DNA of 64,000 nucleotides, taken from positions 1 through 64,000 of the forward strand of contig NZ_JAGOLP010000007.1 in assembly GCF_017994015.1 (NCBI RefSeq). The letters are read 5' to 3'. The notes below the pieces were generated by a model. That model searched no databases. It had not been told where the DNA came from and was given only the letters and a program-made list of their open reading frames with translations. The stretch is from Ferrovibrio sp. (GTDB taxonomy: Bacteria; Pseudomonadota; Alphaproteobacteria; Ferrovibrionales; Ferrovibrionaceae). The translations under genes and the position numbers were made by a program. Below are positions 1-64,000 of this stretch, in pieces. Each line of letters opens with the position of its first letter. The stretch's first letter is position 1.

Positions 1-2
1 AT

Positions 3-1127
3 CTCAAGCTGTTCGATCCCGGCCTGGACGTGACCCTGGTGGATCGCGATGCGGTCTACACCACCTGCCCGTTCTCGAATTATGTGCTGGGCGGCATCCG
101 CGACCTTGGCTCGATCCAGCATCGCCGCGACCCGCTGAACAAGCGCTGGGGCGTGCGGCTGGTGCAGGGCAATGCCACGGCGCTGGACCTGACGGCCAAG
201 CGCGTGCGGCTGGCCGATGGCGCACAACTGCCCTATGACCGCCTGGTGGTGGCGCCGGGTATCGAGCTGAAATATGACGGCGTGCCGGGCTATAGTGAAA
301 AGGCTGCCGAGCGTGTGCCGCATGCCTGGAAGGCCGGGGCTCAGACCGCCCTGCTGCGGCGCCAGCTTGAGGCGATGCCCGATGGCGGCACCGTGATCGT
401 TGCGCCGCCGGGCAATCCGTTCCGCTGCCCGCCCGGGCCGTATGAGCGGGTGAGCATGATCGCCTGGTATCTCAAGAACAAGAAGCCGAAATCCAAGATC
501 CTGATCCTGGATGCCAAGGATGCCTTCTCCAAGCAGGGCCTGTTCATCAGTGCCTGGGAATCGCAATATCCCGGCATGATCACCTGGCTGGCCGGCAAGG
601 ATGGCGGCAAGGTGGAAGAGATCGACGTGGCCAACATGACGGTGAAGGCCGGCTTCGGCAACGAAAAGGGCGCCGTTATCAACCTGATCCCGCCGCAAAG
701 TGCTGGCAAGATCGCCATCGATGCCGGCCTTGCAGAAGCCAATGGCTGGTGCGCCGTCGATCCGAAAAACTTTGCCTCGCGTAAGGCGCAGGATGTGTAT
801 GTGCTGGGCGATGCCTCGATTGCCGGCGCCATGCCGAAATCCGGCTCGGCGGCCAATAGCCAGGCCAAGGTGGTGGCGGCCAGCATCGTCGCCAGCCTGC
901 GCGGCCAGGCGGCGCCGCCCGCCGTGTATCACAACACCTGCTACAGCCTGGTGACGCCGGATTACGGCATCTCGGTCACCGGCACCTACCGCCCCGGCGA
1001 AACCGTGGCCGAAATGCCCAATAGCGGCGGCGTCAGCCCCGGCCAGGCCGATGCGGCCTTCCGCAAGCGCGAGGCGGAATATACCCAGGGCTGGTATGCC
1101 GGCATCATCGCCGACGCCTTCGGCTGA
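3..1127 (+). CDS. fccB: Sulfide dehydrogenase (flavocytochrome c) flavoprotein subunit, 5' partial
   Basis: The reading frame is open from the left edge, so the N-terminal FAD-binding glycine motif lies outside the window. What remains reads as a two-dinucleotide-domain flavoprotein of the FccB/SoxF type. It has a cysteine in a [12 protein letters not shown] context near the start, a second cysteine in [12 protein letters not shown], and the FAD-contacting motif VYVLGDAS near the C terminus, followed by a C-terminal domain with another cysteine (NTCYSLV). Proteins of this family oxidise sulfide in the periplasm and pass electrons to a cytochrome c partner, which would be encoded upstream of the window. 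The FccB-type CPFSN context argues against a plain NADH-type reductase. The gene ends just before a strong terminator, so it is the last gene of its operon. Confidence 0.8.
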
Positions 1128-1147
1128 GGCGCCATTCAGCACAGCGG

Positions 1148-1180
1148 AAAGCCCGGCCCAGTAAAAGGGCCGGGCTTTTT
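1148..1180 (+). terminator. Rho-independent terminator after fccB
   Basis: A perfect 12-bp GC-rich stem (AAAGCCCGGCCC paired with GGGCCGGGCTTT), a 7-base loop and a short T run lie about 20 bases after the flavoprotein stop codon. Confidence 0.9.
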
Positions 1181-1250
1181 GCGTTTTACCTACAGAATGC
1201 GATACCCGCTTGCGCGGCTATGACAAGACGGGGCAAACGCCGACGAGGTT

Positions 1251-1484
1251 TTAAGCCCTGCGTTTCTGCTCGGTCTGCATCATCTCGCGCAGGCGGCGCT
1301 CCAGCGCCGGGGTCACCGGATCAATGCCGCGCAGGACCAGGGTTAGCGCCATGCGCGACAGGCCAAGCTTCTGGGCCAGGTCTTCCAGCGTGCGGTTCTG
1401 CGTGGCACACCAGCGCGTCACCGCCACATCGGTGTCTTTCGGGAAGAAGCGCTGGCTGCCAAAGACAAATGATTCGGGGAGCAT
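1251..1484 (-). CDS. Small helix-turn-helix protein of unknown role
   Basis: A 77-residue protein. The middle (about residues 31-70) reads like a Cro/XRE-type helix-turn-helix: RTLEDLAQKLGLSR followed by a putative recognition helix and a basic C-terminal helix. There is no room for a ligand-binding domain. It lies downstream of the dehydratase gene on the same strand with a 48-base gap and could be co-transcribed with it. It may be a small DNA-binding regulator of the dehydratase/RraA pair, but this is only inferred from position. The ATG is preceded by a weak ribosome site. Confidence 0.55.
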   Translation of the reverse strand: MLPESFVFGSQRFFPKDTDVAVTRWCATQNRTLEDLAQKLGLSRMALTLVLRGIDPVTPALERRLREMMQTEQKRRA

Positions 1485-1532
1485 GAATCCCGATTACGCT
1501 AGTTCCCGGCCGGTTTCAACCGCTATTCCGGC

Positions 1533-3257
1533 TTAGTCAGAATTGGGTGGTTTTGGCGGCACCAGGAAGTCAAAATCGCAGCCGCCATCAGCCTGCAACA
1601 CGGTTTCCATGTATAATTTGGCATAGCCGCGTGCCGGGATGGCAGGCGGTGGCGGGGCAGCTTCGCGGCGGCGTTGCAGTTCCGCTTCATCCACCAGCAT
1701 GTCGATGCTGCGGGCGGGCACATCCAGGCGAATACGGTCGCCATTGCGCACCAGCGCCAGCGGCCCGCCATCGGCCGATTCCGGCGTGATATGCAGCACG
1801 ATGGTGCCAAACGCGGTGCCGCTCATACGCGCATCGGAAATCCGCACCATGTCCTTCACGCCCAGGCGTGCCAGCTTTTTCGGGATCGGCAGATAGCCGG
1901 CTTCCGGCATGCCCGGCGCACCTTTCGGCCCGGCATTGCGCAGCACCAGCACATCATCGGCGGTCACATCCAGATCGGGATCGTCGACCCGGTTGGTCAT
2001 GTCCTCCACCGATTCAAACACCACGGCGCGGCCTTCATGCTGCATCAGCTTGACCGAGGCCGCCGCCTGCTTGATCACGGCGCCGCGTGGCGCCAGATTG
2101 CCATGCAGCACCGCCATGCCGCCTTCCGCCTTGAGCGGATTGCTGCGCGGCCGGATTGCGGTCTGGCCACGCACCTCCTCGGCGCCGCCCACCACGTCGG
2201 CCAGCGTGCCGCCGGCCACAGTGGGCGCCGACAGGTCGAGCAGGTCGGTGAGTTCACGCATCAGGCGCGGCAAGCCGCCGGCATGATGGAAATGCTCCAT
2301 GTAATCGTCGCCCGAGGGCTTCAGGTCGATCAGCACCGGGGTGTTACGGCCGATCTGGTTGAAATCATCCAGATTAAGCTCCAGCCCGGCGCGGCCGGCC
2401 ATGGCGGCCAGATGCACAATGCCGTTGGTGCTGCCGCCGATGGCCTGCAATACCACCTGGGCATTGCGCAGCGAAGCGGGCGTCATCAGCTCGCTCGGGC
2501 GCGGCCCGCCACTCACCGCCATCTCGGCGGCACGCTTGCCGCTGGCTTCGGCAATGCGACGGCGTTCTGCATGCGGCGCCGGAATCGTGGCGCCCAGCGG
2601 CAGGGTGAAACCCAGCGCCTCGGAAATGCAGGCCATGGTGCTGGCAGTGCCCATCACCATGCAGGTGCCCACCGATGGCGCCAGGCGGTTCGACACCGCC
2701 TCGATCTCGGCCGCATCGATCTGCCCGCCGCGATAGCTGCCCCACAGCCGGCGGCAATCGGTGCAGGCGCCCAGCACTTCGCCCTGATGATGCCCCACCA
2801 CCATCGGCCCAACCGGCAGGAAGATAGTGGGCAGGTCCACACTGATGGCGCCCATCAGCTGCGCCGGCACGGTCTTGTCGCAGCCGCCAATCAGCACGAT
2901 GGAATCCATCGGCTGGGCGCGCAGCATTTCCTCGGTATCCATCGCCATCAGATTGCGCAGGAACATCGAGGTGGGATGCGCGAAGCTTTCATGGATTGAG
3001 ATGGTGGGAAACACCATCGGCAGGCCGCCGGCCAGCATCACGCCGCGCTTCACCGCTTCGATCAGGTCCGGCACGTTACCATGGCAGGGATTGAAGTCGC
3101 TGTAGGTGTTGGTGATGCCTACAATGGGCCGGTCCAGCGCGTCGTCGGAATAACCCGCCGCCTTGATGAACACCTTGCGCAGAAACAGCGAAAAATCCTT
3201 GTCGCCATAACTGGTCAGGCCCTTGCGCAAGCCTTTGGTGATGGGGCCCTGGCTCAT
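1533..3257 (-). CDS. IlvD/Edd-family dehydratase (sugar-acid or dihydroxy-acid dehydratase)
   Basis: A 574-residue member of the IlvD/Edd family, iron-sulfur enzymes that remove water from dihydroxy acids or aldonic acids to give 2-keto acids. Candidate cluster ligands are visible: Cys58 (NPCHGN), Cys126 (GGCDKTVPA) and Cys199 (GTCMVMGTASTM). The last motif is characteristic of the family. The ATG at 3257 gives an N terminus MSQGPITKG that fits the family; a longer in-frame extension would overlap the upstream gene and looks like noise. The RraA-like gene ends 10 bases upstream, so the two form one transcription unit. The pairing with an RraA-type aldolase suggests sugar-acid or hydroxy-acid breakdown rather than valine/isoleucine synthesis. 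The substrate cannot be read from the sequence. Confidence 0.85.
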   Translation of the reverse strand: MSQGPITKGLRKGLTSYGDKDFSLFLRKVFIKAAGYSDDALDRPIVGITNTYSDFNPCHGNVPDLIEAVKRGVMLAGGLPMVFPTISIHESFAHPTSMFLRNLMAMDTEEMLRAQPMDSIVLIGGCDKTVPAQLMGAISVDLPTIFLPVGPMVVGHHQGEVLGACTDCRRLWGSYRGGQIDAAEIEAVSNRLAPSVGTCMVMGTASTMACISEALGFTLPLGATIPAPHAERRRIAEASGKRAAEMAVSGGPRPSELMTPASLRNAQVVLQAIGGSTNGIVHLAAMAGRAGLELNLDDFNQIGRNTPVLIDLKPSGDDYMEHFHHAGGLPRLMRELTDLLDLSAPTVAGGTLADVVGGAEEVRGQTAIRPRSNPLKAEGGMAVLHGNLAPRGAVIKQAAASVKLMQHEGRAVVFESVEDMTNRVDDPDLDVTADDVLVLRNAGPKGAPGMPEAGYLPIPKKLARLGVKDMVRISDARMSGTAFGTIVLHITPESADGGPLALVRNGDRIRLDVPARSIDMLVDEAELQRRREAAPPPPAIPARGYAKLYMETVLQADGGCDFDFLVPPKPPNSD

Positions 3258-3267
3258 GCTGCGGCGC

Positions 3268-3984
3268 TCACTTCTGCTTCGAGGCTTCGTAACGCGCCTT
3301 GGTGGCTTCGTTGGGCGGATACAGGCCGGGCAGCGGCACGCCGGCTTCGATCTCGCCCATGATCCAGGCTTCCTGGCGCTCCTGCTCCACCGCAATCGGC
3401 AGGATGGTTTCAAGCAAAGCCTGCGGGATCAGCACGGCGCCGTCATCATCCACCACGATCACATCATTGGGGAACACCGCCACGCCGCCGCAGGCAATCG
3501 GCTCCTGCCAGTCAACAAAGGTGAGACCGGCCACCGAGGGCGGTGCAGCGGCGCCCTGGCACCAGACCGGCAGGCCGGTGCCGAGCACGCCGGCCAGATC
3601 GCGCACCACGCCATCGGTGATCAGCGCCGCCACGCCGCGCTTCTGCATGCGGGCGCAGAGGATATCGCCAAAAATGCCGGCATCGGTGATGCCCATGGCA
3701 TCCACCACGGCGATGCAGCCTTCCGGCATCGCCTCGATGGCGCCACGGGTGGATTTCGGCGAGGCCCAGGATTCCGGCGTGGCCAAATCCTCGCGCGCCG
3801 GCACAAAACGTAGCGTGAAGGCGCGGCCCACCAGGCGCGGCTGGCCCGGGCGGATCGGCTTGGTGCCGCGCAGCCACACATTGCGCAGGCCCTTCTTGAG
3901 CAGCACGGTGGTGAGCGTGGCGGTGGAAATACCCTTGAGGATTTCGATGCTCTGCGGATCGAGCGGTTGTGCTTCGGCGGCCAT
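3268..3984 (-). CDS. RraA-like / 4-hydroxy-4-methyl-2-oxoglutarate aldolase-type protein
   Basis: A 238-residue protein of the RraA/HMG-aldolase fold. The conserved core is seen in [47 protein letters not shown] and [17 protein letters not shown]. The GD-x10-R and following D positions are those that bind metal and substrate in the aldolases. Members split pyruvate off hydroxy-keto acids; others, such as RraA, bind RNase E. The length here (RraA is about 160) and the dehydratase partner favour the metabolic role. The ATG at 3984 has an AGGAGAGG ribosome site upstream. It is the first gene of the minus-strand unit and faces the TetR gene across the operator region. Confidence 0.8.
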
Positions 3985-4112
3985 GGCCCGGTTTCCTCTC
4001 CTGATTGTTCATCGGAATATATCAGGGTTCAGCCGCCGGCTGCATCGGCTGACACCCGGCAAAAATCGGCAAAGCCAGGGAAACGTGAGAGAAAAAAATC
4101 CCTTGCGCTGCG

Positions 4113-4126
4113 AGTGAACGCTCACT
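4113..4126. promoter_or_regulatory. Palindromic operator 1 for the TetR-family regulator
   Basis: AGTGA-ACGC-TCACT is a perfect inverted repeat between the divergent RraA-like and TetR genes. It shares GCGAGTGA-n-CGCTCACT with a second copy 33 bases away. Confidence 0.65.
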
Positions 4127-4144
4127 ATAGATATTCGCGAAAGC

Positions 4145-4160
4145 GAGTGACCGCTCACTC
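4145..4160. promoter_or_regulatory. Palindromic operator 2 for the TetR-family regulator
   Basis: GAGTGA-CCGC-TCACTC is a perfect 6-bp inverted repeat ending 16 bases before the regulator's start codon. Centre-to-centre distance to operator 1 is 33 bp, about three helical turns, so dimers would sit on the same DNA face. The position suggests autorepression and possible control of the divergent genes. Confidence 0.7.
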
Positions 4161-4176
4161 TAATTGGGGAAACAGG

Positions 4177-4758
4177 ATGCGTAATACCGAGCCTGAACGC
4201 CGCGACGGCGACACCAAAGGCCATATCGCCAACACGGCCTTGATGCTGTTTGTGGCCAATGGCGTGGCCCAGACCACCACGCGGCAGATCGCCATGGCCG
4301 CCGGCATCGCGGAAGGCACCATCTATCGGCATTTTCCGAGCAAGGACGCCCTGGCCCTGGGGCTGTTTTTGCAGCGCCATGTGGCGCTGGCCCAAGCGCT
4401 GGCCGTGGTGACGGCGGCTGGCGACCTGACCGCCCGGATACGCGCCGCAGTGGATTGCTACTGCCACTTTGGCGATAGCGACTGGCCCGGATTCGCCTAT
4501 TATCACCTGAATATGCACATGTTTCTGCCACAACTGCCCGACGACCAGCCCAACCCGGTGGAGGTGATTGTGGGTATTGCCCGCGATGCCATCCGGCGCG
4601 GCGAATTACCCGAAAGCGAGGCCGAATTCCGTGCCGCCATGGCAATGGGCGTGATCCTGCAACCGGCGGTGCTGAAAATTTATGGCCGCCTGGATTTCCG
4701 CTTCGCCGACCGCGCCGACGCCTTTGCCGAGGCGATGCAGCGCGTTTTGTTTTCCTGA
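4177..4758 (+). CDS. TetR/AcrR-family transcriptional regulator
   Basis: A 193-residue protein with the usual TetR N-terminal DNA-binding domain: [20 protein letters not shown] at about residues 31-50, followed by FPSKDAL. The remaining roughly 140 residues form a helical ligand-binding domain with no recognisable ligand signature. The ATG at 4177 is chosen because a GGGGAAACAGG ribosome site lies just before it and because the N terminus then matches the family. A longer frame would run through the operators. The fusion transporter/acyltransferase gene starts 16 bases downstream, so the regulator probably controls that gene as well as itself. It may also act on the divergent dehydratase unit. 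Confidence 0.85.
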
Positions 4759-4774
4759 ACCGAAAGCCACAGCC

Positions 4775-6643
4775 ATGAGCCACGCCAATCAATTCGATCT
4801 GCTGCGCACGCGCCGCTTCCTGCCGCTGTTCCTGACCCAGTTCGCCAATGCCTTCAACGACAACCTGTTCAAGAATGCGCTGATGGTGTTTCTCACCCTC
4901 ACCGCCGCCAATGGCAGCCTGCTGGTCAATCTCTGCGCCGGCCTGTTCATCCTGCCGTTTTTCCTGTTCTCCGCCACGGCCGGGCAACTGGCGGAAAAAC
5001 TCGACAAGGCCGGCATGACCCGCATCATCAAACAGGCGGAAATCGGCATCATGGCGCTGGGCGCCATCGGCTTCCTCAGCAACACAATCTGGCTGCTGGT
5101 GCTGGCGTTGTTTCTGATGGGGGTGCATTCCACCTTTTTCGGCCCGATCAAATACGCCATCCTGCCGCAGCATCTGAGCAGCGAGGAATTGATCGGCGGC
5201 AACGGCCTGATCGATATGGGCACCTTCATCGCCATCCTGATCGGCACCATCCTGGGCGGTGTTGCCATCGGGCTGGAAGACGGGCCGCGCTACATCGCCA
5301 TCGGCATCCTGATTGCCGCCGGGCTGGGCTATTGGGCCAGCCGCAGCATCCCCGCCGCGCCGGCCACCGCGCCCGAGCTGAAAATCGACTGGAACATCTT
5401 CCGTGCCACGGCAAGCTGCATGCGGCTGGCACGCGGCACGCGCTCGGTTTTCCTCTCCATCCTGGGCATCAGCTGGTTCTTCATGCTGGGCGCCACCTAT
5501 CTGACCCAGTTGCCGCTTTACGTCACCTCCGTGCTCGGCGGCCAGGCCGGCACCATCACCTTGCTGCTGGCCACCTTCTCCATCGGCGTCGGCACCGGCT
5601 CGCTGCTGTGCGAGCGGCTGTCGGGCCGCAGCATCGAACTGGGCCTGGTGCCGTTCGGCGCCATCGGCCTGCTGATCTTCGGCTTTGATCTGTATTTCGC
5701 TGCACCAGAGCCGTGGAGCGGCGCGTTGCGCGATGTGCAGACCGTGCTGGCCGATCCGATGGTGTGGCGGGTGATCGCCGACCTGTTCGGCATCGGCGTG
5801 TTCGGCGGTTTCTATGTGGTGCCGCTGTTTGCCATGATGCAGGCCCGTACTGCTCCGGAAACCCGCGCCCGCGTGGTGGCGGCCAACAACATCCTCAATG
5901 CCGGCTGCATGGTGCTGGCTGCCGGCCTGGGCATCCTGCTGCTCAGCCTGCTCGACTGGACCGTGCCGCAGGTTTTCCTGCTGTTTGCCGTGCTGAACAT
6001 TCCGGTGGCGCTATACATCTTCACCCTGCTGCCGGAATTCCTCATGCGTTTCCTGGTCTGGCTGCTGACCAGCCTGTGCTACCGCATCGAGCGGCAGGAT
6101 TTGGACAAAATCCCGGCCAGCGGCGCCGCCCTGCTGGTGAGCAACCATGTCAGCTTTGTGGATGCGCTGATCATCGCCGGCTCGTGCCGCCGCCCGATCC
6201 GCTTTGTGATGGAAGCGGCGATCTACCGCCTGCCGCTAATCAACTTCATCTGCCGCGTGGCTGGTGCGATCCCGATTGCGCCGCGCCGCGAAGCGCCGGA
6301 AGCCTATGAGGCCGCCTTCGCCCGCATTGCCGCCTATCTGCGCGACGACGAACTGGTGTTGATCTTTCCTGAAGGCCGCCTGACGGCGGATGGCACGATC
6401 AACGAATTCAAACCCGGCCTGCTGCGTATCCTGGAAGAAACCCCGGTGCCGGTGGTGCCGCTGGCGCTGAATGGCCTATGGGGCAGCTTCTTCTCCCATG
6501 CCGGCGGCGAAGCGATGCGGAAATGGCCGCGCCGGCTCTGGGCCAGGCTGCGTGTGGTGGCCGGCGATGCCCAGCCGCCGCAGCAGGCCAGCCCGGAAGC
6601 CCTGCGCGCCGTGGTGAGCAGCTTGCGCGGCGACTGGCCCTGA
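4775..6643 (+). CDS. MFS transporter fused to a PlsC-type acyltransferase
   Basis: A 622-residue two-domain membrane protein. Residues 1 to about 420 form a major-facilitator domain with many hydrophobic helices and the N-terminal motif FANAFNDNLFKNAL, as in lysophospholipid transporters of the LplT type. Residues about 430-600 form a glycerolipid acyltransferase domain: HVSFVD with His458 and Asp463, and FPEGR at 531-535. The arrangement resembles E. coli Aas/LplT chemistry (import of a lysophospholipid and re-acylation) but without the acyl-ACP synthetase domain. Acyl-CoA or acyl-ACP would have to be supplied separately. It sits directly behind the TetR gene in what looks like a two-gene operon and converges on recA. 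Confidence 0.85.
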   Translation: MSHANQFDLLRTRRFLPLFLTQFANAFNDNLFKNALMVFLTLTAANGSLLVNLCAGLFILPFFLFSATAGQLAEKLDKAGMTRIIKQAEIGIMALGAIGFLSNTIWLLVLALFLMGVHSTFFGPIKYAILPQHLSSEELIGGNGLIDMGTFIAILIGTILGGVAIGLEDGPRYIAIGILIAAGLGYWASRSIPAAPATAPELKIDWNIFRATASCMRLARGTRSVFLSILGISWFFMLGATYLTQLPLYVTSVLGGQAGTITLLLATFSIGVGTGSLLCERLSGRSIELGLVPFGAIGLLIFGFDLYFAAPEPWSGALRDVQTVLADPMVWRVIADLFGIGVFGGFYVVPLFAMMQARTAPETRARVVAANNILNAGCMVLAAGLGILLLSLLDWTVPQVFLLFAVLNIPVALYIFTLLPEFLMRFLVWLLTSLCYRIERQDLDKIPASGAALLVSNHVSFVDALIIAGSCRRPIRFVMEAAIYRLPLINFICRVAGAIPIAPRREAPEAYEAAFARIAAYLRDDELVLIFPEGRLTADGTINEFKPGLLRILEETPVPVVPLALNGLWGSFFSHAGGEAMRKWPRRLWARLRVVAGDAQPPQQASPEALRAVVSSLRGDWP

Positions 6644-6657
6644 GCAGTGCGGCGGGC

Positions 6658-6692
6658 AAAAAAAACCCCGGCGCCGAGTTCCGGCGCCGGGG
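6658..6692 (-). terminator. Rho-independent terminator of recA
   Basis: An 11-bp stem CCCCGGCGCCG / CGGCGCCGGGG with a 5-base loop. Read on the minus strand it is followed by a run of T (the plus-strand A run at 6658-6665). It lies about 75 bases past the recA stop, between the two convergent genes. Confidence 0.88.
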
Positions 6693-6764
6693 GTCCCATG
6701 GAGGAGAAAAATCGTGGGGCAAGCCGTGGATTACCAGCCGCCCACGCTGGGAAAACTGTAAAAC

Positions 6765-7853
6765 CTACTCAGAGTCACCGTCGCCATCTTCGCCCGGCCC
6801 GGCATCGATGGCAGCAGCCACCACACCGGCATTGGCGCGCACGGCGGCTTCGATCTTGGCGGCGACTTCCGGATGTTCACGCAGGAAATTCTTGGCCTGC
6901 TCGCGGCCCTGGCCGATACGCTGGCTGTCAAACGAGAACCAGGCGCCCGACTTCTCGACCACATTGGCCTTGACGCCGAGATCAACCAATTCGCCGGTCT
7001 TGGAAATGCCTTCGCCATACATGATGTCGAATTCCACCACCTTGAACGGCGGCGACACCTTGTTCTTCACCACCTTGACCCGGGTCTGGTTGCCGACCAC
7101 ATCGTCCTTGTTCTTGATGGCGCCGATGCGGCGGATATCCAGGCGCACGGAAGCATAGAATTTCAGCGCATTGCCGCCCGTGGTGGTTTCCGGGTTGCCA
7201 AACATCACGCCGATCTTCATGCGGATCTGGTTGATGAAGATCACCATGCAATTCGACTTGGAGATCGACGCGGTGAGCTTGCGCAAAGCCTGGCTCATCA
7301 GACGCGCCTGCAAGCCGACATGGGTGTCGCCCATCTCGCCTTCCAGTTCGGCCTGCGGCACCAGCGCGGCCACCGAGTCAATCACCAGCACCTCGATGGC
7401 GCCGGAACGCACCAGGGTATCGGCAATCTCAAGCGCCTGTTCGCCAGTATCGGGCTGCGAGATAAGCAGGTCGGCGATATTCACCCCCAGCTTGCGCGCA
7501 TAGGCCGGATCGAGCGCATGCTCGGCATCCACAAAGGCGCAGGTGCCGCCGCGCTTTTGCGCTTCGGCCACCACATGCAAAGCCACAGTGGTCTTGCCCG
7601 AGGATTCCGGCCCGTAAACTTCAATGATGCGGCCCTTGGGCAGGCCGCCGATGCCGAGCGCGATGTCGAGCCCGAGCGAGCCGGTGGAGATTGCTTCCAC
7701 TTCCATGCTCTGCCGCTGGCCCAGGCGCATGACCGAGCCTTTGCCGAAGGTGCGCTCAATCTGACTGAGCGCGGCTTCAAGCGCTTTACCCTTATCCATG
7801 TTCTCCTTGTCCACTAAACGGAGGCTGGCGGAAGATGCGGCAGAAGCTGCCAT
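6765..7853 (-). CDS. recA: Recombinase RecA
   Basis: A 362-residue RecA, the DNA strand-exchange ATPase of homologous recombination and the co-protease of the SOS response. The Walker A motif GPESSGKTT, the Walker B region [10 protein letters not shown], and the L1/L2 loop regions including [14 protein letters not shown] are all present. The C terminus is acidic, as usual. The ATG at 7853 gives [18 protein letters not shown], which matches alphaproteobacterial RecA N-terminal extensions and has an AGGATAGAGG ribosome site. A start at the later MDKGKAL is possible but less likely. It stands alone with its own upstream region and terminator. Confidence 0.97.
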
Positions 7854-7917
7854 AGCGGACCTCTATCCTTTCACGGCCCCCGCAGAATTGCAATGAGGCT
7901 CGGTTAGGCCTGTATAT

Positions 7918-7932
7918 GTTCCGATTTTGTAT
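7918..7932. promoter_or_regulatory. Weak candidate LexA box upstream of recA
   Basis: GTTC-N7-GTAT with a T-rich spacer lies 65 bases before the recA start. The alphaproteobacterial LexA consensus is a direct repeat GTTC-N7-GTTC, so the second half-site has two mismatches. The rest of this 222-base intergenic region shows no better match. Confidence 0.25.
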
Positions 7933-8075
7933 GCTCTGTCCAGCAGAATTTATAAAGTGCTGGTTTCACTCATTTTTTTGCTTTGTTCCAGATATGGGCC
8001 AAGGCCTATTCCGGCTTGTTCCGGTTTTCCGGGCCGCCCCGGCGATTCTGCCGGAACATTCCCATAAGGGCTGTT

Positions 8076-10520
8076 TCAGCCCATTACATCCTTCAACTTG
8101 CCGGCGAGCTGGCTGAGCGAAAACGGCTTCGGCAGGAAGGACACGTTATCGGCCCGCGCCAGGCTTTTGCGCAACGCATCCTCGGCATAGCCGGAGATGA
8201 ACAGGATTTTCAGATCAGGCCGACGCTGGCGCAGATGCTCGGCCAAAGTGGGGCCATCCATGTTCGGCATCACCACATCGGATACCAGCACCTCAACACG
8301 ATCCAGCTGCTCGCGCGGCAAAGCCAGCGCCTGCTCGCCCGAACTGGCCTCGATCACAGTGTAGCCCTTGTTGCGCAACGCCCGGGTGGCAAAGGCGCGC
8401 ACCGCATCCTCGTCTTCCACCAGCAGCACCAGGCCCTGGCCGGTGAGATCAGGGCTGCTGCCGCGTTCCTCGCCGCGTGCCACGCTCAATTCGGCCGCCG
8501 TGGGCTGGTGGCGCGGCAGGAAGATGCGAAAGCTGGCGCCCTGGCCCGGCGGGCTTTCCACCTGGATGAAGCCGCCAGTCTGCTTGATGATGCCATAGAC
8601 CGTGGAAAGCCCCAGGCCGGTGCCCGCCCCCACTGCCTTGGTGGTGAAGAACGGATCAAAAATCTTCGCCATATGCTCGGGCGCAATGCCATGGCCGGTA
8701 TCGCTCACCTCGATCAGCACGTAATCGCCCGGCGGCATCATCTCGCCGCCCAGCGTGATGCTTGGCTTGTCGGGCCGCCAATCGGCGGTGCGGATATGCA
8801 ATTCGCCGCCGCCCACACCGGCATGGCTGCCTTGCAGCATGGCATCGCGGGCATTCACCGCCAGATTGATGATCACCTGTTCCAACTGGCCCTGATCCAC
8901 CCGCACCAGGCCGAGATCGCGGCCATGCACCAGCTTGAGCTGGATCGTCTCGCCGATCAGGCGGCCGATCAGGTTGCGCAGGTCGGCCAGCACATCGGTA
9001 ACATCCAGCACTTTCGGCACCAGGGTCTGCTGGCGCGAGAAAGCCAGCAACTGGCGCACCAGGTTGGCGGCGCGGTTGGCATTCTGCTTCACCTGCATGA
9101 TATCGGCGAAGGATTGGTCGCCGGGCTGATGCCGTTGCAGCAGCAGGTCGCAAAAGCCGATCATCGCGGTGAGCAGATTGTTGAAATCATGTGCGATGCC
9201 GCCGGCCAGCTGGCCCACCGCCTGCATCTTCTGGCTTTGATTGAACTGCGCCTGCAAGCTGCGCTGCTCGGTGGTATCCACCAGATAGACCAGCTGCGCC
9301 GCCTGGCTGTCGGCGCCGGCATCCAGCGACGCAGCGAATAATTCCGCCACCCGCTCGCGCCCGGGATTTGCACCACCGGCCTGGCCCGGAAAGCGCACTT
9401 CAATGGGCCGCGTCACCGCCTCGCTGCGGCGCACCGCCATGAGATGGCGATTCAGGTCGGCGCCATCCTCCTCGCGCACCAAAGCGGCCAGGCGCTGGCC
9501 GGGCCAGTCCGGCCGGCCACACAGCACACCAAAAGCCGCGTTGGCCTCGATGATGCCGCCGGCAGCATCCAGCACCAGGATGCCGATCGGCGCCTGATCG
9601 AAGAAGCGGCGGAATTCGGCTTCCACCGGTCGCATGGTGCCGCGCAGGCGCAATTCGCGGCTCAGATCATGCACCACGGCGCTGTAGCGGGTCGGCTTGC
9701 CTTCCGGGTCCAGCACCGGGGTCTGACTCACACCAACCAGACGCAACGGCTCGGCGGCGGAATTGGCGGCAATCGCCGGCGGGCAGAGCTTGGCTTCGCC
9801 GCCCTCCCAGGTTGGCGCAATCGGCCGCGCCCCAGCCTCGCCACGGCCTTCCTGGTCGCCATGCTGCAACACATCGCCAAGATGCAGGCCGCCGCCGGTC
9901 AACGCCTCGGTACTGAGGCCGAGCCAGGCGGCAAAGGTCTGGTTGGCAAACAGGAAACGGCCATCGGGGGCCACCGAATAAAGCCCTACCGGCGCATTAT
10001 CGAGAAAGCTGGCCAGGGCATCGCGCTGCACCGCCATGTCCATCAGCGCATGATGCTCATGGGTGATATCGGCCAGGTCCCAGATCAGTTCAGCCGGCTC
10101 ATCAGGCCGCGCCATCACGCTGACCCGCAGCCAGGCCTCGTCATCGCCTGAGGGCGTTGCCATGACGGATAAGCTGATCGCCACTTCATCGGTCACCGCG
10201 CCGCTGGGCGGCACCCGCCGCGCCAGCCGCTCCAGCACGCGCCGCGCCGCAGCACCAGCCGCATCCGGCGCCAGATCGGGCGGCACGACATGGCCCGGCC
10301 CAGGCCCATGTTCCGGATCTGGCATACCCAGCTTTTGCGCCAGCCGGCCATAAGCGGCATTGGCGCAAACCGCGGCCAGTTTGCCATCGGCGGTGGTGCG
10401 GGTGAGGATGCGGGGATACGGCGAGGCATCGGCAATCGCCTGGGCCAGACGGGCGCGCCCAGCATCCGCTTGCTGCCCGCCGAGCAGGCGATTGAACCAG
10501 CCTTCAGCCATTGCCGCCAT
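8076..10520 (-). CDS. cckA: Cell-cycle hybrid histidine kinase CckA
   Basis: An 814-residue hybrid kinase. A degenerate sensor region (about 30-150) is followed by PAS domains at about 169-285 and 303-420. The HisKA domain has the phospho-acceptor His444 in [11 protein letters not shown], which is the typical CckA box. An HATPase domain follows ([27 protein letters not shown]), and a C-terminal receiver has Asp748 in [11 protein letters not shown]. CckA feeds phosphate through ChpT to CtrA and so controls the cell cycle and, in many alphaproteobacteria, flagellar genes. No transmembrane helix is visible in the N-terminal part, unlike Caulobacter CckA. The start overlaps the end of flhB, and an alternative ATG lies nine bases further in. 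It is the last gene of the flagellar operon. Confidence 0.9.
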
Positions 10521-11574
10521 TCTTCAGCTTCATCACATAGCTGATCACTTCGGCCACCGCCTTGTAATGCTCCACCGGGATCGGATCGTCGATCTCCACC
10601 AGAAACAAGGCGCGCGCCAGGGTCACATTCTCCACAATCGGCACTTCATGCTCGGTGGCGATTTCGCGGATACGCTTGGCAATCAGGTCGGCGCCCTTGG
10701 CGGTCACCGTGGGCGCATCCATCTTGCCCAGTTCATATTTCAGCGCCACGGCATAATGGGTCGGGTTGGTCACCACCACGCTGGCCTCAGGCACGGCCGT
10801 CATCATGCGCTGGCGCACGCGCTGCATGCGCAATTGGCGCAGCCGCGCCTTGATATGCGGGTCGCCTTCACTCTCCTTGTATTCGTCCTTCAGCTCCTGC
10901 TTAGTCATGCGCAGCTTTTTGATGTAATTGTAGCGCTGGTAGAGATAATCGCCCACCGACACCACAAACATGATCGCCAGCATGGCGCCCACCAGCTTGA
11001 ACACGATCCGCATGGTGTAGGACAGCATCATCGATACATCGAGCGCCACCAGCGTCTCCAGCGAATCCAGCTCGGGCAGGATCAGATAGGTGAGCAGCGC
11101 GCCAATAACGCAAATCTTGACGATGTTCTTGATGAACTCGACCACAGAGGCGGCCGAGAAAATGCGCTTGAAACCACTGAACGGGTTGATCTTGTCGAAT
11201 TTCGGCATCAGCCGCTCGGCGCTGATCTGCGGCGGATTCTGCACTACATTGCCGATCAGGCCGAAAAGCGCAAACAGCCCAAGCAGCGGCAGCAGCACGG
11301 CGCTGATGCTCACCGCCATGTCCATCGCCACCCGGGTCAGGTTCGGCGCGTTCATGTCGATACGGTGCGGCGCCTCGAAGAATACCAGATTGCTGGCCAC
11401 CAACTGGCGCGTCACCGGATCGCTCAGCATCCACAAGCCGATGATGGCGGCCAGGAAGGTGAACCAGTGTCCGATTTCCTGCGACCGCGCGATATTGCCT
11501 TTCTCTTCGGCATCGCGCAGCCGCTTTTCTGTTGGGTCTTCGGTTTTAGATTCGGGGTCGGCATCTTCCGACAT
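10504..11574 (-). CDS. flhB: Flagellar export switch protein FlhB
   Basis: A 356-residue inner-membrane component of the flagellar type III export gate, which switches secretion from rod/hook to filament substrates. The N terminus has the family signature EDPTEKRLRDAEEKG; four hydrophobic helices follow. The cytoplasmic domain carries the self-cleavage motif NPTHYAVAL. A GGGAGG ribosome site lies seven bases before the ATG. The gene follows fliR by 20 bases and overlaps cckA by 17 bases. Confidence 0.97.
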   Translation of the reverse strand: MSEDADPESKTEDPTEKRLRDAEEKGNIARSQEIGHWFTFLAAIIGLWMLSDPVTRQLVASNLVFFEAPHRIDMNAPNLTRVAMDMAVSISAVLLPLLGLFALFGLIGNVVQNPPQISAERLMPKFDKINPFSGFKRIFSAASVVEFIKNIVKICVIGALLTYLILPELDSLETLVALDVSMMLSYTMRIVFKLVGAMLAIMFVVSVGDYLYQRYNYIKKLRMTKQELKDEYKESEGDPHIKARLRQLRMQRVRQRMMTAVPEASVVVTNPTHYAVALKYELGKMDAPTVTAKGADLIAKRIREIATEHEVPIVENVTLARALFLVEIDDPIPVEHYKAVAEVISYVMKLKNGGNG

Positions 11575-11594
11575 ACGGCGGCCTCCCTAAAGCG

Positions 11595-12371
11595 CTAGCG
11601 TGGCGCAGCCAGCGGCGCCAGGAACTGCGCCGCAGTCTGCTCGAAATAGGCGGTGAATGCGATGCCGATGGCGGTGAGCGTGAAGCCAAACAGCAGGAAA
11701 GACAAGGCAATCTGCGGCGCCTGCATGATAAAGAAAATCTGCAAGGTGGGCATCAGCCGGTTGAGCAGGCCAAGCGCCACGTTGAACACGGTGCCATAAA
11801 CCAGAAACGGCGCTGCCATGCGCAAACCAAGGGAAAAGCCATCCGCCAGCATCTGGGTGGCCACCTTGGCGAAATCACCAAAGGCCGGGGCGTAGAGCGG
11901 CGGAAACAATGTGTAGCTGTCATGCACCGCCTGGATCAGCATCAGGTGCATGTCGGTGGCAAACATCAGGGCCGTGCCGAGAAACACCAGCGCACCGGAC
12001 AGGATGGCATTCTGGCCGCCCATATTGGGATCAAAGAAAGTGGCTGCCGAGAGGCCGGCCTGCATGGCGATCACCGTGCCGGCAACATGCAGCGCCGTGA
12101 ACAACATGCGGATCAGCAGGCCAAAGGCCAGGCCGAAGCCGATCTCGCTGATCAGCAGGAAAGCCAGGTGGATCGGCTGTGCCGGCAGCGGCGGCAGGCC
12201 GGGGCCGAGGATCGGCACCAAAATCGCCGACATCAGCAGCGCGATGCTGAGCCGCACACGCGGCGGAATCGAGGCCTCGCCAATGCCGGGCAGTGACATC
12301 ATCGCCGAGCCGACCCGGCACAGGATCAGCAGGAAAACAAAGACGTTGCCGGCGACGATCTGCTGCAACAT
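11595..12371 (-). CDS. fliR: Flagellar export gate protein FliR
   Basis: A 258-residue, strongly hydrophobic protein with about six membrane segments and the FliR-type signature around LCRVGSAMMSLPGIG at the start and FFDPNMGGQNAILSG in the centre. FliR joins FliP and FliQ in the export gate at the centre of the flagellar basal body. It starts 12 bases after the fliQ stop codon with no strong ribosome site, so translation is probably coupled. Confidence 0.95.
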   Translation of the reverse strand: MLQQIVAGNVFVFLLILCRVGSAMMSLPGIGEASIPPRVRLSIALLMSAILVPILGPGLPPLPAQPIHLAFLLISEIGFGLAFGLLIRMLFTALHVAGTVIAMQAGLSAATFFDPNMGGQNAILSGALVFLGTALMFATDMHLMLIQAVHDSYTLFPPLYAPAFGDFAKVATQMLADGFSLGLRMAAPFLVYGTVFNVALGLLNRLMPTLQIFFIMQAPQIALSFLLFGFTLTAIGIAFTAYFEQTAAQFLAPLAAPR

Positions 12372-12383
12372 CGCGGCCGGCCG

Positions 12384-12650
12384 CTAATTCAATCCGGCGA
12401 TACGCTGCGCCAATTGTTCCATGAAGGTCACCATGGTGCCGATCATGAACGGCATGGAGATGATCAGCACGCCAAAGATTGCCAGGATTTTAGGAACGAA
12501 GGTAAGCGTCGGCTCCTGCAACTGGGTCAGGGCCTGGATCAGCGAGATGATCAGGCCGATCACCAGGCTGACAGCCATTGCCGGGCCGGATACCTTGATG
12601 AGCACCCAGATCGCATCGCGCATTACATCGGTTACTTCGGCTGCGGTCAT
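12384..12650 (-). CDS. fliQ: Flagellar export gate protein FliQ
   Basis: An 88-residue protein with two long hydrophobic helices and the FliQ motif GLIISLIQALTQLQEPTLTF. The size matches the family (about 89). The ATG at 12650 (MTAAEVTDVMRDA) is chosen over an upstream in-frame start, which would add an atypical basic stretch and overlap fliE. It belongs to the export gate with FliP and FliR. Confidence 0.96.
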   Translation of the reverse strand: MTAAEVTDVMRDAIWVLIKVSGPAMAVSLVIGLIISLIQALTQLQEPTLTFVPKILAIFGVLIISMPFMIGTMVTFMEQLAQRIAGLN

Positions 12651-12700
12651 CGAATCGCTCCTGACCGCACTATATACCCGAAACCGCCGATAAAAGCCCC

Positions 12701-13009
12701 TCAAATGGGCATGCGCATGATTTCCTGATAGGCGTTGATCACCTTGTCGCGCACCGCCACCACGGTATCCAATGCCATTTCGGCATTGGTCACGGCAGTG
12801 ACGATATCGGTCACATCGGCCTTGCCCACTGCCGCCTGGGCAGAGATCGCTTCGGCCTTCTGCGCGGCATCCACCGTGCTCTGCATGGCCTCGCGCACCA
12901 GATCGCCAAAGCCGGTGCCGCCGGCCGGGATCGCCCCGCCAGTGGCCAGGTTTTTCGGGCCGACGCTGGTCAGGCCGTCGAGCAGACCGCCAATCCGCAT
13001 ATCCACCAT
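12701..13009 (-). CDS. fliE: Flagellar hook-basal body protein FliE
   Basis: A 102-residue protein that joins the MS ring to the rod. The C-terminal half (DIVTAVTNAEMALDTVVAVRDKVINAYQEIM) carries the conserved FliE helix pair. The N terminus is glycine-rich and variable. A GGAGG ribosome site lies eight bases before the ATG. It lies between flgC and fliQ. Confidence 0.95.
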   Translation of the reverse strand: MVDMRIGGLLDGLTSVGPKNLATGGAIPAGGTGFGDLVREAMQSTVDAAQKAEAISAQAAVGKADVTDIVTAVTNAEMALDTVVAVRDKVINAYQEIMRMPI

Positions 13010-13023
13010 GATTCAGGCCTCCA

Positions 13024-13434
13024 TCAATTGCGCAACAAATCGACGGTGCGGCTGGACATCAGCTTGGCGCCCTCAACCACGTTGAGATTGGCTTCATAAG
13101 TGCGCTGCGCCTCGCGCATGTCGGCCATTTCAATCACCGAACGCACATTGGGCAGCTTGACATAACCATCGGCATTGGCCGCCGGATGGCCCGGATCAAA
13201 TTTCAGTTCAAAATCCGAGCGGTCGCGGGTCGGCTTTTGCGCCTTGACCAGATTGGCGCCGGTGGTGCGGTCGAGTTCCGACTTGAAGCTGACCACCTTG
13301 CGGCGATAGGGATCGGCGCCGGGCGTCTTGCCGAGCGAATCGGCATTGGCCAGGTTTTCCGCGATCACCTTCAAACGCTCGCCCTGGGCCTTCATGCCCG
13401 AGGCGGCAATCTTCATGGCATTTTTCAGTTCCAT
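13024..13434 (-). CDS. flgC: Flagellar proximal rod protein FlgC
   Basis: A 136-residue rod protein. The N-terminal rod/hook motif is seen in MKIAASGMKAQGERLKVIAENLANADS, and the C-terminal helix includes MADMREAQRTYEANLNVVEGAK. The size is normal. An AGGAG site precedes the ATG. It follows flgB by 18 bases. Confidence 0.96.
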   Translation of the reverse strand: MELKNAMKIAASGMKAQGERLKVIAENLANADSLGKTPGADPYRRKVVSFKSELDRTTGANLVKAQKPTRDRSDFELKFDPGHPAANADGYVKLPNVRSVIEMADMREAQRTYEANLNVVEGAKLMSSRTVDLLRN

Positions 13435-13452
13435 GTGCGGCTCCTGCTCTTA

Positions 13453-13866
13453 TTACTGCTGCCGCGGCCCGAGGGCGCGGCGCAGCAGGCCAACCTGTTT
13501 GCGATACAGATTGGTCATCAAATTATGCTCACCCTGGTTTTGCGCAAGCAACATCGATTGCTGCTCCAGATTCACCGCATTGCCATTCGGCGCCACTTCA
13601 AATTCGCCCTTGCTGCGGCCGCTGCGCCATTTCTCCGCCCCGCTGGCCGAGGAATGCGCGATATGGCCGGGCGCGGTCACGGCCAGCGCATTACGCTGGT
13701 CCGGGCCCCGCACCAATTCGGAGAAGCTGACTTCCTTGACATCGCGCGGCTTGTAACCGGGTGTATCGGCATTGGCGATATTCTCGGCCAGCACGCGCTG
13801 CCGCTCGCCGGTCCATTCCAGGCGCCGGGCGATGGCTTTCACAATCTTGATGCTGTCGAGATCCAT
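13453..13866 (-). CDS. flgB: Flagellar proximal rod protein FlgB
   Basis: A 137-residue rod protein with the shared rod motif RVLAENIANADTPGYKPRDV and a C-terminal helix LMTNLYRKQVGLLRRAL. The ATG at 13866 with AGAGGA upstream gives a family-type N terminus; the longer in-frame extension is rejected because it runs into the divergent promoter region. It is the first gene of the minus-strand operon flgB-flgC-fliE-fliQ-fliR-flhB-cckA. Confidence 0.95.
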   Translation of the reverse strand: MDLDSIKIVKAIARRLEWTGERQRVLAENIANADTPGYKPRDVKEVSFSELVRGPDQRNALAVTAPGHIAHSSASGAEKWRSGRSKGEFEVAPNGNAVNLEQQSMLLAQNQGEHNLMTNLYRKQVGLLRRALGPRQQ

Positions 13867-13912
13867 GGGAATCCTCTGCCTCGGCTGCCACCATCCCCCG
13901 AACCCGTGAATC

Positions 13913-13942
13913 ATTCGTTAATTTGGCGCCATAATTCGTTAA
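13913..13942. promoter_or_regulatory. Direct repeats flanking a palindrome between divergent flagellar operons
   Basis: Two copies of ATTCGTTAA (13913-13921 and 13934-13942) are 21 bp apart start to start, about two helical turns. The perfect palindrome TGGCGCCA lies between them. Each repeat ends in TTAA, the CtrA half-site, but the spacing is 17 bases instead of the canonical 7. A TATACT box at 13956-13961 could serve the plus-strand operon. Confidence 0.4.
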
Positions 13943-13968
13943 CGGGTTTCCATGATATACTGGGCCGC

Positions 13969-14274
13969 ATGGCACAACCGCCTGCAAAACCGCCAAAAAC
14001 CCTGAAAGCCGTGGCCTTGCGCTACGATGCCGCACGGGAAGACGCGCCGCGTGTGGTGGCCAATGCCCAGGGCCATATGGCCGAGCAGGTGATCCGCATC
14101 GCCATGGATCACGGCGTCACCATCCGACAGGATTCGGATCTGGTGGAAATCCTCGGCAAACTGGATATCGACACCCTGATCCCGCTGGAAGCCTTTGCCG
14201 CCGTGGCGGAAATCCTCAGCTATATCTACCGCACCCAGGGCAAGACGCCCGGCGAGGCCAAGCCCGGCAGCTAA
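13969..14274 (+). CDS. FlhB C-terminal-like protein (EscU/YscU/FlhB cytoplasmic-domain family)
   Basis: A 101-residue soluble protein that resembles only the cytoplasmic domain of FlhB: VALRYD (the strand after the cleavage site in FlhB), then PRVVANAQGHMAEQVIRIAMDHGV and a C-terminal part ending EAFAAVAEILSYIYRTQGK. FlhB in this window ends similarly, with EHYKAVAEVISYVMKLK. Such stand-alone copies (often called FlhX or FlhB2) accompany flagellar genes in many bacteria and can modulate export switching. The NPTH cleavage motif is absent. It leads the plus-strand operon with fliO and fliP. Confidence 0.85.
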   Translation: MAQPPAKPPKTLKAVALRYDAAREDAPRVVANAQGHMAEQVIRIAMDHGVTIRQDSDLVEILGKLDIDTLIPLEAFAAVAEILSYIYRTQGKTPGEAKPGS

Positions 14275-14318
14275 ACCAGCTTGACCCGACTCGGCCCCGG
14301 CAACCAGAGTGCGCCGTG

Positions 14319-14693
14319 ATGGAAAGCATTGACTATACCCGCCTCGGGCTTGGCCTCGGCGTTATTCTCATCCTGCTCGGTGCCTTCTACTGGGCGATGA
14401 AGCATTTCGCCGGCAATATGCGTGTTGGCAAATGGCGCAGCGGCCAGCGCATCGGTGTGGTGGATATGGCGCCGGTGGATGGCACCCGCCGCCTGGTGCT
14501 GGTGCGGCGCGACAATGTGGAACATCTGCTGCTGCTCGGCGATGATGGCGACCTGGTGGTGGAAAGCGGCATCCCGCTGGCCAAGCCCGCCGAGCCGGAA
14601 GCCGGCAAGGGCCCGGCCGCTGGCGGCACCTGGCCATCCCTGCCCTCGCTGCGTATGCCCGGCAAGGATACCAGCGGCAAGGATGGCGCCTGA
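14319..14693 (+). CDS. fliO: FliO-type flagellar assembly protein
   Basis: A 124-residue protein with one N-terminal membrane helix (about residues 10-28) followed by a small cytoplasmic domain with the FliO pattern IGVVDMAPVDGTRRLVLVRRDNVEHLLL and a proline/glycine-rich tail. FliO assists FliP assembly into the export gate. It lies directly before fliP, with the fliP ATG two bases past its stop. The ATG at 14319 is used; a GTG three bases earlier is also possible. Confidence 0.85.
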   Translation: MESIDYTRLGLGLGVILILLGAFYWAMKHFAGNMRVGKWRSGQRIGVVDMAPVDGTRRLVLVRRDNVEHLLLLGDDGDLVVESGIPLAKPAEPEAGKGPAAGGTWPSLPSLRMPGKDTSGKDGA

Positions 14694-14694
14694 A

Positions 14695-15486
14695 ATGAAA
14701 TCCCTGCTGGCCAATCTGCGTTCCATGCATCCGGCCAATATGCTGATCCTGGTCACGGCCGGCGCCCTGGCCTATACCGCGCTCGCCTTCTTCGGCCCGG
14801 CGCTGGCGCAATCGATCAATATCGAGCTTGGCGAGGGCGGCACGCTTACCGGCCGGGTGATCCAGCTTTTGGCGCTCACCACGGTGCTCACCCTGGCGCC
14901 GTCGATCCTGATTGTGGTCACCAGCTTTGTGCGTATCGTGGTGGTATTCTCCATCCTGCGCAGCGCCATGGGCACACAATCCACGCCGCCCAACACGGTG
15001 CTGATCAGCCTGGCGCTGTTTCTCACCTTCTTCATCATGCAGCCCACCCTGGAACGCGCCTATAATGATGGCATCCAGCCGCTGATCGAGGAACGTATCG
15101 ACCAGCAGACCGCCTTTGACCGCTCGGTGGCGCCGTTCCATGAATTCATGCGCGCCCATGTGCGCGAGAAGGATCTGGCGCTGTTTGCCGGCTTCGCCAA
15201 GCTGGAACCGCCCGCCAACCCGGCCGCCATCCCGCTGCGCGTGCTGGTGCCGGCCTATATGATCAGCGAATTGAAGCGTGCCTTCGAGATCGGCTTCCTG
15301 CTGTTCATCCCGTTCATCGTGGTGGATATGGTGGTGGCCTCGATCCTGATGTCGATGGGCATGATGATGCTGCCGCCGGTCGTCATCTCGCTGCCGTTCA
15401 AGCTGATCTTCTTTGTGCTGGTGGATGGCTGGAACCTGGTCTGCGCCGCTTTGGTGGAAAGTTTCCTCGGCCCACCCGGCGGCTGA
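14695..15486 (+). CDS. fliP: Flagellar export gate protein FliP
   Basis: A 263-residue protein with a cleavable-looking N-terminal hydrophobic segment ending ALAQS. The conserved FliP core follows: SFVRIVVVFSILRSAMGTQS, PPNTVLISLALFLTFF, and the C-terminal FIPFIVVDMVVASILMSMGMMMLPP. It forms the central pore of the flagellar export gate with FliQ and FliR. It ends the divergent plus-strand flagellar operon. Confidence 0.96.
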   Translation: MKSLLANLRSMHPANMLILVTAGALAYTALAFFGPALAQSINIELGEGGTLTGRVIQLLALTTVLTLAPSILIVVTSFVRIVVVFSILRSAMGTQSTPPNTVLISLALFLTFFIMQPTLERAYNDGIQPLIEERIDQQTAFDRSVAPFHEFMRAHVREKDLALFAGFAKLEPPANPAAIPLRVLVPAYMISELKRAFEIGFLLFIPFIVVDMVVASILMSMGMMMLPPVVISLPFKLIFFVLVDGWNLVCAALVESFLGPPGG

Positions 15487-15570
15487 GGTTGGCGGCGGTC
15501 TCGTCGCAACATGACGCAGCCTTCCGGTTTTTACATCTTGGGCGGCACCGCCAACCACATCTCCATCGTC

Positions 15571-15593
15571 ATGCCCGGGCTTGACCCGGGCAT
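15571..15593. repeat. REP-like palindrome, copy 1
   Basis: ATGCCCGGG-CTTGA-CCCGGGCAT, a 9-bp perfect stem flanked by CGTC on the left and CTCT on the right. It pairs as an inverted copy with the element at 15639. Confidence 0.7.
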
Positions 15594-15638
15594 CTCTCTT
15601 TTCACCTGTTTTACAGATAGTTCTGCGGTTGAGAGAGG

Positions 15639-15661
15639 ATCGCCGGGTCAAGCCCGGCGAT
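15639..15661. repeat. REP-like palindrome, copy 2 (inverted)
   Basis: ATCGCCGGG-TCAAG-CCCGGCGAT. Its reverse complement has the same CTTGA loop and the same CGTCAT / CTCTCT flanks as copy 1. The two copies face each other 45 bases apart between fliP and the convergent binding-protein gene. Confidence 0.7.
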
Positions 15662-15684
15662 GACGAGGGTATGAGAAGATTGCC

Positions 15685-17187
15685 CTATTCCCAATGCACC
15701 GCCGCTATATCGTTGGCGAAGATCGGCGCATTGGCCCAGAAGCCCTTCAGGCCGGCCTGGTAGATGCCGATACGGGCGGCGTTGTAGAGCCAGGCATTAA
15801 CCGCATCGCGCGCCAGCACACGCTGCGCCCGCTGCATGATCTGGCCGCGCTCGCCGGCATCCAGCGTGGCATTGGCCTGCGCCAGCAGGGTGCGGAATTC
15901 CGGGCTGTCATACTGCCAGTAATAATTCGGCTCGGCATATTTCACGATGTCGTTGGGTTCGACATGGTTGATGATGGTGAGGTCGTAATTGAAATTCTTG
16001 AACACCACATCCAGCCACTGCGCCCATTCCATATTCTCGATCTTGGCGGTGATGCCCACATCGGCCAGCATCGCCGCCACCACTTCGCCGCCGCGCCGCG
16101 CATAACCCGGCGGCGGCAGGCGCAGCGTCAGTTCCAGCTTCTCCACGCCGGCTTCCTTGAGCAGCGCGCGCGCCTTGGCCGGGTCATATGGATACTGGCC
16201 GGTGAGATCGACATAAGCCGGATCATGCGGCGGGTAATGGCTGCCAATCGGCGTGCCATAGCCGAAGTTGATCGCTTCCACCATGCCCTTGCGGTCGATG
16301 GCGTGGGTGATGGCGCGGCGCACGCGCAGATCGTCCAGCGGCTTGCGCTTGTTGTTGATCGCCAGCATGGTTTCGCCTTCGGTGGTGCCGATGACAACGC
16401 GGAAACGCTTGTCCTTCTCAAACTGCGCCACGCTCTCGCCACCCATGCCGATGGGGAAACCATCAAGATCGCCGGCCAGCAAAGCCGCCACCTGGGCGGC
16501 GGGATCGGCGATGAAGCGGAAAGTGACGGTCTTGATGCGCAAGGCCGCCGCATCGCGATAGGCAGCATTGGCGCTCAACACCACATTGTCGCCCTTGACC
16601 CATTTTTCCAGCTTGTAAGGCCCGGTGCCGACCGGATTGGTGGCATTGCCGGCGCGGCTGCCCGGCGCGGTGATCACGGCGGTATTCTCACCCAGCGAGA
16701 ACAAGAAATTCGGATCGGTTTCCTTAAGCTTGATCGCCACCGTTGTGGCATCCGGCGCCGTGATACTGTCGATATTGGCAAACACTGCCTTGCGCTTGTT
16801 CAGGCTGTCCTTGGCGCCATACAGCTCAAACGAGGATTTCACCTCGGCGGCGCTGAGCGGCGTGCCATCGCTGAATTTCACCCCCGGTTTCAGCTTGAAC
16901 ACAAATTCCTTCATGTCGGTGCTGACGCTCCAGCTTTCCGCCAGCAAAGGCGCCACGCGGCCATTCTCCTGGATGCGGGTCAGGCCCTCGAAGATGTTGA
17001 AATGCACGATCTCGCCGATGGCGGCAGCCGGCGCCACGGTGGGATCAAGCCCCGGCGGCTCCAGCACCATGCCCAGCACCACACTATCCTTGCGCGCCTG
17101 GGCCATGGCCTGCGGCAAAACACAGGTGATTGCCAGACTGACCGAGGCAATAGCCAGGGTGGCCTTAAGAATTGTCCGTCGCAGCAT
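15685..17187 (-). CDS. ABC transporter substrate-binding protein, family 5 (peptide/nickel type)
   Basis: A 500-residue exported binding protein. Residues 1-30 form a signal peptide ending QAMAQA. The family 5 core follows with LAESWSVSTDMKEFVFKLKPG, VKFSDGTPLSAAEV and VRRAITHAIDRKGMV. Such proteins capture oligopeptides or related solutes in the periplasm for a DppBCDF-type importer. No permease or ATPase gene is next to it. It follows a P1-family peptidase gene by 15 bases, which hints at peptide or amide substrates. A GGAGA site precedes the ATG. Confidence 0.9.
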   Translation of the reverse strand: MLRRTILKATLAIASVSLAITCVLPQAMAQARKDSVVLGMVLEPPGLDPTVAPAAAIGEIVHFNIFEGLTRIQENGRVAPLLAESWSVSTDMKEFVFKLKPGVKFSDGTPLSAAEVKSSFELYGAKDSLNKRKAVFANIDSITAPDATTVAIKLKETDPNFLFSLGENTAVITAPGSRAGNATNPVGTGPYKLEKWVKGDNVVLSANAAYRDAAALRIKTVTFRFIADPAAQVAALLAGDLDGFPIGMGGESVAQFEKDKRFRVVIGTTEGETMLAINNKRKPLDDLRVRRAITHAIDRKGMVEAINFGYGTPIGSHYPPHDPAYVDLTGQYPYDPAKARALLKEAGVEKLELTLRLPPPGYARRGGEVVAAMLADVGITAKIENMEWAQWLDVVFKNFNYDLTIINHVEPNDIVKYAEPNYYWQYDSPEFRTLLAQANATLDAGERGQIMQRAQRVLARDAVNAWLYNAARIGIYQAGLKGFWANAPIFANDIAAVHWE

Positions 17188-17202
17188 GAAGCGTCTCCTT
17201 GA

Positions 17203-18222
17203 TCAACCCAGCGGATGCAAAATCTGTTTCGCCGCCGGCAGCGCGCCCAGCGGCTCGGCTTCCCAAACCCCGCGCGCCACGGCACGGGCGACACAATCGG
17301 CGGCAATGCTGCCGATCCGCGCCACCAGACGGGCGGCGCCAGCCTCATCGCCCGGCTGCCCGGCCCAGGAAGGCAGCGCCAGCGCAAATAATGTATCGCC
17401 ATCAAACGGTGTATGCACCGGGCGGATGGCGCGGGCCAGGCCATCCTGCGCCATGGTGGCAATGTGGCGCAAGGCGGTCTTGTCGAGCCGCGCATTGGTG
17501 GCCACCACGCCGATGCAGGTATGGCCGCCGATGCGGCTTTCGGGCGGCAATTCGTGATCGGCGCCAGCCCCGGCAGGCACACAGCCCAGGCCGCCGAATT
17601 CGGCGCCGCATTCCCAGGGCGCGGCCCAGAAGGCTTTGTTGCCCGGGCCGAGCACACTGCCGACCGGATTGGCCGCCACCAGCGCGGCAACGATCAGGCC
17701 ATCCGCCGCTTGCCATGAAGCCGAACCGATGCCGCCCTTGAGCCGGCCGGCCGCCGCGCCATAGCCGGCGCCGGCATTGCCAAGCGCAAAATCCTCTGTC
17801 GCCGCCTCGCAGGCAGCGAAGCCGAGCCGGCGATAGGGCGGCTCGTCCGGCCAATCCTTGTTGCCGCCATTGCCGAGATCAAACAGGATCGCCGCCGGTA
17901 CAATCGGCGCCACCATGCCATGCACCGGAAAGCCGCGGCCCTGCCGCGCCAGCCAGTGGGTGACACCGGACGCCGCATCCAGGCCGAATACCGAGCCGCC
18001 AGCCAATGCAATGGCATCGATCTGCTGCACCATGGCCTGCGGCTGCAACAGATCAGTCTCGCGTGTGCCCGGCCCGCCGCCGCGCACATCCACGCTTGCC
18101 GCCACGCGGGCATCCGGCAGGATCACGGTCACACCGCTGCGCACCACCGCATCATGCGCCTGGCCCACACGGATTCCCGGCACATCGCTGAGCAGATTGA
18201 GCCGCCCGGGGGCGCCGCCCAT
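17203..18222 (-). CDS. P1 (S58, DmpA-type) family peptidase
   Basis: A 339-residue N-terminal-nucleophile hydrolase of the DmpA/BapA type. Members self-cleave before a serine in a Gly-Ser or Gly-Thr step to make two subunits. The likely site here is in LKGGIGSAS. Other family blocks are VPGIRVGQAHD near the start, ALAGGSVFGLDAASGV, and IGVVATNARLDKTAL. Relatives are L-aminopeptidase/D-esterases or beta-peptidyl aminopeptidases. The ATG at 18222 is used because GGGAGGA lies just upstream and the protein then begins MGGAPGRLNLLSDVPG. It is followed by a peptide-type binding protein, so uptake and hydrolysis may be linked. Confidence 0.87.
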   Translation of the reverse strand: MGGAPGRLNLLSDVPGIRVGQAHDAVVRSGVTVILPDARVAASVDVRGGGPGTRETDLLQPQAMVQQIDAIALAGGSVFGLDAASGVTHWLARQGRGFPVHGMVAPIVPAAILFDLGNGGNKDWPDEPPYRRLGFAACEAATEDFALGNAGAGYGAAAGRLKGGIGSASWQAADGLIVAALVAANPVGSVLGPGNKAFWAAPWECGAEFGGLGCVPAGAGADHELPPESRIGGHTCIGVVATNARLDKTALRHIATMAQDGLARAIRPVHTPFDGDTLFALALPSWAGQPGDEAGAARLVARIGSIAADCVARAVARGVWEAEPLGALPAAKQILHPLG

Positions 18223-18318
18223 GTCATGTCCTCCCGCATCTGCGAAGGAGGCGATGCTAACCAAGGCCGGCGTATCAGGCCAGCCTTGGGCAAGCATGAG
18301 ATTGTTTGTAGGCGGGCG

Positions 18319-20454
18319 TTACATATTGGCCGCCTTCGGCCCCTGTGCCAGCGGATAGCCATATACCTTGACCAGCGGCATGGCTTCCGGGTCGATGGCA
18401 TGCACCGCCAGCTTGCCGCCCATGCAGGCGCCTTCGAAAGAGCCGACATTGAGGCCGGTATAGATCCAGTCGCCGGCAATCACCAGATTGCTGAAACCAC
18501 TATCCCAGGCCTTGAGGCGATATTGCGTGCTGCCCGGCGGCGAGGTGACATAGCGCTCGGTGGGATCAATATTGGCTTTCCAGAATTGCTGTGCAAAACG
18601 CGAGATGCCGATGCTGCCGGCATCATCCTTGATGCAGGTGAGCAATGAAAAATCCAGGCTGATCGGATCGCCCGGCGGGTTGTTGCTGTTCACCGTGGCC
18701 TTGGGCAGCAGCACGCCGGTGGCGGCCTGCAAAAACTGCTGCGACTGATATTGCACCCGCGCCTTCTCGCGCAACGGATAGGTATGATCGCTGAATGGCG
18801 GCTGCGGCTGATATTGCGGCGTGCAGCCGGAGAAATACAGCAAGGTCTGTGGCAGATTATCCACCGGCCACAATTCCTTGCCGATCAGATCAGTGAAATC
18901 GGCCACGCCATCGGTGGGATTGACAAAGGTGGCGCCGATCAGGATGTCCGTATTCTTATAGGTGATCGGATAGCCCATCTGCTGCATGGTCGGCTTGAGC
19001 CAGATTTGCAGCGTCTGGGTCTGCACCGTCTTGATCGCATCCACCATCGCCGGCCAGCGCGGATCGGCCGCCAGTAATTGCGGCATCAGATACGGAATGG
19101 CACCGATCGAGAGCGCCGAAATCACAATATCATAATCAGTGCCGGCCTTGAGCCGCTTCTCAGCCACCGGCAACCAGCTCGACCAGTAGCTTTCGATATC
19201 CACCCCGGTGGTATCCATATTGTGGCGCAAAGCCTCGCCCTGCTCCAACTGGTCATAAAGCGGCCGATCCGGCCAGCAGGGCAAGGTGCCGGGCAGTTCG
19301 GCGAAATCCGGCAGCTTGAGATAGAGCAGCGGATCGTAGCCCTTGGCGGCATCCTTCGGCGTCGCCTGCACATCGATCACCACTTCGCCGACCGATTTGC
19401 CATCCGCGCCAAGCGTCAATTCGCGCACCTTGTGGAACAGCTCGAATTTCACGCCGTATTTGTCGCGCAGCAACTGATACAGCGGCGCCACCACGGTATC
19501 GCCGGTGCCGGCGCGGAACAGCCAGCCGAACGAGCCGAGATAGGCGAATTCGCGCAGGGTCCAGTGCAGATAGGCACCCGCCGCCATCGTGGCCGGCCGC
19601 GATGTGTCGCCCATCGGGTATTGATACGACAGGTTCGGCGTGTTCAGGCTGAGCGGCGAGGAAATTGTCAGCGGCGAGGCGCCATGGCGGGCAAACCAGG
19701 CGGCGAAATCCTCATTGTCGAGCTGGTCGAAACCCTTGGTCAGCACGTCATCCTTGATGACGCCGCGGATCATGGTGAGGAAATAATCCAGCGTGATGTA
19801 GAGATGCCGCAATGTATCGTTATTGACGATCAGCGTTTCCACTGCATGTTTGAACCATTTCCAGAATTCCTCAATCGCCGCCAGCAGACCGCCGGCATCG
19901 CGCTCCACCAGATCGGCCATGCGCTTGAACAGCCGCCCGGCAATCTCGCCCTGGATGATGCCGATCCCGCTCTTGTCGGCATGGTGCGAAAACAGCTTGG
20001 CGAGGAAATCCACCACCGCCTTGATCCAGTAGCGCAGGCTGGGCAAAGCCTCGGCTTCCCAGGGCTTGAGATCGTTGCTCGGCACCGTGATCGGCCAGTT
20101 GACCCAGCGGTAGTCGCGGAATTCCCAGCACATCACGCTGTTGACCGGATAAAACGCCTCTTCAAATGTAGCCATCGGATCAATGCCGGGCTGGCGGCCA
20201 AGCTGGTCATAGCAGGCCGTCATCATGCCCAGCGTGTTGTAATACGAACCGAGGAAACCATGGATGCCATGCTCCTCGATGCGATAGGCGTAATCCATGT
20301 TGCGGCCGGTGGCGCATTTACCACCCAGGCGCCAGCCATGCTGATACACGGTGATGTCGTAACGCTCGGACGCGCCGGGCCGACTGGCGAGATAAAACGC
20401 GCTGGTGAGCGCGGCCACGCCGCCGCCCAGAATAACAATTTTCTGCTTTGTCAT
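18319..20454 (-). CDS. Large FAD-dependent oxidoreductase (amine oxidase / phytoene desaturase-like)
   Basis: A 711-residue flavoprotein. The N-terminal dinucleotide-binding motif VILGGGVAALTSAFYLA and the arginine-glycine motif GWRLGGKC place it among amine-oxidase/carotenoid-desaturase-like enzymes. The C-terminal FAD motif is seen in LVIAGDWIYTGLNVGSFEGACMGG. It is much longer than typical desaturases (about 500) because of a helical middle region (about 130-260). The substrate is unknown. The ATG at 20454 has GGGGGAG upstream. It follows the methyltransferase gene by 57 bases and probably belongs to the same minus-strand operon as the ABC protein and the cyclic-nucleotide-binding protein. 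The P1 peptidase starts 96 bases downstream. Confidence 0.75.
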   Translation of the reverse strand: MTKQKIVILGGGVAALTSAFYLASRPGASERYDITVYQHGWRLGGKCATGRNMDYAYRIEEHGIHGFLGSYYNTLGMMTACYDQLGRQPGIDPMATFEEAFYPVNSVMCWEFRDYRWVNWPITVPSNDLKPWEAEALPSLRYWIKAVVDFLAKLFSHHADKSGIGIIQGEIAGRLFKRMADLVERDAGGLLAAIEEFWKWFKHAVETLIVNNDTLRHLYITLDYFLTMIRGVIKDDVLTKGFDQLDNEDFAAWFARHGASPLTISSPLSLNTPNLSYQYPMGDTSRPATMAAGAYLHWTLREFAYLGSFGWLFRAGTGDTVVAPLYQLLRDKYGVKFELFHKVRELTLGADGKSVGEVVIDVQATPKDAAKGYDPLLYLKLPDFAELPGTLPCWPDRPLYDQLEQGEALRHNMDTTGVDIESYWSSWLPVAEKRLKAGTDYDIVISALSIGAIPYLMPQLLAADPRWPAMVDAIKTVQTQTLQIWLKPTMQQMGYPITYKNTDILIGATFVNPTDGVADFTDLIGKELWPVDNLPQTLLYFSGCTPQYQPQPPFSDHTYPLREKARVQYQSQQFLQAATGVLLPKATVNSNNPPGDPISLDFSLLTCIKDDAGSIGISRFAQQFWKANIDPTERYVTSPPGSTQYRLKAWDSGFSNLVIAGDWIYTGLNVGSFEGACMGGKLAVHAIDPEAMPLVKVYGYPLAQGPKAANM

Positions 20455-20511
20455 GATGCCGGCTCCCCCTGGAATGTCAGAACAACACTCCACTATAAGC
20501 CGAGCATCATT

Positions 20512-21000
20512 TCAAGTTATCGCATAAAGGAAGTAGCGATCCGGCGGAATATCGACAGGTGCCTGCAAGGGCTGCAACCGGGCATGCGCCAGACGCTGGT
20601 CTGACAGCACAATGCCGCCGGGCCGGCCCAGGCCGGGCAGCAGGTCTGAAAGCCAGGCGGCCTGGCGTGCATTGGCCGCCGCATCGCCCGAGCCGGTATC
20701 GCAATGGATCAGCGCCGCCACCGCGCCCTGGCTGGCAGCAAAGGCCGGCAGGGTGGCGGCGAATTCGCCCAGCACCAGGAAAGGCGCCGCCGGCTTGGAT
20801 AACGGATGCGCGTTATCGGCCCGATCAAAGGCATAAATCTCGCGGCCGGGCAGTTTTTCGCGCAAATGATCAAAAGTGCGGCCATTGCCCAGGCCCACTT
20901 CCAGCACCGGGCCGGGTATGGCGGCGATGGCGCCAGCGGCCCAATCGAGCACAGCGCGCTGCGCCGTCACGCGGCGAATAAAACTATCAAGACGGCTCAT
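20512..21000 (-). CDS. Small class I SAM-dependent methyltransferase
   Basis: A 162-residue protein with the SAM-binding motif VLEVGLGNGRTFDHL (about residues 32-46), an acidic motif-II residue in IYAFDRADN and a motif-IV-like ALIHCDTGSGD. Only the Rossmann core is present, with little room for a substrate domain. The substrate cannot be predicted. It lies 9 bases after the cyclic-nucleotide-binding gene. Confidence 0.75.
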   Translation of the reverse strand: MSRLDSFIRRVTAQRAVLDWAAGAIAAIPGPVLEVGLGNGRTFDHLREKLPGREIYAFDRADNAHPLSKPAAPFLVLGEFAATLPAFAASQGAVAALIHCDTGSGDAAANARQAAWLSDLLPGLGRPGGIVLSDQRLAHARLQPLQAPVDIPPDRYFLYAIT

Positions 21001-21009
21001 GCTGCCAGC

Positions 21010-21456
21010 CTATTTCGCCCGCGCGGCGCGCAGATCGGCAGTGGTGCGCTCCAGGCGCTGCGCCAGCACGCGCATGATCTCGATGGCAATCTGCGGAAAA
21101 TCGTTGATCAGGCGGAAAAACAAATCCTTGGCGATGCGCAGGGTGATCAATTCGCTCACGGCGGTGACGGTGGCGGTGCGCGGCACATCGCACAGGATGG
21201 CGATCTCGCCAACAAAATCATGCTGCTTCAATCGCGCCACACTGAGCGGCCCGCCCGGTGTGTTGACGGTGACATCGGCCTCGCCGCCGAAGATGACATA
21301 GGCGGCATCGCCCGGGTCGCCCTGGTGAAACAGCACATCGCCCGGCTTGTAGATGATGCGCTGGCTGGTGAAGGCCAGCAGCTTCAGCTTCGCCGGCTCG
21401 ATCTTGGCAAAGAGCGGAATACGCCGCAGCGCTTCAACTTCCTCGTTCAGACTCAT
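21010..21456 (-). CDS. Cyclic nucleotide-binding domain protein
   Basis: A 148-residue protein consisting almost wholly of a CNB domain: the beta roll YKPGDVLFHQGDPGDAAYVIFGG and the phosphate-binding cassette FVGEIAILCDVPRTATVTA, with the conserved Glu and Arg that hold a cyclic nucleotide. There is no helix-turn-helix, so it is not a Crp-type regulator. The ATG at 21456 (MSLNEEVEALRRIPLF) is chosen because the upstream extension would overlap the ABC gene. It is sandwiched between the degenerate ABC protein and the methyltransferase and may sense cAMP/cGMP for that system. Confidence 0.85.
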   Translation of the reverse strand: MSLNEEVEALRRIPLFAKIEPAKLKLLAFTSQRIIYKPGDVLFHQGDPGDAAYVIFGGEADVTVNTPGGPLSVARLKQHDFVGEIAILCDVPRTATVTAVSELITLRIAKDLFFRLINDFPQIAIEIMRVLAQRLERTTADLRAARAK

Positions 21457-21487
21457 GACACTCAGCCCCCTCGTTTCAAGCTGCGGC

Positions 21488-24139
21488 TCAACCGGCCAGC
21501 ATCTGCTTGAAGCCCGTATTATGTTCGGCCAGTTCGGCAAAACGGCCCTGCGCCACCAGCCGGCCCTCTTCCAGCACCAGCACCAGATCAAAGCCTTCGG
21601 CATCGGCGGCGCGTTGCAAAGACCAGACCAGGCCGGCTCCGGCGCGCCGCTCCAGCATGGCGCGCAGCACCGCAGCATGGCTGCGTGGATCGAGCGAAGC
21701 GGTGCTTTCAGAGAGCATGATCCAATCCGGATTCTTGAGCAAGGCGCGGGCTATCGCCAGTTTCTGGCGCTGCGCAGCGCCGAGCCGGGCGCCGGCAATG
21801 CCAACTTCGAACAGGAAACCCACTTCGATGATCGGCTCGCGCAGGCCGCATTGTGCGATCACATCGGCCATCACGCGGCCGATCTTCTCCTGCGCCTGGG
21901 CCTGACCATAGGCCACGCGGCCAAACAGGATGTTGTCGACGATGCTGGCCGAGGCGGTGAATTGCTCGGGATCAAAGAAGGCGATGGCAGCGCGGCGCTC
22001 GGCCGGCAGGGTATCGGCAAAAATCTTGCGGGCGCGCAGAATGGCGGCGCGCTCGGCTTCGTCGAAATGCCCCAGGCGATGCCGCGCCAGGATCAGCTTG
22101 AACGGCAGCGCCATCAGCCGCGCCCTGTCGGCCTCGGCCACCTGGTTCAGCATGTCGGGCCGCACGCGGGCGATCAGTTCCTTGTATTCCGGCAGGTCAT
22201 CCGACGAGATGAAACTGAATTGCTGGAAGAATTCATGATCCGGCGGCAGGTCGGCGAACAATTCCACCATGGTGGAGGCCACTTCATGGCCGATCTGCAA
22301 GAAGCGCTCGCGCAGGCCAACGGCATCCAGCACCTGCATCATATGCGGATCGCGCGCCATGGTGTCGACATTGTAGGCGCCGTCGCGGGCGGTGCCGAAG
22401 ATCAGGTTTTCCGCCACCGTGGCATTGCTGTTGTAGCGTTCCGGGTCCCAGCCTTCGACCAGATCGGCGATATCGCCATCGGCCAGCCGCGAGCGGAAGG
22501 CCCTGCGTGCTTCCAGCACCTGCTCGGCCAGCGCGGCCTGGCGCTTTGGATCAATCGTGCCGCGCATGCCATATTGATACACATCCTCATCGAAGGCGGC
22601 GACATGCAAGGCGGCAATGGCCTGCTTGGTCAATTCCTCCGGACTGGCAGCACCGGCACGGCTGAAATTGGTCCAGTCGGCATCAATATCGTGCAGGATA
22701 TTGCCCGAGGCGCGCAATTCCACCATCTCGCGCTCATATTGGCGCTTGTGGCGCTCGTCGCGCTGCTTCGGCCGCACCGGCCGCTGGCGCAGGCCCAGCA
22801 GCAGATTGTCGCCCAAAGTGGCATTGAAGATGTGCGATGCGGCGCCAACATAGGCCAATTGCCGCCCGGTGACGGTTTCCGGCAGGTCGGCCAGAACATG
22901 GCCGTTGATCGTGATCTTGCCGCGGCTCGGCTCCTGCAAACGCGCCAGCACTTGCAGCAAGTCTTCGCGCCCGGCGCCGCCCAGCACCGCCACGCGGGCC
23001 GGCCAGGGCAGCGTCAGGCTGATACCGTCCAGCACCGCAACACCCTGATCGTCCTGCATCGACACGGCGTTGAGCGTTATTGGCCCGGTCAGGGCCACCG
23101 GCTCGGCCGGCTCGCTCAGCAGATCGTCAATCGGCCGCATGCCGGGCGGCTCGAACTGCGTCACCACCTGCTCGTATTTCTGCTTCACATCCTCGCGGGT
23201 CTGGTAATGGTTGAGCAATTCCTTCCACGGCGCCGCCATTTCCTTATGCGCGTTCACCGCCGCAATCACGGTGCCTACATCCATCTGGCCCTTGATGACG
23301 AAATAGCCGCCGATGGCATAGAAGAAGAACGGCCCGAGCTGCTGGATGAAATTATTGACGAATTTAATGACAAATTTACGCTGAAAAATCTCCACCCGTA
23401 TCCAGTAGCTCACCCCCAGCCGCTTGGCGAAATCGGCCAGCATGCGGTTGGAATTGTCATGCGTATGCACTTCCAGCACGCCGGTCACGGTCTCGCCGAT
23501 GCGATCTGACAGTTTGCGCTGGTTCTTGATCCGCTCCTTGCCCAGCGCGCGCACATGGCGCTGCAATTTCGGCACGATGTAGAACTGGATCGGATACAGC
23601 GCCACGGCGGCCAGCGCCATCACCGGATTCTGGATCATCAAGAATCCGAAAATCACCAGCAGCATGCCGCCCTGGAAAATCGGCAGCGCAAAACTTTCGC
23701 CGATGAAGCCGCCCACCGGCTCCACTTCGGCGATGATCATCGGGATGATTTCGCCCTGGCTGGTCTTGCGGAAGGTGGGCAGCGGAAAGCGCAGCACCTG
23801 CGCGTATAAATCATAGCGCAGGCGGCGCAGCATACGCTCGCCGGCAATGCCCTGAAATACGTTGATAACGTATTTGAAGCCCTGCTGGATCACCACCAGC
23901 ACCAGGAAACCGAAGCACAGCACCAGCAGATATTGCACCGCATCAAGCTGCAGCCAGCCGAGGCCGAACAGATCAAGCGGATACTGCACGCCCTTGCCGG
24001 CAATGCCCTCGTTGATAATCGTCTTGGGCATCGACAGGTAATAATAATACGGGATGAATGAGGCAATCGAGAGCAGGGTGATGATGACCTGCTGCTTCAG
24101 GCTATGCCTGATAATGAATTTGTAGAGGTTCTTTTCCAC
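21488..24139 (-). CDS. ABC-type membrane protein with degenerate, segment-triplicated nucleotide-binding domain
   Basis: An 883-residue protein. Residues 1 to about 320 form an ABC exporter transmembrane domain with several hydrophobic helices. From about 350 an ABC-like NBD follows, but the key motifs are lost. The Walker A position reads LGGAGREDLL (386-395) with no GK[ST]. The signature position reads ARLGAAQRQK. The Walker B aspartate is replaced in WIMLSESTASLD. The switch histidine is missing in VWSLQRAAD. An insert of about 290 residues repeats the segment after the Q loop: ATLGDNLLLG (440), ATVAENLIFG (573) and ASIVDNILFG (731). Normal fused exporters have about 580-600 residues. It starts a minus-strand operon divergent from the glycosyltransferase operon. 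Confidence 0.8.
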   Translation of the reverse strand: MEKNLYKFIIRHSLKQQVIITLLSIASFIPYYYYLSMPKTIINEGIAGKGVQYPLDLFGLGWLQLDAVQYLLVLCFGFLVLVVIQQGFKYVINVFQGIAGERMLRRLRYDLYAQVLRFPLPTFRKTSQGEIIPMIIAEVEPVGGFIGESFALPIFQGGMLLVIFGFLMIQNPVMALAAVALYPIQFYIVPKLQRHVRALGKERIKNQRKLSDRIGETVTGVLEVHTHDNSNRMLADFAKRLGVSYWIRVEIFQRKFVIKFVNNFIQQLGPFFFYAIGGYFVIKGQMDVGTVIAAVNAHKEMAAPWKELLNHYQTREDVKQKYEQVVTQFEPPGMRPIDDLLSEPAEPVALTGPITLNAVSMQDDQGVAVLDGISLTLPWPARVAVLGGAGREDLLQVLARLQEPSRGKITINGHVLADLPETVTGRQLAYVGAASHIFNATLGDNLLLGLRQRPVRPKQRDERHKRQYEREMVELRASGNILHDIDADWTNFSRAGAASPEELTKQAIAALHVAAFDEDVYQYGMRGTIDPKRQAALAEQVLEARRAFRSRLADGDIADLVEGWDPERYNSNATVAENLIFGTARDGAYNVDTMARDPHMMQVLDAVGLRERFLQIGHEVASTMVELFADLPPDHEFFQQFSFISSDDLPEYKELIARVRPDMLNQVAEADRARLMALPFKLILARHRLGHFDEAERAAILRARKIFADTLPAERRAAIAFFDPEQFTASASIVDNILFGRVAYGQAQAQEKIGRVMADVIAQCGLREPIIEVGFLFEVGIAGARLGAAQRQKLAIARALLKNPDWIMLSESTASLDPRSHAAVLRAMLERRAGAGLVWSLQRAADAEGFDLVLVLEEGRLVAQGRFAELAEHNTGFKQMLAG

Positions 24140-24240
24140 GCCATGCCCCCTGCGGCCCGGGCGCAGCTTATACTAGGCCGTAAGCAGCCGCCAACCGCTC
24201 CGTCAAGGGCAGATAACCGCCGTTACCCTATATTAATGTA

Positions 24241-24282
24241 TAGAGCGGTAGCGCCGCTCTACCCCTTGGCCCGAGCCGGGCC
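24241..24282. promoter_or_regulatory. Two adjacent palindromes in the divergent promoter region
   Basis: TAGAGCGG-TAGCG-CCGCTCTA (24241-24261) is a perfect 8-bp inverted repeat, and GGCCCG-AGC-CGGGCC (24268-24282) follows. Neither is followed by a T run, so they look like protein-binding or RNA-leader elements. They lie 48-89 bases before the first glycosyltransferase start. The AT-rich TATATTAATGTATAG just upstream may be a promoter. Confidence 0.35.
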
Positions 24283-24329
24283 GGCATGCAATAGTCGGCA
24301 AGGCAAGTCACACCCTGGGGGGTTCCAGC

Positions 24330-25574
24330 ATGGTGTCGCGCAGCGACGGTACGCGTGTGCTGATCTACAGCCACGACACGTTCGGCCTCGGCCATTTGCG
24401 CCGTTGCCGCACGATTGCGCATGCCCTGGTGGAGAGCAACCCGGACATGTCGGTGTTGATTCTCTCCGGTTCACCGATCATCGGCAGTTTCGACTTCCGC
24501 TCACGGGTGGATTTTGTGCGCATTCCTGGCGTCATCAAGTTGCGTGACGGCCAGTATAATTCACTCAACCTGCCGATCCATATCGAAGAGACGTTGAAGC
24601 TGCGCGCGGAGATCATCCAGCATACCGCGCGGATTTTTGATCCGGATATCTTCATTGTCGACAAGGAGCCGCTTGGCCTGCGCGGCGAAGTGGCCGATAC
24701 GCTGCGTATGTTGAAGGCGCGCGGCACCAAGCTGGTGCTCGGCCTGCGCGATGTGATGGACGAGCCGAAGGCGCTGGAGCCGGAATGGCGCCGCAAGAAT
24801 GTGATGCCGGCCTTGCGTAATCTCTACGACCAGATCTGGGTTTATGGCCTGCCGCAATTCTGCGATCCGCTGGAAGGCATCGACCTGCCTGACAAGGTGG
24901 CGCGCAAGATCGTTTATACCGGCTATCTGCCGCGCAGTTCATCGGAACCGCCCAGCGAGCATCAATTGCCGGAAATCACCCAGCGCCCCTTCCTGCTGGT
25001 CACACCCGGCGGCGGCGGCGATGGCGAAGGCCTGATCGAATGGGTGTTGCGCGCCTATGAAAGCAGCGAGATCGTGCCCTATCCGGCTTTGCTGGTGCTG
25101 GGGCCGTTCATGCAGCGCGAACGGCGCAGCGAATTCCTCGCTCGCGTCGCCAAGCTGCCGCGCATAGAGGCCATCACCTTCGATGCCCATATGGAGCATC
25201 TGGTGCAGAATGCCGTGGGCGTGGTGGCCATGGGCGGCTACAACACCTTCTGCGAAATCCTGTCGCTGAACAAACGCGCCATCATCGTGCCGCGCAAGAA
25301 GCCGCGCATGGAACAGTATATCCGCGCCGCCCGGGCGCAGGAGCTGGGCTTGGTGCGCATGCTGGAAGACGACGAAAGTTATGATGCCGCCGTCATGGCG
25401 GCTGCCCTGCGCGCCCTGCCGCGCCAGCGCCTGCCTTCGGAAGTGGTGATCCCCGGCCTGCTGGAGGGCTTGGAGAATGTCAACCGCCTGGTGCAGCCAT
25501 GGCTGCGCCCGGTGCCGCGCGATGCCGAGGCCGGCCAGGACGATGCCAATCGGGTGGTTGAGTTCCGCGCGTGA
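24330..25574 (+). CDS. Predicted GT-B glycosyltransferase (COG4671/MurG-like), copy 1
   Basis: A 414-residue protein with the GT-B layout of MurG-like enzymes. The N-terminal loop YSHDTFGLGHLRRC is typical of this predicted glycosyltransferase group. The C-terminal donor-binding domain is seen in VTPGGGGDGEGL and MGGYNTFCEILSLNKRAIIVPR followed by MEQYIRAARAQELG. No membrane helix is present. It opens the plus-strand operon, and its TGA overlaps the GTG start of the next gene. A second, diverged relative is the fifth gene of the operon. The sugar and acceptor are unknown. Confidence 0.82.
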   Translation: MVSRSDGTRVLIYSHDTFGLGHLRRCRTIAHALVESNPDMSVLILSGSPIIGSFDFRSRVDFVRIPGVIKLRDGQYNSLNLPIHIEETLKLRAEIIQHTARIFDPDIFIVDKEPLGLRGEVADTLRMLKARGTKLVLGLRDVMDEPKALEPEWRRKNVMPALRNLYDQIWVYGLPQFCDPLEGIDLPDKVARKIVYTGYLPRSSSEPPSEHQLPEITQRPFLLVTPGGGGDGEGLIEWVLRAYESSEIVPYPALLVLGPFMQRERRSEFLARVAKLPRIEAITFDAHMEHLVQNAVGVVAMGGYNTFCEILSLNKRAIIVPRKKPRMEQYIRAARAQELGLVRMLEDDESYDAAVMAAALRALPRQRLPSEVVIPGLLEGLENVNRLVQPWLRPVPRDAEAGQDDANRVVEFRA

Positions 25575-26824
25575 CCGCTGTGCCCGTGGCTTTTGTGCTG
25601 AAGGGCTATCCGCGCCTTTCAGAGACCTTCATCGCCCAGGAAATTGCCGCACTGGAAGCGCTGGGGCTGGATATCCTGATCGTTTCGCTGCGCCATCCCA
25701 CCGACAAGAAGCGCCATGCGCTGAACGACCGGATCAAGGCGCCGCTGCTCTATCTGCCGGAATATCTCTACCAGGAACCTTTGCGCGTGTTGCGCGGCTG
25801 GTGGCATGCCCGGCGCCTGCCCGGCTATGGCGCGACGCTGCGGCTGTGGTGGCGCGACCTGCTGCGTGATCCCTCGCCCAATCGCGGCCGCCGGCTCGGC
25901 CAGGCGCTGGTGCTGGCCGCTGAATTGCCGCCACGCTATCGCCATATCCACGCGCATTTTGTGCATACGCCGGGTTCGGTGGCGCGCTATGCAGCACATC
26001 TGCTTGGGCTGCCCTGGACCGCCTCGGCCCATGCCCGCGACCTGTGGACCACGCCGGCCTGGGAGAAGCAGGAGAAGTTCGCCGATTGCCAATGGGCGGT
26101 AACCTGCAACGCGCATAACATCACGCATCTGCGCAGCATCCATGCCGCCGCCAAGGTCAGCCTGGTGTATCACGGCATCGACACCAGCCGCTTTCCACCG
26201 CCGCCTGAGCGGATTGAACAGGCCAATAATGACGGCAGCCGGGCCGAAACGCCGCTGCATCTGGTATCGGTGGGCCGCGCCGTGGCCAAGAAGGGCTACG
26301 ACACGCTGCTGGATGCGCTGGCCTTGCTGCCGCCCGGGCTGCATTGGCGGCTGGAGCATATCGGCGGCGGGCCTTTGCTGCCGCAACTCAGGCAGCAAGC
26401 CGAGAAACTGGGCCTCGCCGAACGGATCACCTGGCGCGGCGCCCAGGCTCAGGATGCGGTGATTGCGGCCTATCGCGCCGCCGACCTGTTTGTGCTGGCC
26501 AGCCGGCAGGACCAGGATGGCGATATGGATGGCCTGCCGAATGTGCTGATGGAAGCCCAGAGCCAGGGCCTGGCCTGCCTGGCCACCCATATCTCCGCCA
26601 TCCCGGAATTGATCGAGCCGGAACGCACCGGCCTGCTGGTGCCGCCGGAAGACCCCGCCGCCCTGGCCGCTGCCCTGCGCCGCCTGATCGAGCAGCCGGC
26701 CTTGCGCCAGGCTTTGGGCGCGGCCGGTGCCGAGCGGGTGCGCAGCCAGTTCAGCATGCAGGCCGGCATCGCCGAACTGGCGCGCCGCTTCGGCCTGCCT
26801 GATCCGGGTGCGGCACCATGCTGA
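25571..26824 (+). CDS. Glycosyltransferase family 4 protein, copy 1
   Basis: A 417-residue GT-B enzyme. The N terminus has FVLKGYPRLSETFIAQEIAAL, common in exopolysaccharide GT4 enzymes. The acceptor domain includes HAHFVHTPGS and the C-terminal donor domain has LVSVGRAVAKKGYDTLLDAL and the sugar-nucleotide site GLPNVLMEAQSQGLACLAT. It starts with GTG, four-base overlapped with the gene before. It probably adds a hexose to a cell-surface glycan. Confidence 0.88.
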   Translation: MTAVPVAFVLKGYPRLSETFIAQEIAALEALGLDILIVSLRHPTDKKRHALNDRIKAPLLYLPEYLYQEPLRVLRGWWHARRLPGYGATLRLWWRDLLRDPSPNRGRRLGQALVLAAELPPRYRHIHAHFVHTPGSVARYAAHLLGLPWTASAHARDLWTTPAWEKQEKFADCQWAVTCNAHNITHLRSIHAAAKVSLVYHGIDTSRFPPPPERIEQANNDGSRAETPLHLVSVGRAVAKKGYDTLLDALALLPPGLHWRLEHIGGGPLLPQLRQQAEKLGLAERITWRGAQAQDAVIAAYRAADLFVLASRQDQDGDMDGLPNVLMEAQSQGLACLATHISAIPELIEPERTGLLVPPEDPAALAAALRRLIEQPALRQALGAAGAERVRSQFSMQAGIAELARRFGLPDPGAAPC

Positions 26825-27957
26825 TCGGCTTCTATGCCCCGCTGAAACCACCCGACCATCCGGCGCCATCGGGCGACCGCCGCATGGCGCGACTGCTGAT
26901 CGCCGCCTTGCAGGGCATGGGCCACGAGGTGCAGGTACTGTCTGACCTGCGCGCCTATAACAGCGACGGCGATGCCGCCCGCGAGGCTTCCATTGCGGCG
27001 GCTTCCAGTGCGGAAGTGACGCGGTTGACGCGGCTTTTCGCCGGCCCGCCGGTGGCGGTGCCAGATCTGTTCTTCACCTATCATGTCTACCACAAGGCTG
27101 CCGATTACCTTGGTCCCGTGCTGAAGCAGCGTTTCCAGAAACCCTATGTGATCGCCGAGCCGTCTGTGGCGCCGAAACGCGCTGCTTCGGCCTGGGCCAA
27201 GGGCTATGTGCAGGCGGCCAATGCGATTCGCGCCGCCGACGCGCTGTTCTGCCTGACCAATCTGGACCGCGCCTGTGTGGAAGCCCTGGCCGGGGCTGAC
27301 AAGGTGCATGCCCTGCCGCCTTTCCTGGATGCGGCGCCCTATGCCCGTGTACGGGCGCATCGCGCCGCCTTGCGGCCAAGCTGGGCGCAGCGTTTCCGCC
27401 TACCGCCGGATGAACCCTGGCTGCTCAGTGTCGGCATGATGCGCACAGGCGACAAGCTGGCCTCGTTCCGCGCCCTGGGCGACGTGCTGGGCCGCGCGCT
27501 CGACAAGCCCTGGCGCCTGCTGGTGGTGGGCGATGGCCCGGCCCGCGCCGAGGTGGAGGCGGCCCTGGCGCCGCTGGGTTCGCGCGCCAGCTTTGCCGGC
27601 CTGATGAATGCCGAGGAAATTGCCGGCGCCTATGCGGTGAGTGATCTCTATATCTGGCCTTCGGTGAACGAGGCCTATGGCATGGCGCTGCTGGAAGCCC
27701 AGGCCTGCGGCCTGCCGGTGCTGGCGGCCGATACGCGCGGCGTGCCGGATATTGTGCGCCATGGCGAAACCGGCTGGCTGACGCCGCTGGGCGACTGGGC
27801 CGCGATGGCGGCGGCTTTGGCCGATCTGCTGCAAGCGCCCGGCCGGCTGGAATACATGAGCGAGGCGGCTTTGGCCAATGTGGCTGCCGAACATGACCTA
27901 GCCGCCACGCAGCGCCGCTTTGCCAGGCTGTTTGCAGAATTGGGGCTGCCGGCATGA
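26818..27957 (+). CDS. Glycosyltransferase family 4 protein, copy 2
   Basis: A 379-residue GT-B enzyme. The N terminus IGFYAPLKPPDHPAPSGDRRMARLL is followed by a linker and the GT4 donor domain LLSVGMMRTGDKL ... LVVGDGPARAEVE and the E-x7-E site SVNEAYGMALLEAQACGLPV. It overlaps the preceding gene by seven bases and the next by four, so translation is coupled. Confidence 0.87.
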   Translation: MLIGFYAPLKPPDHPAPSGDRRMARLLIAALQGMGHEVQVLSDLRAYNSDGDAAREASIAAASSAEVTRLTRLFAGPPVAVPDLFFTYHVYHKAADYLGPVLKQRFQKPYVIAEPSVAPKRAASAWAKGYVQAANAIRAADALFCLTNLDRACVEALAGADKVHALPPFLDAAPYARVRAHRAALRPSWAQRFRLPPDEPWLLSVGMMRTGDKLASFRALGDVLGRALDKPWRLLVVGDGPARAEVEAALAPLGSRASFAGLMNAEEIAGAYAVSDLYIWPSVNEAYGMALLEAQACGLPVLAADTRGVPDIVRHGETGWLTPLGDWAAMAAALADLLQAPGRLEYMSEAALANVAAEHDLAATQRRFARLFAELGLPA

Positions 27958-28535
27958 TCCGCCTCGCCCTGCTGCGCCATGGCCGCACCGCCTGGAATCT
28001 GGAAGGCCGCCTACAGGGCCGCGCCGACATCCCGGTGCTGGAAGATGCTTTGGCGACCTTGCGCCAGCGCCGCCTGCCGCTGCCCTATGCTGCCTGGCCC
28101 TGGCTGGCCAGTCCGTTGCTGCGCGCCGGGCAGACCGCCGCCGCCTTGGGCATCCAGGCCAGCCCCGAGCCGGCGCTGATCGAGACCGATTGGGGCGGCT
28201 ATGAAGGCAGGCTGCTGCGCGAGCTGGAAACCGACCCGGCCTTCCGCGCCAACGAGGCTCTGGGCCTGGATTTCCAGCCGCCCGGCGGCGAAAGCCCGCG
28301 CATGGTGCAGCAACGCCTGGCGCCGCTGCTGGCGCGGCTGGCCGCCAGCGGCCAGGATTGCGGCGCCGTGTGCCACAAGGGCGTGATGCGCGCCGTGCTG
28401 GCCTGGGCCTATGACTGGCCGATGCTGGGCAAGCCGCCGGCGAAGCTGGACTGGTCGGCCTTGCAGGTTTTTCATATCGAGGCCGATGGCCGGCCACGCC
28501 CCGGCCAGATCAACATTGCGCTGGAAGCCGCATGA
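27954..28535 (+). CDS. Histidine phosphatase family protein
   Basis: A 193-residue phosphatase/mutase-fold enzyme. The catalytic RHG motif is LLRHGRTAWN (His9), the substrate phosphate arginine lies in ASPLLRAGQTA, and the second catalytic histidine is in AVCHKGVMRA. The family includes phosphoglycerate mutases and sugar-phosphate or lipid-phosphate phosphatases. Its place inside a glycosyltransferase operon, with ATGA overlaps at both ends, suggests dephosphorylation of a sugar or carrier intermediate. That is inference. Confidence 0.88.
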   Translation: MIRLALLRHGRTAWNLEGRLQGRADIPVLEDALATLRQRRLPLPYAAWPWLASPLLRAGQTAAALGIQASPEPALIETDWGGYEGRLLRELETDPAFRANEALGLDFQPPGGESPRMVQQRLAPLLARLAASGQDCGAVCHKGVMRAVLAWAYDWPMLGKPPAKLDWSALQVFHIEADGRPRPGQINIALEAA

Positions 28536-29698
28536 CGAAGCCCAACAGCCCGCTGCCCCGCATTCTTATTTATGTGCAGCATCTGCTGGGCGTGGGCCAC
28601 CTGCACCGCATCGCCGCCATCGCCCGCGCCCTGGCCAAGCAGGATTTTGCCGTGCTGCTGGTTTCCGGCGGCTATCCCGATCCCACCCTGGGGCGGCTGG
28701 ACGGTATCCGCTTTGCGCAACTGCCGCCGGCCCGCGCCGCCGATGCCAGTTTCCGCATCGTGCTGGATGAAGCCGGCCAGCAAGTGGATGAAGCCTGGTG
28801 GGACAAACGCCGCGCCGCGCTGTTCAGCCTGTTTGACGATTGGCGCCCGGCCATCGTGATCACTGAACTGTTTCCCTATGCGCGGCGGCCGATGCGGCAT
28901 GAATTGCTGCCCTGGCTGGCGCATATCCGTTCAAGCCAGCCGCGCCCGCTGGTGCTGAGTTCGGTGCGCGACATCCTGGTGGACCGCACCAAGCCGGAGC
29001 GCGACCTGGATGTGCTGAACTGGCTGGACAGCTATTACGACGGCACGCTGGTGCATGGCGATCCGGCTTTCATCCCGTTTGAGCAAACCTTTCCGCTGGC
29101 GCATCGTATCAGCACGCCACTGCATTACACCGGCTATATTGTCGAGCACGAGGATTTGCTGCCAACCAGCGCCGGGCGCGACGAAGTGCTGGTCTCGGCC
29201 GGCGGCGGCGCCGTGGGCATGCCGTTATTCAATGCCGCCATCGCCGCCCGGCCGCTGAGCCAGGCTGCCGGGCTGACCTGGCGCCTGCTGGTTAGCCGCA
29301 ACGAAAGTGATGCCGATGTGGCCGCGCTGCGGGCGGAGGCTGCCGGTCAGCCGGGGGTGATCGTGGATTGGGCACGGCCGGATTTCCCCGGCATGCTGCG
29401 GCAATGCCGGCTCTCGATCAGCAAGGCCGGCTACAACACCGTGATGGAAACCCTGGCAGCCCGCGCCCGCGCCGTGGTGGTGCCGTTTTCCGGCGGCGAC
29501 GAAACCGAGCAGGCGCTGCGCGCCGATTTGCTGGCACAGCGCGGCGCGGTGCAGGCTTTGCGCGAGAGCGATCTCAGCCCGGCCAATCTGGCCCAGGCGG
29601 TGGACCGCGCCCTGGCGCTGCCGCTGCCGGAAAAGCCGGTGCTGGACCTGAATGGCGCCGCCAATACCGCCGCCTTGCTGCGCCGTCTGCTGCCATGA
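28532..29698 (+). CDS. Predicted GT-B glycosyltransferase (COG4671/MurG-like), copy 2
   Basis: A 388-residue relative of the first gene in this operon. The N terminus IYVQHLLGVGHLHRIAAIA and VSGGYP fit COG4671-type predicted glycosyltransferases. The donor domain is seen in VLVSAGGGAVGMPLF, SKAGYNTVMETLAARARAVVVPF and the following ETEQALRADLL. It shares the GHLxR loop and the GYNT motif with copy 1 but is otherwise diverged. The start overlaps the phosphatase stop (ATGA). Confidence 0.82.
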   Translation: MTKPNSPLPRILIYVQHLLGVGHLHRIAAIARALAKQDFAVLLVSGGYPDPTLGRLDGIRFAQLPPARAADASFRIVLDEAGQQVDEAWWDKRRAALFSLFDDWRPAIVITELFPYARRPMRHELLPWLAHIRSSQPRPLVLSSVRDILVDRTKPERDLDVLNWLDSYYDGTLVHGDPAFIPFEQTFPLAHRISTPLHYTGYIVEHEDLLPTSAGRDEVLVSAGGGAVGMPLFNAAIAARPLSQAAGLTWRLLVSRNESDADVAALRAEAAGQPGVIVDWARPDFPGMLRQCRLSISKAGYNTVMETLAARARAVVVPFSGGDETEQALRADLLAQRGAVQALRESDLSPANLAQAVDRALALPLPEKPVLDLNGAANTAALLRRLLP

Positions 29699-29711
29699 GC
29701 AACCTCCTATC

Positions 29712-30506
29712 ATGAGCAGCTGGCAGGAACTGGATGCTGAACTGGATGCCTGGAGCCAGGCCGGCCGCCGGGCTTTGTTCTGGTGGCGCGATGATGACGC
29801 CACGGCGCCCAGCCCGGCCCTGGAACGCCTGCTGACCTTGCAGGCCGCAAGCAATGCACCGCTGGCCCTGGCGGTGATTCCGGCTGCCGCCGAGCCGGCA
29901 TTGGCGCGGCGGCTGGAAGACCTGGCCGCGATTGCTGTGCTGCAACATGGCCATGCCCATGCCAATCATGCCCCGGCAGGCGAGAAAAAAAGCGAATTCC
30001 CCGCCAGCCGGCCGGTGACGGACAGCCTGGCCGATCTGCGCCAGGGCCGCAGCCGCATGCAGGCGCTGTTTGGCCGGCGCCTGCGCCCGGTCCTGGTGCC
30101 GCCCTGGAACCGCATTGCGGCAGGCTTGCTGCCCCATCTGCCGCGCCTCGGGTTGCATGGAGTTTCAGGCTTCAAAAGCCGCGATGATGCCTGGGCCGCG
30201 CCCGGGCTGATGCAGGTGAACACCCATCTCGACCCGGCCGATTGGCGCCGGGATGCCGCCTTTATTGGCGAAACCGCCTGCCTGGCGGCTGCCATTACGC
30301 ATCTGCGGCTGATGCGCGATGTGGCGGAACCGGAAGCCTTGGGCCTGCTGACCCATCATGCCCGCCATGATGGTGCGACCTGGGCTTTCATCGCCCGTTT
30401 CCTGCATCATGTGGCGGGCCATTCTGGCACCCTGTGGGTGGATGTGGATGCTGCTTTCGGCGCCGGGCCGCCGCAATCGGCAACCAGCCCGCGCGCATCG
30501 TCATGA
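29712..30506 (+). CDS. NodB-like polysaccharide deacetylase-family protein
   Basis: A 264-residue protein with the NodB-fold start FWWRDDDA (the metal/base aspartate region) and a candidate zinc pair in LQHGHAHANHA. Further on PVLVPPWNRIAAGLLPHL matches the family's motif 3 (PxxWxR/N). There is no signal peptide, so it would act in the cytoplasm. It may remove an acetyl group from a sugar in the glycan made by the neighbouring transferases. Start at the ATG 29712; a longer frame overlaps the previous gene and looks spurious. Confidence 0.75.
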   Translation: MSSWQELDAELDAWSQAGRRALFWWRDDDATAPSPALERLLTLQAASNAPLALAVIPAAAEPALARRLEDLAAIAVLQHGHAHANHAPAGEKKSEFPASRPVTDSLADLRQGRSRMQALFGRRLRPVLVPPWNRIAAGLLPHLPRLGLHGVSGFKSRDDAWAAPGLMQVNTHLDPADWRRDAAFIGETACLAAAITHLRLMRDVAEPEALGLLTHHARHDGATWAFIARFLHHVAGHSGTLWVDVDAAFGAGPPQSATSPRASS

Positions 30507-30513
30507 AGCGGTC

Positions 30514-31020
30514 ATGACCCGGCTGTATTACCCGCTCTCCCGGTTGTGGCCCGATCATCTGCGTGCCGGGCTTGGCTTGGTCTTTTGCGTCGCTCTGATG
30601 TTGTTTAACGCACCGGTATCTGTCATCTTTTTTGTCCTTGCCGGTGTAAGCCTGCTGCTGGCTTGGCTGTGCGTTCACACCTTGTGGCGCCAGCAGACCG
30701 AATTCGCCCTGGATGGCGATGCTGTGCAGCAGATCAGCCGCTGGGGCTGGGCGAAGCCGAAACGCATCGCCTGGGGGGAACTACGCAGTGTGAAGCTGCG
30801 CTATTTTTCCACCCGGCGCGATGGCAGTGCCGGCTGGATGACAGTGACGATCAGGGGCCACGGGGGAAAAGTGCGCGCCGATAGTGATCTAGAAGGTTTT
30901 GAGCCGCTCGTATTGCGGGCGTTGAACGAGGCGATGCGCCAGGGCCTGACCCTGGATCCCGCCACGGAAATAAATGCGCGCCTGTTGCAGCAGGGCTTGA
31001 ACCGGAATGGCCTGCTATGA
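30514..31020 (+). CDS. Small membrane protein with PH-like domain
   Basis: A 168-residue protein with two hydrophobic helices near the N terminus (about residues 17-34 and 36-56). A soluble domain with beta-rich character follows: FALDGDAVQQISRWGWAKPK, RIAWGELRSVKLRYFSTRR and GWMTVTIRGHGGKV. This layout resembles bacterial PH-domain membrane proteins. Function unknown. It links the glycan genes to the ABC importer: seven bases after the deacetylase-like gene and an ATGA overlap with the ATPase gene. Confidence 0.65.
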   Translation: MTRLYYPLSRLWPDHLRAGLGLVFCVALMLFNAPVSVIFFVLAGVSLLLAWLCVHTLWRQQTEFALDGDAVQQISRWGWAKPKRIAWGELRSVKLRYFSTRRDGSAGWMTVTIRGHGGKVRADSDLEGFEPLVLRALNEAMRQGLTLDPATEINARLLQQGLNRNGLL

Positions 31021-32924
31021 GTGATACTGCCGTCAGCATGAACGCGAATGTCATTGATGTCCGCGACCTGAAAGTGCATTTCAAGGTTGCCGAAGGTCTG
31101 ATCCGCGCGGTGGATGGCGTCAGCTTCCGCGTGCCACAGGGCAAGACCGTGTCGCTGGTGGGCGAATCCGGCTCGGGCAAATCGGTGGTGAGCCAGGCCA
31201 TCATGGGCATCCTGCCGCGCGCCGCGCATATCGCCGGCGGCGAAGTCCTTTTCCATGATGCCGCCAATGGCGGCAAGATCACCGATATCGCCAAGCTGCC
31301 ACGCGGCGGGCCGGAAATGCGCCAGCTTCAGGGCGGCCGCATCTCGATCATCTTCCAGGAGCCGATGACCTCGCTCAGTCCGCTCCACACCATCGGCAAC
31401 CAGATCACCGAGGCGCTGCGTCTGCATCGCAAATCCAGCCAGGCCGAGGCCGACGAACTTTCCACCGACATGCTGCGCCTGGTGGGCTTTCCCGATCCGG
31501 CGCGGGCGATGAACACCTATGCCTTCGAGCTTTCCGGCGGCCTGCGCCAGCGCGCCATGATTGCCATGGCGCTGGTCTGCCGCCCGGCCCTGCTGATCGC
31601 CGACGAGCCGACCACGGCGCTGGACGTGACTATCCAGGCGCAGATTCTGAAACTGATCAAGGATCTGCAGGCCGAGCTGGGCATGGCCGTGCTGATGATC
31701 ACGCATGACCTCGGCGTGGTGGCCAACATGGCCGACGAGATCGTGGTGATGTACCACGGCAAGGTGATGGAGCGCGGCTCGCTGGATGATATTTTCCGCA
31801 AGCCCGAGCATCCCTATCTCAAGGCATTGCTCAACGCCGTGCCGCGTTTTGACATGAAGCCGGGCGAGCGGCTGGTGCCGATCCGCGAGATCAAGGCCGA
31901 AGTGGGCGGCCTGCTCAAGCGCCGCGCCGCCATGCAGACCGAATGCGGCGAAACCCTGCTGGAAGTGAGCCATCTCACCAAGCGTTTCACGATCCGCAAA
32001 AGCGGCTTCTTCTCGCCCAGGGCCACGGCTTCGGCGCTGGCAGTGGATGATGTCAGCTTCACCGTGCAACGCGGCGAATGCCTGGGCCTGGTGGGCGAAA
32101 GCGGCTGCGGCAAAACCACCACCAGCAAAATGATCATGCGCGCCGTGTCGCCCGACGAAGGCGATATCCGCTTCCATGATGGCGGCGAGGCGGTGGATGT
32201 GCTGAAGCTGGATGGCCAGGCTTTGTTTGATTATCGCCGCAAGGTGCAGTTCATTTTCCAGGACCCGTTCTCGTCGCTCAATCCGCGCATGACGGTGTTT
32301 GACATCGTTTCCGAACCGCTGGTGATCCACAATATCGGCGACGAGGCCGAGCGTTTCCAGCGGGTGAAGGAATTGATGACCCTGGTGGGGCTGGATGTGC
32401 GCCATCTGCGGCGCTATCCGCACAGCTTCTCCGGCGGCCAGCGCCAGCGTATCGGCATCGCCCGCGCCCTGGCGCTGCAACCCGACCTGCTGATCTGCGA
32501 CGAGCCGGTTTCGGCGCTTGATGTGTCGATCCAGGCCCAGGTGCTGAACCTGCTGAAGGATTTGAAGCAGGAACTGAACCTGACCTACCTGTTCATCTCG
32601 CATAACCTGGCGGTGGTGGATTACATCGCCGACCGCATTGCCGTGATGTGCGCCGGCCGGCTGGTGGAACTGGCGCCGCGCGAAGCGCTGTTCAAGCAGC
32701 CGGTGCATCCCTACACCAAGGCGCTGCTTTCCGCCGTGCCGAAGCCGGACCCGAATGCGCGCCTCGATCTTAAGCTGCTGATGGAAGGCAAGGCGTCGAA
32801 CCCGGCGCTGTGGCCCGCTCCCTTCACCATCGATGGCACCACCCGCCCTGCGCTGATTGATCTTGGCGACGGGCATTTTGTTCGGGCTGCGGCTTCGGCC
32901 GATGCCCGGGAGCTTGTGGCATGA
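31017..32924 (+). CDS. Peptide-type ABC importer, fused double ATPase
   Basis: A 635-residue protein with two complete nucleotide-binding domains in tandem, as in YejF/GsiA. Domain 1 has [16 protein letters not shown] and [12 protein letters not shown]. Domain 2 has [17 protein letters not shown] and [12 protein letters not shown]. Each is followed by the oligopeptide-type C-terminal motif ([24 protein letters not shown]). It powers the import of peptides or similar solutes through the two permeases downstream. Start overlap ATGA with the small membrane protein; stop overlap ATGA with the binding protein. Confidence 0.95.
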
Positions 32925-34813
32925 TCCGTTCGCTATTTGCTGCTGCCCTGCTCGCCGCTGCCCTGCCCCTGGGCAATGTGCAGGCCGCCTACAAGGAAAC
33001 CCTGTCGCTGGCCGCCGATGTGGCGGCAGGCAAATTACCCAAGATTGAGCACAGGCTGCCGGAAAATCCGCTGGTGGTGAAATTCAGCGGCGCCAACAAG
33101 GCCGGCCAGCAGGGCGGCGAGATGCGCACCCTGATCGGCCGCGCCCGCGAAGTGCGGCTGCTCAACACCATCAGCTACAACCGGCTGGTGGTGTATAACG
33201 AGAAATACGAATTTGTGCCCGACTTGGCCGAAAGCTTCGAGGTGGAGGATGAGCGCGTCTTCACCTTCCGGCTGCGCAAGGGCCATAAATGGTCGGATGG
33301 CACGCCGTTCACGACCGAGGATTTCCGCTATTTCTGGGAAGACCTGGCCAATAATCCGGAAATCAGCCCCTCCGGCCCGCCGGTCGATTTGCTGGTGGAC
33401 GGCGAGAAGCCGGTGGTGGAATTTCCCGATGCGCAAACCGTGCGCTATAGCTGGAAGCAGCGTAATCCGAAATTCCTGCCGCGCATCGCCGGCACCAGCG
33501 CCTTCTACCTGTATCGCCCGTCGCATTACCTGAAGCAGTTCCACGCAAAATATGCCGATCCGTCGAATCTGGCGCGGCTGGCGGCGGCGGAGAAGCGCGC
33601 CAACTGGGCCGCGCTGCATAACAAGATCGACAACATGGTGGAGAACGACAATCCCGATCTGCCCACCCTGGATGCCTGGATGATGCAGACGCGGCCGCCG
33701 GCAATCCGCTTTGTTGCCGTGCGCAATCCGTATTACCACCGCGTTGATGCCAATGGCGTGCAATTGCCCTACATTGACCGCGTGGTGATGGCGCAGGCCG
33801 ATCCCAAGCTGATCCCGGCCAAGGCCGGCGCCGGCGAGGCCGATATCCAGTTCCGCACCATCGCTTTCTCGAATTTCACCTTCCTGAAGGAAAACGAGAA
33901 GCGCGCCGGCTACAAGACCCTGCTGTGGAAGACCGCCAAGGGTTCGCATTTCACGCTCTATCCAAACCTGAATGCCAACGACAAGGTTTGGCGCGAATTG
34001 CTGCGCGATGTGCGTTTCCGTCGCGCCTTGTCGCATGGCATCGACCGCGAGGCGGTGAACCAGTCACTGTTCTATGGTCTGGCGCAGGAAGCCAACAACA
34101 CGGTCCTGCCGGAAAGCCCACTATTCCGCCCGGCCTATCAAAGCCGCGACACCGAATTTGACCTTGCCAAGGCCAACGCGCTGCTCGACGAACTGGGCCT
34201 GACCAAGCGCGGCAGCGACGGCATCCGCCTGCTGCCCGATGGCCGGCCGATGGAAATCATCATCGAAACCGCCGGCGAGGTTTCGGAACAGATCGACGTG
34301 CTGGAACTGATTGCCGAAAGCTGGGCCAAGCTGGGCATCAAGATGTTTCCCAAGCCGAGCCAGCGCGATGTGCTGCGTAATCGCATCTTTGCCGGCGAAG
34401 CGCTGATGTCGGTATGGTCGGGCTTGGAGAATGGCGTGCCCAATGCCGCCGCCAGCCCGTGGGAACTGGCGCCGACCTCGCAATTCCAGTTGCAATGGCC
34501 CAAATGGGGCCAGTATTTCGAGACCAAGAACAAGAGCGGCGAAGCGCCCGACATGCCCGAGGCGCGGGAATTGCTGCAACTGAACGAGCAATGGAATGAT
34601 GCCGGCGACCTCAACACCCGCGAGCGCATCTGGCACCGCATGCTCACTATTCACATGGAGCAGATGTATACTTTGGGCGTCATCACCGGCGTGTTTCAGC
34701 CCATCGTGATCAACCGCCGCCTGACCAATGTGCCGGCCGAGGGCATCTACAACTGGGACCCGGGCGCGCTGATCGGCATGTACCGGCCTGAAACCTTCTG
34801 GCTCAAGCCGTGA
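32921..34813 (+). CDS. Peptide-type ABC importer, substrate-binding protein (family 5)
   Basis: A 630-residue periplasmic binding protein. Residues 1-22 form a signal peptide ending NVQA. The family 5 core includes VPDLAESFEVEDERVFTFRLR, KWSDGTPFTTEDF and VRFRRALSHGIDREAVNQS. The length matches YejA-like proteins (about 600), which are longer than DppA/OppA. It is encoded between the ATPase and permease genes, so the ligand is delivered to that importer. Confidence 0.93.
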   Translation: MIRSLFAAALLAAALPLGNVQAAYKETLSLAADVAAGKLPKIEHRLPENPLVVKFSGANKAGQQGGEMRTLIGRAREVRLLNTISYNRLVVYNEKYEFVPDLAESFEVEDERVFTFRLRKGHKWSDGTPFTTEDFRYFWEDLANNPEISPSGPPVDLLVDGEKPVVEFPDAQTVRYSWKQRNPKFLPRIAGTSAFYLYRPSHYLKQFHAKYADPSNLARLAAAEKRANWAALHNKIDNMVENDNPDLPTLDAWMMQTRPPAIRFVAVRNPYYHRVDANGVQLPYIDRVVMAQADPKLIPAKAGAGEADIQFRTIAFSNFTFLKENEKRAGYKTLLWKTAKGSHFTLYPNLNANDKVWRELLRDVRFRRALSHGIDREAVNQSLFYGLAQEANNTVLPESPLFRPAYQSRDTEFDLAKANALLDELGLTKRGSDGIRLLPDGRPMEIIIETAGEVSEQIDVLELIAESWAKLGIKMFPKPSQRDVLRNRIFAGEALMSVWSGLENGVPNAAASPWELAPTSQFQLQWPKWGQYFETKNKSGEAPDMPEARELLQLNEQWNDAGDLNTRERIWHRMLTIHMEQMYTLGVITGVFQPIVINRRLTNVPAEGIYNWDPGALIGMYRPETFWLKP

Positions 34814-34823
34814 GCCACGCCCC

Positions 34824-35849
34824 ATGCTGATGTATCTGGCCCGCCGCATCCTGCTGATGATCCCCACCCTGCTGGTGATCAGCCTGCTGGTTTTTGTCAT
34901 CATCAAGCTGCCGCCCGGCGACTTCCTGACCAACCAGATTGCCGAATTGCGCGCCCAGGGCGAAACCTCGGCGCTGGAACGCGCCGAATTCCTGCGCCAG
35001 CAATATGCGCTCGACCGCAGCCTGCTTGAACAATATGCCATCTGGATGGGTTTCATCCCGGGGCCGAACGGCTTTGCCGGCCTGTTGCAAGGCGATTGGG
35101 GCTGGTCATTTGAATATAACCGGCCGGTGGGCGAATTGATCGGCGACCGCCTGCTGATGACGGCGGTGATCAATTTCTTCACCGTGCTGTTTGTTTATAT
35201 CGTGTCATTCCCGATCGGTGTCTATTCCGCCACGCGGCAATATAGCTGGGGTGATTACGGCTTCACGCTGTTTGGTTATCTCGGCCTCGCCACGCCAAAT
35301 TTCCTGCTGGCGCTGGTGATGCTGTATTACTTCAATCTGTGGTTCGGCATGAGCATCGGCGGCCTGGTGGATGAACACCTGATCGATGCGCCGTGGAACT
35401 GGGAGAAGATCAAATCGCTGATGGCGCATATGATCGTGCCGGTGATCGTGATCGGCACATCGGGCACCGCCGCGATGATCCGCCGCCTGCGCGCCAATCT
35501 GCTGGATGAATTGCAGAAACAGTATGTCACCACGGCACGGGCCAAGGGTGTGCCGCCGATGAAGCTGCTGGTGAAATACCCGATCCGCATGGCGCTCAAT
35601 CCGTTCATCGCCGATATCGGCAACCTGCTGCCGCAGATGGTGTCTGGCTCGGTGATCGTTTCGGTGGTGATGAGCCTGCCCACTGCCGGGCCGATGCTGC
35701 TCGGCGCACTGCAATCGCTGGATCAGTATCTGGCTGGTTCGTTCCTGATGTTCCTGGCGCTGCTCACCGTGCTGGGCATGCTGGTTTCCGATATCCTGCT
35801 GGCTTTGCTTGATCCGCGCATCCGGCTCACCGGCGGCAAGGCGAAGTGA
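34824..35849 (+). CDS. Peptide-type ABC importer, permease (DppB/YejB type)
   Basis: A 341-residue inner-membrane permease with about six helices. The N terminus [22 protein letters not shown] is typical of the DppB class. The EAA loop that docks the ATPase is seen in [19 protein letters not shown]. It follows the binding-protein gene by 10 bases. Confidence 0.94.
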
Positions 35850-35850
35850 C

Positions 35851-37035
35851 ATGACCGACACCAGCAACGACACGCGCCTGCAATCCAACAATTTGCAGCA
35901 CTGGGTTTCCAAGGAACCGTTTGATCCCTATTCGGTGGAAAAGCTGTCGCCGGAGCAGGAGCGCTATTTCCAGGCGTCGCAATGGCAGATGATGTGGTGG
36001 AAGTTCAAGCGCCATCGCCTCGGCGTGTGGAGCGGTGTGATCCTGCTGCTGATCTATGCCTCCACGCTGATCTCGGAATTTGTCGCGCCCTATAATGTGC
36101 AGACCCGCAATGCGCGCGCCATCTATGCGCCGCCAAGCGAGATTCATCTGTTCCACGAGGGCGAATTTGTTGGCCCGTTTGTCTATGGCCTGCGCTTCAA
36201 GCTGAATGTCGATACGCTGAAACGTGAATACAGCGAGGATACAAGGCGCGTGCTGCCGCTGCGTTTCTTCTGCCAGGGCGACAGCTATCATTTCTGGGGC
36301 ATGGTGCCGATGAAGTTCCACTTCGTCTGCCCGGCTGAGGAAGGCCATTTCTACCTGTTCGGCACAGATCGATTGGGGCGCGACATCTTTTCCCGCGTTG
36401 TCTATGGCACGCGCATCTCGCTCACCGTGGGCCTGATCGGCATCGCCATCAGTTTCATCATCGGCATCGTGCTGGGCGGCATCTCGGGTTATTACGGCGG
36501 CTGGATCGACAGCATGATCCAGCGGCTGATCGAACTGATCCGAAGTTTGCCGGAATTGCCGCTATGGATGGCGCTATCTGCCGCCCTGCCGGTCACCTGG
36601 TCGCCGATCCTGGTCTATTTCGGCATCACCATCATCCTGGGCCTGCTCGACTGGCCCGGCCTGGCCCGCGCCGTGCGGTCCAAGCTGCTCAGTCTGCGCG
36701 AAGAGGATTTCTGCACCGCCGCCCAGCTTATGGGCGCCAGCCCCAGCCGCATCATCGGGCGCCATCTGATGCCCAGCTTCATGAGCCATCTGATCGCCTC
36801 GGCCACGCTCTCGATCCCGTCGATGATCCTGGGCGAAACCGCGCTGTCATTCCTCGGCCTTGGCCTGCGGCCCCCGATCACTTCCTGGGGTGTGTTGCTC
36901 AACGAAGCGCAGAATATCAACGTGGTGGCGCTCTACCCCTGGCTGATGGCGCCGGCAATCCCGGTTATCGTTGTAGTGCTGGCATTCAATTTCTTCGGCG
37001 ACGGTTTGCGCGACGCAGCCGATCCCTACCGGTAA
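35851..37035 (+). CDS. Peptide-type ABC importer, permease (DppC/YejE type)
   Basis: A 394-residue permease. One N-terminal helix is followed by an unusually long periplasmic loop (about residues 85-185, with [20 protein letters not shown]), then the conserved [21 protein letters not shown] and five helices. The EAA loop is in [22 protein letters not shown]. DppC proteins have about 300 residues, so the N-terminal loop is the main addition. The ATG lies one base after the previous stop codon. It ends the long plus-strand operon. Confidence 0.93.
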
Positions 37036-37124
37036 GCCTCCCTCAGAGGTTGTTTTCCCTTGGCGTTTTGCGGTGCAGCAGGCATCATGATGCCGCTTGT
37101 CACCGCAAACTGGGGAACCACTGA

Positions 37125-38879
37125 TTGGCTAGGCTGACCTTTCCTGCGCGCAAGGAATACGCCGACGAAATCCGGGTGCATCAGGCGGTGCATCTGGTGC
37201 AGATGGTACCGTTCCTGATTTCGGGCAACGCGCTGGCCATTCTAGCCTCGGTGCTCAACACGCCGGACGTGGTGCGCGAGCATTATGTCTATGTGCCTTA
37301 CACCATAATCATGCTGCTGACAGTGCCAATGCTGCTGAGTTGGCGCCGCTTCCGCAACGCGCCGTGGCCCGACAAGATCAGTCCACTGCGCATCCGCCGC
37401 GCCAGCCAGCATGCCATCCTGGTTGGCTTGGCCTGGGCAATGGCCTGCGCCATGACCTTTCCGCATCTCAATGCGCAGGAGCAGTCGCTCTATGTCGGCG
37501 TGATCGGCGTGATGATGGTGGGCGCCGCTTCGGCGATCTCACGCCTGCCAATGAGCGGCGTTGGCTTCGGCCTGCCGCTGGGCATTGTGCTACTGGTCTG
37601 CGGCTTTGCCATGGACCGCACGCAGAATCATGTGGTCAGCGTGGGCGTGCTGATGGCATTGCTGGCCTATTCGCTGGTGTTGCGCTTCAACTGGCTGTCC
37701 TTTGTGGAGCATGTGCGCGCCGATTCCGGCCGGCGCAAGTTGCAGGATCAGTTGACGGCGCAGGAACTGGCGGCCGGGGCGCAGCGCCAGTTGATTGAGG
37801 CGGTGCCGTTCCCGCTGGTGCTGACCCTGGGCGAAAAGCCGCTTTTCGCCAGCCCGAATGCCAGCGAGGTATTTGGCTTCACGCCGCAGGCGCTGAAAAA
37901 CGGCACGCTCTCAACCCGCAAATTCTTCGAGCAGGAGGCGGATTTCCTGCGCCTGGCGGAATTGCAGCAGCAGGGCGAGCCGGTGGAGGGTTATGAAGCC
38001 CGCATGATCGACGGCAAGGGCAGGCTGTTCTGGGCGCTGATCTCCTGCCGCCCGCTGCCCTATGGCGGCCAGCGCGCCTGGATGAATGCCATCCTGCCGA
38101 TTGATGAGCGCAAGAAGGCCGAGCAGGAAGTGGTGGTGGCGCGTGAAAAGGCAGAACGTGCCAGCTATGCCAAAACCGACTTCCTGGCCTCGATGAGCCA
38201 TGAATTACGCACGCCGCTGAACGCCATCATCGGCTATTCCGAAATCCTGCTGGAAGAAGCCGAGGAGGACGGCCAGGAGGTTTATGCCAAGGACCTGCGC
38301 CGCATCCGCATTTCCGGCCGCCATATCCTGGCGCTGATCAACGATATTCTTGACATCACCAAGATCGAAGCCGGCAAGATGGAAATCACGCCGGAGCATA
38401 TTGCGCTGAACGATCTGATCGGCGATGTGGTGGTGGTGATCCGCCGCCTGATGGAGAAAAACGAAAACGCGTTCACCATCGACAATAGCGCCAGCAGCGG
38501 CACGCTCTGGACCGATGTGACCAAGGCACGCCAGACGGTGATCAACCTGCTATCCAATGCGGCCAAATTCACCCGCGGCGGCAAGGTGGTGCTGCAAGTG
38601 GCCTCCTATGAGCAGGATGGCGCCGAATGGCTGCGCTTCACCATCAGCGATACCGGCATCGGCATTCCGCCCGACAAGCTGGATAGCATCTTCGACGAAT
38701 TCAATCGCGGCGACAGCAACACGGCGCGACATTTTGGCGGCACCGGCCTGGGCCTGGCGCTGAGCCGCAAGATCGCCCGCCTGCTTGGCGGCGATATCAC
38801 GGTCAGTTCCGTGCCGGGCCAAGGCTCCAGCTTTGTTTTCACCATGCCCGCAAAATATGCCGGCGAGATTATCGAATGA
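37125..38879 (+). CDS. Membrane sensor histidine kinase with PAS domain
   Basis: A 584-residue kinase. The N-terminal part (about residues 25-190) has several hydrophobic helices and no clear periplasmic domain. A PAS domain follows (about 220-330), then HisKA with His359 in FLASMSHELRTPLNAIIGYS and an HATPase domain with NLLSNAAKFT, DTGIGIPPDKL, and GTGLGLALSRKIARLLGG. The start is a TTG with GGGGAA seven bases upstream; no suitable ATG lies near. Two single-domain response regulators follow with ATGA overlaps, so they are the likely phosphate acceptors. Confidence 0.88.
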   Translation: MARLTFPARKEYADEIRVHQAVHLVQMVPFLISGNALAILASVLNTPDVVREHYVYVPYTIIMLLTVPMLLSWRRFRNAPWPDKISPLRIRRASQHAILVGLAWAMACAMTFPHLNAQEQSLYVGVIGVMMVGAASAISRLPMSGVGFGLPLGIVLLVCGFAMDRTQNHVVSVGVLMALLAYSLVLRFNWLSFVEHVRADSGRRKLQDQLTAQELAAGAQRQLIEAVPFPLVLTLGEKPLFASPNASEVFGFTPQALKNGTLSTRKFFEQEADFLRLAELQQQGEPVEGYEARMIDGKGRLFWALISCRPLPYGGQRAWMNAILPIDERKKAEQEVVVAREKAERASYAKTDFLASMSHELRTPLNAIIGYSEILLEEAEEDGQEVYAKDLRRIRISGRHILALINDILDITKIEAGKMEITPEHIALNDLIGDVVVVIRRLMEKNENAFTIDNSASSGTLWTDVTKARQTVINLLSNAAKFTRGGKVVLQVASYEQDGAEWLRFTISDTGIGIPPDKLDSIFDEFNRGDSNTARHFGGTGLGLALSRKIARLLGGDITVSSVPGQGSSFVFTMPAKYAGEIIE

Positions 38880-39259
38880 GCCAGAAAATCCTGATCGTGG
38901 AAGACAACGAGATGAACCGCGACATGCTGGGCCGGCGCTTGAGCAAACGCGGCTTTGTGCTCTGCTATGCCGAAACCGGCGAATTGGGCCTGGAGGTGGC
39001 GCCGCGCGAAATGCCCGATCTGGTGCTGATGGATATCGGCCTGGGTGAAGGCATCGACGGGCTGGAAACCACACGCCGGCTGAAAGCCGATCCGCGTACT
39101 GCGGCAATTCCGGTGATCGCCCTCACCGCCCATGCCCTGGCCACCGACCGCGAAAAATGTATCGCCGCCGGCTGCGCCGATTACGACACAAAGCCGGTGG
39201 ACCTGGATCGCCTGCTGGCCAAGATCAATGCCCTGCTGCCAAGCCCGAGCCAACCATGA
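38876..39259 (+). CDS. Single-domain response regulator (DivK-like)
   Basis: A 127-residue receiver with no output domain. The acidic pair ED lies at residues 9-10, the phospho-acceptor is Asp53 (LVLMDIGLG), and the conserved Thr84 and Lys106 (DTKPV) are present. The sequence style, LIVEDNEMNRDMLGRRL, is that of DivK, but the context is a kinase operon rather than pleD. It overlaps the kinase stop by four bases. Confidence 0.88.
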   Translation: MSQKILIVEDNEMNRDMLGRRLSKRGFVLCYAETGELGLEVAPREMPDLVLMDIGLGEGIDGLETTRRLKADPRTAAIPVIALTAHALATDREKCIAAGCADYDTKPVDLDRLLAKINALLPSPSQP

Positions 39260-39663
39260 GCGCCTCACGCCAATCCTTCGCCGCCTATCGTGTGCTGGTG
39301 GTAGATGACCAGGAAGAGATGATCGACCTGCTGACCCGCATGCTGCGCCGCATCGGCTTTGCCGATATCAAAACCGCCTTCAGCGCCCGCGAAGCCGAAG
39401 GGCTGCTGAACCAGCAGGCGTTTCATCTGCTGCTGACCGATTACAGCATGACCGGCAATACCGGTGCTGATCTGGTGAAAAAGCTGCGTTCTGGTTCGTT
39501 GCCCTGGGCCACACCGAGCGATACGCCGGTTATCATGATCACCGGCCATGGCGAACGCGACTATGTGTTGCAGGCCCGCGATGCCGGCGTGAATGCCTTC
39601 CTGATCAAGCCGGTGGTACTAGGCCAGCTTGAAGCCAAGGTGACGGCGGTTTTGCGCGGCTGA
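39256..39663 (+). CDS. Single-domain response regulator (CheY-like)
   Basis: A 135-residue receiver with DD at 17-18, Asp62 in LLTDYSMTG, Thr95 in the MITGHG region and Lys118 in FLIKPV. No output domain. It overlaps the preceding regulator by ATGA. Having two stand-alone receivers behind one kinase suggests a branched or competing phosphotransfer. Confidence 0.87.
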   Translation: MSASRQSFAAYRVLVVDDQEEMIDLLTRMLRRIGFADIKTAFSAREAEGLLNQQAFHLLLTDYSMTGNTGADLVKKLRSGSLPWATPSDTPVIMITGHGERDYVLQARDAGVNAFLIKPVVLGQLEAKVTAVLRG

Positions 39664-39666
39664 GAC

Positions 39667-40512
39667 TTACGCCTGCTTGGTCAGCCACAGGCTGGCCGGC
39701 AGGCCACTGGCGGCGCGCGGCAGGCCGGCCAAGGCCGCATCCACCTCGGCACCAAGCCGTGTGGCGGCATAATGGCTGGCGAAATCCAGCCTCCAGCCAC
39801 CGCCAGCCAGCAGCGCCGGGATTGCCTGCTGTTCGTTATAGCCGCGCCAGGCCCAGCCGGCCGGATAATCATCGGGCAGGAAGATATCGTGGATATGCAG
39901 CCGGATGCCGACCGGCAGGCGCGGCAGCACGCGGTTGAACAGCCAGTCCACATCGCTGCCCGGCATCAGGATATGGCTTGAATCGATGAACAGCAGATCG
40001 CCCGGCTGCAACGCGGCAAATACAGCCGGATCGGCGCTCTGGGCAATGCCGGGGCGGAAATCCACATTCAGGCCGCGCAGGCTGGCGCGCGGCGCCGGAT
40101 CAATCGCGGTGATCCGGCAGGCAAAACCGCCATCCAGCACGGCGCGAGCCAGAAAGCGGGTGGAATGGCCGGAACCAACTTCAACAATACGCGCCGGACG
40201 CCATTGCCGTACCAGGGCATAAGCCGCCGCCGCATCCAGGGTTGGAAACCAATCCTGGTCAAAACGCGGGCTGCCGGCCTGCCTGCCCTGGCCAAAGGCG
40301 GCAAAATCAGCGGCATGGCCATGAATCACCGCCAGCAGGCTGCGGAATGCCGCTTCCTGCGCCTGCATCAGCGCCGCCATCTCGGCATAAAGCGGCTGCG
40401 TTTCAGCGATGCCATCGGCATAACGATAGGGAATGAAAAAACCCTGCCGCTTGATCCCAAGCAGGGTTTGCAGCCCCATGCGGAGCCGGCGCCAGTAGAG
40501 TCTGGAATCCAT
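39667..40512 (-). CDS. Class I SAM-dependent methyltransferase (type 24-like)
   Basis: A 281-residue protein with the SAM motif IVEVGSGHSTRFLARAVLDG, an acidic residue after it (ITAIDPAP), and LLFIDSSHILMPGSDVDWL, a pattern of the methyltransferase 24 group. The N-terminal 80 residues are helical. Substrate unknown; relatives are often near glycan or secondary-metabolite genes. Its ATG overlaps the stop codon of the metallo-hydrolase gene by one base, so the two are co-translated. Confidence 0.78.
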   Translation of the reverse strand: MDSRLYWRRLRMGLQTLLGIKRQGFFIPYRYADGIAETQPLYAEMAALMQAQEAAFRSLLAVIHGHAADFAAFGQGRQAGSPRFDQDWFPTLDAAAAYALVRQWRPARIVEVGSGHSTRFLARAVLDGGFACRITAIDPAPRASLRGLNVDFRPGIAQSADPAVFAALQPGDLLFIDSSHILMPGSDVDWLFNRVLPRLPVGIRLHIHDIFLPDDYPAGWAWRGYNEQQAIPALLAGGGWRLDFASHYAATRLGAEVDAALAGLPRAASGLPASLWLTKQA

Positions 40513-41357
40513 CAGGGCCTGAGTAGCATGCCTTCGCGCGCCACTATAGAGCCGGGCCGCGCCTGATCCACATCGACGGCGATGGCATCCATGGCGGCAT
40601 CGTCATGCTCTGGCTCGTGATGAAACACCACATAGGTTTTCACCGCGCCGGCATTGCACAAGGCCACGCCGGCTTCCCAGGTGGAATGGCCCCAGCCCTT
40701 GCGGGTCTTGTATTGCGCCGGCGTATACATGGAATCATAGATCACGATATCGGCGCCGCGCACAAATTCCACCAATTGCTGGCAGATACCTTCGGCGGGA
40801 TGTTCGGTATCGGTGAGATAGCAGATCGACTTGCCCTGGAATTCAACCCGATAGCCGGTGGCCAGATCGGGATGGCTCAACGGCGCGGTCAGCACGCGGA
40901 TGCCCGGCGCCGGCTCCAGCACGGCGCCTTGCTGGAAATCCTCGAAGCTCAATTGCGCCTGGAAAATCTCCAGCGGCACCGGAAAGAGCGGTGAAGTCAT
41001 CATCTGCTTCAGCACGCCCTTGATGCCCGGGCCATCAGTGACATGGCCGGCATGGACACGGAAACGGTTGCGCGGATCGAAGAACGGGCAGAAATGCGGC
41101 AGGCCGCAAACATGGTCGTAATGGGTATGAGTAAGGAAAAGATCGGCATCCAGCGGCGCCGTGCGTTGCAGCAGGTTGCCCAGCGCCCGAATGCCGGTGC
41201 CGCTATCAAAGATCAGCACATGATCGCCGCAGCGGATTTCCAGGCAGGATGTGTTGCCGCCATAGCGCATCACCTCGGCCGAACCGACCGCGATGGAGCC
41301 GCGCACGCCCCAGAAACGCACATAAAAATCCGTGCTGATGCGGGCTTCGGCGTTCAT
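40512..41357 (-). CDS. MBL-fold metallo-hydrolase
   Basis: A 281-residue metallo-beta-lactamase-fold protein. It begins like the phosphodiesterase/RNase Z-like branch (VRFWGVRGSIAVG, RYGGNTSCLEIRCGD). The zinc-binding motif THTHYDH is intact, with later ligands in LSHPD, LTDTEH and a final histidine near FHHEPEHDD. This group includes cyclic-nucleotide phosphodiesterase-like and PhnP-like enzymes. Substrate unknown. Confidence 0.85.
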   Translation of the reverse strand: MNAEARISTDFYVRFWGVRGSIAVGSAEVMRYGGNTSCLEIRCGDHVLIFDSGTGIRALGNLLQRTAPLDADLFLTHTHYDHVCGLPHFCPFFDPRNRFRVHAGHVTDGPGIKGVLKQMMTSPLFPVPLEIFQAQLSFEDFQQGAVLEPAPGIRVLTAPLSHPDLATGYRVEFQGKSICYLTDTEHPAEGICQQLVEFVRGADIVIYDSMYTPAQYKTRKGWGHSTWEAGVALCNAGAVKTYVVFHHEPEHDDAAMDAIAVDVDQARPGSIVAREGMLLRP

Positions 41358-41432
41358 GACGCAAGCCTTGCGGCCAAAGCCGGGCTATGCGGAAATACCG
41401 GCATCCTCTCCCCCAGCGAGCCGCGAAAAACC

Positions 41433-42188
41433 ATGTCTGACGCTTTCATTGTAGAGACCGAAGCCGAGCGCGCAACCCTGACCCTGAATCGGCCGGAAAA
41501 GCATAACGCGCTCGAAGTGGCCGATCTGGAAGCGCTGGATGCCATCCTGCTGGATCTGGCCAAGCAGCCCAAGCTGCGCCTGCTGGTGCTGCGTGCGGTG
41601 GGCAAGAGCTTTTGCGCCGGCGTTGATCTTGGCGATGTGGCCGGGCATGACTGGCGCGACAATCCGCTGGAACGGGTCAGCGACCGGCTGGAAGCCTTCC
41701 CCTGCCCAACACTTTGTGTGTTGCAGGGTGGCGTGTATGGCGGCGGCACCGATATTGCGCTGGCCTGCGATTTCAGGCTCGGCGCTGAAGGCATCCGCTG
41801 CTTCATCCCGCCGGCCAAGCTGGGCATCCAATACCACGCCCATGGCCTGCGCCGGGCGGTGGCGCGGCTTGGGCTGGGGCCGGCCAAAAGGCTGTTCCTG
41901 GCCACCGAAACCTTTGATGCCGCCGAGATGCTGCGCTGCCATTTCCTCGACTGGCTGGTGCCGGCGGCCGAGTTGCCGGCCCGCGCCGAAGCCCTGGCCG
42001 GCACGCTGAGCGGCCTGGCGCCGCTGGCCTTGCGCGGCATGAAGCAAAGCCTGAACGAGATTGCCAATGGCCGGCTGGACGAACGCGCCGCCCGCGACCG
42101 CGCCGCGGCCAGCTTCAAGACGCAGGATTTCCAGGAAGGCCGCCGCGCCATGGCGGAGAAGCGGCCGCCGCTTTTTTCCGGCAGGTAG
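41433..42188 (+). CDS. Enoyl-CoA hydratase/isomerase family protein
   Basis: A 251-residue crotonase-fold protein. The N terminus LTLNRPEKHNAL and the oxyanion-hole motifs SFCAGVDLGDVAG and GGVYGGGTDIALACDFRLG are present. The position of the usual catalytic glutamate after the second oxyanion loop reads IPPAKLGIQYH, so the Glu pair of crotonase is not obvious and the activity may be isomerase-like or other. The ATG at 41433 is used; it lies divergent from the metallo-hydrolase. Confidence 0.85.
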   Translation: MSDAFIVETEAERATLTLNRPEKHNALEVADLEALDAILLDLAKQPKLRLLVLRAVGKSFCAGVDLGDVAGHDWRDNPLERVSDRLEAFPCPTLCVLQGGVYGGGTDIALACDFRLGAEGIRCFIPPAKLGIQYHAHGLRRAVARLGLGPAKRLFLATETFDAAEMLRCHFLDWLVPAAELPARAEALAGTLSGLAPLALRGMKQSLNEIANGRLDERAARDRAAASFKTQDFQEGRRAMAEKRPPLFSGR

Positions 42189-42222
42189 GCAACACCCTGG
42201 CGCAAGACGGCAGCAACGCGGC

Positions 42223-42915
42223 TCATGGCTGCAAGCGGTAGCCGCCGGGTTCGGTCAGCAGCAGCCGCGCCTCGGCAGGATTGCGCTCGATCTTCTGGCG
42301 CAGCCGATAGACATGGGTTTCCAGCGTGTGAGTAGATACGCCGGCATTGTAGCCCCACACCTCGGTGAGCAGGATATCCCGCGGCACTGGCTTCTGGCCG
42401 GCACGCAGCAGGTATTTCAGGATCGCAGTTTCCTTCTCGGTCAGCCGCACCTTCTTGCCGGCCTTCTCGTTATCCAGCAAAAGTTTGTTGGCGGGCCGGA
42501 AACTGTAGGGGCCGATGGAAAAAACCGCATCCTCGCTCTGTTCGAACTGGCGCAGCTGGGCGCGGGCGCGGGCAATCAGCACGCCCATCTTGAACGGTTT
42601 TGATACGTAATCGTTGGCGCCGGCTTCCAGGCCATGGATGGTATCGCTGTCGCTATCGGCGGCAGTGAGCATGATCACCGGCGTGCGCACACCCAGGCGA
42701 CGCATTTCGCGGCAGACCTCGCGGCCATCCAGATCGGGCAGGCCAACATCCAGCAGGATCAGGTCAAACAATTCACGCTGCGCCACATCAATGGCGGCGG
42801 CGCCGTCATTGACGCAATGGGTGGCGAATTCCCTGGTCGCCTCCAACTGCTCCGCCAACAGCGATTGCAGGGTGCGATCATCATCCACCAACAGAACACG
42901 CTTCGGACCACTCAT
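42223..42915 (-). CDS. OmpR/PhoB-type response regulator
   Basis: A 230-residue two-domain regulator. The receiver has DDD at 11-13, Asp56 in LLDVGLPDLDG, and Lys106 in VSKPFKMG. The C-terminal winged helix (about 135-228) includes LTEKETAILKYLL and THTLETHVYRLRQKIE. No kinase gene is adjacent, so it is an orphan here. The ATG at 42915 is chosen; a longer in-frame extension is out of character. It lies downstream of greA on the same strand. Confidence 0.9.
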   Translation of the reverse strand: MSGPKRVLLVDDDRTLQSLLAEQLEATREFATHCVNDGAAAIDVAQRELFDLILLDVGLPDLDGREVCREMRRLGVRTPVIMLTAADSDSDTIHGLEAGANDYVSKPFKMGVLIARARAQLRQFEQSEDAVFSIGPYSFRPANKLLLDNEKAGKKVRLTEKETAILKYLLRAGQKPVPRDILLTEVWGYNAGVSTHTLETHVYRLRQKIERNPAEARLLLTEPGGYRLQP

Positions 42916-43089
42916 GCGCTCGGCGCTCCTTGCAGCAGGGCAATTCCCGGCCACGCCAAAGGGCGCTGCCATTACCCGCAGGCAAACAGTATACCGAAAG
43001 TATGTGGTTTTGGCTCTGTGATGGTCGTCACTATGCTGTCCCGGGCGGTTTTCTGCGCCCGGGCTGCATTTCACACCAGAAGATAGTGC

Positions 43090-43563
43090 TTATTTATAGT
43101 CGACCGAGACGATCTCGTAGCCCTTGGCGCCGCCCGGCGCGGAAACTTCCACGCTATCGCCGGCGCTCTTGCCCACCAGGGCGCGGGCCAGCGGTGCGGT
43201 GATCGACAGTAGGCCCGACTTGATGTCGGATTCGTCGGCACCAACGATCTGATAGGTGGTCTTTTCGTCGGTATCCTCGTCGGCCAGCACCACGGTGGCG
43301 CCGAATTTCACCTTGTCGCCCGACAGCTTGGACACATCGATCACCTCGGCGCGGGCCAGCTTGTCCTCAAGCTCCATCACGCGGGTTTCGATCCAGCCCT
43401 GCTTTTCCTTGGCGGCATGATATTCGGCGTTTTCCGACAAATCACCATGCTCGCGCGCCTCCGAGATCGCCCGGATCACTTCCGGCCGCTCGACGCTTTT
43501 CAGGTGCTTCAACTCCGCTTCCAGGCGATTGAAACCGGATGCGGTCATGGGAATGCGTTGCAT
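43090..43563 (-). CDS. greA: Transcription elongation factor GreA
   Basis: A 157-residue factor that rescues backtracked RNA polymerase. The N-terminal coiled coil has the acidic tip [20 protein letters not shown], and the C-terminal FKBP-like domain has [11 protein letters not shown] and SPLARAL-like [16 protein letters not shown]. Size and start ([10 protein letters not shown]) are typical. It follows carB by 19 bases, so it ends the car operon. Confidence 0.96.
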
Positions 43564-43582
43564 GGCTCTATCCTCGCAAACC

Positions 43583-46500
43583 CTAAAAATAAGCCTGCAA
43601 CGGGGATACGGCAAGGCTTCCGGCGCGCAACGCCTCAATCGCCCGTACTGCCGCCTTGGCGCCGGCCACGGTGGTGAAATACGGGATCTTGTTCATCAGC
43701 GCAGTACGGCGCAGGTCAAAGCTGTCGCGGATCGAAGCGGCACCTTCCGACGTGTTGAAAACCAGCTGGATTTCGCCGTTCTTCATCGAATCGACAATGT
43801 GCGGCCGGCCTTCCATCACCTTCTTCACCACCCGCACGGCAATGCCATGCTCCTGGAAAAATTTGGCGGTGCCGGTGGTGGCAACGATCTGCAAGCCCAT
43901 CGCCACCAGGCTGCGCGCTGCTTCCACCAGGGCCGGCTTGTCGCCATCACGCACCGAGATGAATACGCTGCCCTCACGCGGCAGGATGGTGCCGGCGGCA
44001 AGCTGCGCCTTGGCAAAGGCCATGCCGAAATCGCGGTCGATGCCCATCACTTCGCCGGTCGATTTCATTTCCGGCCCCAGAATGATGTCCACCCCGGGGA
44101 ATCGGGCAAACGGGAATACCGCTTCCTTCACCGCGATATGGTCATGCCGCTTGGCCACCAGGCCAAAGCTGGCCAGCTTCTCGCCGGCCATGACGCGGGC
44201 GGCAATCTTGGCCAGAGGCTCGCCGATCGCCTTGGCGACAAACGGCACCGTGCGCGAGGCGCGTGGATTGACTTCCAGGATATACACCACGCCGTCCTTG
44301 ACCGCGTATTGCACATTCATCAGGCCCACCACCTTGAGCGCGCGGGCCAGCGCCTTGGTCTGCGCCTCGATCTCGTCGATGATCGCCGGTGCCAGGCTGT
44401 AGGGCGGCAGCGCACAGGCGCTATCGCCGGAATGAATGCCGGCTTCCTCGATATGCTCCATCACGCCGGCAACAAACTGCGTCTCGCCATCGGCCAGGCA
44501 ATCCACATCCACTTCGATTGCATCCGACAGGTAGCTGTCGATCAGCACCGGCGAGGTGCCGGAAACCCGCACCGCCTCGGTCATGTAGCGTTCGAGCTGG
44601 GCGTTGGAGCGCACGATCTCCATGGCGCGGCCACCCAGCACATAGCTCGGCCGGATCACCACCGGATAGCCGATGCGCGCCACCACCTCGCGTGCCTCGG
44701 CTTCAGAGCGGGCGATGCCATTGGTCGGCTGGCGCAGGCCAAGCTGCTGCAACAATTGCTGGAAACGCTCGCGGTCTTCGGCCAGATCGATGGCATCCGG
44801 CGAAGTGCCGAGGATCGGCACATTGGCGGCTTCCAGGCCGGCAGCAAGCTTGAGCGGGGTCTGGCCGCCCAACTGCACGATCACACCATGCAATGTGCCA
44901 TTGGACTGCTCGACCCGCACGATCTCCAGCACATCCTCCACCGTCAGCGGCTCAAAATACAGCCGGTCGGAAGTGTCGTAGTCGGTCGAAACGGTTTCCG
45001 GATTGCAATTGACCATGATGGTCTCATAGCCGGCCTCTTTCAGCGCATAGGCGGCATGGACACAGCAATAGTCGAATTCGATACCCTGGCCGATGCGGTT
45101 CGGGCCACCGCCGAGGATGATCGCCTTCTTGCGGTCGGTCGGCTGCGCCTCGCATTCGGCTGCGGCGCCGAATTCGTAGGTCGAATACATATAGGGCGTG
45201 CGGCTCTCGAACTCGGCGGCGCAGGTATCCACGCGCTTGAACACCGGCAGCACCTTGGCGGCGCGCCGGGTGGCGGAAACCTCGGCTTCCTTCAGGCCGG
45301 CCAGCTCAGCCAGGCGCGCATCGGAAAAGCCCATCTGCTTCAGCTTGCGCAAAGCCTCGGCATCCTGCGGCAAGCCAGCCTTGCGCACGCCCTGCTCGGC
45401 GCGCACGATTTCCTCGATCTGGGCCAGGAACCAGGGATCGTATTTGCAGGCGGCGTGGATTTCCTCGGCGCTCAGGCCATGGCGGAAAGCCTGCGCAATC
45501 ACCAGCAGGCGATCCGGGGTCGGCCGCGCCAAAGCCGCCTTGATGATATCCTTGTCGCCTTCCTCGTAATTCGGGATCGCCACTTCGTTGAGGCCGGTCA
45601 AACCGGTCTCCATCGAGCGCAGGGCTTTTTGCAGGCTTTCCTGGAAGCAGCGCCCCATCGACATCGCCTCGCCCACCGACTTCATCGAAGTGTTGAGCAG
45701 CTTGTCGGTGCCGGGGAATTTCTCGAAGGTGAAGCGCGGCATCTTGGTGACGATGTAATCAATCGTCGGCTCGAACGAGGCCGGCGTCACCCCGGTGATG
45801 TCGTTCATCAACTCGTCGAGCGTGTAGCCGATGGCCAGCTTGGCCGCCACTTTGGCAATCGGGAATCCGGTGGCCTTGGAAGCCAGCGCCGAGGACCGCG
45901 AGACGCGCGGATTCATCTCGATCACCACCATGCGGCCATCCGCCGGATTGACCGCGAATTGCACATTCGAGCCGCCGGTCTCCACCCCGATCTCGCGCAA
46001 AACCGCCATCGAGGCGTTGCGCATGATCTGGTATTCCTTGTCGGTCAGGGTCAGTGCCGGGGCCACGGTCACGCTGTCGCCGGTATGCACGCCCATCGGG
46101 TCTATATTCTCGATCGAGCAGACGATGATGCAATTGTCCTTGCGGTCGCGGACAACCTCCATCTCGTATTCTTTCCAGCCCAGCACTGATTCATCAATCA
46201 GCACTTCGGTGGTGGGCGAGGCATCCAGGCCGCGCAGCACGATCTCGTCAAATTCATCGCGCGTATAGGCAATGCCGCCGCCGGTGCCGGCGAGTGTGAA
46301 GCTGGGCCGGATCACCGATGGCAGGCCGGTTTCGGCCAGCACGGCGCGGGCTTCGTCCAAGGTATGCGCAGTGGCCGATTTCGGCATGTCGAGGCCGATG
46401 CGGTTCATCGCCTGGCGGAACAGCTCACGATCCTCGGCCATGGCGATGGCCTCGCGGCTGGCGCCGATCAGCTTGACGCCGAATTTCTCCAGCACGCCTT

Positions 46501-46813
46501 CCTCGGCCAGCTTCATCGCCGTGTTCAGCGCGGTCTGGCCACCCATGGTCGGCAGCAGCGCGTCGGGCCGCTCCTTCTCGATGATCTTGGCCACAATCTC
46601 GGGCGTGATCGGCTCGACATAGGTGGCATCAGCCAGGCCCGGATCGGTCATAATCGTGGCCGGGTTGGAATTGATCAGGATGACCCGGTAGCCTTCCTCG
46701 CGCAAAGCCTTGCAGGCCTGGGTGCCGGAATAGTCGAATTCGCAGGCCTGGCCGATCACAATCGGCCCGGCGCCGATGATGAGGATGCTTTTGATATCAG
46801 TGCGTTTAGGCAT
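43583..46813 (-). CDS. carB: Carbamoyl-phosphate synthase large subunit
   Basis: A 1076-residue protein (E. coli 1073) that makes carbamoyl phosphate for pyrimidine and arginine synthesis. Two homologous halves each carry an ATP-grasp domain: the N half has [18 protein letters not shown] and [14 protein letters not shown]; the C half has [17 protein letters not shown] and [15 protein letters not shown]-terminal MGS-like domain for allosteric control ends the protein. Normally carA lies directly upstream; here a divergent small gene pair fills the gap of about 590 bases. Confidence 0.98.
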
Positions 46814-46872
46814 GGGAAACCTGCTGAATTAGCGTATTGGCGCCATCGGCGTGGCGCGCTATGCTCACTGCC

Positions 46873-47124
46873 ATGACCATCTTGCTGCAAAAAGCCTTCG
46901 CCGAGGCCGCGAAGCTGCCCCAGCCCGACCAGGACCGGCTGGCTTCATGGCTGCTGGAAGAAATCCACGACGAAGCGCGCTGGGATGCCACCTTCGCCGC
47001 CAGCCAGGATGCGCTCGACAAGCTGGCGGATCGTGCGCTGGCACAAATCGAGGCCGGGCTGGACGAAGCTTTTGACATCGAAAACTCCAACCAGGAAGCC
47101 ACGCCAAAATCCGGCCCGCGCTGA
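46873..47124 (+). CDS. Antitoxin-like small protein (type II TA-like)
   Basis: An 83-residue acidic, helical protein (MTILLQKAFAEAAKLPQPDQDRLASWLL as the core). The pattern, ending in an acidic tail, fits antitoxins of the addiction-module type that pair with RelE/ParE-like toxins. An ATG four codons earlier (46861) is also possible. Its TGA overlaps the ATG of the toxin-like gene by one base. It lies on the strand opposite to carA and carB. Confidence 0.7.
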   Translation: MTILLQKAFAEAAKLPQPDQDRLASWLLEEIHDEARWDATFAASQDALDKLADRALAQIEAGLDEAFDIENSNQEATPKSGPR

Positions 47125-47393
47125 TGCAAAGCCGCCGCCTGCCCGGCTTCATTGCGACTTTTGACGCCCTGCCCGCCGATGTGCAGGGCCGCGCCATCAA
47201 GGCCTACCGGCTTTGGCAAACGAACCCCGAGCACCCCAGCCTGCATTTCAAGCGCGTCGGTCGAAACCGCCCAGTCTGGTCGGTTCGCATTGATGTCCAT
47301 TACCGCGCCCTGGGGCTGGCCCGGGACGACACCATTTACTGGTTTTGGATCGGCAGTCATGCCGAATACGACCGGCTGCTGCGCAATCTCTGA
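47124..47393 (+). CDS. RelE/ParE-superfamily toxin-like protein
   Basis: An 89-residue protein: FIATFDALPADVQGRAIKAYRLW, then HFKRVGRNRPVWSVRIDVHYRALG, and the C-terminal IYWFWIGSHAEYDRLL. This is the compact RelE/ParE fold pattern, with conserved basic residues on strands 2 and 3 and the GSHAEYDRL ending common to this toxin group. Such toxins cut mRNA on ribosomes or poison gyrase. Its stop lies 14 bases from the end of carA, which points toward it. Confidence 0.72.
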   Translation: MQSRRLPGFIATFDALPADVQGRAIKAYRLWQTNPEHPSLHFKRVGRNRPVWSVRIDVHYRALGLARDDTIYWFWIGSHAEYDRLLRNL

Positions 47394-47407
47394 GACTGCG
47401 CTGCGCT

Positions 47408-48580
47408 TCACTTTGCCAGCTCCATCAGGTTAACGAAGCGCTGGAACAGGTAGTGGCTGTCTTCCGGGCCGGGCGAGGCTTCGGGATGGTATTGCACCGA
47501 AAAGACCGGCTTGTCGGTCAGCTTGATGCCTTCATTCGAGCCGTCGAACAGCGACACATGGGTGCGCACCACATTCGCCGGCAGGCTTTCCTCCACCACG
47601 CAGAAACCGTGATTCTGGCTAGTGATTTCCACCTTGCCGGTTTCCAGGTCCTTCACCGGATGGTTGGCGCCGCGATGGCCCCGCTCCATCTTGGCGGTGC
47701 GGCCGCCTAGCGCCAGCGCCAGCATCTGGTGGCCGAGGCAGATGCCGAAAACCGGCTTGCCGCTCTCCACCAGCTTGCGGATCGTCGGCACGGCATATTC
47801 GCCGGTGGCGGCCGGATCGCCCGGGCCGTTGGACAGGAACACGCCATCGGGCTGGTGCCGCAACACGTCATCGGCCGTGGCATCGCCCGGCAGCACGGTG
47901 ACGCGGCAGCCCAGATTGGCCAGATTACGCAGGATGTTACGCTTGATGCCGAAATCCAGCGCGACAACGTGGAATTTCGGATTTTCCAGCTTGCCGTAGC
48001 CCTTGCCCAGCGTCCACAGCGTTTCATCCCAGCCATAGGTCTGGCGGCAGCTCACTTCCTTGGCCAGGTCCATGCCCTCCAGGCCCGGCCAGGCCTTGGC
48101 CTGCGCGGTCAGGGCGGCGATATCGAACTTGCCGTCGCGACGGAAGGCAATCACGCCATTGGGCGCGCCAAGGTCGCGGATGCGCCGCGTCATCGCCCGC
48201 GTGTCAATGCCGGAAATACCCACCAGGTTGCGCGCCTTGAGCCAGGTGTCGAGATGGTGGTCGCTGCGAAAATTCGACGGCCCGGTGATCGGCGCGCGCA
48301 GGATCAGGCCGCGTGCGGCGATGCCCTGGGTTTCGATATCTTCCGGATTGGTGCCGGTATTGCCGATATGCGGAAAGGTGAAAGTGATGATCTGGCCGGC
48401 ATAGGAAGGATCGGTAAGGATTTCCTGATAGCCGGTCATAGAAGTGTTGAAGCAGATTTCACCTTCGGCCACGCCTTCGGCGCCGAGGCCATGGCCGTGG
48501 AAAACACTGCCATCGGCCAGAACGACGATTCCCGTCAGCCCTGGTTGCGGCATCGACGGATCGTTCGGCTGGGGCGACAT
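47408..48580 (-). CDS. carA: Carbamoyl-phosphate synthase small (glutaminase) subunit
   Basis: A 390-residue glutamine amidotransferase that feeds ammonia to CarB. The N-terminal domain begins GIVVLADGSVFHGHGLGAEG with the NTSMTGYQEILTDPSY block. The class I glutaminase domain has the nucleophile elbow FGICLGHQML and the His/Glu pair in VQYHPEASPGP. The ATG at 48580 gives a family-like N terminus; a longer in-frame extension upstream has no similarity. The transcript must cross the antisense TA-like pair to reach carB. Confidence 0.97.
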   Translation of the reverse strand: MSPQPNDPSMPQPGLTGIVVLADGSVFHGHGLGAEGVAEGEICFNTSMTGYQEILTDPSYAGQIITFTFPHIGNTGTNPEDIETQGIAARGLILRAPITGPSNFRSDHHLDTWLKARNLVGISGIDTRAMTRRIRDLGAPNGVIAFRRDGKFDIAALTAQAKAWPGLEGMDLAKEVSCRQTYGWDETLWTLGKGYGKLENPKFHVVALDFGIKRNILRNLANLGCRVTVLPGDATADDVLRHQPDGVFLSNGPGDPAATGEYAVPTIRKLVESGKPVFGICLGHQMLALALGGRTAKMERGHRGANHPVKDLETGKVEITSQNHGFCVVEESLPANVVRTHVSLFDGSNEGIKLTDKPVFSVQYHPEASPGPEDSHYLFQRFVNLMELAK

Positions 48581-48741
48581 GTCCGGTACTCCATCTGGTG
48601 CTGCGCCATGCCGGCGAGCATGACTTTTGGGCCGCAGGAAGCTGCCGGAGCGGGTAATCAGTACCGCGCCTCCGGGAGTTTCGGGCCCGTGTTGTGGATG
48701 AGCGGCTGCGGACTGGCACCAGCCCCGCCGACCGGGGCCGG

Positions 48742-48769
48742 ACCATAGCAAATCCGGCCATTCCGTCAA
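48742..48769 (-). promoter_or_regulatory. Candidate carA promoter
   Basis: On the minus strand TTGACG, a 16-base spacer and TATGGT form a plausible sigma-70 promoter. Transcription would start about 155 bases before the carA ATG, leaving a long leader. The leader holds GC-rich self-complementary stretches but no recognised riboswitch. Confidence 0.45.
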
Positions 48770-48817
48770 GTCGCAACTTGTATCGAAACAATTAGACTTA
48801 TCAACAGCTTATTGTTT

Positions 48818-48846
48818 TTGCGTCAAATCGACGCTTCGAGTATGCT
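48818..48846 (+). promoter_or_regulatory. Candidate promoter of the yqeY-dnaG unit
   Basis: TTGCGT, a 17-base spacer and TATGCT lie 39 bases before the start codon of the yqeY-like gene. Confidence 0.45.
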
Positions 48847-48884
48847 CGCCCCTTTCACGATTACGGATTCCCGGGGGACGTACC

Positions 48885-49343
48885 ATGCTGCGCGATGCGC
48901 TGAACTCTGCGCTGAAAGAAGCGATGAAAGCCAAAGATGCCCGCCGCACCAGCACCTTGCGGCTGATCCTGGCCGCGCTGAAGGACCGCGATATCAACGC
49001 CCGCACCGATGGCGCCGACCGCACCGGCATCCCTGAACAGGACATTCTGGCGATGCTGCAAACCATGGTGCGGCAGCGGCGCGAATCGATCACCGCCTAT
49101 GAGCAGGGTGGCCGCCCGGACCTGGTGGACCAGGAAAAACAGGAAATCGCCATCATCGAATCGTTCCTGCCCAAGCAGATGGAGCCGGAAGAGATCGAGG
49201 CCGCCGCCCGCGCCGCCATCGCCGAAGTGGGCGCCACCGGCATCAAGGATATGGGCAAAGCCATGGGTGTGCTGAAGGCCAAATATGTTGGCCAGATGGA
49301 TTTTGGCAAAGCCTCGGCCGTGCTCAAGGGCCTGCTCTCATAA
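48885..49343 (+). CDS. GatB/YqeY domain-containing protein
   Basis: A 152-residue protein of the YqeY family, which resembles the tRNA-binding tail of GatB. Blocks seen: ALKEAMKAKDARRTSTLRLILAALKDRDI, QEKQEIAIIESFLPKQM, and a C-terminal domain GIKDMGKAMGVLKAKYVGQMDFG. It usually precedes dnaG in alphaproteobacteria, as it does here with a 20-base gap. A GGGGGA site lies before the ATG. Confidence 0.93.
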   Translation: MLRDALNSALKEAMKAKDARRTSTLRLILAALKDRDINARTDGADRTGIPEQDILAMLQTMVRQRRESITAYEQGGRPDLVDQEKQEIAIIESFLPKQMEPEEIEAAARAAIAEVGATGIKDMGKAMGVLKAKYVGQMDFGKASAVLKGLLS

Positions 49344-49363
49344 GGGTGTAGAATGGGCAGGCC

Positions 49364-51244
49364 ATGGCCCAATTCCCCGAGTCGTTTCTTGAAGAACTGC
49401 GCAACCGGCTCTCGCTGCCGGCGCTGATCGGCCGCCATGTGCGGCTGACCAAGCGCGGCCGCGATTATCTGGGCCTCTGCCCGTTCCATAATGAAAAGAC
49501 GCCATCGTTTCACGTCTATGACGACCATTACCATTGCTTCGGCTGTGGCGCGCATGGCGATGCCATCGAATTTCTCAAGGCCAAAAGCGGGCTGTCCTTT
49601 CCCGAGGCGATTGAGCAACTGGCCGGCGAGGCTGGGCTGGCAGTGCCGCAGCAAAGGCCCGAGGATCGCCAGCGCGACCAGCAGGCGGCATCGCTGTCGA
49701 GCGCGCTGGAGGAATGCGCCAAATGGTTCCAGGCGCAATTCCAGGCCGCCGTGGGCCGCGAGGCGAAAGCCTATATTGAGCGGCGCGGCCTGACTGCGGC
49801 CACCATCGAGCGGTTCCGCCTGGGTTATGCGCCGTCCAGCCGCACCGCGCTGAAGGAAGCCATGCTGGCGCGTAATATCCCGGAAGCCTTGCTGGTTGAA
49901 GCCGGCATGCTGATCAAGCCGGATGATGGCGGCCCGAGCTATGACCGTTTCCGCAACCGGGTGATGTTTCCAATCGCCGACCGGCGCGGCCGCACCATCG
50001 CCTTTGGCGGCCGGGCGCTCGATCCGGATGCGCCGGCCAAGTATCTCAACTCGCCCGAGACCCCCCTCTTCCACAAGAGCCACACGCTGTACAACATTGC
50101 CATCGCCCGCGAGGCGGCACGCGAGGCCGGCACGGTGCTGGTGGTGGAAGGCTACATGGACGTGATTGCGCTGGCCCAGGCTGGCTTCAATCATGCCGTA
50201 GCGCCGCTGGGCACGGCGCTGACCGAGGAGCAGATCGGCCTGCTCTGGCGCCTGGCCGCCGAGCCGATCCTGTGTTTCGACGGCGACAAGGCCGGCCTGA
50301 AAGCCGCCCTGCGCGCCGTGGACCGCGCCTTGCCGCTGCTGGAGCCGGGCAAATCCCTGCGTTTTGCCCTGCTGCCGGCCGGACAGGACCCGGACGATCT
50401 GGTCCGCGGCCAGGGTGCGGCGGCAATGGAAGCTGTGCTGGCCCAGGCGCTGCCGCTGGCGGAAATGCTGTGGCGCAAGGAAACCGAGGGCCAGCCGATT
50501 GATACCCCGGAACGCCGGGCTGCCCTGGAAAACAGCCTCAAGGAAGCTGCCTTCCGCATTAAACACCCTGGCGTGCAGAGCCACTATCGCGACCACCTGC
50601 GCGAGCGGCTGCGGGGCCTTTTTGCTCCGGCGCGGTCGAATCGGGCATCCGGCTTGGGTCAATTTGGCCCCGGACAGTTCAAACCCGGCGCCTGGGGCGG
50701 GCGGCCGGGAGAACGCTGGACCGGCGGCCGGCCCGGTTTCGGCCGCCTGATCGGAGAGACTGCCCCACCCACAGAAGCCCCGGATCGCCGGGAAAAAGCC
50801 ATTCTGCTGGGTCTGTTGCGCCATCCCTGGCTGGTTGACGACCATGCCGAGACGGCGGCGCGGTTGACATTCCCGAATCCTGTACTTGACAGCCTCAAGA
50901 CCCGGATTCTAGAAGAAGCGTCCCGCCATCCTGGTCTTGACGGCGAGGGGCTGGCATCCCATTTGTTGGGCCAGGGCCTCGCTGACCAGCTCGACCTCGT
51001 ATTCGGTGAGGAATACCGGGTCTTTGAGCCGTTCACGCGCACCGAGACCCCGCGCGACAAGGTAGAGAGAGGCTGGTTCCAGGCCGTGCAGCGTTATCGG
51101 TTGACCGAGCTGGAGAAGGAACTGGCGGCCGCACAGGCGGAACTCGCCGATGATATGAGCCCGGATGCCTGGCGCCGTTTTTCGGCCTTGCAGGCGGAAG
51201 TGGGCGCCGCCCGAAGCCTGGTATCGGCCTCGGACGAGGAATGA
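49364..51244 (+). CDS. dnaG: DNA primase DnaG
   Basis: A 626-residue primase that makes RNA primers at the replication fork. The N-terminal zinc finger is CPFHNEKTPSFHVYDDHYHC followed by FGCGAHGD (CHC2 pattern). The RNA polymerase core contains FRNRVMFPIADRRGRTIAFGGR, and the TOPRIM motif VLVVEGYMDVIAL lies about residue 260. The C-terminal helicase-binding domain is joined by a glycine-rich linker around residue 430. It is followed by a hairpin and then rpoD, the standard macromolecular-synthesis order. Confidence 0.97.
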   Translation: MAQFPESFLEELRNRLSLPALIGRHVRLTKRGRDYLGLCPFHNEKTPSFHVYDDHYHCFGCGAHGDAIEFLKAKSGLSFPEAIEQLAGEAGLAVPQQRPEDRQRDQQAASLSSALEECAKWFQAQFQAAVGREAKAYIERRGLTAATIERFRLGYAPSSRTALKEAMLARNIPEALLVEAGMLIKPDDGGPSYDRFRNRVMFPIADRRGRTIAFGGRALDPDAPAKYLNSPETPLFHKSHTLYNIAIAREAAREAGTVLVVEGYMDVIALAQAGFNHAVAPLGTALTEEQIGLLWRLAAEPILCFDGDKAGLKAALRAVDRALPLLEPGKSLRFALLPAGQDPDDLVRGQGAAAMEAVLAQALPLAEMLWRKETEGQPIDTPERRAALENSLKEAAFRIKHPGVQSHYRDHLRERLRGLFAPARSNRASGLGQFGPGQFKPGAWGGRPGERWTGGRPGFGRLIGETAPPTEAPDRREKAILLGLLRHPWLVDDHAETAARLTFPNPVLDSLKTRILEEASRHPGLDGEGLASHLLGQGLADQLDLVFGEEYRVFEPFTRTETPRDKVERGWFQAVQRYRLTELEKELAAAQAELADDMSPDAWRRFSALQAEVGAARSLVSASDEE

Positions 51245-51256
51245 GTGATCAAATGG

Positions 51257-51291
51257 GAGCCGTTCCTCGCGGGGCGGCTCTGTGTGTTTTT
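51257..51291 (+). terminator. Hairpin between dnaG and rpoD
   Basis: GAGCCG pairs with CGGCTC across a 12-base loop, followed by TGTGTGTTTTT. A weak terminator or attenuator 13 bases past dnaG, which could lower or separate rpoD expression. Confidence 0.5.
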
Positions 51292-51335
51292 GAACGACCC
51301 GCTCACACGAGCCGGGCGATGCGTTAGGAAGCGGC

Positions 51336-53432
<2,097 letters not shown>

Positions 53433-53467
53433 TCCTGCCAAAGCAGAAATCCTGAGCAGAAATGTTG

Positions 53468-53497
53468 AAAAGGGGGCGGTTTCGCCCCCTTTTTTTG
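53468..53497 (+). terminator. Rho-independent terminator of rpoD
   Basis: An AAAAGGGGGCG / CGCCCCCTTTT stem with a 4-base loop runs into seven or more T. It lies about 35 bases after the rpoD stop. Confidence 0.93.
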
Positions 53498-53612
53498 TCT
53501 AAATCGGCGATTTTCCGTACCACCATCACAGAAAGTCGCCCTGTCCGGCTGCTGGCAAAAGCGCGGATCGGGCTATACTCGGCTGCTGCCAGCGCCGCAT
53601 CAGAGGCTGTTC

Positions 53613-54464
53613 ATGACCACATCCGGCCCCTCCCCCGACCAGCCAGCCGCCGCCGGCGCCGCCCTGCCGCGTAAACTCACCACTATCTTCTGCGCCGACA
53701 TGAAGGGCTATTCCACGCTGGTGGAGGCCGACGAGGTTGGCACCGTGACGCGGCTGAAACGCCATCGCGCCGAGATGACCGCCGAGATCGAGCGGCATCA
53801 TGGCCGCGTGGTGAATACCTGGGGCGATGGCCTGCTGGCCGAATTCTCCTCGCCGGTGGAAGCGGTGTTCGCCGCCGTGGCGGCGCAGCGCCGCAGCGCC
53901 ACGCGCAATGCCGCCGAACATGCCGAAACACCTGGCACGCCGCCGCTGCTGTTCCGCATCGGCATCAATCTCGGCGATGTGATGGTGGATGGCAGCGACC
54001 TCTATGGCGACGGCGTGAATATCGCCGCGCGGCTGGAAAGCCTGGCCGAGCCGGGCGGCATCTGCATTTCCGGCACGGTATTCGAGCAGGTGCGCAAGAA
54101 GCTGGATTTTGGCTTCGATTTTATCGGCCCGCGCGATATCAAGAATATCGCCGAGCCGGTGCCGGCCTATCGCATCCTGCTGGATGGTGCGACGGCGCAG
54201 CAGGCGCAGCCGGTGCCAACCGCATCATCGGCACCGCAGCAGGGCAAGGCCGCGCCCGACGAAGCCGAGCAGATCCGCAAATGGCGCAAAATGGCCTGCC
54301 GTTTCGGCATCCTGGCCGGCTTTCTGCTGATCCTCAATCTGATCACCAGCCCGACCCGGCTGTGGTTTTACTGGCCGGCATTGGGCTTTGGCCTGCTGCT
54401 AGCGATGCGCTATCCGTTTGGTGTGGACCCGCAGCGGCTGTGGCCGCCCTGGCGCCGCGATTAG
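53613..54464 (+). CDS. Class III adenylate/guanylate cyclase with C-terminal membrane anchor
   Basis: A 283-residue protein. The cyclase homology domain spans about residues 20-195: the metal aspartates are Asp29 (FCADMKGYS) and Asp72 (NTWGDGLLAEF), and later blocks are RIGINLGDVMVDGSDLYGDGVNIAARLE and GGICISGTVFEQV. A proline/alanine linker and two hydrophobic helices (about 233-268) anchor it in the membrane at the C terminus, the reverse of many cyclases. The product nucleotide cannot be told from the motifs. A cyclic-nucleotide-binding protein is also encoded in this window. Confidence 0.88.
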   Translation: MTTSGPSPDQPAAAGAALPRKLTTIFCADMKGYSTLVEADEVGTVTRLKRHRAEMTAEIERHHGRVVNTWGDGLLAEFSSPVEAVFAAVAAQRRSATRNAAEHAETPGTPPLLFRIGINLGDVMVDGSDLYGDGVNIAARLESLAEPGGICISGTVFEQVRKKLDFGFDFIGPRDIKNIAEPVPAYRILLDGATAQQAQPVPTASSAPQQGKAAPDEAEQIRKWRKMACRFGILAGFLLILNLITSPTRLWFYWPALGFGLLLAMRYPFGVDPQRLWPPWRRD

Positions 54465-54569
54465 CCCGATGACAAGCGGCCGCGCCGAACATTGAAGCAG
54501 AGCCGCCGCTCGCGTAAATTGCGCCTCCATCCTTGATAGCCCGATTGGCAGCCGCCATTCAGGATATCC

Positions 54570-54646
54570 GGGCCTGTAGCTCAATTGGTTAGAGCCGGCC
54601 GCTCATAACGGTCTGGTTGGGGGTTCAAGTCCCTCCGGGCCCACCA
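54570..54646 (+). tRNA. tRNA with CAT anticodon, probably tRNA-Ile (lysidine type)
   Basis: A full cloverleaf of 77 bases with encoded CCA: acceptor GGGCCTG/CGGGCCC, D arm GCTC/GAGC, anticodon loop CTCATAA, variable TGGTT and T arm GGGGG/CCCTC. G1:C72 pairing rules out an initiator tRNA. The acceptor end resembles alphaproteobacterial tRNA-Ile, so this is more likely the AUA-reading tRNA-Ile modified by TilS than elongator tRNA-Met. Confidence 0.9.
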
Positions 54647-54797
54647 TTTCCTCCAAACAATTTCCAACCGACATTTGCGCTCCTCACAGGGCTTGCCTAT
54701 TCAGATACGCTGCGACTTTTAAATGCGATTGAACTAAGTGACTATTGCGCGAAAGACTACCCAGATATTACCCTCTTTATGATATGAAAGGTTCGAC

Positions 54798-55844
54798 ATG
54801 ACGTCACTTTATTCGATCACTAATGGTAAACTCGGGCCAGCGACCCGCAGCACCTTGGTAAAGGAGAGTCTAATCGAGGATTGGGTTGCCTCCGACCCTT
54901 CACTTCTCGGCTTGGACGCCCTGATCATCGGACGTCAGGTGCGCACAGACCACGGCAAATTTATCGATCTTTTGGCAATGAACGCAGAAGGCTCTCTGAT
55001 CATTGTCGAATTAAAGAGGGATTTTACAAGCCGTGAGATCGTTGCTCAGGTGCTGGACTATGCCTCTTGGGCACGGACGCTGGAAACACCGGAAATCTAC
55101 AGTCTTGCTGAAAAATATCTCAAGACTAACTTGGCCACAGCATTTCGTGAAAAATTTGGCGAGAGGATTCCGGAACAACTGAACGGTACCCACTCGATGC
55201 TGATCGTCGCAAGTGAACTGGATGCAGCATCTCGACGGATCGTAGAGTACCTCTCGGAAGAATATGGTGTTGCTATCAACACCATATTCTTCAACGTATT
55301 TGAAGCTGATGGCAAGCAATGGCTTACAACTGATTTTTTACTCGACCAAGAGGAAGTAATCGAAAGATCCGAGCATAAAGTTCGCATGCCGTGGTCCGGC
55401 TACTATTTCGTTAATGCAGGCCTCGGTGATCACCGTTCATGGACGGATATGAAGCGCTACGGTTTCATCAGTGCGGGAGGCGGTGAATTCTACACCAAGC
55501 GGCTAAACCAACTCGCCGTTGGGGATAAGATTTTTGTTTATGACAAGGGCAACGGCTATGTTGGTTTTGGTATCGTAACAATTGAAGCGCAGCCTGCCTC
55601 AGATTTCATGACACCGAACGGTCCTCTCTTCGAGCAACCTCTTGCCGAGCCCAGGATAAAGCGGATTGGAGAACCAGCCGACCGCGCGGAATATGTCGTG
55701 GGTGTAGAATGGCGCAAAACTGTCGAACCAACAGAAGCCAAATGGTTCAAAGGCGCCTTCGCTAATCAGAATATTGTCTGCAAGCTGCGAGACCGAGAAA
55801 CGGTCGATTTCCTGATCGCCGAATTCAAAGTGAGCGAGATTTAA
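54798..55844 (+). CDS. PD-(D/E)XK nuclease (NucS-like) with C-terminal EVE/PUA-like domain
   Basis: A 348-residue protein not typical of its surroundings. Residues about 20-100 carry a PD-(D/E)XK core: Glu27, Asp57 (KFIDLLA), Glu71-x-Lys73 (IVELKRD) and the downstream QVLDY, the pattern of NucS-like and restriction nucleases. Residues about 198-310 (WSGYYFVNAGLGDHRSWTDM, VGDKIFVYDKGNGYVGFGIV) look like an EVE/PUA-type module, which in other proteins reads modified bases. A modification-sensing nuclease is the natural guess; it is inference. No methyltransferase is adjacent. The AT content and codon use are clearly higher in A/T than the flanks, and it directly follows a tRNA. Confidence 0.7.
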   Translation: MTSLYSITNGKLGPATRSTLVKESLIEDWVASDPSLLGLDALIIGRQVRTDHGKFIDLLAMNAEGSLIIVELKRDFTSREIVAQVLDYASWARTLETPEIYSLAEKYLKTNLATAFREKFGERIPEQLNGTHSMLIVASELDAASRRIVEYLSEEYGVAINTIFFNVFEADGKQWLTTDFLLDQEEVIERSEHKVRMPWSGYYFVNAGLGDHRSWTDMKRYGFISAGGGEFYTKRLNQLAVGDKIFVYDKGNGYVGFGIVTIEAQPASDFMTPNGPLFEQPLAEPRIKRIGEPADRAEYVVGVEWRKTVEPTEAKWFKGAFANQNIVCKLRDRETVDFLIAEFKVSEI

Positions 55845-55970
55845 TCTCCCAGGGATCTTATTGCTGGAATAAGCCCGACACTGCGAATCAACATTCTGCT
55901 GGGCAATTGAGCCTGTGGAAAACATTTGGGTTGATCCTCTCAAACGCCAAATTTACCTCGGGGGTCTGGC

Positions 55971-56333
55971 TTGACTCCGATTTACAAATATACGCTTCCA
56001 GCGTATGATACATTGATACGGACGGCACGTTTTGCGGTTCATCTTGACCTTCGTCTCACAGACACGACCATGTTGGTGGTTGTGGCGGAAACGCCCCAGG
56101 GTGATTTCGAGATTTTCGGCGACGTTATCTGGGGCGACGACATGATCACCATCCGCCAGTTTGCCATCTGGGGCGGCAGGATGAACGGCATGTTGTTGCG
56201 CGAATTGGCCGATGTGGTGATGGAGGCGCTGGATGTCGGATGGATTGAAATCAAGGACAGCCGCCGGATTGCGGGCGACCGTGCAGGCCGCGCAATCAAG
56301 GACCGACGCTGGCGGCGCCGGCCAAGCATATGA
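55971..56333 (+). CDS. Unknown small protein, possibly the first gene of a two-gene module
   Basis: A 120-residue protein with no recognised domain. It has a beta-rich centre (MLVVVAETPQGDFEIFGDVIW and MITIRQFAIWGGRM) and a basic C-terminal tail (RRWRRRPSI). The start is a TTG behind CGGGGG; no ATG gives a better N terminus, so the true start is uncertain. It overlaps the HTH gene that follows, which is the arrangement of toxin-before-antitoxin modules, but no toxin fold can be recognised. Confidence 0.45.
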   Translation: MTPIYKYTLPAYDTLIRTARFAVHLDLRLTDTTMLVVVAETPQGDFEIFGDVIWGDDMITIRQFAIWGGRMNGMLLRELADVVMEALDVGWIEIKDSRRIAGDRAGRAIKDRRWRRRPSI

Positions 56334-56763
56334 ATTGCTGTTGCTGCCCCCTGAACAGGACCGTTTGCAGCGTCTGACGGATGTGATGGTCGTTCTGGCC
56401 GACGCGGGCGCCAGCAGCCGTGCGGCCCGTAATGTTGCCGAGCAGTTGGCCTTGGGTCGTGCGGCCTATTTCACGGCGCCCCGGATCGACGACCTGGAGC
56501 AATTCCGCGCTAAATTATGTGCAGCCCGCGTTGCCTTGCATGTGCTGAAGCCGAGCCATGTGGACGTGAAGCAACTGCGCGAAAGCCTGGGCTACAGCCA
56601 GGCCGAATTTGCCGGCCTGTTGGGCTTCACACTGGATAGTGTGCAGAATTGGGAACAGCCAAACCGGCCCAAGCCGCAAGGCGCCGCGCTGACCATCCTG
56701 AGGATGGCACAGAAGGATTTCGACGCCACGATACGGCTGATTGCAGAAAGCCAGGCGGCATGA
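56233..56763 (+). CDS. Helix-turn-helix (XRE/HigA-like) protein
   Basis: Up to 176 residues. The C-terminal domain (about 115-165) is a Cro-type helix-turn-helix: LRESLGYSQAEFAGLLGFTL and SVQNWEQPNRPKPQGAALTIL, as in HigA and MqsA antitoxins. The N-terminal part (LLPPEQDRLQRLTDVMVVLADAG) is helical. The start is unclear: ATG 56233 overlaps the preceding gene by 101 bases, and GTG 56281 is an alternative that overlaps it by 53. Its stop overlaps the trmO start (ATGA). Confidence 0.6.
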   Translation: MSDGLKSRTAAGLRATVQAAQSRTDAGGAGQAYELLLLPPEQDRLQRLTDVMVVLADAGASSRAARNVAEQLALGRAAYFTAPRIDDLEQFRAKLCAARVALHVLKPSHVDVKQLRESLGYSQAEFAGLLGFTLDSVQNWEQPNRPKPQGAALTILRMAQKDFDATIRLIAESQAA

Positions 56764-57239
56764 CCATGGACACCACTTTGCGCCCGGCTGAAATCGCGGT
56801 GGAACTGCCGGCGGCCAGTGATGCCGGGCTGCATTTCATTGGCCGCATCCATACACCCTGGGCCACGCGCGACCTCTGCCCGCGCCAGGGCAAGCCGGAT
56901 GGGCCGCTTTGCCGCGTGGAGGTTTTTGCGCCCTGGCTGCCGGCGCTGGACGGCGTGGAAGCCTTTGCGCAGCTGGAAATTCTCTACTGGCTTGACCGTT
57001 CGCGGCGCGATCTGGTGCAGCAAAGCCCGGGCCGCAACGGCCAGGCGCATGGCACCTTCTCGCTACGCTCGCCGCTCAGGCCCAATCCGATCGGCCTGTC
57101 GCGTGTGGTGCTGGAGCGGCGCGAGGGCAACAGCCTGCTGGTGCGTGGCCTGGATTGCCTGGACGGCACGCCGCTGCTGGATATCAAGCCGGACCATTGC
57201 CGCTTCGCTGCCCAGACTACAACCCCAGCCGCGCCTTAA
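56760..57239 (+). CDS. trmO: tRNA (t6A37)-N6-methyltransferase TrmO
   Basis: A 159-residue TsaA/TrmO (YaeB) family protein that N6-methylates threonylcarbamoyladenosine at position 37 of tRNAs reading ACN codons. Conserved blocks: FIGRIHTPWATRDLCPRQG, PALDGVEAFAQLEILYWLDRS, and SLRSPLRPNPIGLSRVVLE. It is shorter than E. coli TrmO because it lacks the C-terminal domain. The ATG used overlaps the HTH gene stop; an ATG two codons later is possible. Confidence 0.85.
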   Translation: MTMDTTLRPAEIAVELPAASDAGLHFIGRIHTPWATRDLCPRQGKPDGPLCRVEVFAPWLPALDGVEAFAQLEILYWLDRSRRDLVQQSPGRNGQAHGTFSLRSPLRPNPIGLSRVVLERREGNSLLVRGLDCLDGTPLLDIKPDHCRFAAQTTTPAAP

Positions 57240-57634
57240 CCATTTTTGACGGCCAGGCCAAAAAGCAGCGCCAGCAGCCAGAACAGGATGGCGATCAGGC
57301 CGGCAAATAGCGCGTAGCGCAGATAGATTTCCTGCAAGGTGCCGGCAATCAGGCGCTGGGCATGGGCTGGCAGCAAATCCACCTGACGATCCAGCAGGAT
57401 CCAGAGTTCGGTCTGCTTGTAGGACCGCCTTGTCACCGTCTGCGCCTTGAGCAGCAGCACAGTGGCCGTGAGCAAAGTGAGGATGGCGCCGCATTTCAGC
57501 GCCAGCACCGGCTCGAAGATCAGGCCGATCATGCAGCACCAGATCGCCAGCGCAGCGAAAAAGCAGCCGCGCCCAACCGAAAGGAAGGCCAGGCGGCGGA
57601 TACGCAGGGCGGTGGCTTCAAAATCCTCCGCCAT
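57236..57634 (-). CDS. Small membrane protein of unknown function
   Basis: A 132-residue protein with about three hydrophobic helices (about 21-41, 46-62 and a C-terminal one at 108-127) separated by a charged stretch KAQTVTRRSYKQTELWILLDR. No family recognised. The AGGAG site before the ATG is good. It ends four bases into trmO's stop, tail to tail, and is the last of three adjacent small membrane-protein genes. Confidence 0.65.
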   Translation of the reverse strand: MAEDFEATALRIRRLAFLSVGRGCFFAALAIWCCMIGLIFEPVLALKCGAILTLLTATVLLLKAQTVTRRSYKQTELWILLDRQVDLLPAHAQRLIAGTLQEIYLRYALFAGLIAILFWLLALLFGLAVKNG

Positions 57635-57644
57635 GGCGCTCCTG

Positions 57645-57947
57645 TCAGATCAATCCGGGCAATGTGAGCAGAAAGGCGGCGCCGAGCCAGACCAGCATCG
57701 AGGCCATATCGCTTTCGCGCCGCCCGGTGAGCCGCTCGAACAAAGCCGCCGGCACACCAGACAGGATCAGGGTGGAAACCGACACGATCAGCGAAGTGCC
57801 ATACAGGATGACGATGGGGGTTTGCGGGGCGAATTCCGGCAGCCAGACCGGCGACCACACAAAAACCAGCGGCACAATCGGCGAGACAAAGCCATTGACC
57901 AGCGTGACCCCAAGCATGGCGATGAAGATGGTTTGCGGATTGAACAT
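57645..57947 (-). CDS. Small membrane protein of unknown function
   Basis: A 100-residue hydrophobic protein with three likely helices (about 5-25, 42-68 and 83-99). No known domain. A GGGAGG site lies seven bases before the ATG. It starts three bases after the gene upstream ends, so they are cotranscribed. Confidence 0.65.
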   Translation of the reverse strand: MFNPQTIFIAMLGVTLVNGFVSPIVPLVFVWSPVWLPEFAPQTPIVILYGTSLIVSVSTLILSGVPAALFERLTGRRESDMASMLVWLGAAFLLTLPGLI

Positions 57948-57950
57948 GGC

Positions 57951-58265
57951 TCAGCCTCCCAAGCCCGGCGCCATGCCATAGCGCGCAAACAGCACATAGG
58001 CGATATAGCGCAGCAGAAAAGCCCAGAAGGCGGTGACCACCGGCAACAGGCGCGGCAGCACAAAGGCCGGCGTGAAAAACCCCACCAGCCGCACCGGCCA
58101 TTCGGTCAGCCGCACAAACCAGCGATAGATGTAGTTGGTGCTGTCGGGCGGCAGGAAGCCGCTCATCAGGAAGCGGCCGACACAGGTCCAGCCAATAGTG
58201 GCGAGGCCATAGGCGACGATCCAGAAGGGCAGGAAATCCCAGAAGAAATCAGGCTTTTCAGACAT
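57951..58265 (-). CDS. Small membrane protein of unknown function
   Basis: A 104-residue protein with an N-terminal aromatic-rich helix (FFWDFLPFWIVAYGLATIGW) and a C-terminal hydrophobic region (VVTAFWAFLLRYIAYVLFARYG). No family recognised. The ATG at 58265 (MSEKPDFF) is chosen over one seven codons earlier. It lies just downstream of the symporter terminator. Confidence 0.6.
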   Translation of the reverse strand: MSEKPDFFWDFLPFWIVAYGLATIGWTCVGRFLMSGFLPPDSTNYIYRWFVRLTEWPVRLVGFFTPAFVLPRLLPVVTAFWAFLLRYIAYVLFARYGMAPGLGG

Positions 58266-58284
58266 ACGGTTTCCACACTCGGAC

Positions 58285-58322
58285 AAAAAAAGCGGCGGGG
58301 ACCATCATATGATCCCCGCCGC
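58285..58322 (-). terminator. Rho-independent terminator of the symporter operon
   Basis: A 10-bp stem GCGGCGGGGA / TCCCCGCCGC with an 11-base loop, followed on the minus strand by seven T. It lies about 25 bases past the symporter stop codon. Confidence 0.9.
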
Positions 58323-58345
58323 CCGTTACAAGCAAGCGTTAGCGC

Positions 58346-60187
58346 TTAGTGGCTAACGGCATCGCGCGCATCAGCCAGCTTCACTTCACCCGCCGGGATA
58401 CGGATCGAGTCGATGAAGTCCTGCATCTCCTTCGAGGGCGCAGCCGTGAACAGGCTGACCACGTAGGTGGTGATGAAGGCGGCCGGAATGCCGAACAACC
58501 CGCAAGAGATGTTCTTCACACCAAACCAGAGCGGAGCGCCATAGAACTGCGTGGTGACGAGGTAGTACACGCAGACGCCATAGCCCGCCAGCATACCGGC
58601 AACCGCACCGGCATTGCTGGTGCGCTTCCACCAGATCCCCATCACCAGCGCCGGGAACAGGCCCGAAGCGGCAATCGAGAAGGCCCAGGCCACCATCGCC
58701 AGGATGGTGGAAGGCTTCTGCGCCGCCACATAGGCCGAGGCGATGGCCACAACGATCAGCAACACGCGGCTGATGATCAGGCGGCGCTGGGTCGGCGCTT
58801 CCGGATCGATCATGCGGTAGTAGATATCGTGGCTGAGCGCATTGGCGATGGCCAGAAGCAGGCCGTCGGCGGTGGAAAGCGCCGCCGCCAGACCACCAGC
58901 GGCCACCAGGCCGGCGATGACATAGGGCAGACCGGCGATTTCCGGCGTGGCCAGCACGATGGCGTCGGCCGCGATACGGAACTCACTGAGCTGCAAGATG
59001 CCGTCAGCATTGCCCTTCACGCCTTTGCACAGCGCGTAGATCGTATCGGCATTGGCGGCATCGCAGGCGCCGACCAGGCCGATGGCACCCCACGACTGCA
59101 CCCAGGAGGGCAAAGCCGAGATCTGCTGACCGATCACGTTCTGATACACTTCCAGCTTGGCAAACGCGGCATAGGACGGCGCCGTGAAATAAAGCAGGAA
59201 GATGAAGAACAGGCTCCACGCCACCGACTTGCGGGCATCACGCACGCTGGGCGTGGTGAAGTAGCGCATCAGGATGTGCGGCAGAGCAGCCGTGCCAACC
59301 ATGAGACAGAAGATCAGTGCGAAGAAGTTCATCGCATCGGTGAAATTCATCACGCCTTTGGCATCGGAAAATACCGCCGTGTGGCCCTTGACCACGCCGA
59401 GCGTCTTTTCCAGCACCTCGATCTTCTCCAGCGCCTGACCATACATCAACTGCGGGATCGGCACGCCGGTCACCTTCATCGACAGGATGACCACCGGGAT
59501 CAGGTAGGCGATGATGAGGATGATATACTGCGCCACCTGGGTCCAGGTAACCGCGCGCATACCGCCCAGCATCGAGCAGACCAGAATGCCGGCAAGACCA
59601 ACGAACACCGCAACCTCGAACGAGATGCCGAGGAAACGCGAGGCGATGATGCCAACGCCGAAAATCTGCGCCGTCACATAAGTGAAGGACGCAGAGATCA
59701 GCACGATCACACCCGCGAAGCGGGCCAGATTGCCGCCATAACGAGCGCCGAGGAAGTCAGGCACGGTATACTGGCCGAACTTGCGCAGATAGGGCGCCAG
59801 CAGGATCGACACCAGCAGGTAGCCGCCGGTCCAGCCGAGCACGAAGGCCAAGCCATCATAGCCAAGCAGGTAGAGCGAACCGGCCATGCCGATGAACGAC
59901 GCGGCACTCATCCAGTCGGAACCAGTGGCCATGCCGTTATAGAGCGCCGGCACGCGGCGACCGGCGACGTAGTATTCGCCCATTTCAGAAGTGCGTGAGA
60001 TCACGCCGATCAGCGCGTAAACGCCGATGGTCATGAACACGAACAGATAGCCGATCACCTGATTGGAGACGCCCATCTGTTCAAGAATGGCGAGGAAGAT
60101 CACGAACCCGGCGAAACCGCCGGTATAGATGGCGTAGATCTTGCCGAGGTTGTTGATAAAACCGCCGCCTTGCGAATTGTCAGCCAT
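58346..60187 (-). CDS. Sodium:solute symporter (acetate/monocarboxylate, VC_2705-type)
   Basis: A 613-residue transporter of the SSS family with about 13-14 hydrophobic helices. Landmarks are GMATGSDWMSAASFIGMAG, LGWTGGYLLVSILLAPYLRKFG, and PHILMRYFTTPSVRDARKSVAW. The last two are typical of ActP-like acetate carriers. It is encoded together with a DUF4212 protein, the usual partner of this subgroup. An AAGGGGGG site lies before the ATG, and an own terminator follows. Confidence 0.92.
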   Translation of the reverse strand: MADNSQGGGFINNLGKIYAIYTGGFAGFVIFLAILEQMGVSNQVIGYLFVFMTIGVYALIGVISRTSEMGEYYVAGRRVPALYNGMATGSDWMSAASFIGMAGSLYLLGYDGLAFVLGWTGGYLLVSILLAPYLRKFGQYTVPDFLGARYGGNLARFAGVIVLISASFTYVTAQIFGVGIIASRFLGISFEVAVFVGLAGILVCSMLGGMRAVTWTQVAQYIILIIAYLIPVVILSMKVTGVPIPQLMYGQALEKIEVLEKTLGVVKGHTAVFSDAKGVMNFTDAMNFFALIFCLMVGTAALPHILMRYFTTPSVRDARKSVAWSLFFIFLLYFTAPSYAAFAKLEVYQNVIGQQISALPSWVQSWGAIGLVGACDAANADTIYALCKGVKGNADGILQLSEFRIAADAIVLATPEIAGLPYVIAGLVAAGGLAAALSTADGLLLAIANALSHDIYYRMIDPEAPTQRRLIISRVLLIVVAIASAYVAAQKPSTILAMVAWAFSIAASGLFPALVMGIWWKRTSNAGAVAGMLAGYGVCVYYLVTTQFYGAPLWFGVKNISCGLFGIPAAFITTYVVSLFTAAPSKEMQDFIDSIRIPAGEVKLADARDAVSH

Positions 60188-60200
60188 GGCTGCGCCCCCC

Positions 60201-60467
60201 TTATTCGTCTTCAGCCACGCCGAACTCTTCGTCAATCTCGTTCTGCTTGCCAGCAAACCAGAACAGCGAGACGACGAAGATGATCAGCGAGCCTTGCGCG
60301 GCCATGTAAAAGCCGAGCGGGAAACCGATGATCCGGATGCCGTTGAGCTGCGGCGCAAAGAAATGCACGCCGAAGCCAGCGACAAACCAGATGGCGAGCA
60401 TGGTCCACATCAGCCCCGACGTGCGGGACCAATAGGCCTGGGCCTTTTCCGGTGAAAGTTGAGTCAT
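60201..60467 (-). CDS. DUF4212 small membrane subunit of the symporter
   Basis: An 88-residue protein with two helices (about 19-39 and 47-70) and an acidic tail (NEIDEEFGVAEDE). It matches DUF4212, which almost always precedes VC_2705-type symporters. The ATG at 60467 with AGGAG upstream is chosen over an upstream frame. It starts the operon; the symporter begins 13 bases after it. Confidence 0.9.
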   Translation of the reverse strand: MTQLSPEKAQAYWSRTSGLMWTMLAIWFVAGFGVHFFAPQLNGIRIIGFPLGFYMAAQGSLIIFVVSLFWFAGKQNEIDEEFGVAEDE

Positions 60468-60734
60468 GTTTGGCGCTCCTGCCCCTTTTAATTCGTTTGT
60501 GTGTTCGAGCATCCGCACGGAGAGGCAATGCAAACCCCTCGATTCCTCCCCTACGTGTCTGAGACTATAGCGAGGGTGTAAATTTTCGTTCATTAGACCA
60601 TAGTCGAAATTCGTTGCCGTGCCGGTTTTGCCTTTGGCTGTAAATCTTTAGTAAATTGTCAGAGCGTCATGCAAAAATGCGGTGCAGCCGGCCGAGCCGG
60701 GCGCTAAATAGGGTGGATATAAATGGGAGGCAGC

Positions 60735-61376
60735 ATGGAAATGGCATTGTCCGAGCGCGGCTTGTTGCAGCGCGGCATGGATTTCTTTTTTCCTCCCAAG
60801 GTGAGCGACCTGCCCGGCCTGCGCCAGTTTGTGGCCGGCGAAGCCGCCTATCTGGCGCAGAAATCGGTGATCGGCTATTGCCGGGTGAAAACCCTGCTTG
60901 CCTTCGAGAAACTGATGAAGGAAACAATCTTCCGCGAATTGCTGGAGATTTGCCGCTGGGAAGCCTATTCGCTCACTCTGGCAGACACGCTGATCGTGGC
61001 TGAGGGCTGCTTGCGCCCCGGTGATGCCGGCCAGCGCGCCGCCGTGGCCGAAGGCCTGCGGCTGCTTTATGCCGACATCCTCAATGAAGCCGTGCCGGCG
61101 CATCGACCGCAGGGCTGGGCTGATCGCATCGCCGAATTCGACCAGCGTTTTGCGCTTAGCAGCCAGGCAGCGCCGCAGCCGCCCGAACAGGTTATCCGCG
61201 CCACGGCCAGCACCATCCATGAACTGGCGCCAATTCATACCAAGCTAAAGCGCAATGATCTGGAAGTGATTGCCGGCGATCTTGGCTTCAACATGGTGGC
61301 TTTGCGCACCAGCATGGGCAAACGCTTCCAGTTGGCAGACCTGGCCGCTGCCCTGGCTGCCCGCCGCAGCAACTGA
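60735..61376 (+). CDS. Helical protein of unknown function
   Basis: A 213-residue, mostly alpha-helical protein with no recognised domain or membrane segment. It includes MDFFFPPKVSDLPGLRQFVAGEAA and a C-terminal MGKRFQLADLAAALAARR. The ATG at 60735 has GGGAGG upstream; an ATG four codons earlier is possible. It is divergent from the symporter and 12 bases before an exonuclease gene, so it may belong to the same regulatory module. Confidence 0.7.
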   Translation: MEMALSERGLLQRGMDFFFPPKVSDLPGLRQFVAGEAAYLAQKSVIGYCRVKTLLAFEKLMKETIFRELLEICRWEAYSLTLADTLIVAEGCLRPGDAGQRAAVAEGLRLLYADILNEAVPAHRPQGWADRIAEFDQRFALSSQAAPQPPEQVIRATASTIHELAPIHTKLKRNDLEVIAGDLGFNMVALRTSMGKRFQLADLAAALAARRSN

Positions 61377-61388
61377 GCCTGGCGCGGC

Positions 61389-62132
61389 ATGGCCCGCACG
61401 CTGCCCCTGCCCCGCCGCATGATCGCCGCCTGGCGCCGGCTTGGCATGGGTCGGCGGCGGCGCCTGGCGGAAAGCGAACCCGGCCTGCCCGCCACCCTGG
61501 CGCTGCATGACCTGCCGCTGGCGGTGCTGGATACCGAGACCACCGGACTCAATCCGCTGAAGGATCGCATCGTCAGCATCGGCGGCCTGCATTGGCGCCA
61601 GGATGCCGCCGAAGCCTTGCAGCTTGACCTGCGGGTGCATCCCGGCCGCCCGATCCCGGCCAGCGCCACGCGCATACACGGCATCGACAATGCCGCCGTG
61701 GCCGCCGCACCGCCCTTTGCCCTGATCGGCGGTATGGTGATCCGCTTCTGGCAGCATCGTGTATTGCTGGGCCACAATATCGGCTTTGACCTGGCCTTGC
61801 TCCGAGCCGAGGCCGAGCGGGCCAGGCTGCCATTTCGCCGCCCGCCAGCCGCACTGGATATCGGCCTGCTTTATGCCGCACTATTTCCGCGTGAACAGAG
61901 CTATACGCTGGAAGGCATCGCCGCACGGCTGGATGTGCATATCCAGCACCGCCATGAAGCCCTGGGCGATTGCGAAACCGCAGCGGCCTTGTGGTGTGCC
62001 TTGCGGCCACATCTTGCCGCCCAGGGCGTCGGCACCTTGGGGGCGGCGCGTGAATTGATGTGCCGGCCGCGCGATCTGGTGTTCAACCAGCGCCAGGCCG
62101 GCTGGGCGCTAGATCTGCTGCTGCCGGAATAG
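61389..62132 (+). CDS. 3'-5' exonuclease (DnaQ/epsilon-like)
   Basis: A 247-residue DEDDh exonuclease. Exo I is VLDTETTGLNPLKDRIVSIG, Exo II is LLGHNIGFDLALL, and Exo III has the histidine and aspartate in HRHEALGDCETAAAL. The basic N terminus (RRLGMGRRRRLAE) may bind nucleic acid. Such exonucleases often sit beside the CBS/DUF294 gene and acetate-type symporters. The role is unknown. Confidence 0.85.
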   Translation: MARTLPLPRRMIAAWRRLGMGRRRRLAESEPGLPATLALHDLPLAVLDTETTGLNPLKDRIVSIGGLHWRQDAAEALQLDLRVHPGRPIPASATRIHGIDNAAVAAAPPFALIGGMVIRFWQHRVLLGHNIGFDLALLRAEAERARLPFRRPPAALDIGLLYAALFPREQSYTLEGIAARLDVHIQHRHEALGDCETAAALWCALRPHLAAQGVGTLGAARELMCRPRDLVFNQRQAGWALDLLLPE

Positions 62133-62136
62133 CGCC

Positions 62137-63567
62137 ATGTCAGACAGCCCGCACCTGCTTGATCCCGGCCCCTATCGCAAACGCATCGGCAGTTTGATGC
62201 GCCGCCCGGCCACCAGCCTTGATCTTAGCTGCAGCCTGGCTGATGCGGCGCAATTGATGGCCGCACAGAATATCGGCGCCCTGCTGGTGAGCGAGTATGA
62301 ACGCCCGGTCGGCATCCTGACCGAACGTGACCTGACCCGGGCACTGGCCCGGCTTGGCGCGGCTGCTGCCGACCTGCCGGTGGGCCAGGCGATGACACGC
62401 GGCATCATCAGCCTGCCGGAAGATGCCTTGCTGTTCCGCGCCATCGGCCGTATGCGGCGGCTCAATCTGCGCTATCTGGCAGTCACCGACGGGCGCGGCG
62501 ATTATGTCGGCATGGTTTCGGCACGCGCCTTGCTGCGCCAGCGCGCCGCCGAGGCGCAGAGTGTCAGCGACGGCATAGAGGGCGCCAGCGATGCTGCCAG
62601 CCTGGGCGCGGTGCGCGCCGCCCTGCCCGATCTATGCCGCGCCCTGCTGGAAGAAAAACTCAGCCCCAGCGAAATCGCCGCCGTGATCAGCGGCATCTAT
62701 GCCGATATCACCACCCGCGCCGCCAGTCTGGTGGAAGCGCAATTGCAGGCCGAGAACGATCCCGCCCCGGCGCCCTGGTGTTTGCTGATGCTGGGCTCGG
62801 GCGGGCGCGGTGAAAGCCTGCTGGTGCCGGATCAGGACAATGCCATCATCCAGGCTGGCAGCAGCGAGGATGACGGCTGGTATGCCCGCGCCGGCAAGCG
62901 TATTTCCGACTTGCTGGATACCGCCGGCATTCCCTATTGCAAGGGCGGCGTGATGGCGATGAACACGGCCTGGCGCGGTGCCCAGGGGCAGTGGCGCGCC
63001 CGCGTGGTGGAATGGGTGCGGCGGCATTCTGCGGAAGCCCTGCTCAACGTGGATATCTTCTTTGACTTGCAGCCGATTCATGGCGAACGCCGGCTGGGCG
63101 AGCAATTACGCAGTGAAGCCCTGGCTGCCGCCCGCGCTTCGCCGCTTTTCCTGCGCCTGCTGGCCGAACAGGCGGCACAGATTCATCCCGCCATCGGCCT
63201 GTTTGGCCGCCTGGTGGAAAAGGAAGGCTTGGTTGATCTCAAGCTGGGCGGCCTGCTGCCGCTGGTCAGCGCCGCCCGCTGCATGGCGCTAAAGCTCGGC
63301 CTGCCCGCCACCGCCACCCAGGCGCGGCTGCGCGGCGCCGCCGAGTTGGGCCATATCAGCACCGAAGATCTGGAAGGCCTGCTCAAGGCGCATGAACTGA
63401 TCCTCGGCCTGCTGCTGCGCCAGCAACTGGCCGATCTTGCCGCTGGCCGCAAGCCTGGCAGCCGCTTGCCGGTGGCTGCCATCAGCAAGGCCGACCGCGC
63501 CAGGCTGAAAGCGGCGCTGCGGCATCTGGAAATGCTGCCCGACATGGTGCGCAACGTGCTGACTTAG
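62137..63567 (+). CDS. CBS-domain / DUF294 nucleotidyltransferase-like signalling protein
   Basis: A 476-residue protein. Two CBS repeats span about residues 16-145 (GALLVSEYERPVGILTERDL and LAVTDGRGDYVGMVSARAL) and could bind an adenosine nucleotide. A DUF294 GlnD-like nucleotidyltransferase domain follows (LGSGGRGESLLVPDQDNA), then the DUF294 C-terminal domain with AHELILGLLLRQQLADLAAG. It probably uridylylates or adenylylates an unknown partner in response to nucleotide levels. It lies four bases after the exonuclease gene. Confidence 0.87.
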   Translation: MSDSPHLLDPGPYRKRIGSLMRRPATSLDLSCSLADAAQLMAAQNIGALLVSEYERPVGILTERDLTRALARLGAAAADLPVGQAMTRGIISLPEDALLFRAIGRMRRLNLRYLAVTDGRGDYVGMVSARALLRQRAAEAQSVSDGIEGASDAASLGAVRAALPDLCRALLEEKLSPSEIAAVISGIYADITTRAASLVEAQLQAENDPAPAPWCLLMLGSGGRGESLLVPDQDNAIIQAGSSEDDGWYARAGKRISDLLDTAGIPYCKGGVMAMNTAWRGAQGQWRARVVEWVRRHSAEALLNVDIFFDLQPIHGERRLGEQLRSEALAAARASPLFLRLLAEQAAQIHPAIGLFGRLVEKEGLVDLKLGGLLPLVSAARCMALKLGLPATATQARLRGAAELGHISTEDLEGLLKAHELILGLLLRQQLADLAAGRKPGSRLPVAAISKADRARLKAALRHLEMLPDMVRNVLT

Positions 63568-63627
63568 ATCAAGGCGCACTGATAGCTGAAGCGGCAGAAT
63601 GGCGCGCAGCAAAAGAAGGATGCAGCG

Positions 63628-63840
63628 ATGAGCGCCTATCAACTGGTCAACAAGCATGTCGAAGCCGCCTTGGCCGAAGCCCAGGCCGCCGGCATGGCGC
63701 CGGAAACCATCGCCAGCAATCTGCTGGCCGAAGCCGTGCGTATCCTCAAACAGCATCGACCGCTCGACAATGTGCGTTCGGAATTGCAATTCGCCATCGA
63801 AAATCTGGAAGACCGCGATTACGAATTCATGCGGCCGTGA
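63628..63840 (+). CDS. Small conserved-looking helical protein
   Basis: A 70-residue helical protein (VNKHVEAALAEAQAAGMAPE and AVRILKQHRPLDNV). An AGAAGGATG ribosome site supports translation. No domain recognised. It follows the CBS protein by 60 bases. Confidence 0.6.
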   Translation: MSAYQLVNKHVEAALAEAQAAGMAPETIASNLLAEAVRILKQHRPLDNVRSELQFAIENLEDRDYEFMRP

Positions 63841-63847
63841 TGGAGCG

Positions 63848-64000
63848 TCAGCCGCCGAGCATGCCACGCAGCCTGGCGCCGATGGCGGCCAGGCGCGGGC
63901 CAATATCCTCCAGCAGTTTTTTGCGCGGCAGCAGATAGGCCGGGCCGCCGCAATTGAGCGCGAAACTGAGCGCGCCGCCGCCGCCATCCACCGGCACGCC
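63848..64000 (-). CDS. IclR-family transcriptional regulator, C-terminal end only
   Basis: The last 50 codons read GVPVDGGGGALSFALNCGGPAY, then LEDIGPRLAAIGARLRGML, the closing part of the IclR effector-binding domain. The N-terminal helix-turn-helix lies outside the window. The frame is open to the right edge. Confidence 0.7.
   Translation of the reverse strand, partial: GVPVDGGGGALSFALNCGGPAYLLPRKKLLEDIGPRLAAIGARLRGMLGG

Follow-up and report, generated by a model that had tools for sequence, protein, structure and literature searches.

An alphaproteobacterial protein of the ABC-exporter fold with a degenerate, module-bearing nucleotide-binding domain and a conserved cyclic-nucleotide-binding partner

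The locus and its degenerate ABC protein

The window, a stretch of 64,000 nucleotides from Ferrovibrio sp., carries a reverse-strand gene for a protein with a transmembrane domain (TMD) followed by a nucleotide-binding domain (NBD). Genes for a cyclic-nucleotide-binding-domain (CNBD) protein and a methyltransferase lie downstream, and the divergent strand carries a glycosyltransferase operon and an ABC importer (Table 1). Pfam detects ABC_membrane (PF00664) with 81 bits and then a split ABC_tran (PF00005) with 40 bits, both above cut-off. By fold and descent, the protein belongs to the ABC exporter superfamily and is a type IV ABC-exporter half.

Table 1. Features of the locus, with positions in the window and, where applicable, residues of the ABC protein
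Feature	Residues	Positions	Strand	Remarks
SAM methyltransferase (Methyltransf_17)		20512..21000	-	Pfam; frequent third gene
Cyclic-nucleotide-binding-domain protein		21010..21456	-	Pfam cNMP_binding, 3.6e-18; probable start at ATG after ABC stop (mechanical ORF 21010-21678)
ABC-exporter-fold gene with degenerate NBD		21488..24139	-	883 aa, GTG start, stop included; full-length homologues
Transmembrane domain	1-330	23150..24139	-	Pfam ABC_membrane 69-294, AlphaFold2 helices; most conserved part
Degenerate Walker A, LGGAGRE	385-392	22964..22987	-	replaces GxxGxGK[ST]
Copy 1, ATLGDNLLLG	440-449	22793..22822	-	normal Q-loop/X-loop place
Inserted module, copy 2	535-619	22283..22537	-	ATVAENLIFG at 573-582; hhalign with copy 3, AlphaFold2
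Module copy 3	694-776	21812..22060	-	ASIVDNILFG at 731-740; continues into signature region
Degenerate signature, LGAAQ	786-790	21770..21784	-	replaces LSGGQ
Degenerate Walker B, WIMLSE	806-811	21707..21724	-	Ser for Asp
Switch-histidine position, Gln	842	21614..21616	-
GT28-C-like glycosyltransferase		24330..25574	+	first gene of divergent operon
GT4-type glycosyltransferase		25571..26824	+
GT4-type glycosyltransferase		26818..27957	+
Histidine phosphatase family protein		27954..28535	+
GT28-C-like glycosyltransferase		28532..29698	+
Probable polysaccharide deacetylase		29652..30506	+	no Pfam hit; Mesorhizobium relative annotated so
Oligopeptide-type ABC importer, whole set		31017..37035	+
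Importer double ATPase		31017-32924	+
Importer substrate-binding protein		32921-34813	+
Importer permeases		34824-35849 and 35809-37035	+

ABC exporters are ATP-driven pumps. In the window protein, none of the marks of an active ABC ATPase is intact, namely the Walker A motif, the signature, the pair formed by the Walker B Asp and the catalytic Glu, and the switch His; of that pair, the catalytic Glu is still there. The aromatic residue of the A-loop is absent, and the P-loop has a 2-residue gap relative to most homologues. We found that each motif claim of the earlier note (no GK[ST] in Walker A, LGAAQ as the signature, Ser in place of the Walker B Asp, and no switch His) holds in the 883-aa open reading frame. 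The NBD also carries an insert of approximately 300 residues, which the note had put at about 290 and which contains two extra Q-loop/helix modules. A pseudogene or a sequencing error is ruled out by the open, full-length homologues across the class and by a 99% identical copy in UBA7691.

The three repeat copies begin at residues 440, 573 and 731, so that the spacings of about 133 and 158 residues proposed previously are exact. We compared the copies with hhalign, using profiles built from 69 homologues. Copies 2 and 3 matched each other with a probability of 98.9% (E 4e-17, 83 columns) and copies 1 and 3 with 93.7%; for copies 1 and 2 the value was 93.4%, over only 22 columns. All seven control pairs taken from elsewhere in the protein scored below 1%, confirming that the segment occurs three times. 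In a shallow alignment with seven canonical sequences, the copies fell into the Q-loop/X-loop register of canonical NBDs, with probabilities of 96.6% for copy 1, 97.8% for copy 3 and a weak 43% for copy 2. The repeated unit of copies 2 and 3 spans approximately 85 residues and consists of a helix, a strand, a Q-loop-like stretch, ENLLFG and two helices. Given the hhalign matches and the shared register, copies 2 and 3 look like duplications of this unit, X-loop included, inside the helical subdomain. The earlier idea that each copy brings helices like those of the NBD helical subdomain holds only in part, as only part of each copy resembles the subdomain.

We ran AlphaFold2 on a 64-row alignment with the ABC chain as a monomer alone, without the CNBD protein. 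The resulting model (pLDDT 86.7, pTM 0.82) contains many extra helices in the insert. With VIA-align, the NBD of ComA superposed on the model over 238 residues (Z 31.5, rmsd 1.9 A, model range 347-882), and the whole exporters TM287/288, Sav1866 and MsbA aligned over 440-460 residues with Z about 30. This superposition indicates a single complete NBD, from which the extra modules loop out between the Q-loop and the signature, and it rules out three separate NBDs. The prospect of three helical subdomains was only partly right. The model has one standard NBD fold, in which the nucleotide site is not intact. Module 2 folded alone reached a pLDDT of 90.7 and had no significant Foldseek match in the PDB. 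We accordingly rejected it as an NBD-like domain by itself, and this absence of a match is no proof of a new fold.

Distribution and conservation of the family

A scan of GTDB contigs yielded 35 clear homologues. A profile of the insert detected the family in 131 of the 385 alphaproteobacterial genomes sampled, which marks it as old and maintained. The same profile matched 31 of 398 in a phylum sample, all of them in Alphaproteobacteria, and no member outside this class was found among the 398. Three Desulfobacterales loci considered as members proved to be ordinary short ABC matches. We found no description of the family in the full-text open-access literature, a scope that makes this weak evidence of absence.

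We counted motifs in 69 non-redundant, diverse homologues; none retains four or more of the five catalytic marks and 30 retain none, counts that do not represent independent events, as the family loci are phylogenetically related. The Walker A Ser/Thr is kept in 5/69 and replaced by Asp or Glu in 51/69, and the Walker A Lys position is Lys or Arg in 56/69. The Walker B Asp survives in 15/69, the catalytic Glu in 24/69 and the switch His in 13/69, while the two Gly positions of the signature hold Gly in 6/69 and 7/69. An ancestral active form was not found among the 69 homologues, the best of which keep 3 of the 5 marks. One locus (L091) retains SGKS and DE, so that residual ATP binding is possible in some branches. 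The Asn of the repeats is present in 67/69 for copy 1 and in 69/69 for copy 3 (Asn736), and that of copy 2 (N578) is invariant among the 64 rows of alignment A2. The losses are therefore family-wide and the repeats are kept almost throughout, so the insert is repetitive in the homologues as well. Neither of the two outcomes by which the earlier note would have been refuted, an intact nucleotide site in the model or a non-repetitive insert in homologues, thus arose. These results bear out the earlier note's description of a dead NBD and, together with the existence of relatives without any NBD, support its suggestion that the protein is not a pump.

The family also shows an inverted pattern of conservation. 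Over all 69 homologues, mean pairwise identity is 0.46 in the TMD and 0.34 in the NBD core; among 33 close homologues the values are 0.58 and 0.46, with 0.55 for inserted module 2. In contrast, a canonical exporter of the same genome, measured likewise in 27 orthologues over the class, has 0.55 in the TMD and 0.67 in the NBD. The TMD is thus more conserved than the NBD, the opposite of a true exporter, and the family is maintained. Most of the invariant residues belong to the TMD or to the repeats, those of the TMD including polar and glycine/proline positions within helices. The death of the motor and the conservation of the family are both well supported.

Several members depart from the common form. 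In one branch (L097, L098, L099, L100 and L111), the same insert and dead NBD accompany a very divergent TMD, with no CNBD found nearby; here a different TMD has possibly been joined to the same NBD. One single-contig genome, G154, holds three paralogues with a fused CNBD (L106, L107 and L108). The homologue at G210:C15:619287-620195 (L075) is broken by an in-frame TAG and may be a decaying copy.

The nucleotide-binding partner, the neighbourhood and relatives without an NBD

A CNBD gene lies directly downstream of the ABC gene, or is fused at its C-terminus, in 102 of the 109 loci with enough downstream sequence; at the other seven, no CNBD was found. The CNBD is a separate gene in the window and a fusion in lineages such as L091, L104-L109 and L112-L116. 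This linkage lends support to the word "regulated" in the earlier note. The phosphate-binding cassette of the CNBD is near-invariant, with Arg in 94/95 and Glu in 88/95, and these two residues place the partner in the cNMP-binding domain family. Residues of the ATP site have thus been lost in the family, whereas the nucleotide-sensor site has been kept. The ligand may be cAMP or cGMP, but it may also be no cyclic nucleotide at all, since in the ABC exporter HetC the similar cNMP-type domain takes ppGpp rather than cAMP as its ligand (PMC10986499). Membership in a defence system was considered and rejected: the ABC protein gave only a weak ABC ATPase match, and the TIR-effector matches of the CNBD protein cover its sensor domain only.

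Of 52 loci of at least 7 kb, 35 contain a homologue of the first or second gene of the divergent operon, both glycosyltransferases. The remaining 17 have no glycosyltransferases nearby, and the glycan link is therefore not universal. The combination of dead ABC gene, CNBD gene, glycosyltransferases and importer set recurs on plasmids of Rhizobium, Sinorhizobium and Mesorhizobium, where a nucleotide-sugar dehydrogenase joins the cluster; Azospirillum has the same set with the CNBD fused. The four-gene importer set is present in both the rhizobial and the Azospirillum loci. The rhizobial clusters include adenylate/guanylate cyclase genes in Rhizobium and Mesorhizobium; the Sinorhizobium one has a cyclase homologue. 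The window's own genome has 14 class III cyclase matches, one of them within the window and none adjoining the dead ABC gene. The match in the window (53613-54464, + strand) is an adenylate/guanylate-cyclase-like protein with a C-terminal membrane segment, adjoining an rpoD-like sigma factor (51336-53432). Following the methyltransferase gene is one for a 724-aa FAD/NAD-binding protein with an HpnE/desaturase-like N-terminus (18319-20493, - strand); of the other flanked loci in the comparison, only the near-identical UBA7691 contig has it, and we therefore leave it out of the conserved set.

Plasmid and genome searches revealed relatives that match the TMD and then end. In a tree of 40 dead-NBD proteins, 20 TMD-only proteins and canonical exporters, the canonical exporters stand apart from a single, strongly supported group, which takes in 37 of the 40 and every TMD-only protein. 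Fifteen of the TMD-only proteins cluster together. The other five are nested in the dead-NBD clade; three of them come from plasmids of roseobacters and Defluviicoccus and two from genomes. As this was a quick tree with long canonical branches, it gives only a provisional order of events within the clade. In the fetched stretches, a CNBD match occurs at only one TMD-only locus, about 4 kb off. At one locus from a metagenome-assembled genome (L166, 2197-3276, divergent), the TMD gene is in place beside the glycosyltransferase operon, and both the NBD and the CNBD are absent in all frames. This locus and the TMD-only loci suggest that NBD and CNBD tend to be present or absent as a pair, and that the TMD can dispense with the two of them. 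TMD residues Q17, K89, E101, R108, E138, P153, P190, R208, K255, N263, P270, G277 and G278 are common to NBD-bearing and TMD-only proteins. All NBD-bearing members have F118, beside the first coupling helix, and the TMD-only proteins have lost it.

The TMD-only proteins are varied in size and setting. Those at L128:11773-13077, L132:9719-10981, L133:7770-9032, L164 and L165 are ABC-exporter TMD proteins of about 408-435 aa. On roseobacter plasmids, they lie in copper-oxidase/plastocyanin/cytochrome c clusters and have an extra N-terminal segment of approximately 80 residues. A second group (L130, L168 and L170-L182) comprises open reading frames of about 305-410 aa with no CNBD in reach save one, and its member in Rhizobium phaseoli adjoins CBS-domain and universal-stress-protein genes. 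A further candidate, L167, is cut by a contig end and was left out of the counts.

A possible ATP-independent, signal-controlled membrane protein

These results suggest the conversion of an ATP-driven pump into a membrane protein that works without ATP and under the control of a signal. In the reading we prefer, to which we assign a probability of roughly 0.4, the dead NBD relays a nucleotide signal from the CNBD to the TMD in the service of a surface-glycan pathway. The ABC chain would probably form a homodimer and would no longer use ATP; its NBD, which has given up the catalytic residues and acquired two more Q-loop/helical modules, would have kept its fold and its contacts with the TMD. 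The CNBD partner, or C-terminal CNBD in some lineages, would bind a cyclic or related signalling nucleotide and might dock on the enlarged dead NBD, and the docked CNBD would then set the conformation of the TMD. Without ATP, the TMD could act as a gated passage, a secondary flippase or a membrane platform, and the putative substrate would be a glycan or glycolipid from the adjacent glycosyltransferase operon. As a guess, the conserved positive residues of the TMD would suit an anionic glycan or a lipid-linked intermediate. We extend this reading only tentatively to the whole class: throughout the family, an ATP motor may have become a cyclic-nucleotide-controlled relay in which the module-duplicated dead NBD gates an ATP-independent TMD, with the TMD alone kept where the switch was lost.

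Other readings retain a role for ATP. The protein could still bind ATP without hydrolysing it, as a sensor resembling a degenerate site, with the CNBD as modulator. The complete NBD fold of the model, the basic residue that often occupies the Walker A Lys position and the SGKS and DE of L091 are consistent with such a sensor, yet the acidic residue that replaces Ser/Thr in most homologues should repel phosphate and Mg, and the window protein has a shortened P-loop and no aromatic A-loop residue; we consider this reading unlikely. Slightly less probable is that the protein is the degenerate half of a heterodimeric exporter, driven by an active half encoded elsewhere. Such heterodimers, with one degenerate site, are frequent (review PMC7756269) and likewise lack consensus residues in one NBD, and seven other ABC-exporter-type TMD matches in the window's own genome could supply a partner. 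However, known heterodimers keep one complete site with their partner, whereas here the damage in one half extends to Walker A, Walker B and the signature alike, so that both composite sites would be hit and neither could be complete. Moreover, no partner is encoded nearby (a second exporter TMD occurs in 0/24 family loci of at least 12 kb), and the TMD-only relatives show that this TMD can go without an NBD.

Two further alternatives dispense with ATP, and we regard both as improbable. In one, the protein would be a secondary transporter powered by protons, as in SbmA/BacA, and the dead NBD would act as its brake. SbmA has an ABC-type TMD that became proton driven after NBD loss (PMC13316013), and SbmA/BacA proteins (SLiPTs) resemble the present family in that an ABC-exporter-type TMD works, or is expected to work, without ATP and in that both lineages include NBD-less proteins. 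The TMD-only relatives have lost invariants beside the coupling helix, and the conserved charged TMD residues K89, R208 and R248 are absent from canonical exporters of the same genome. SLiPTs, however, lack an NBD and coupling helices and use a glutamate ladder (PMC13316013), whereas most family members keep the NBD and the coupling region. E101 and E138, two conserved acidic residues, occupy positions that in canonical exporters are likewise mostly acidic, and Pfam assigns the TMD to ABC_membrane (PF00664), listing no SbmA-type family. With its NBD fold, the window protein is not itself a SLiPT; only the TMD-only relatives share the lack of an NBD. In the other alternative, the protein would transport nothing and would serve as a membrane scaffold for organising the adjacent glycosyltransferases, which would fit the glycosyltransferase genes next door in 35/52 loci and the many extra helices of the insert. 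A mere anchor, though, would have no need of a TMD that is the most conserved part of the protein, polar and glycine/proline positions within its helices included.

Among known systems, the family resembles the type IV exporters (MsbA/Sav1866/ComA/TmrAB), with which it shares both folds, the NBD reaching its Z of 31.5 against ComA; it differs from them in its degenerate catalytic motifs, its long insert, its CNBD partner and its pattern of conservation. HetC of Nostoc also combines an ABC exporter with a CNB-type regulatory domain, which lies in the same chain and is required for function (PMC10986499). In HetC, however, the CNB domain is N-terminal and is accompanied by a C39 peptidase and an essential ATPase residue, whereas in the family the CNBD is C-terminal or separate and the ATPase motifs are lost; Pfam gives no C39 peptidase hit in the window protein.

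That ABC exporters can turn into regulated channels or into subunits of channels has a precedent in the ABCC proteins SUR and CFTR. These have ATP-binding NBDs and other regulators, and we saw no specific sequence relation between them and the family. About a third of the sampled Alphaproteobacteria, Sinorhizobium and Rhizobium megaplasmids included, carry a protein that has kept the ABC fold, dropped the motor and would be coupled to a nucleotide sensor. Such a family would offer a natural test of the ATP-free action of an ABC TMD and of the change from motor to switch, with the intermediates (motif loss, module duplication, CNBD fusion and complete NBD loss) all present in living genomes. 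In databases, the genes of the family are labelled "ABC transporter ATP-binding protein", a label that is probably wrong.
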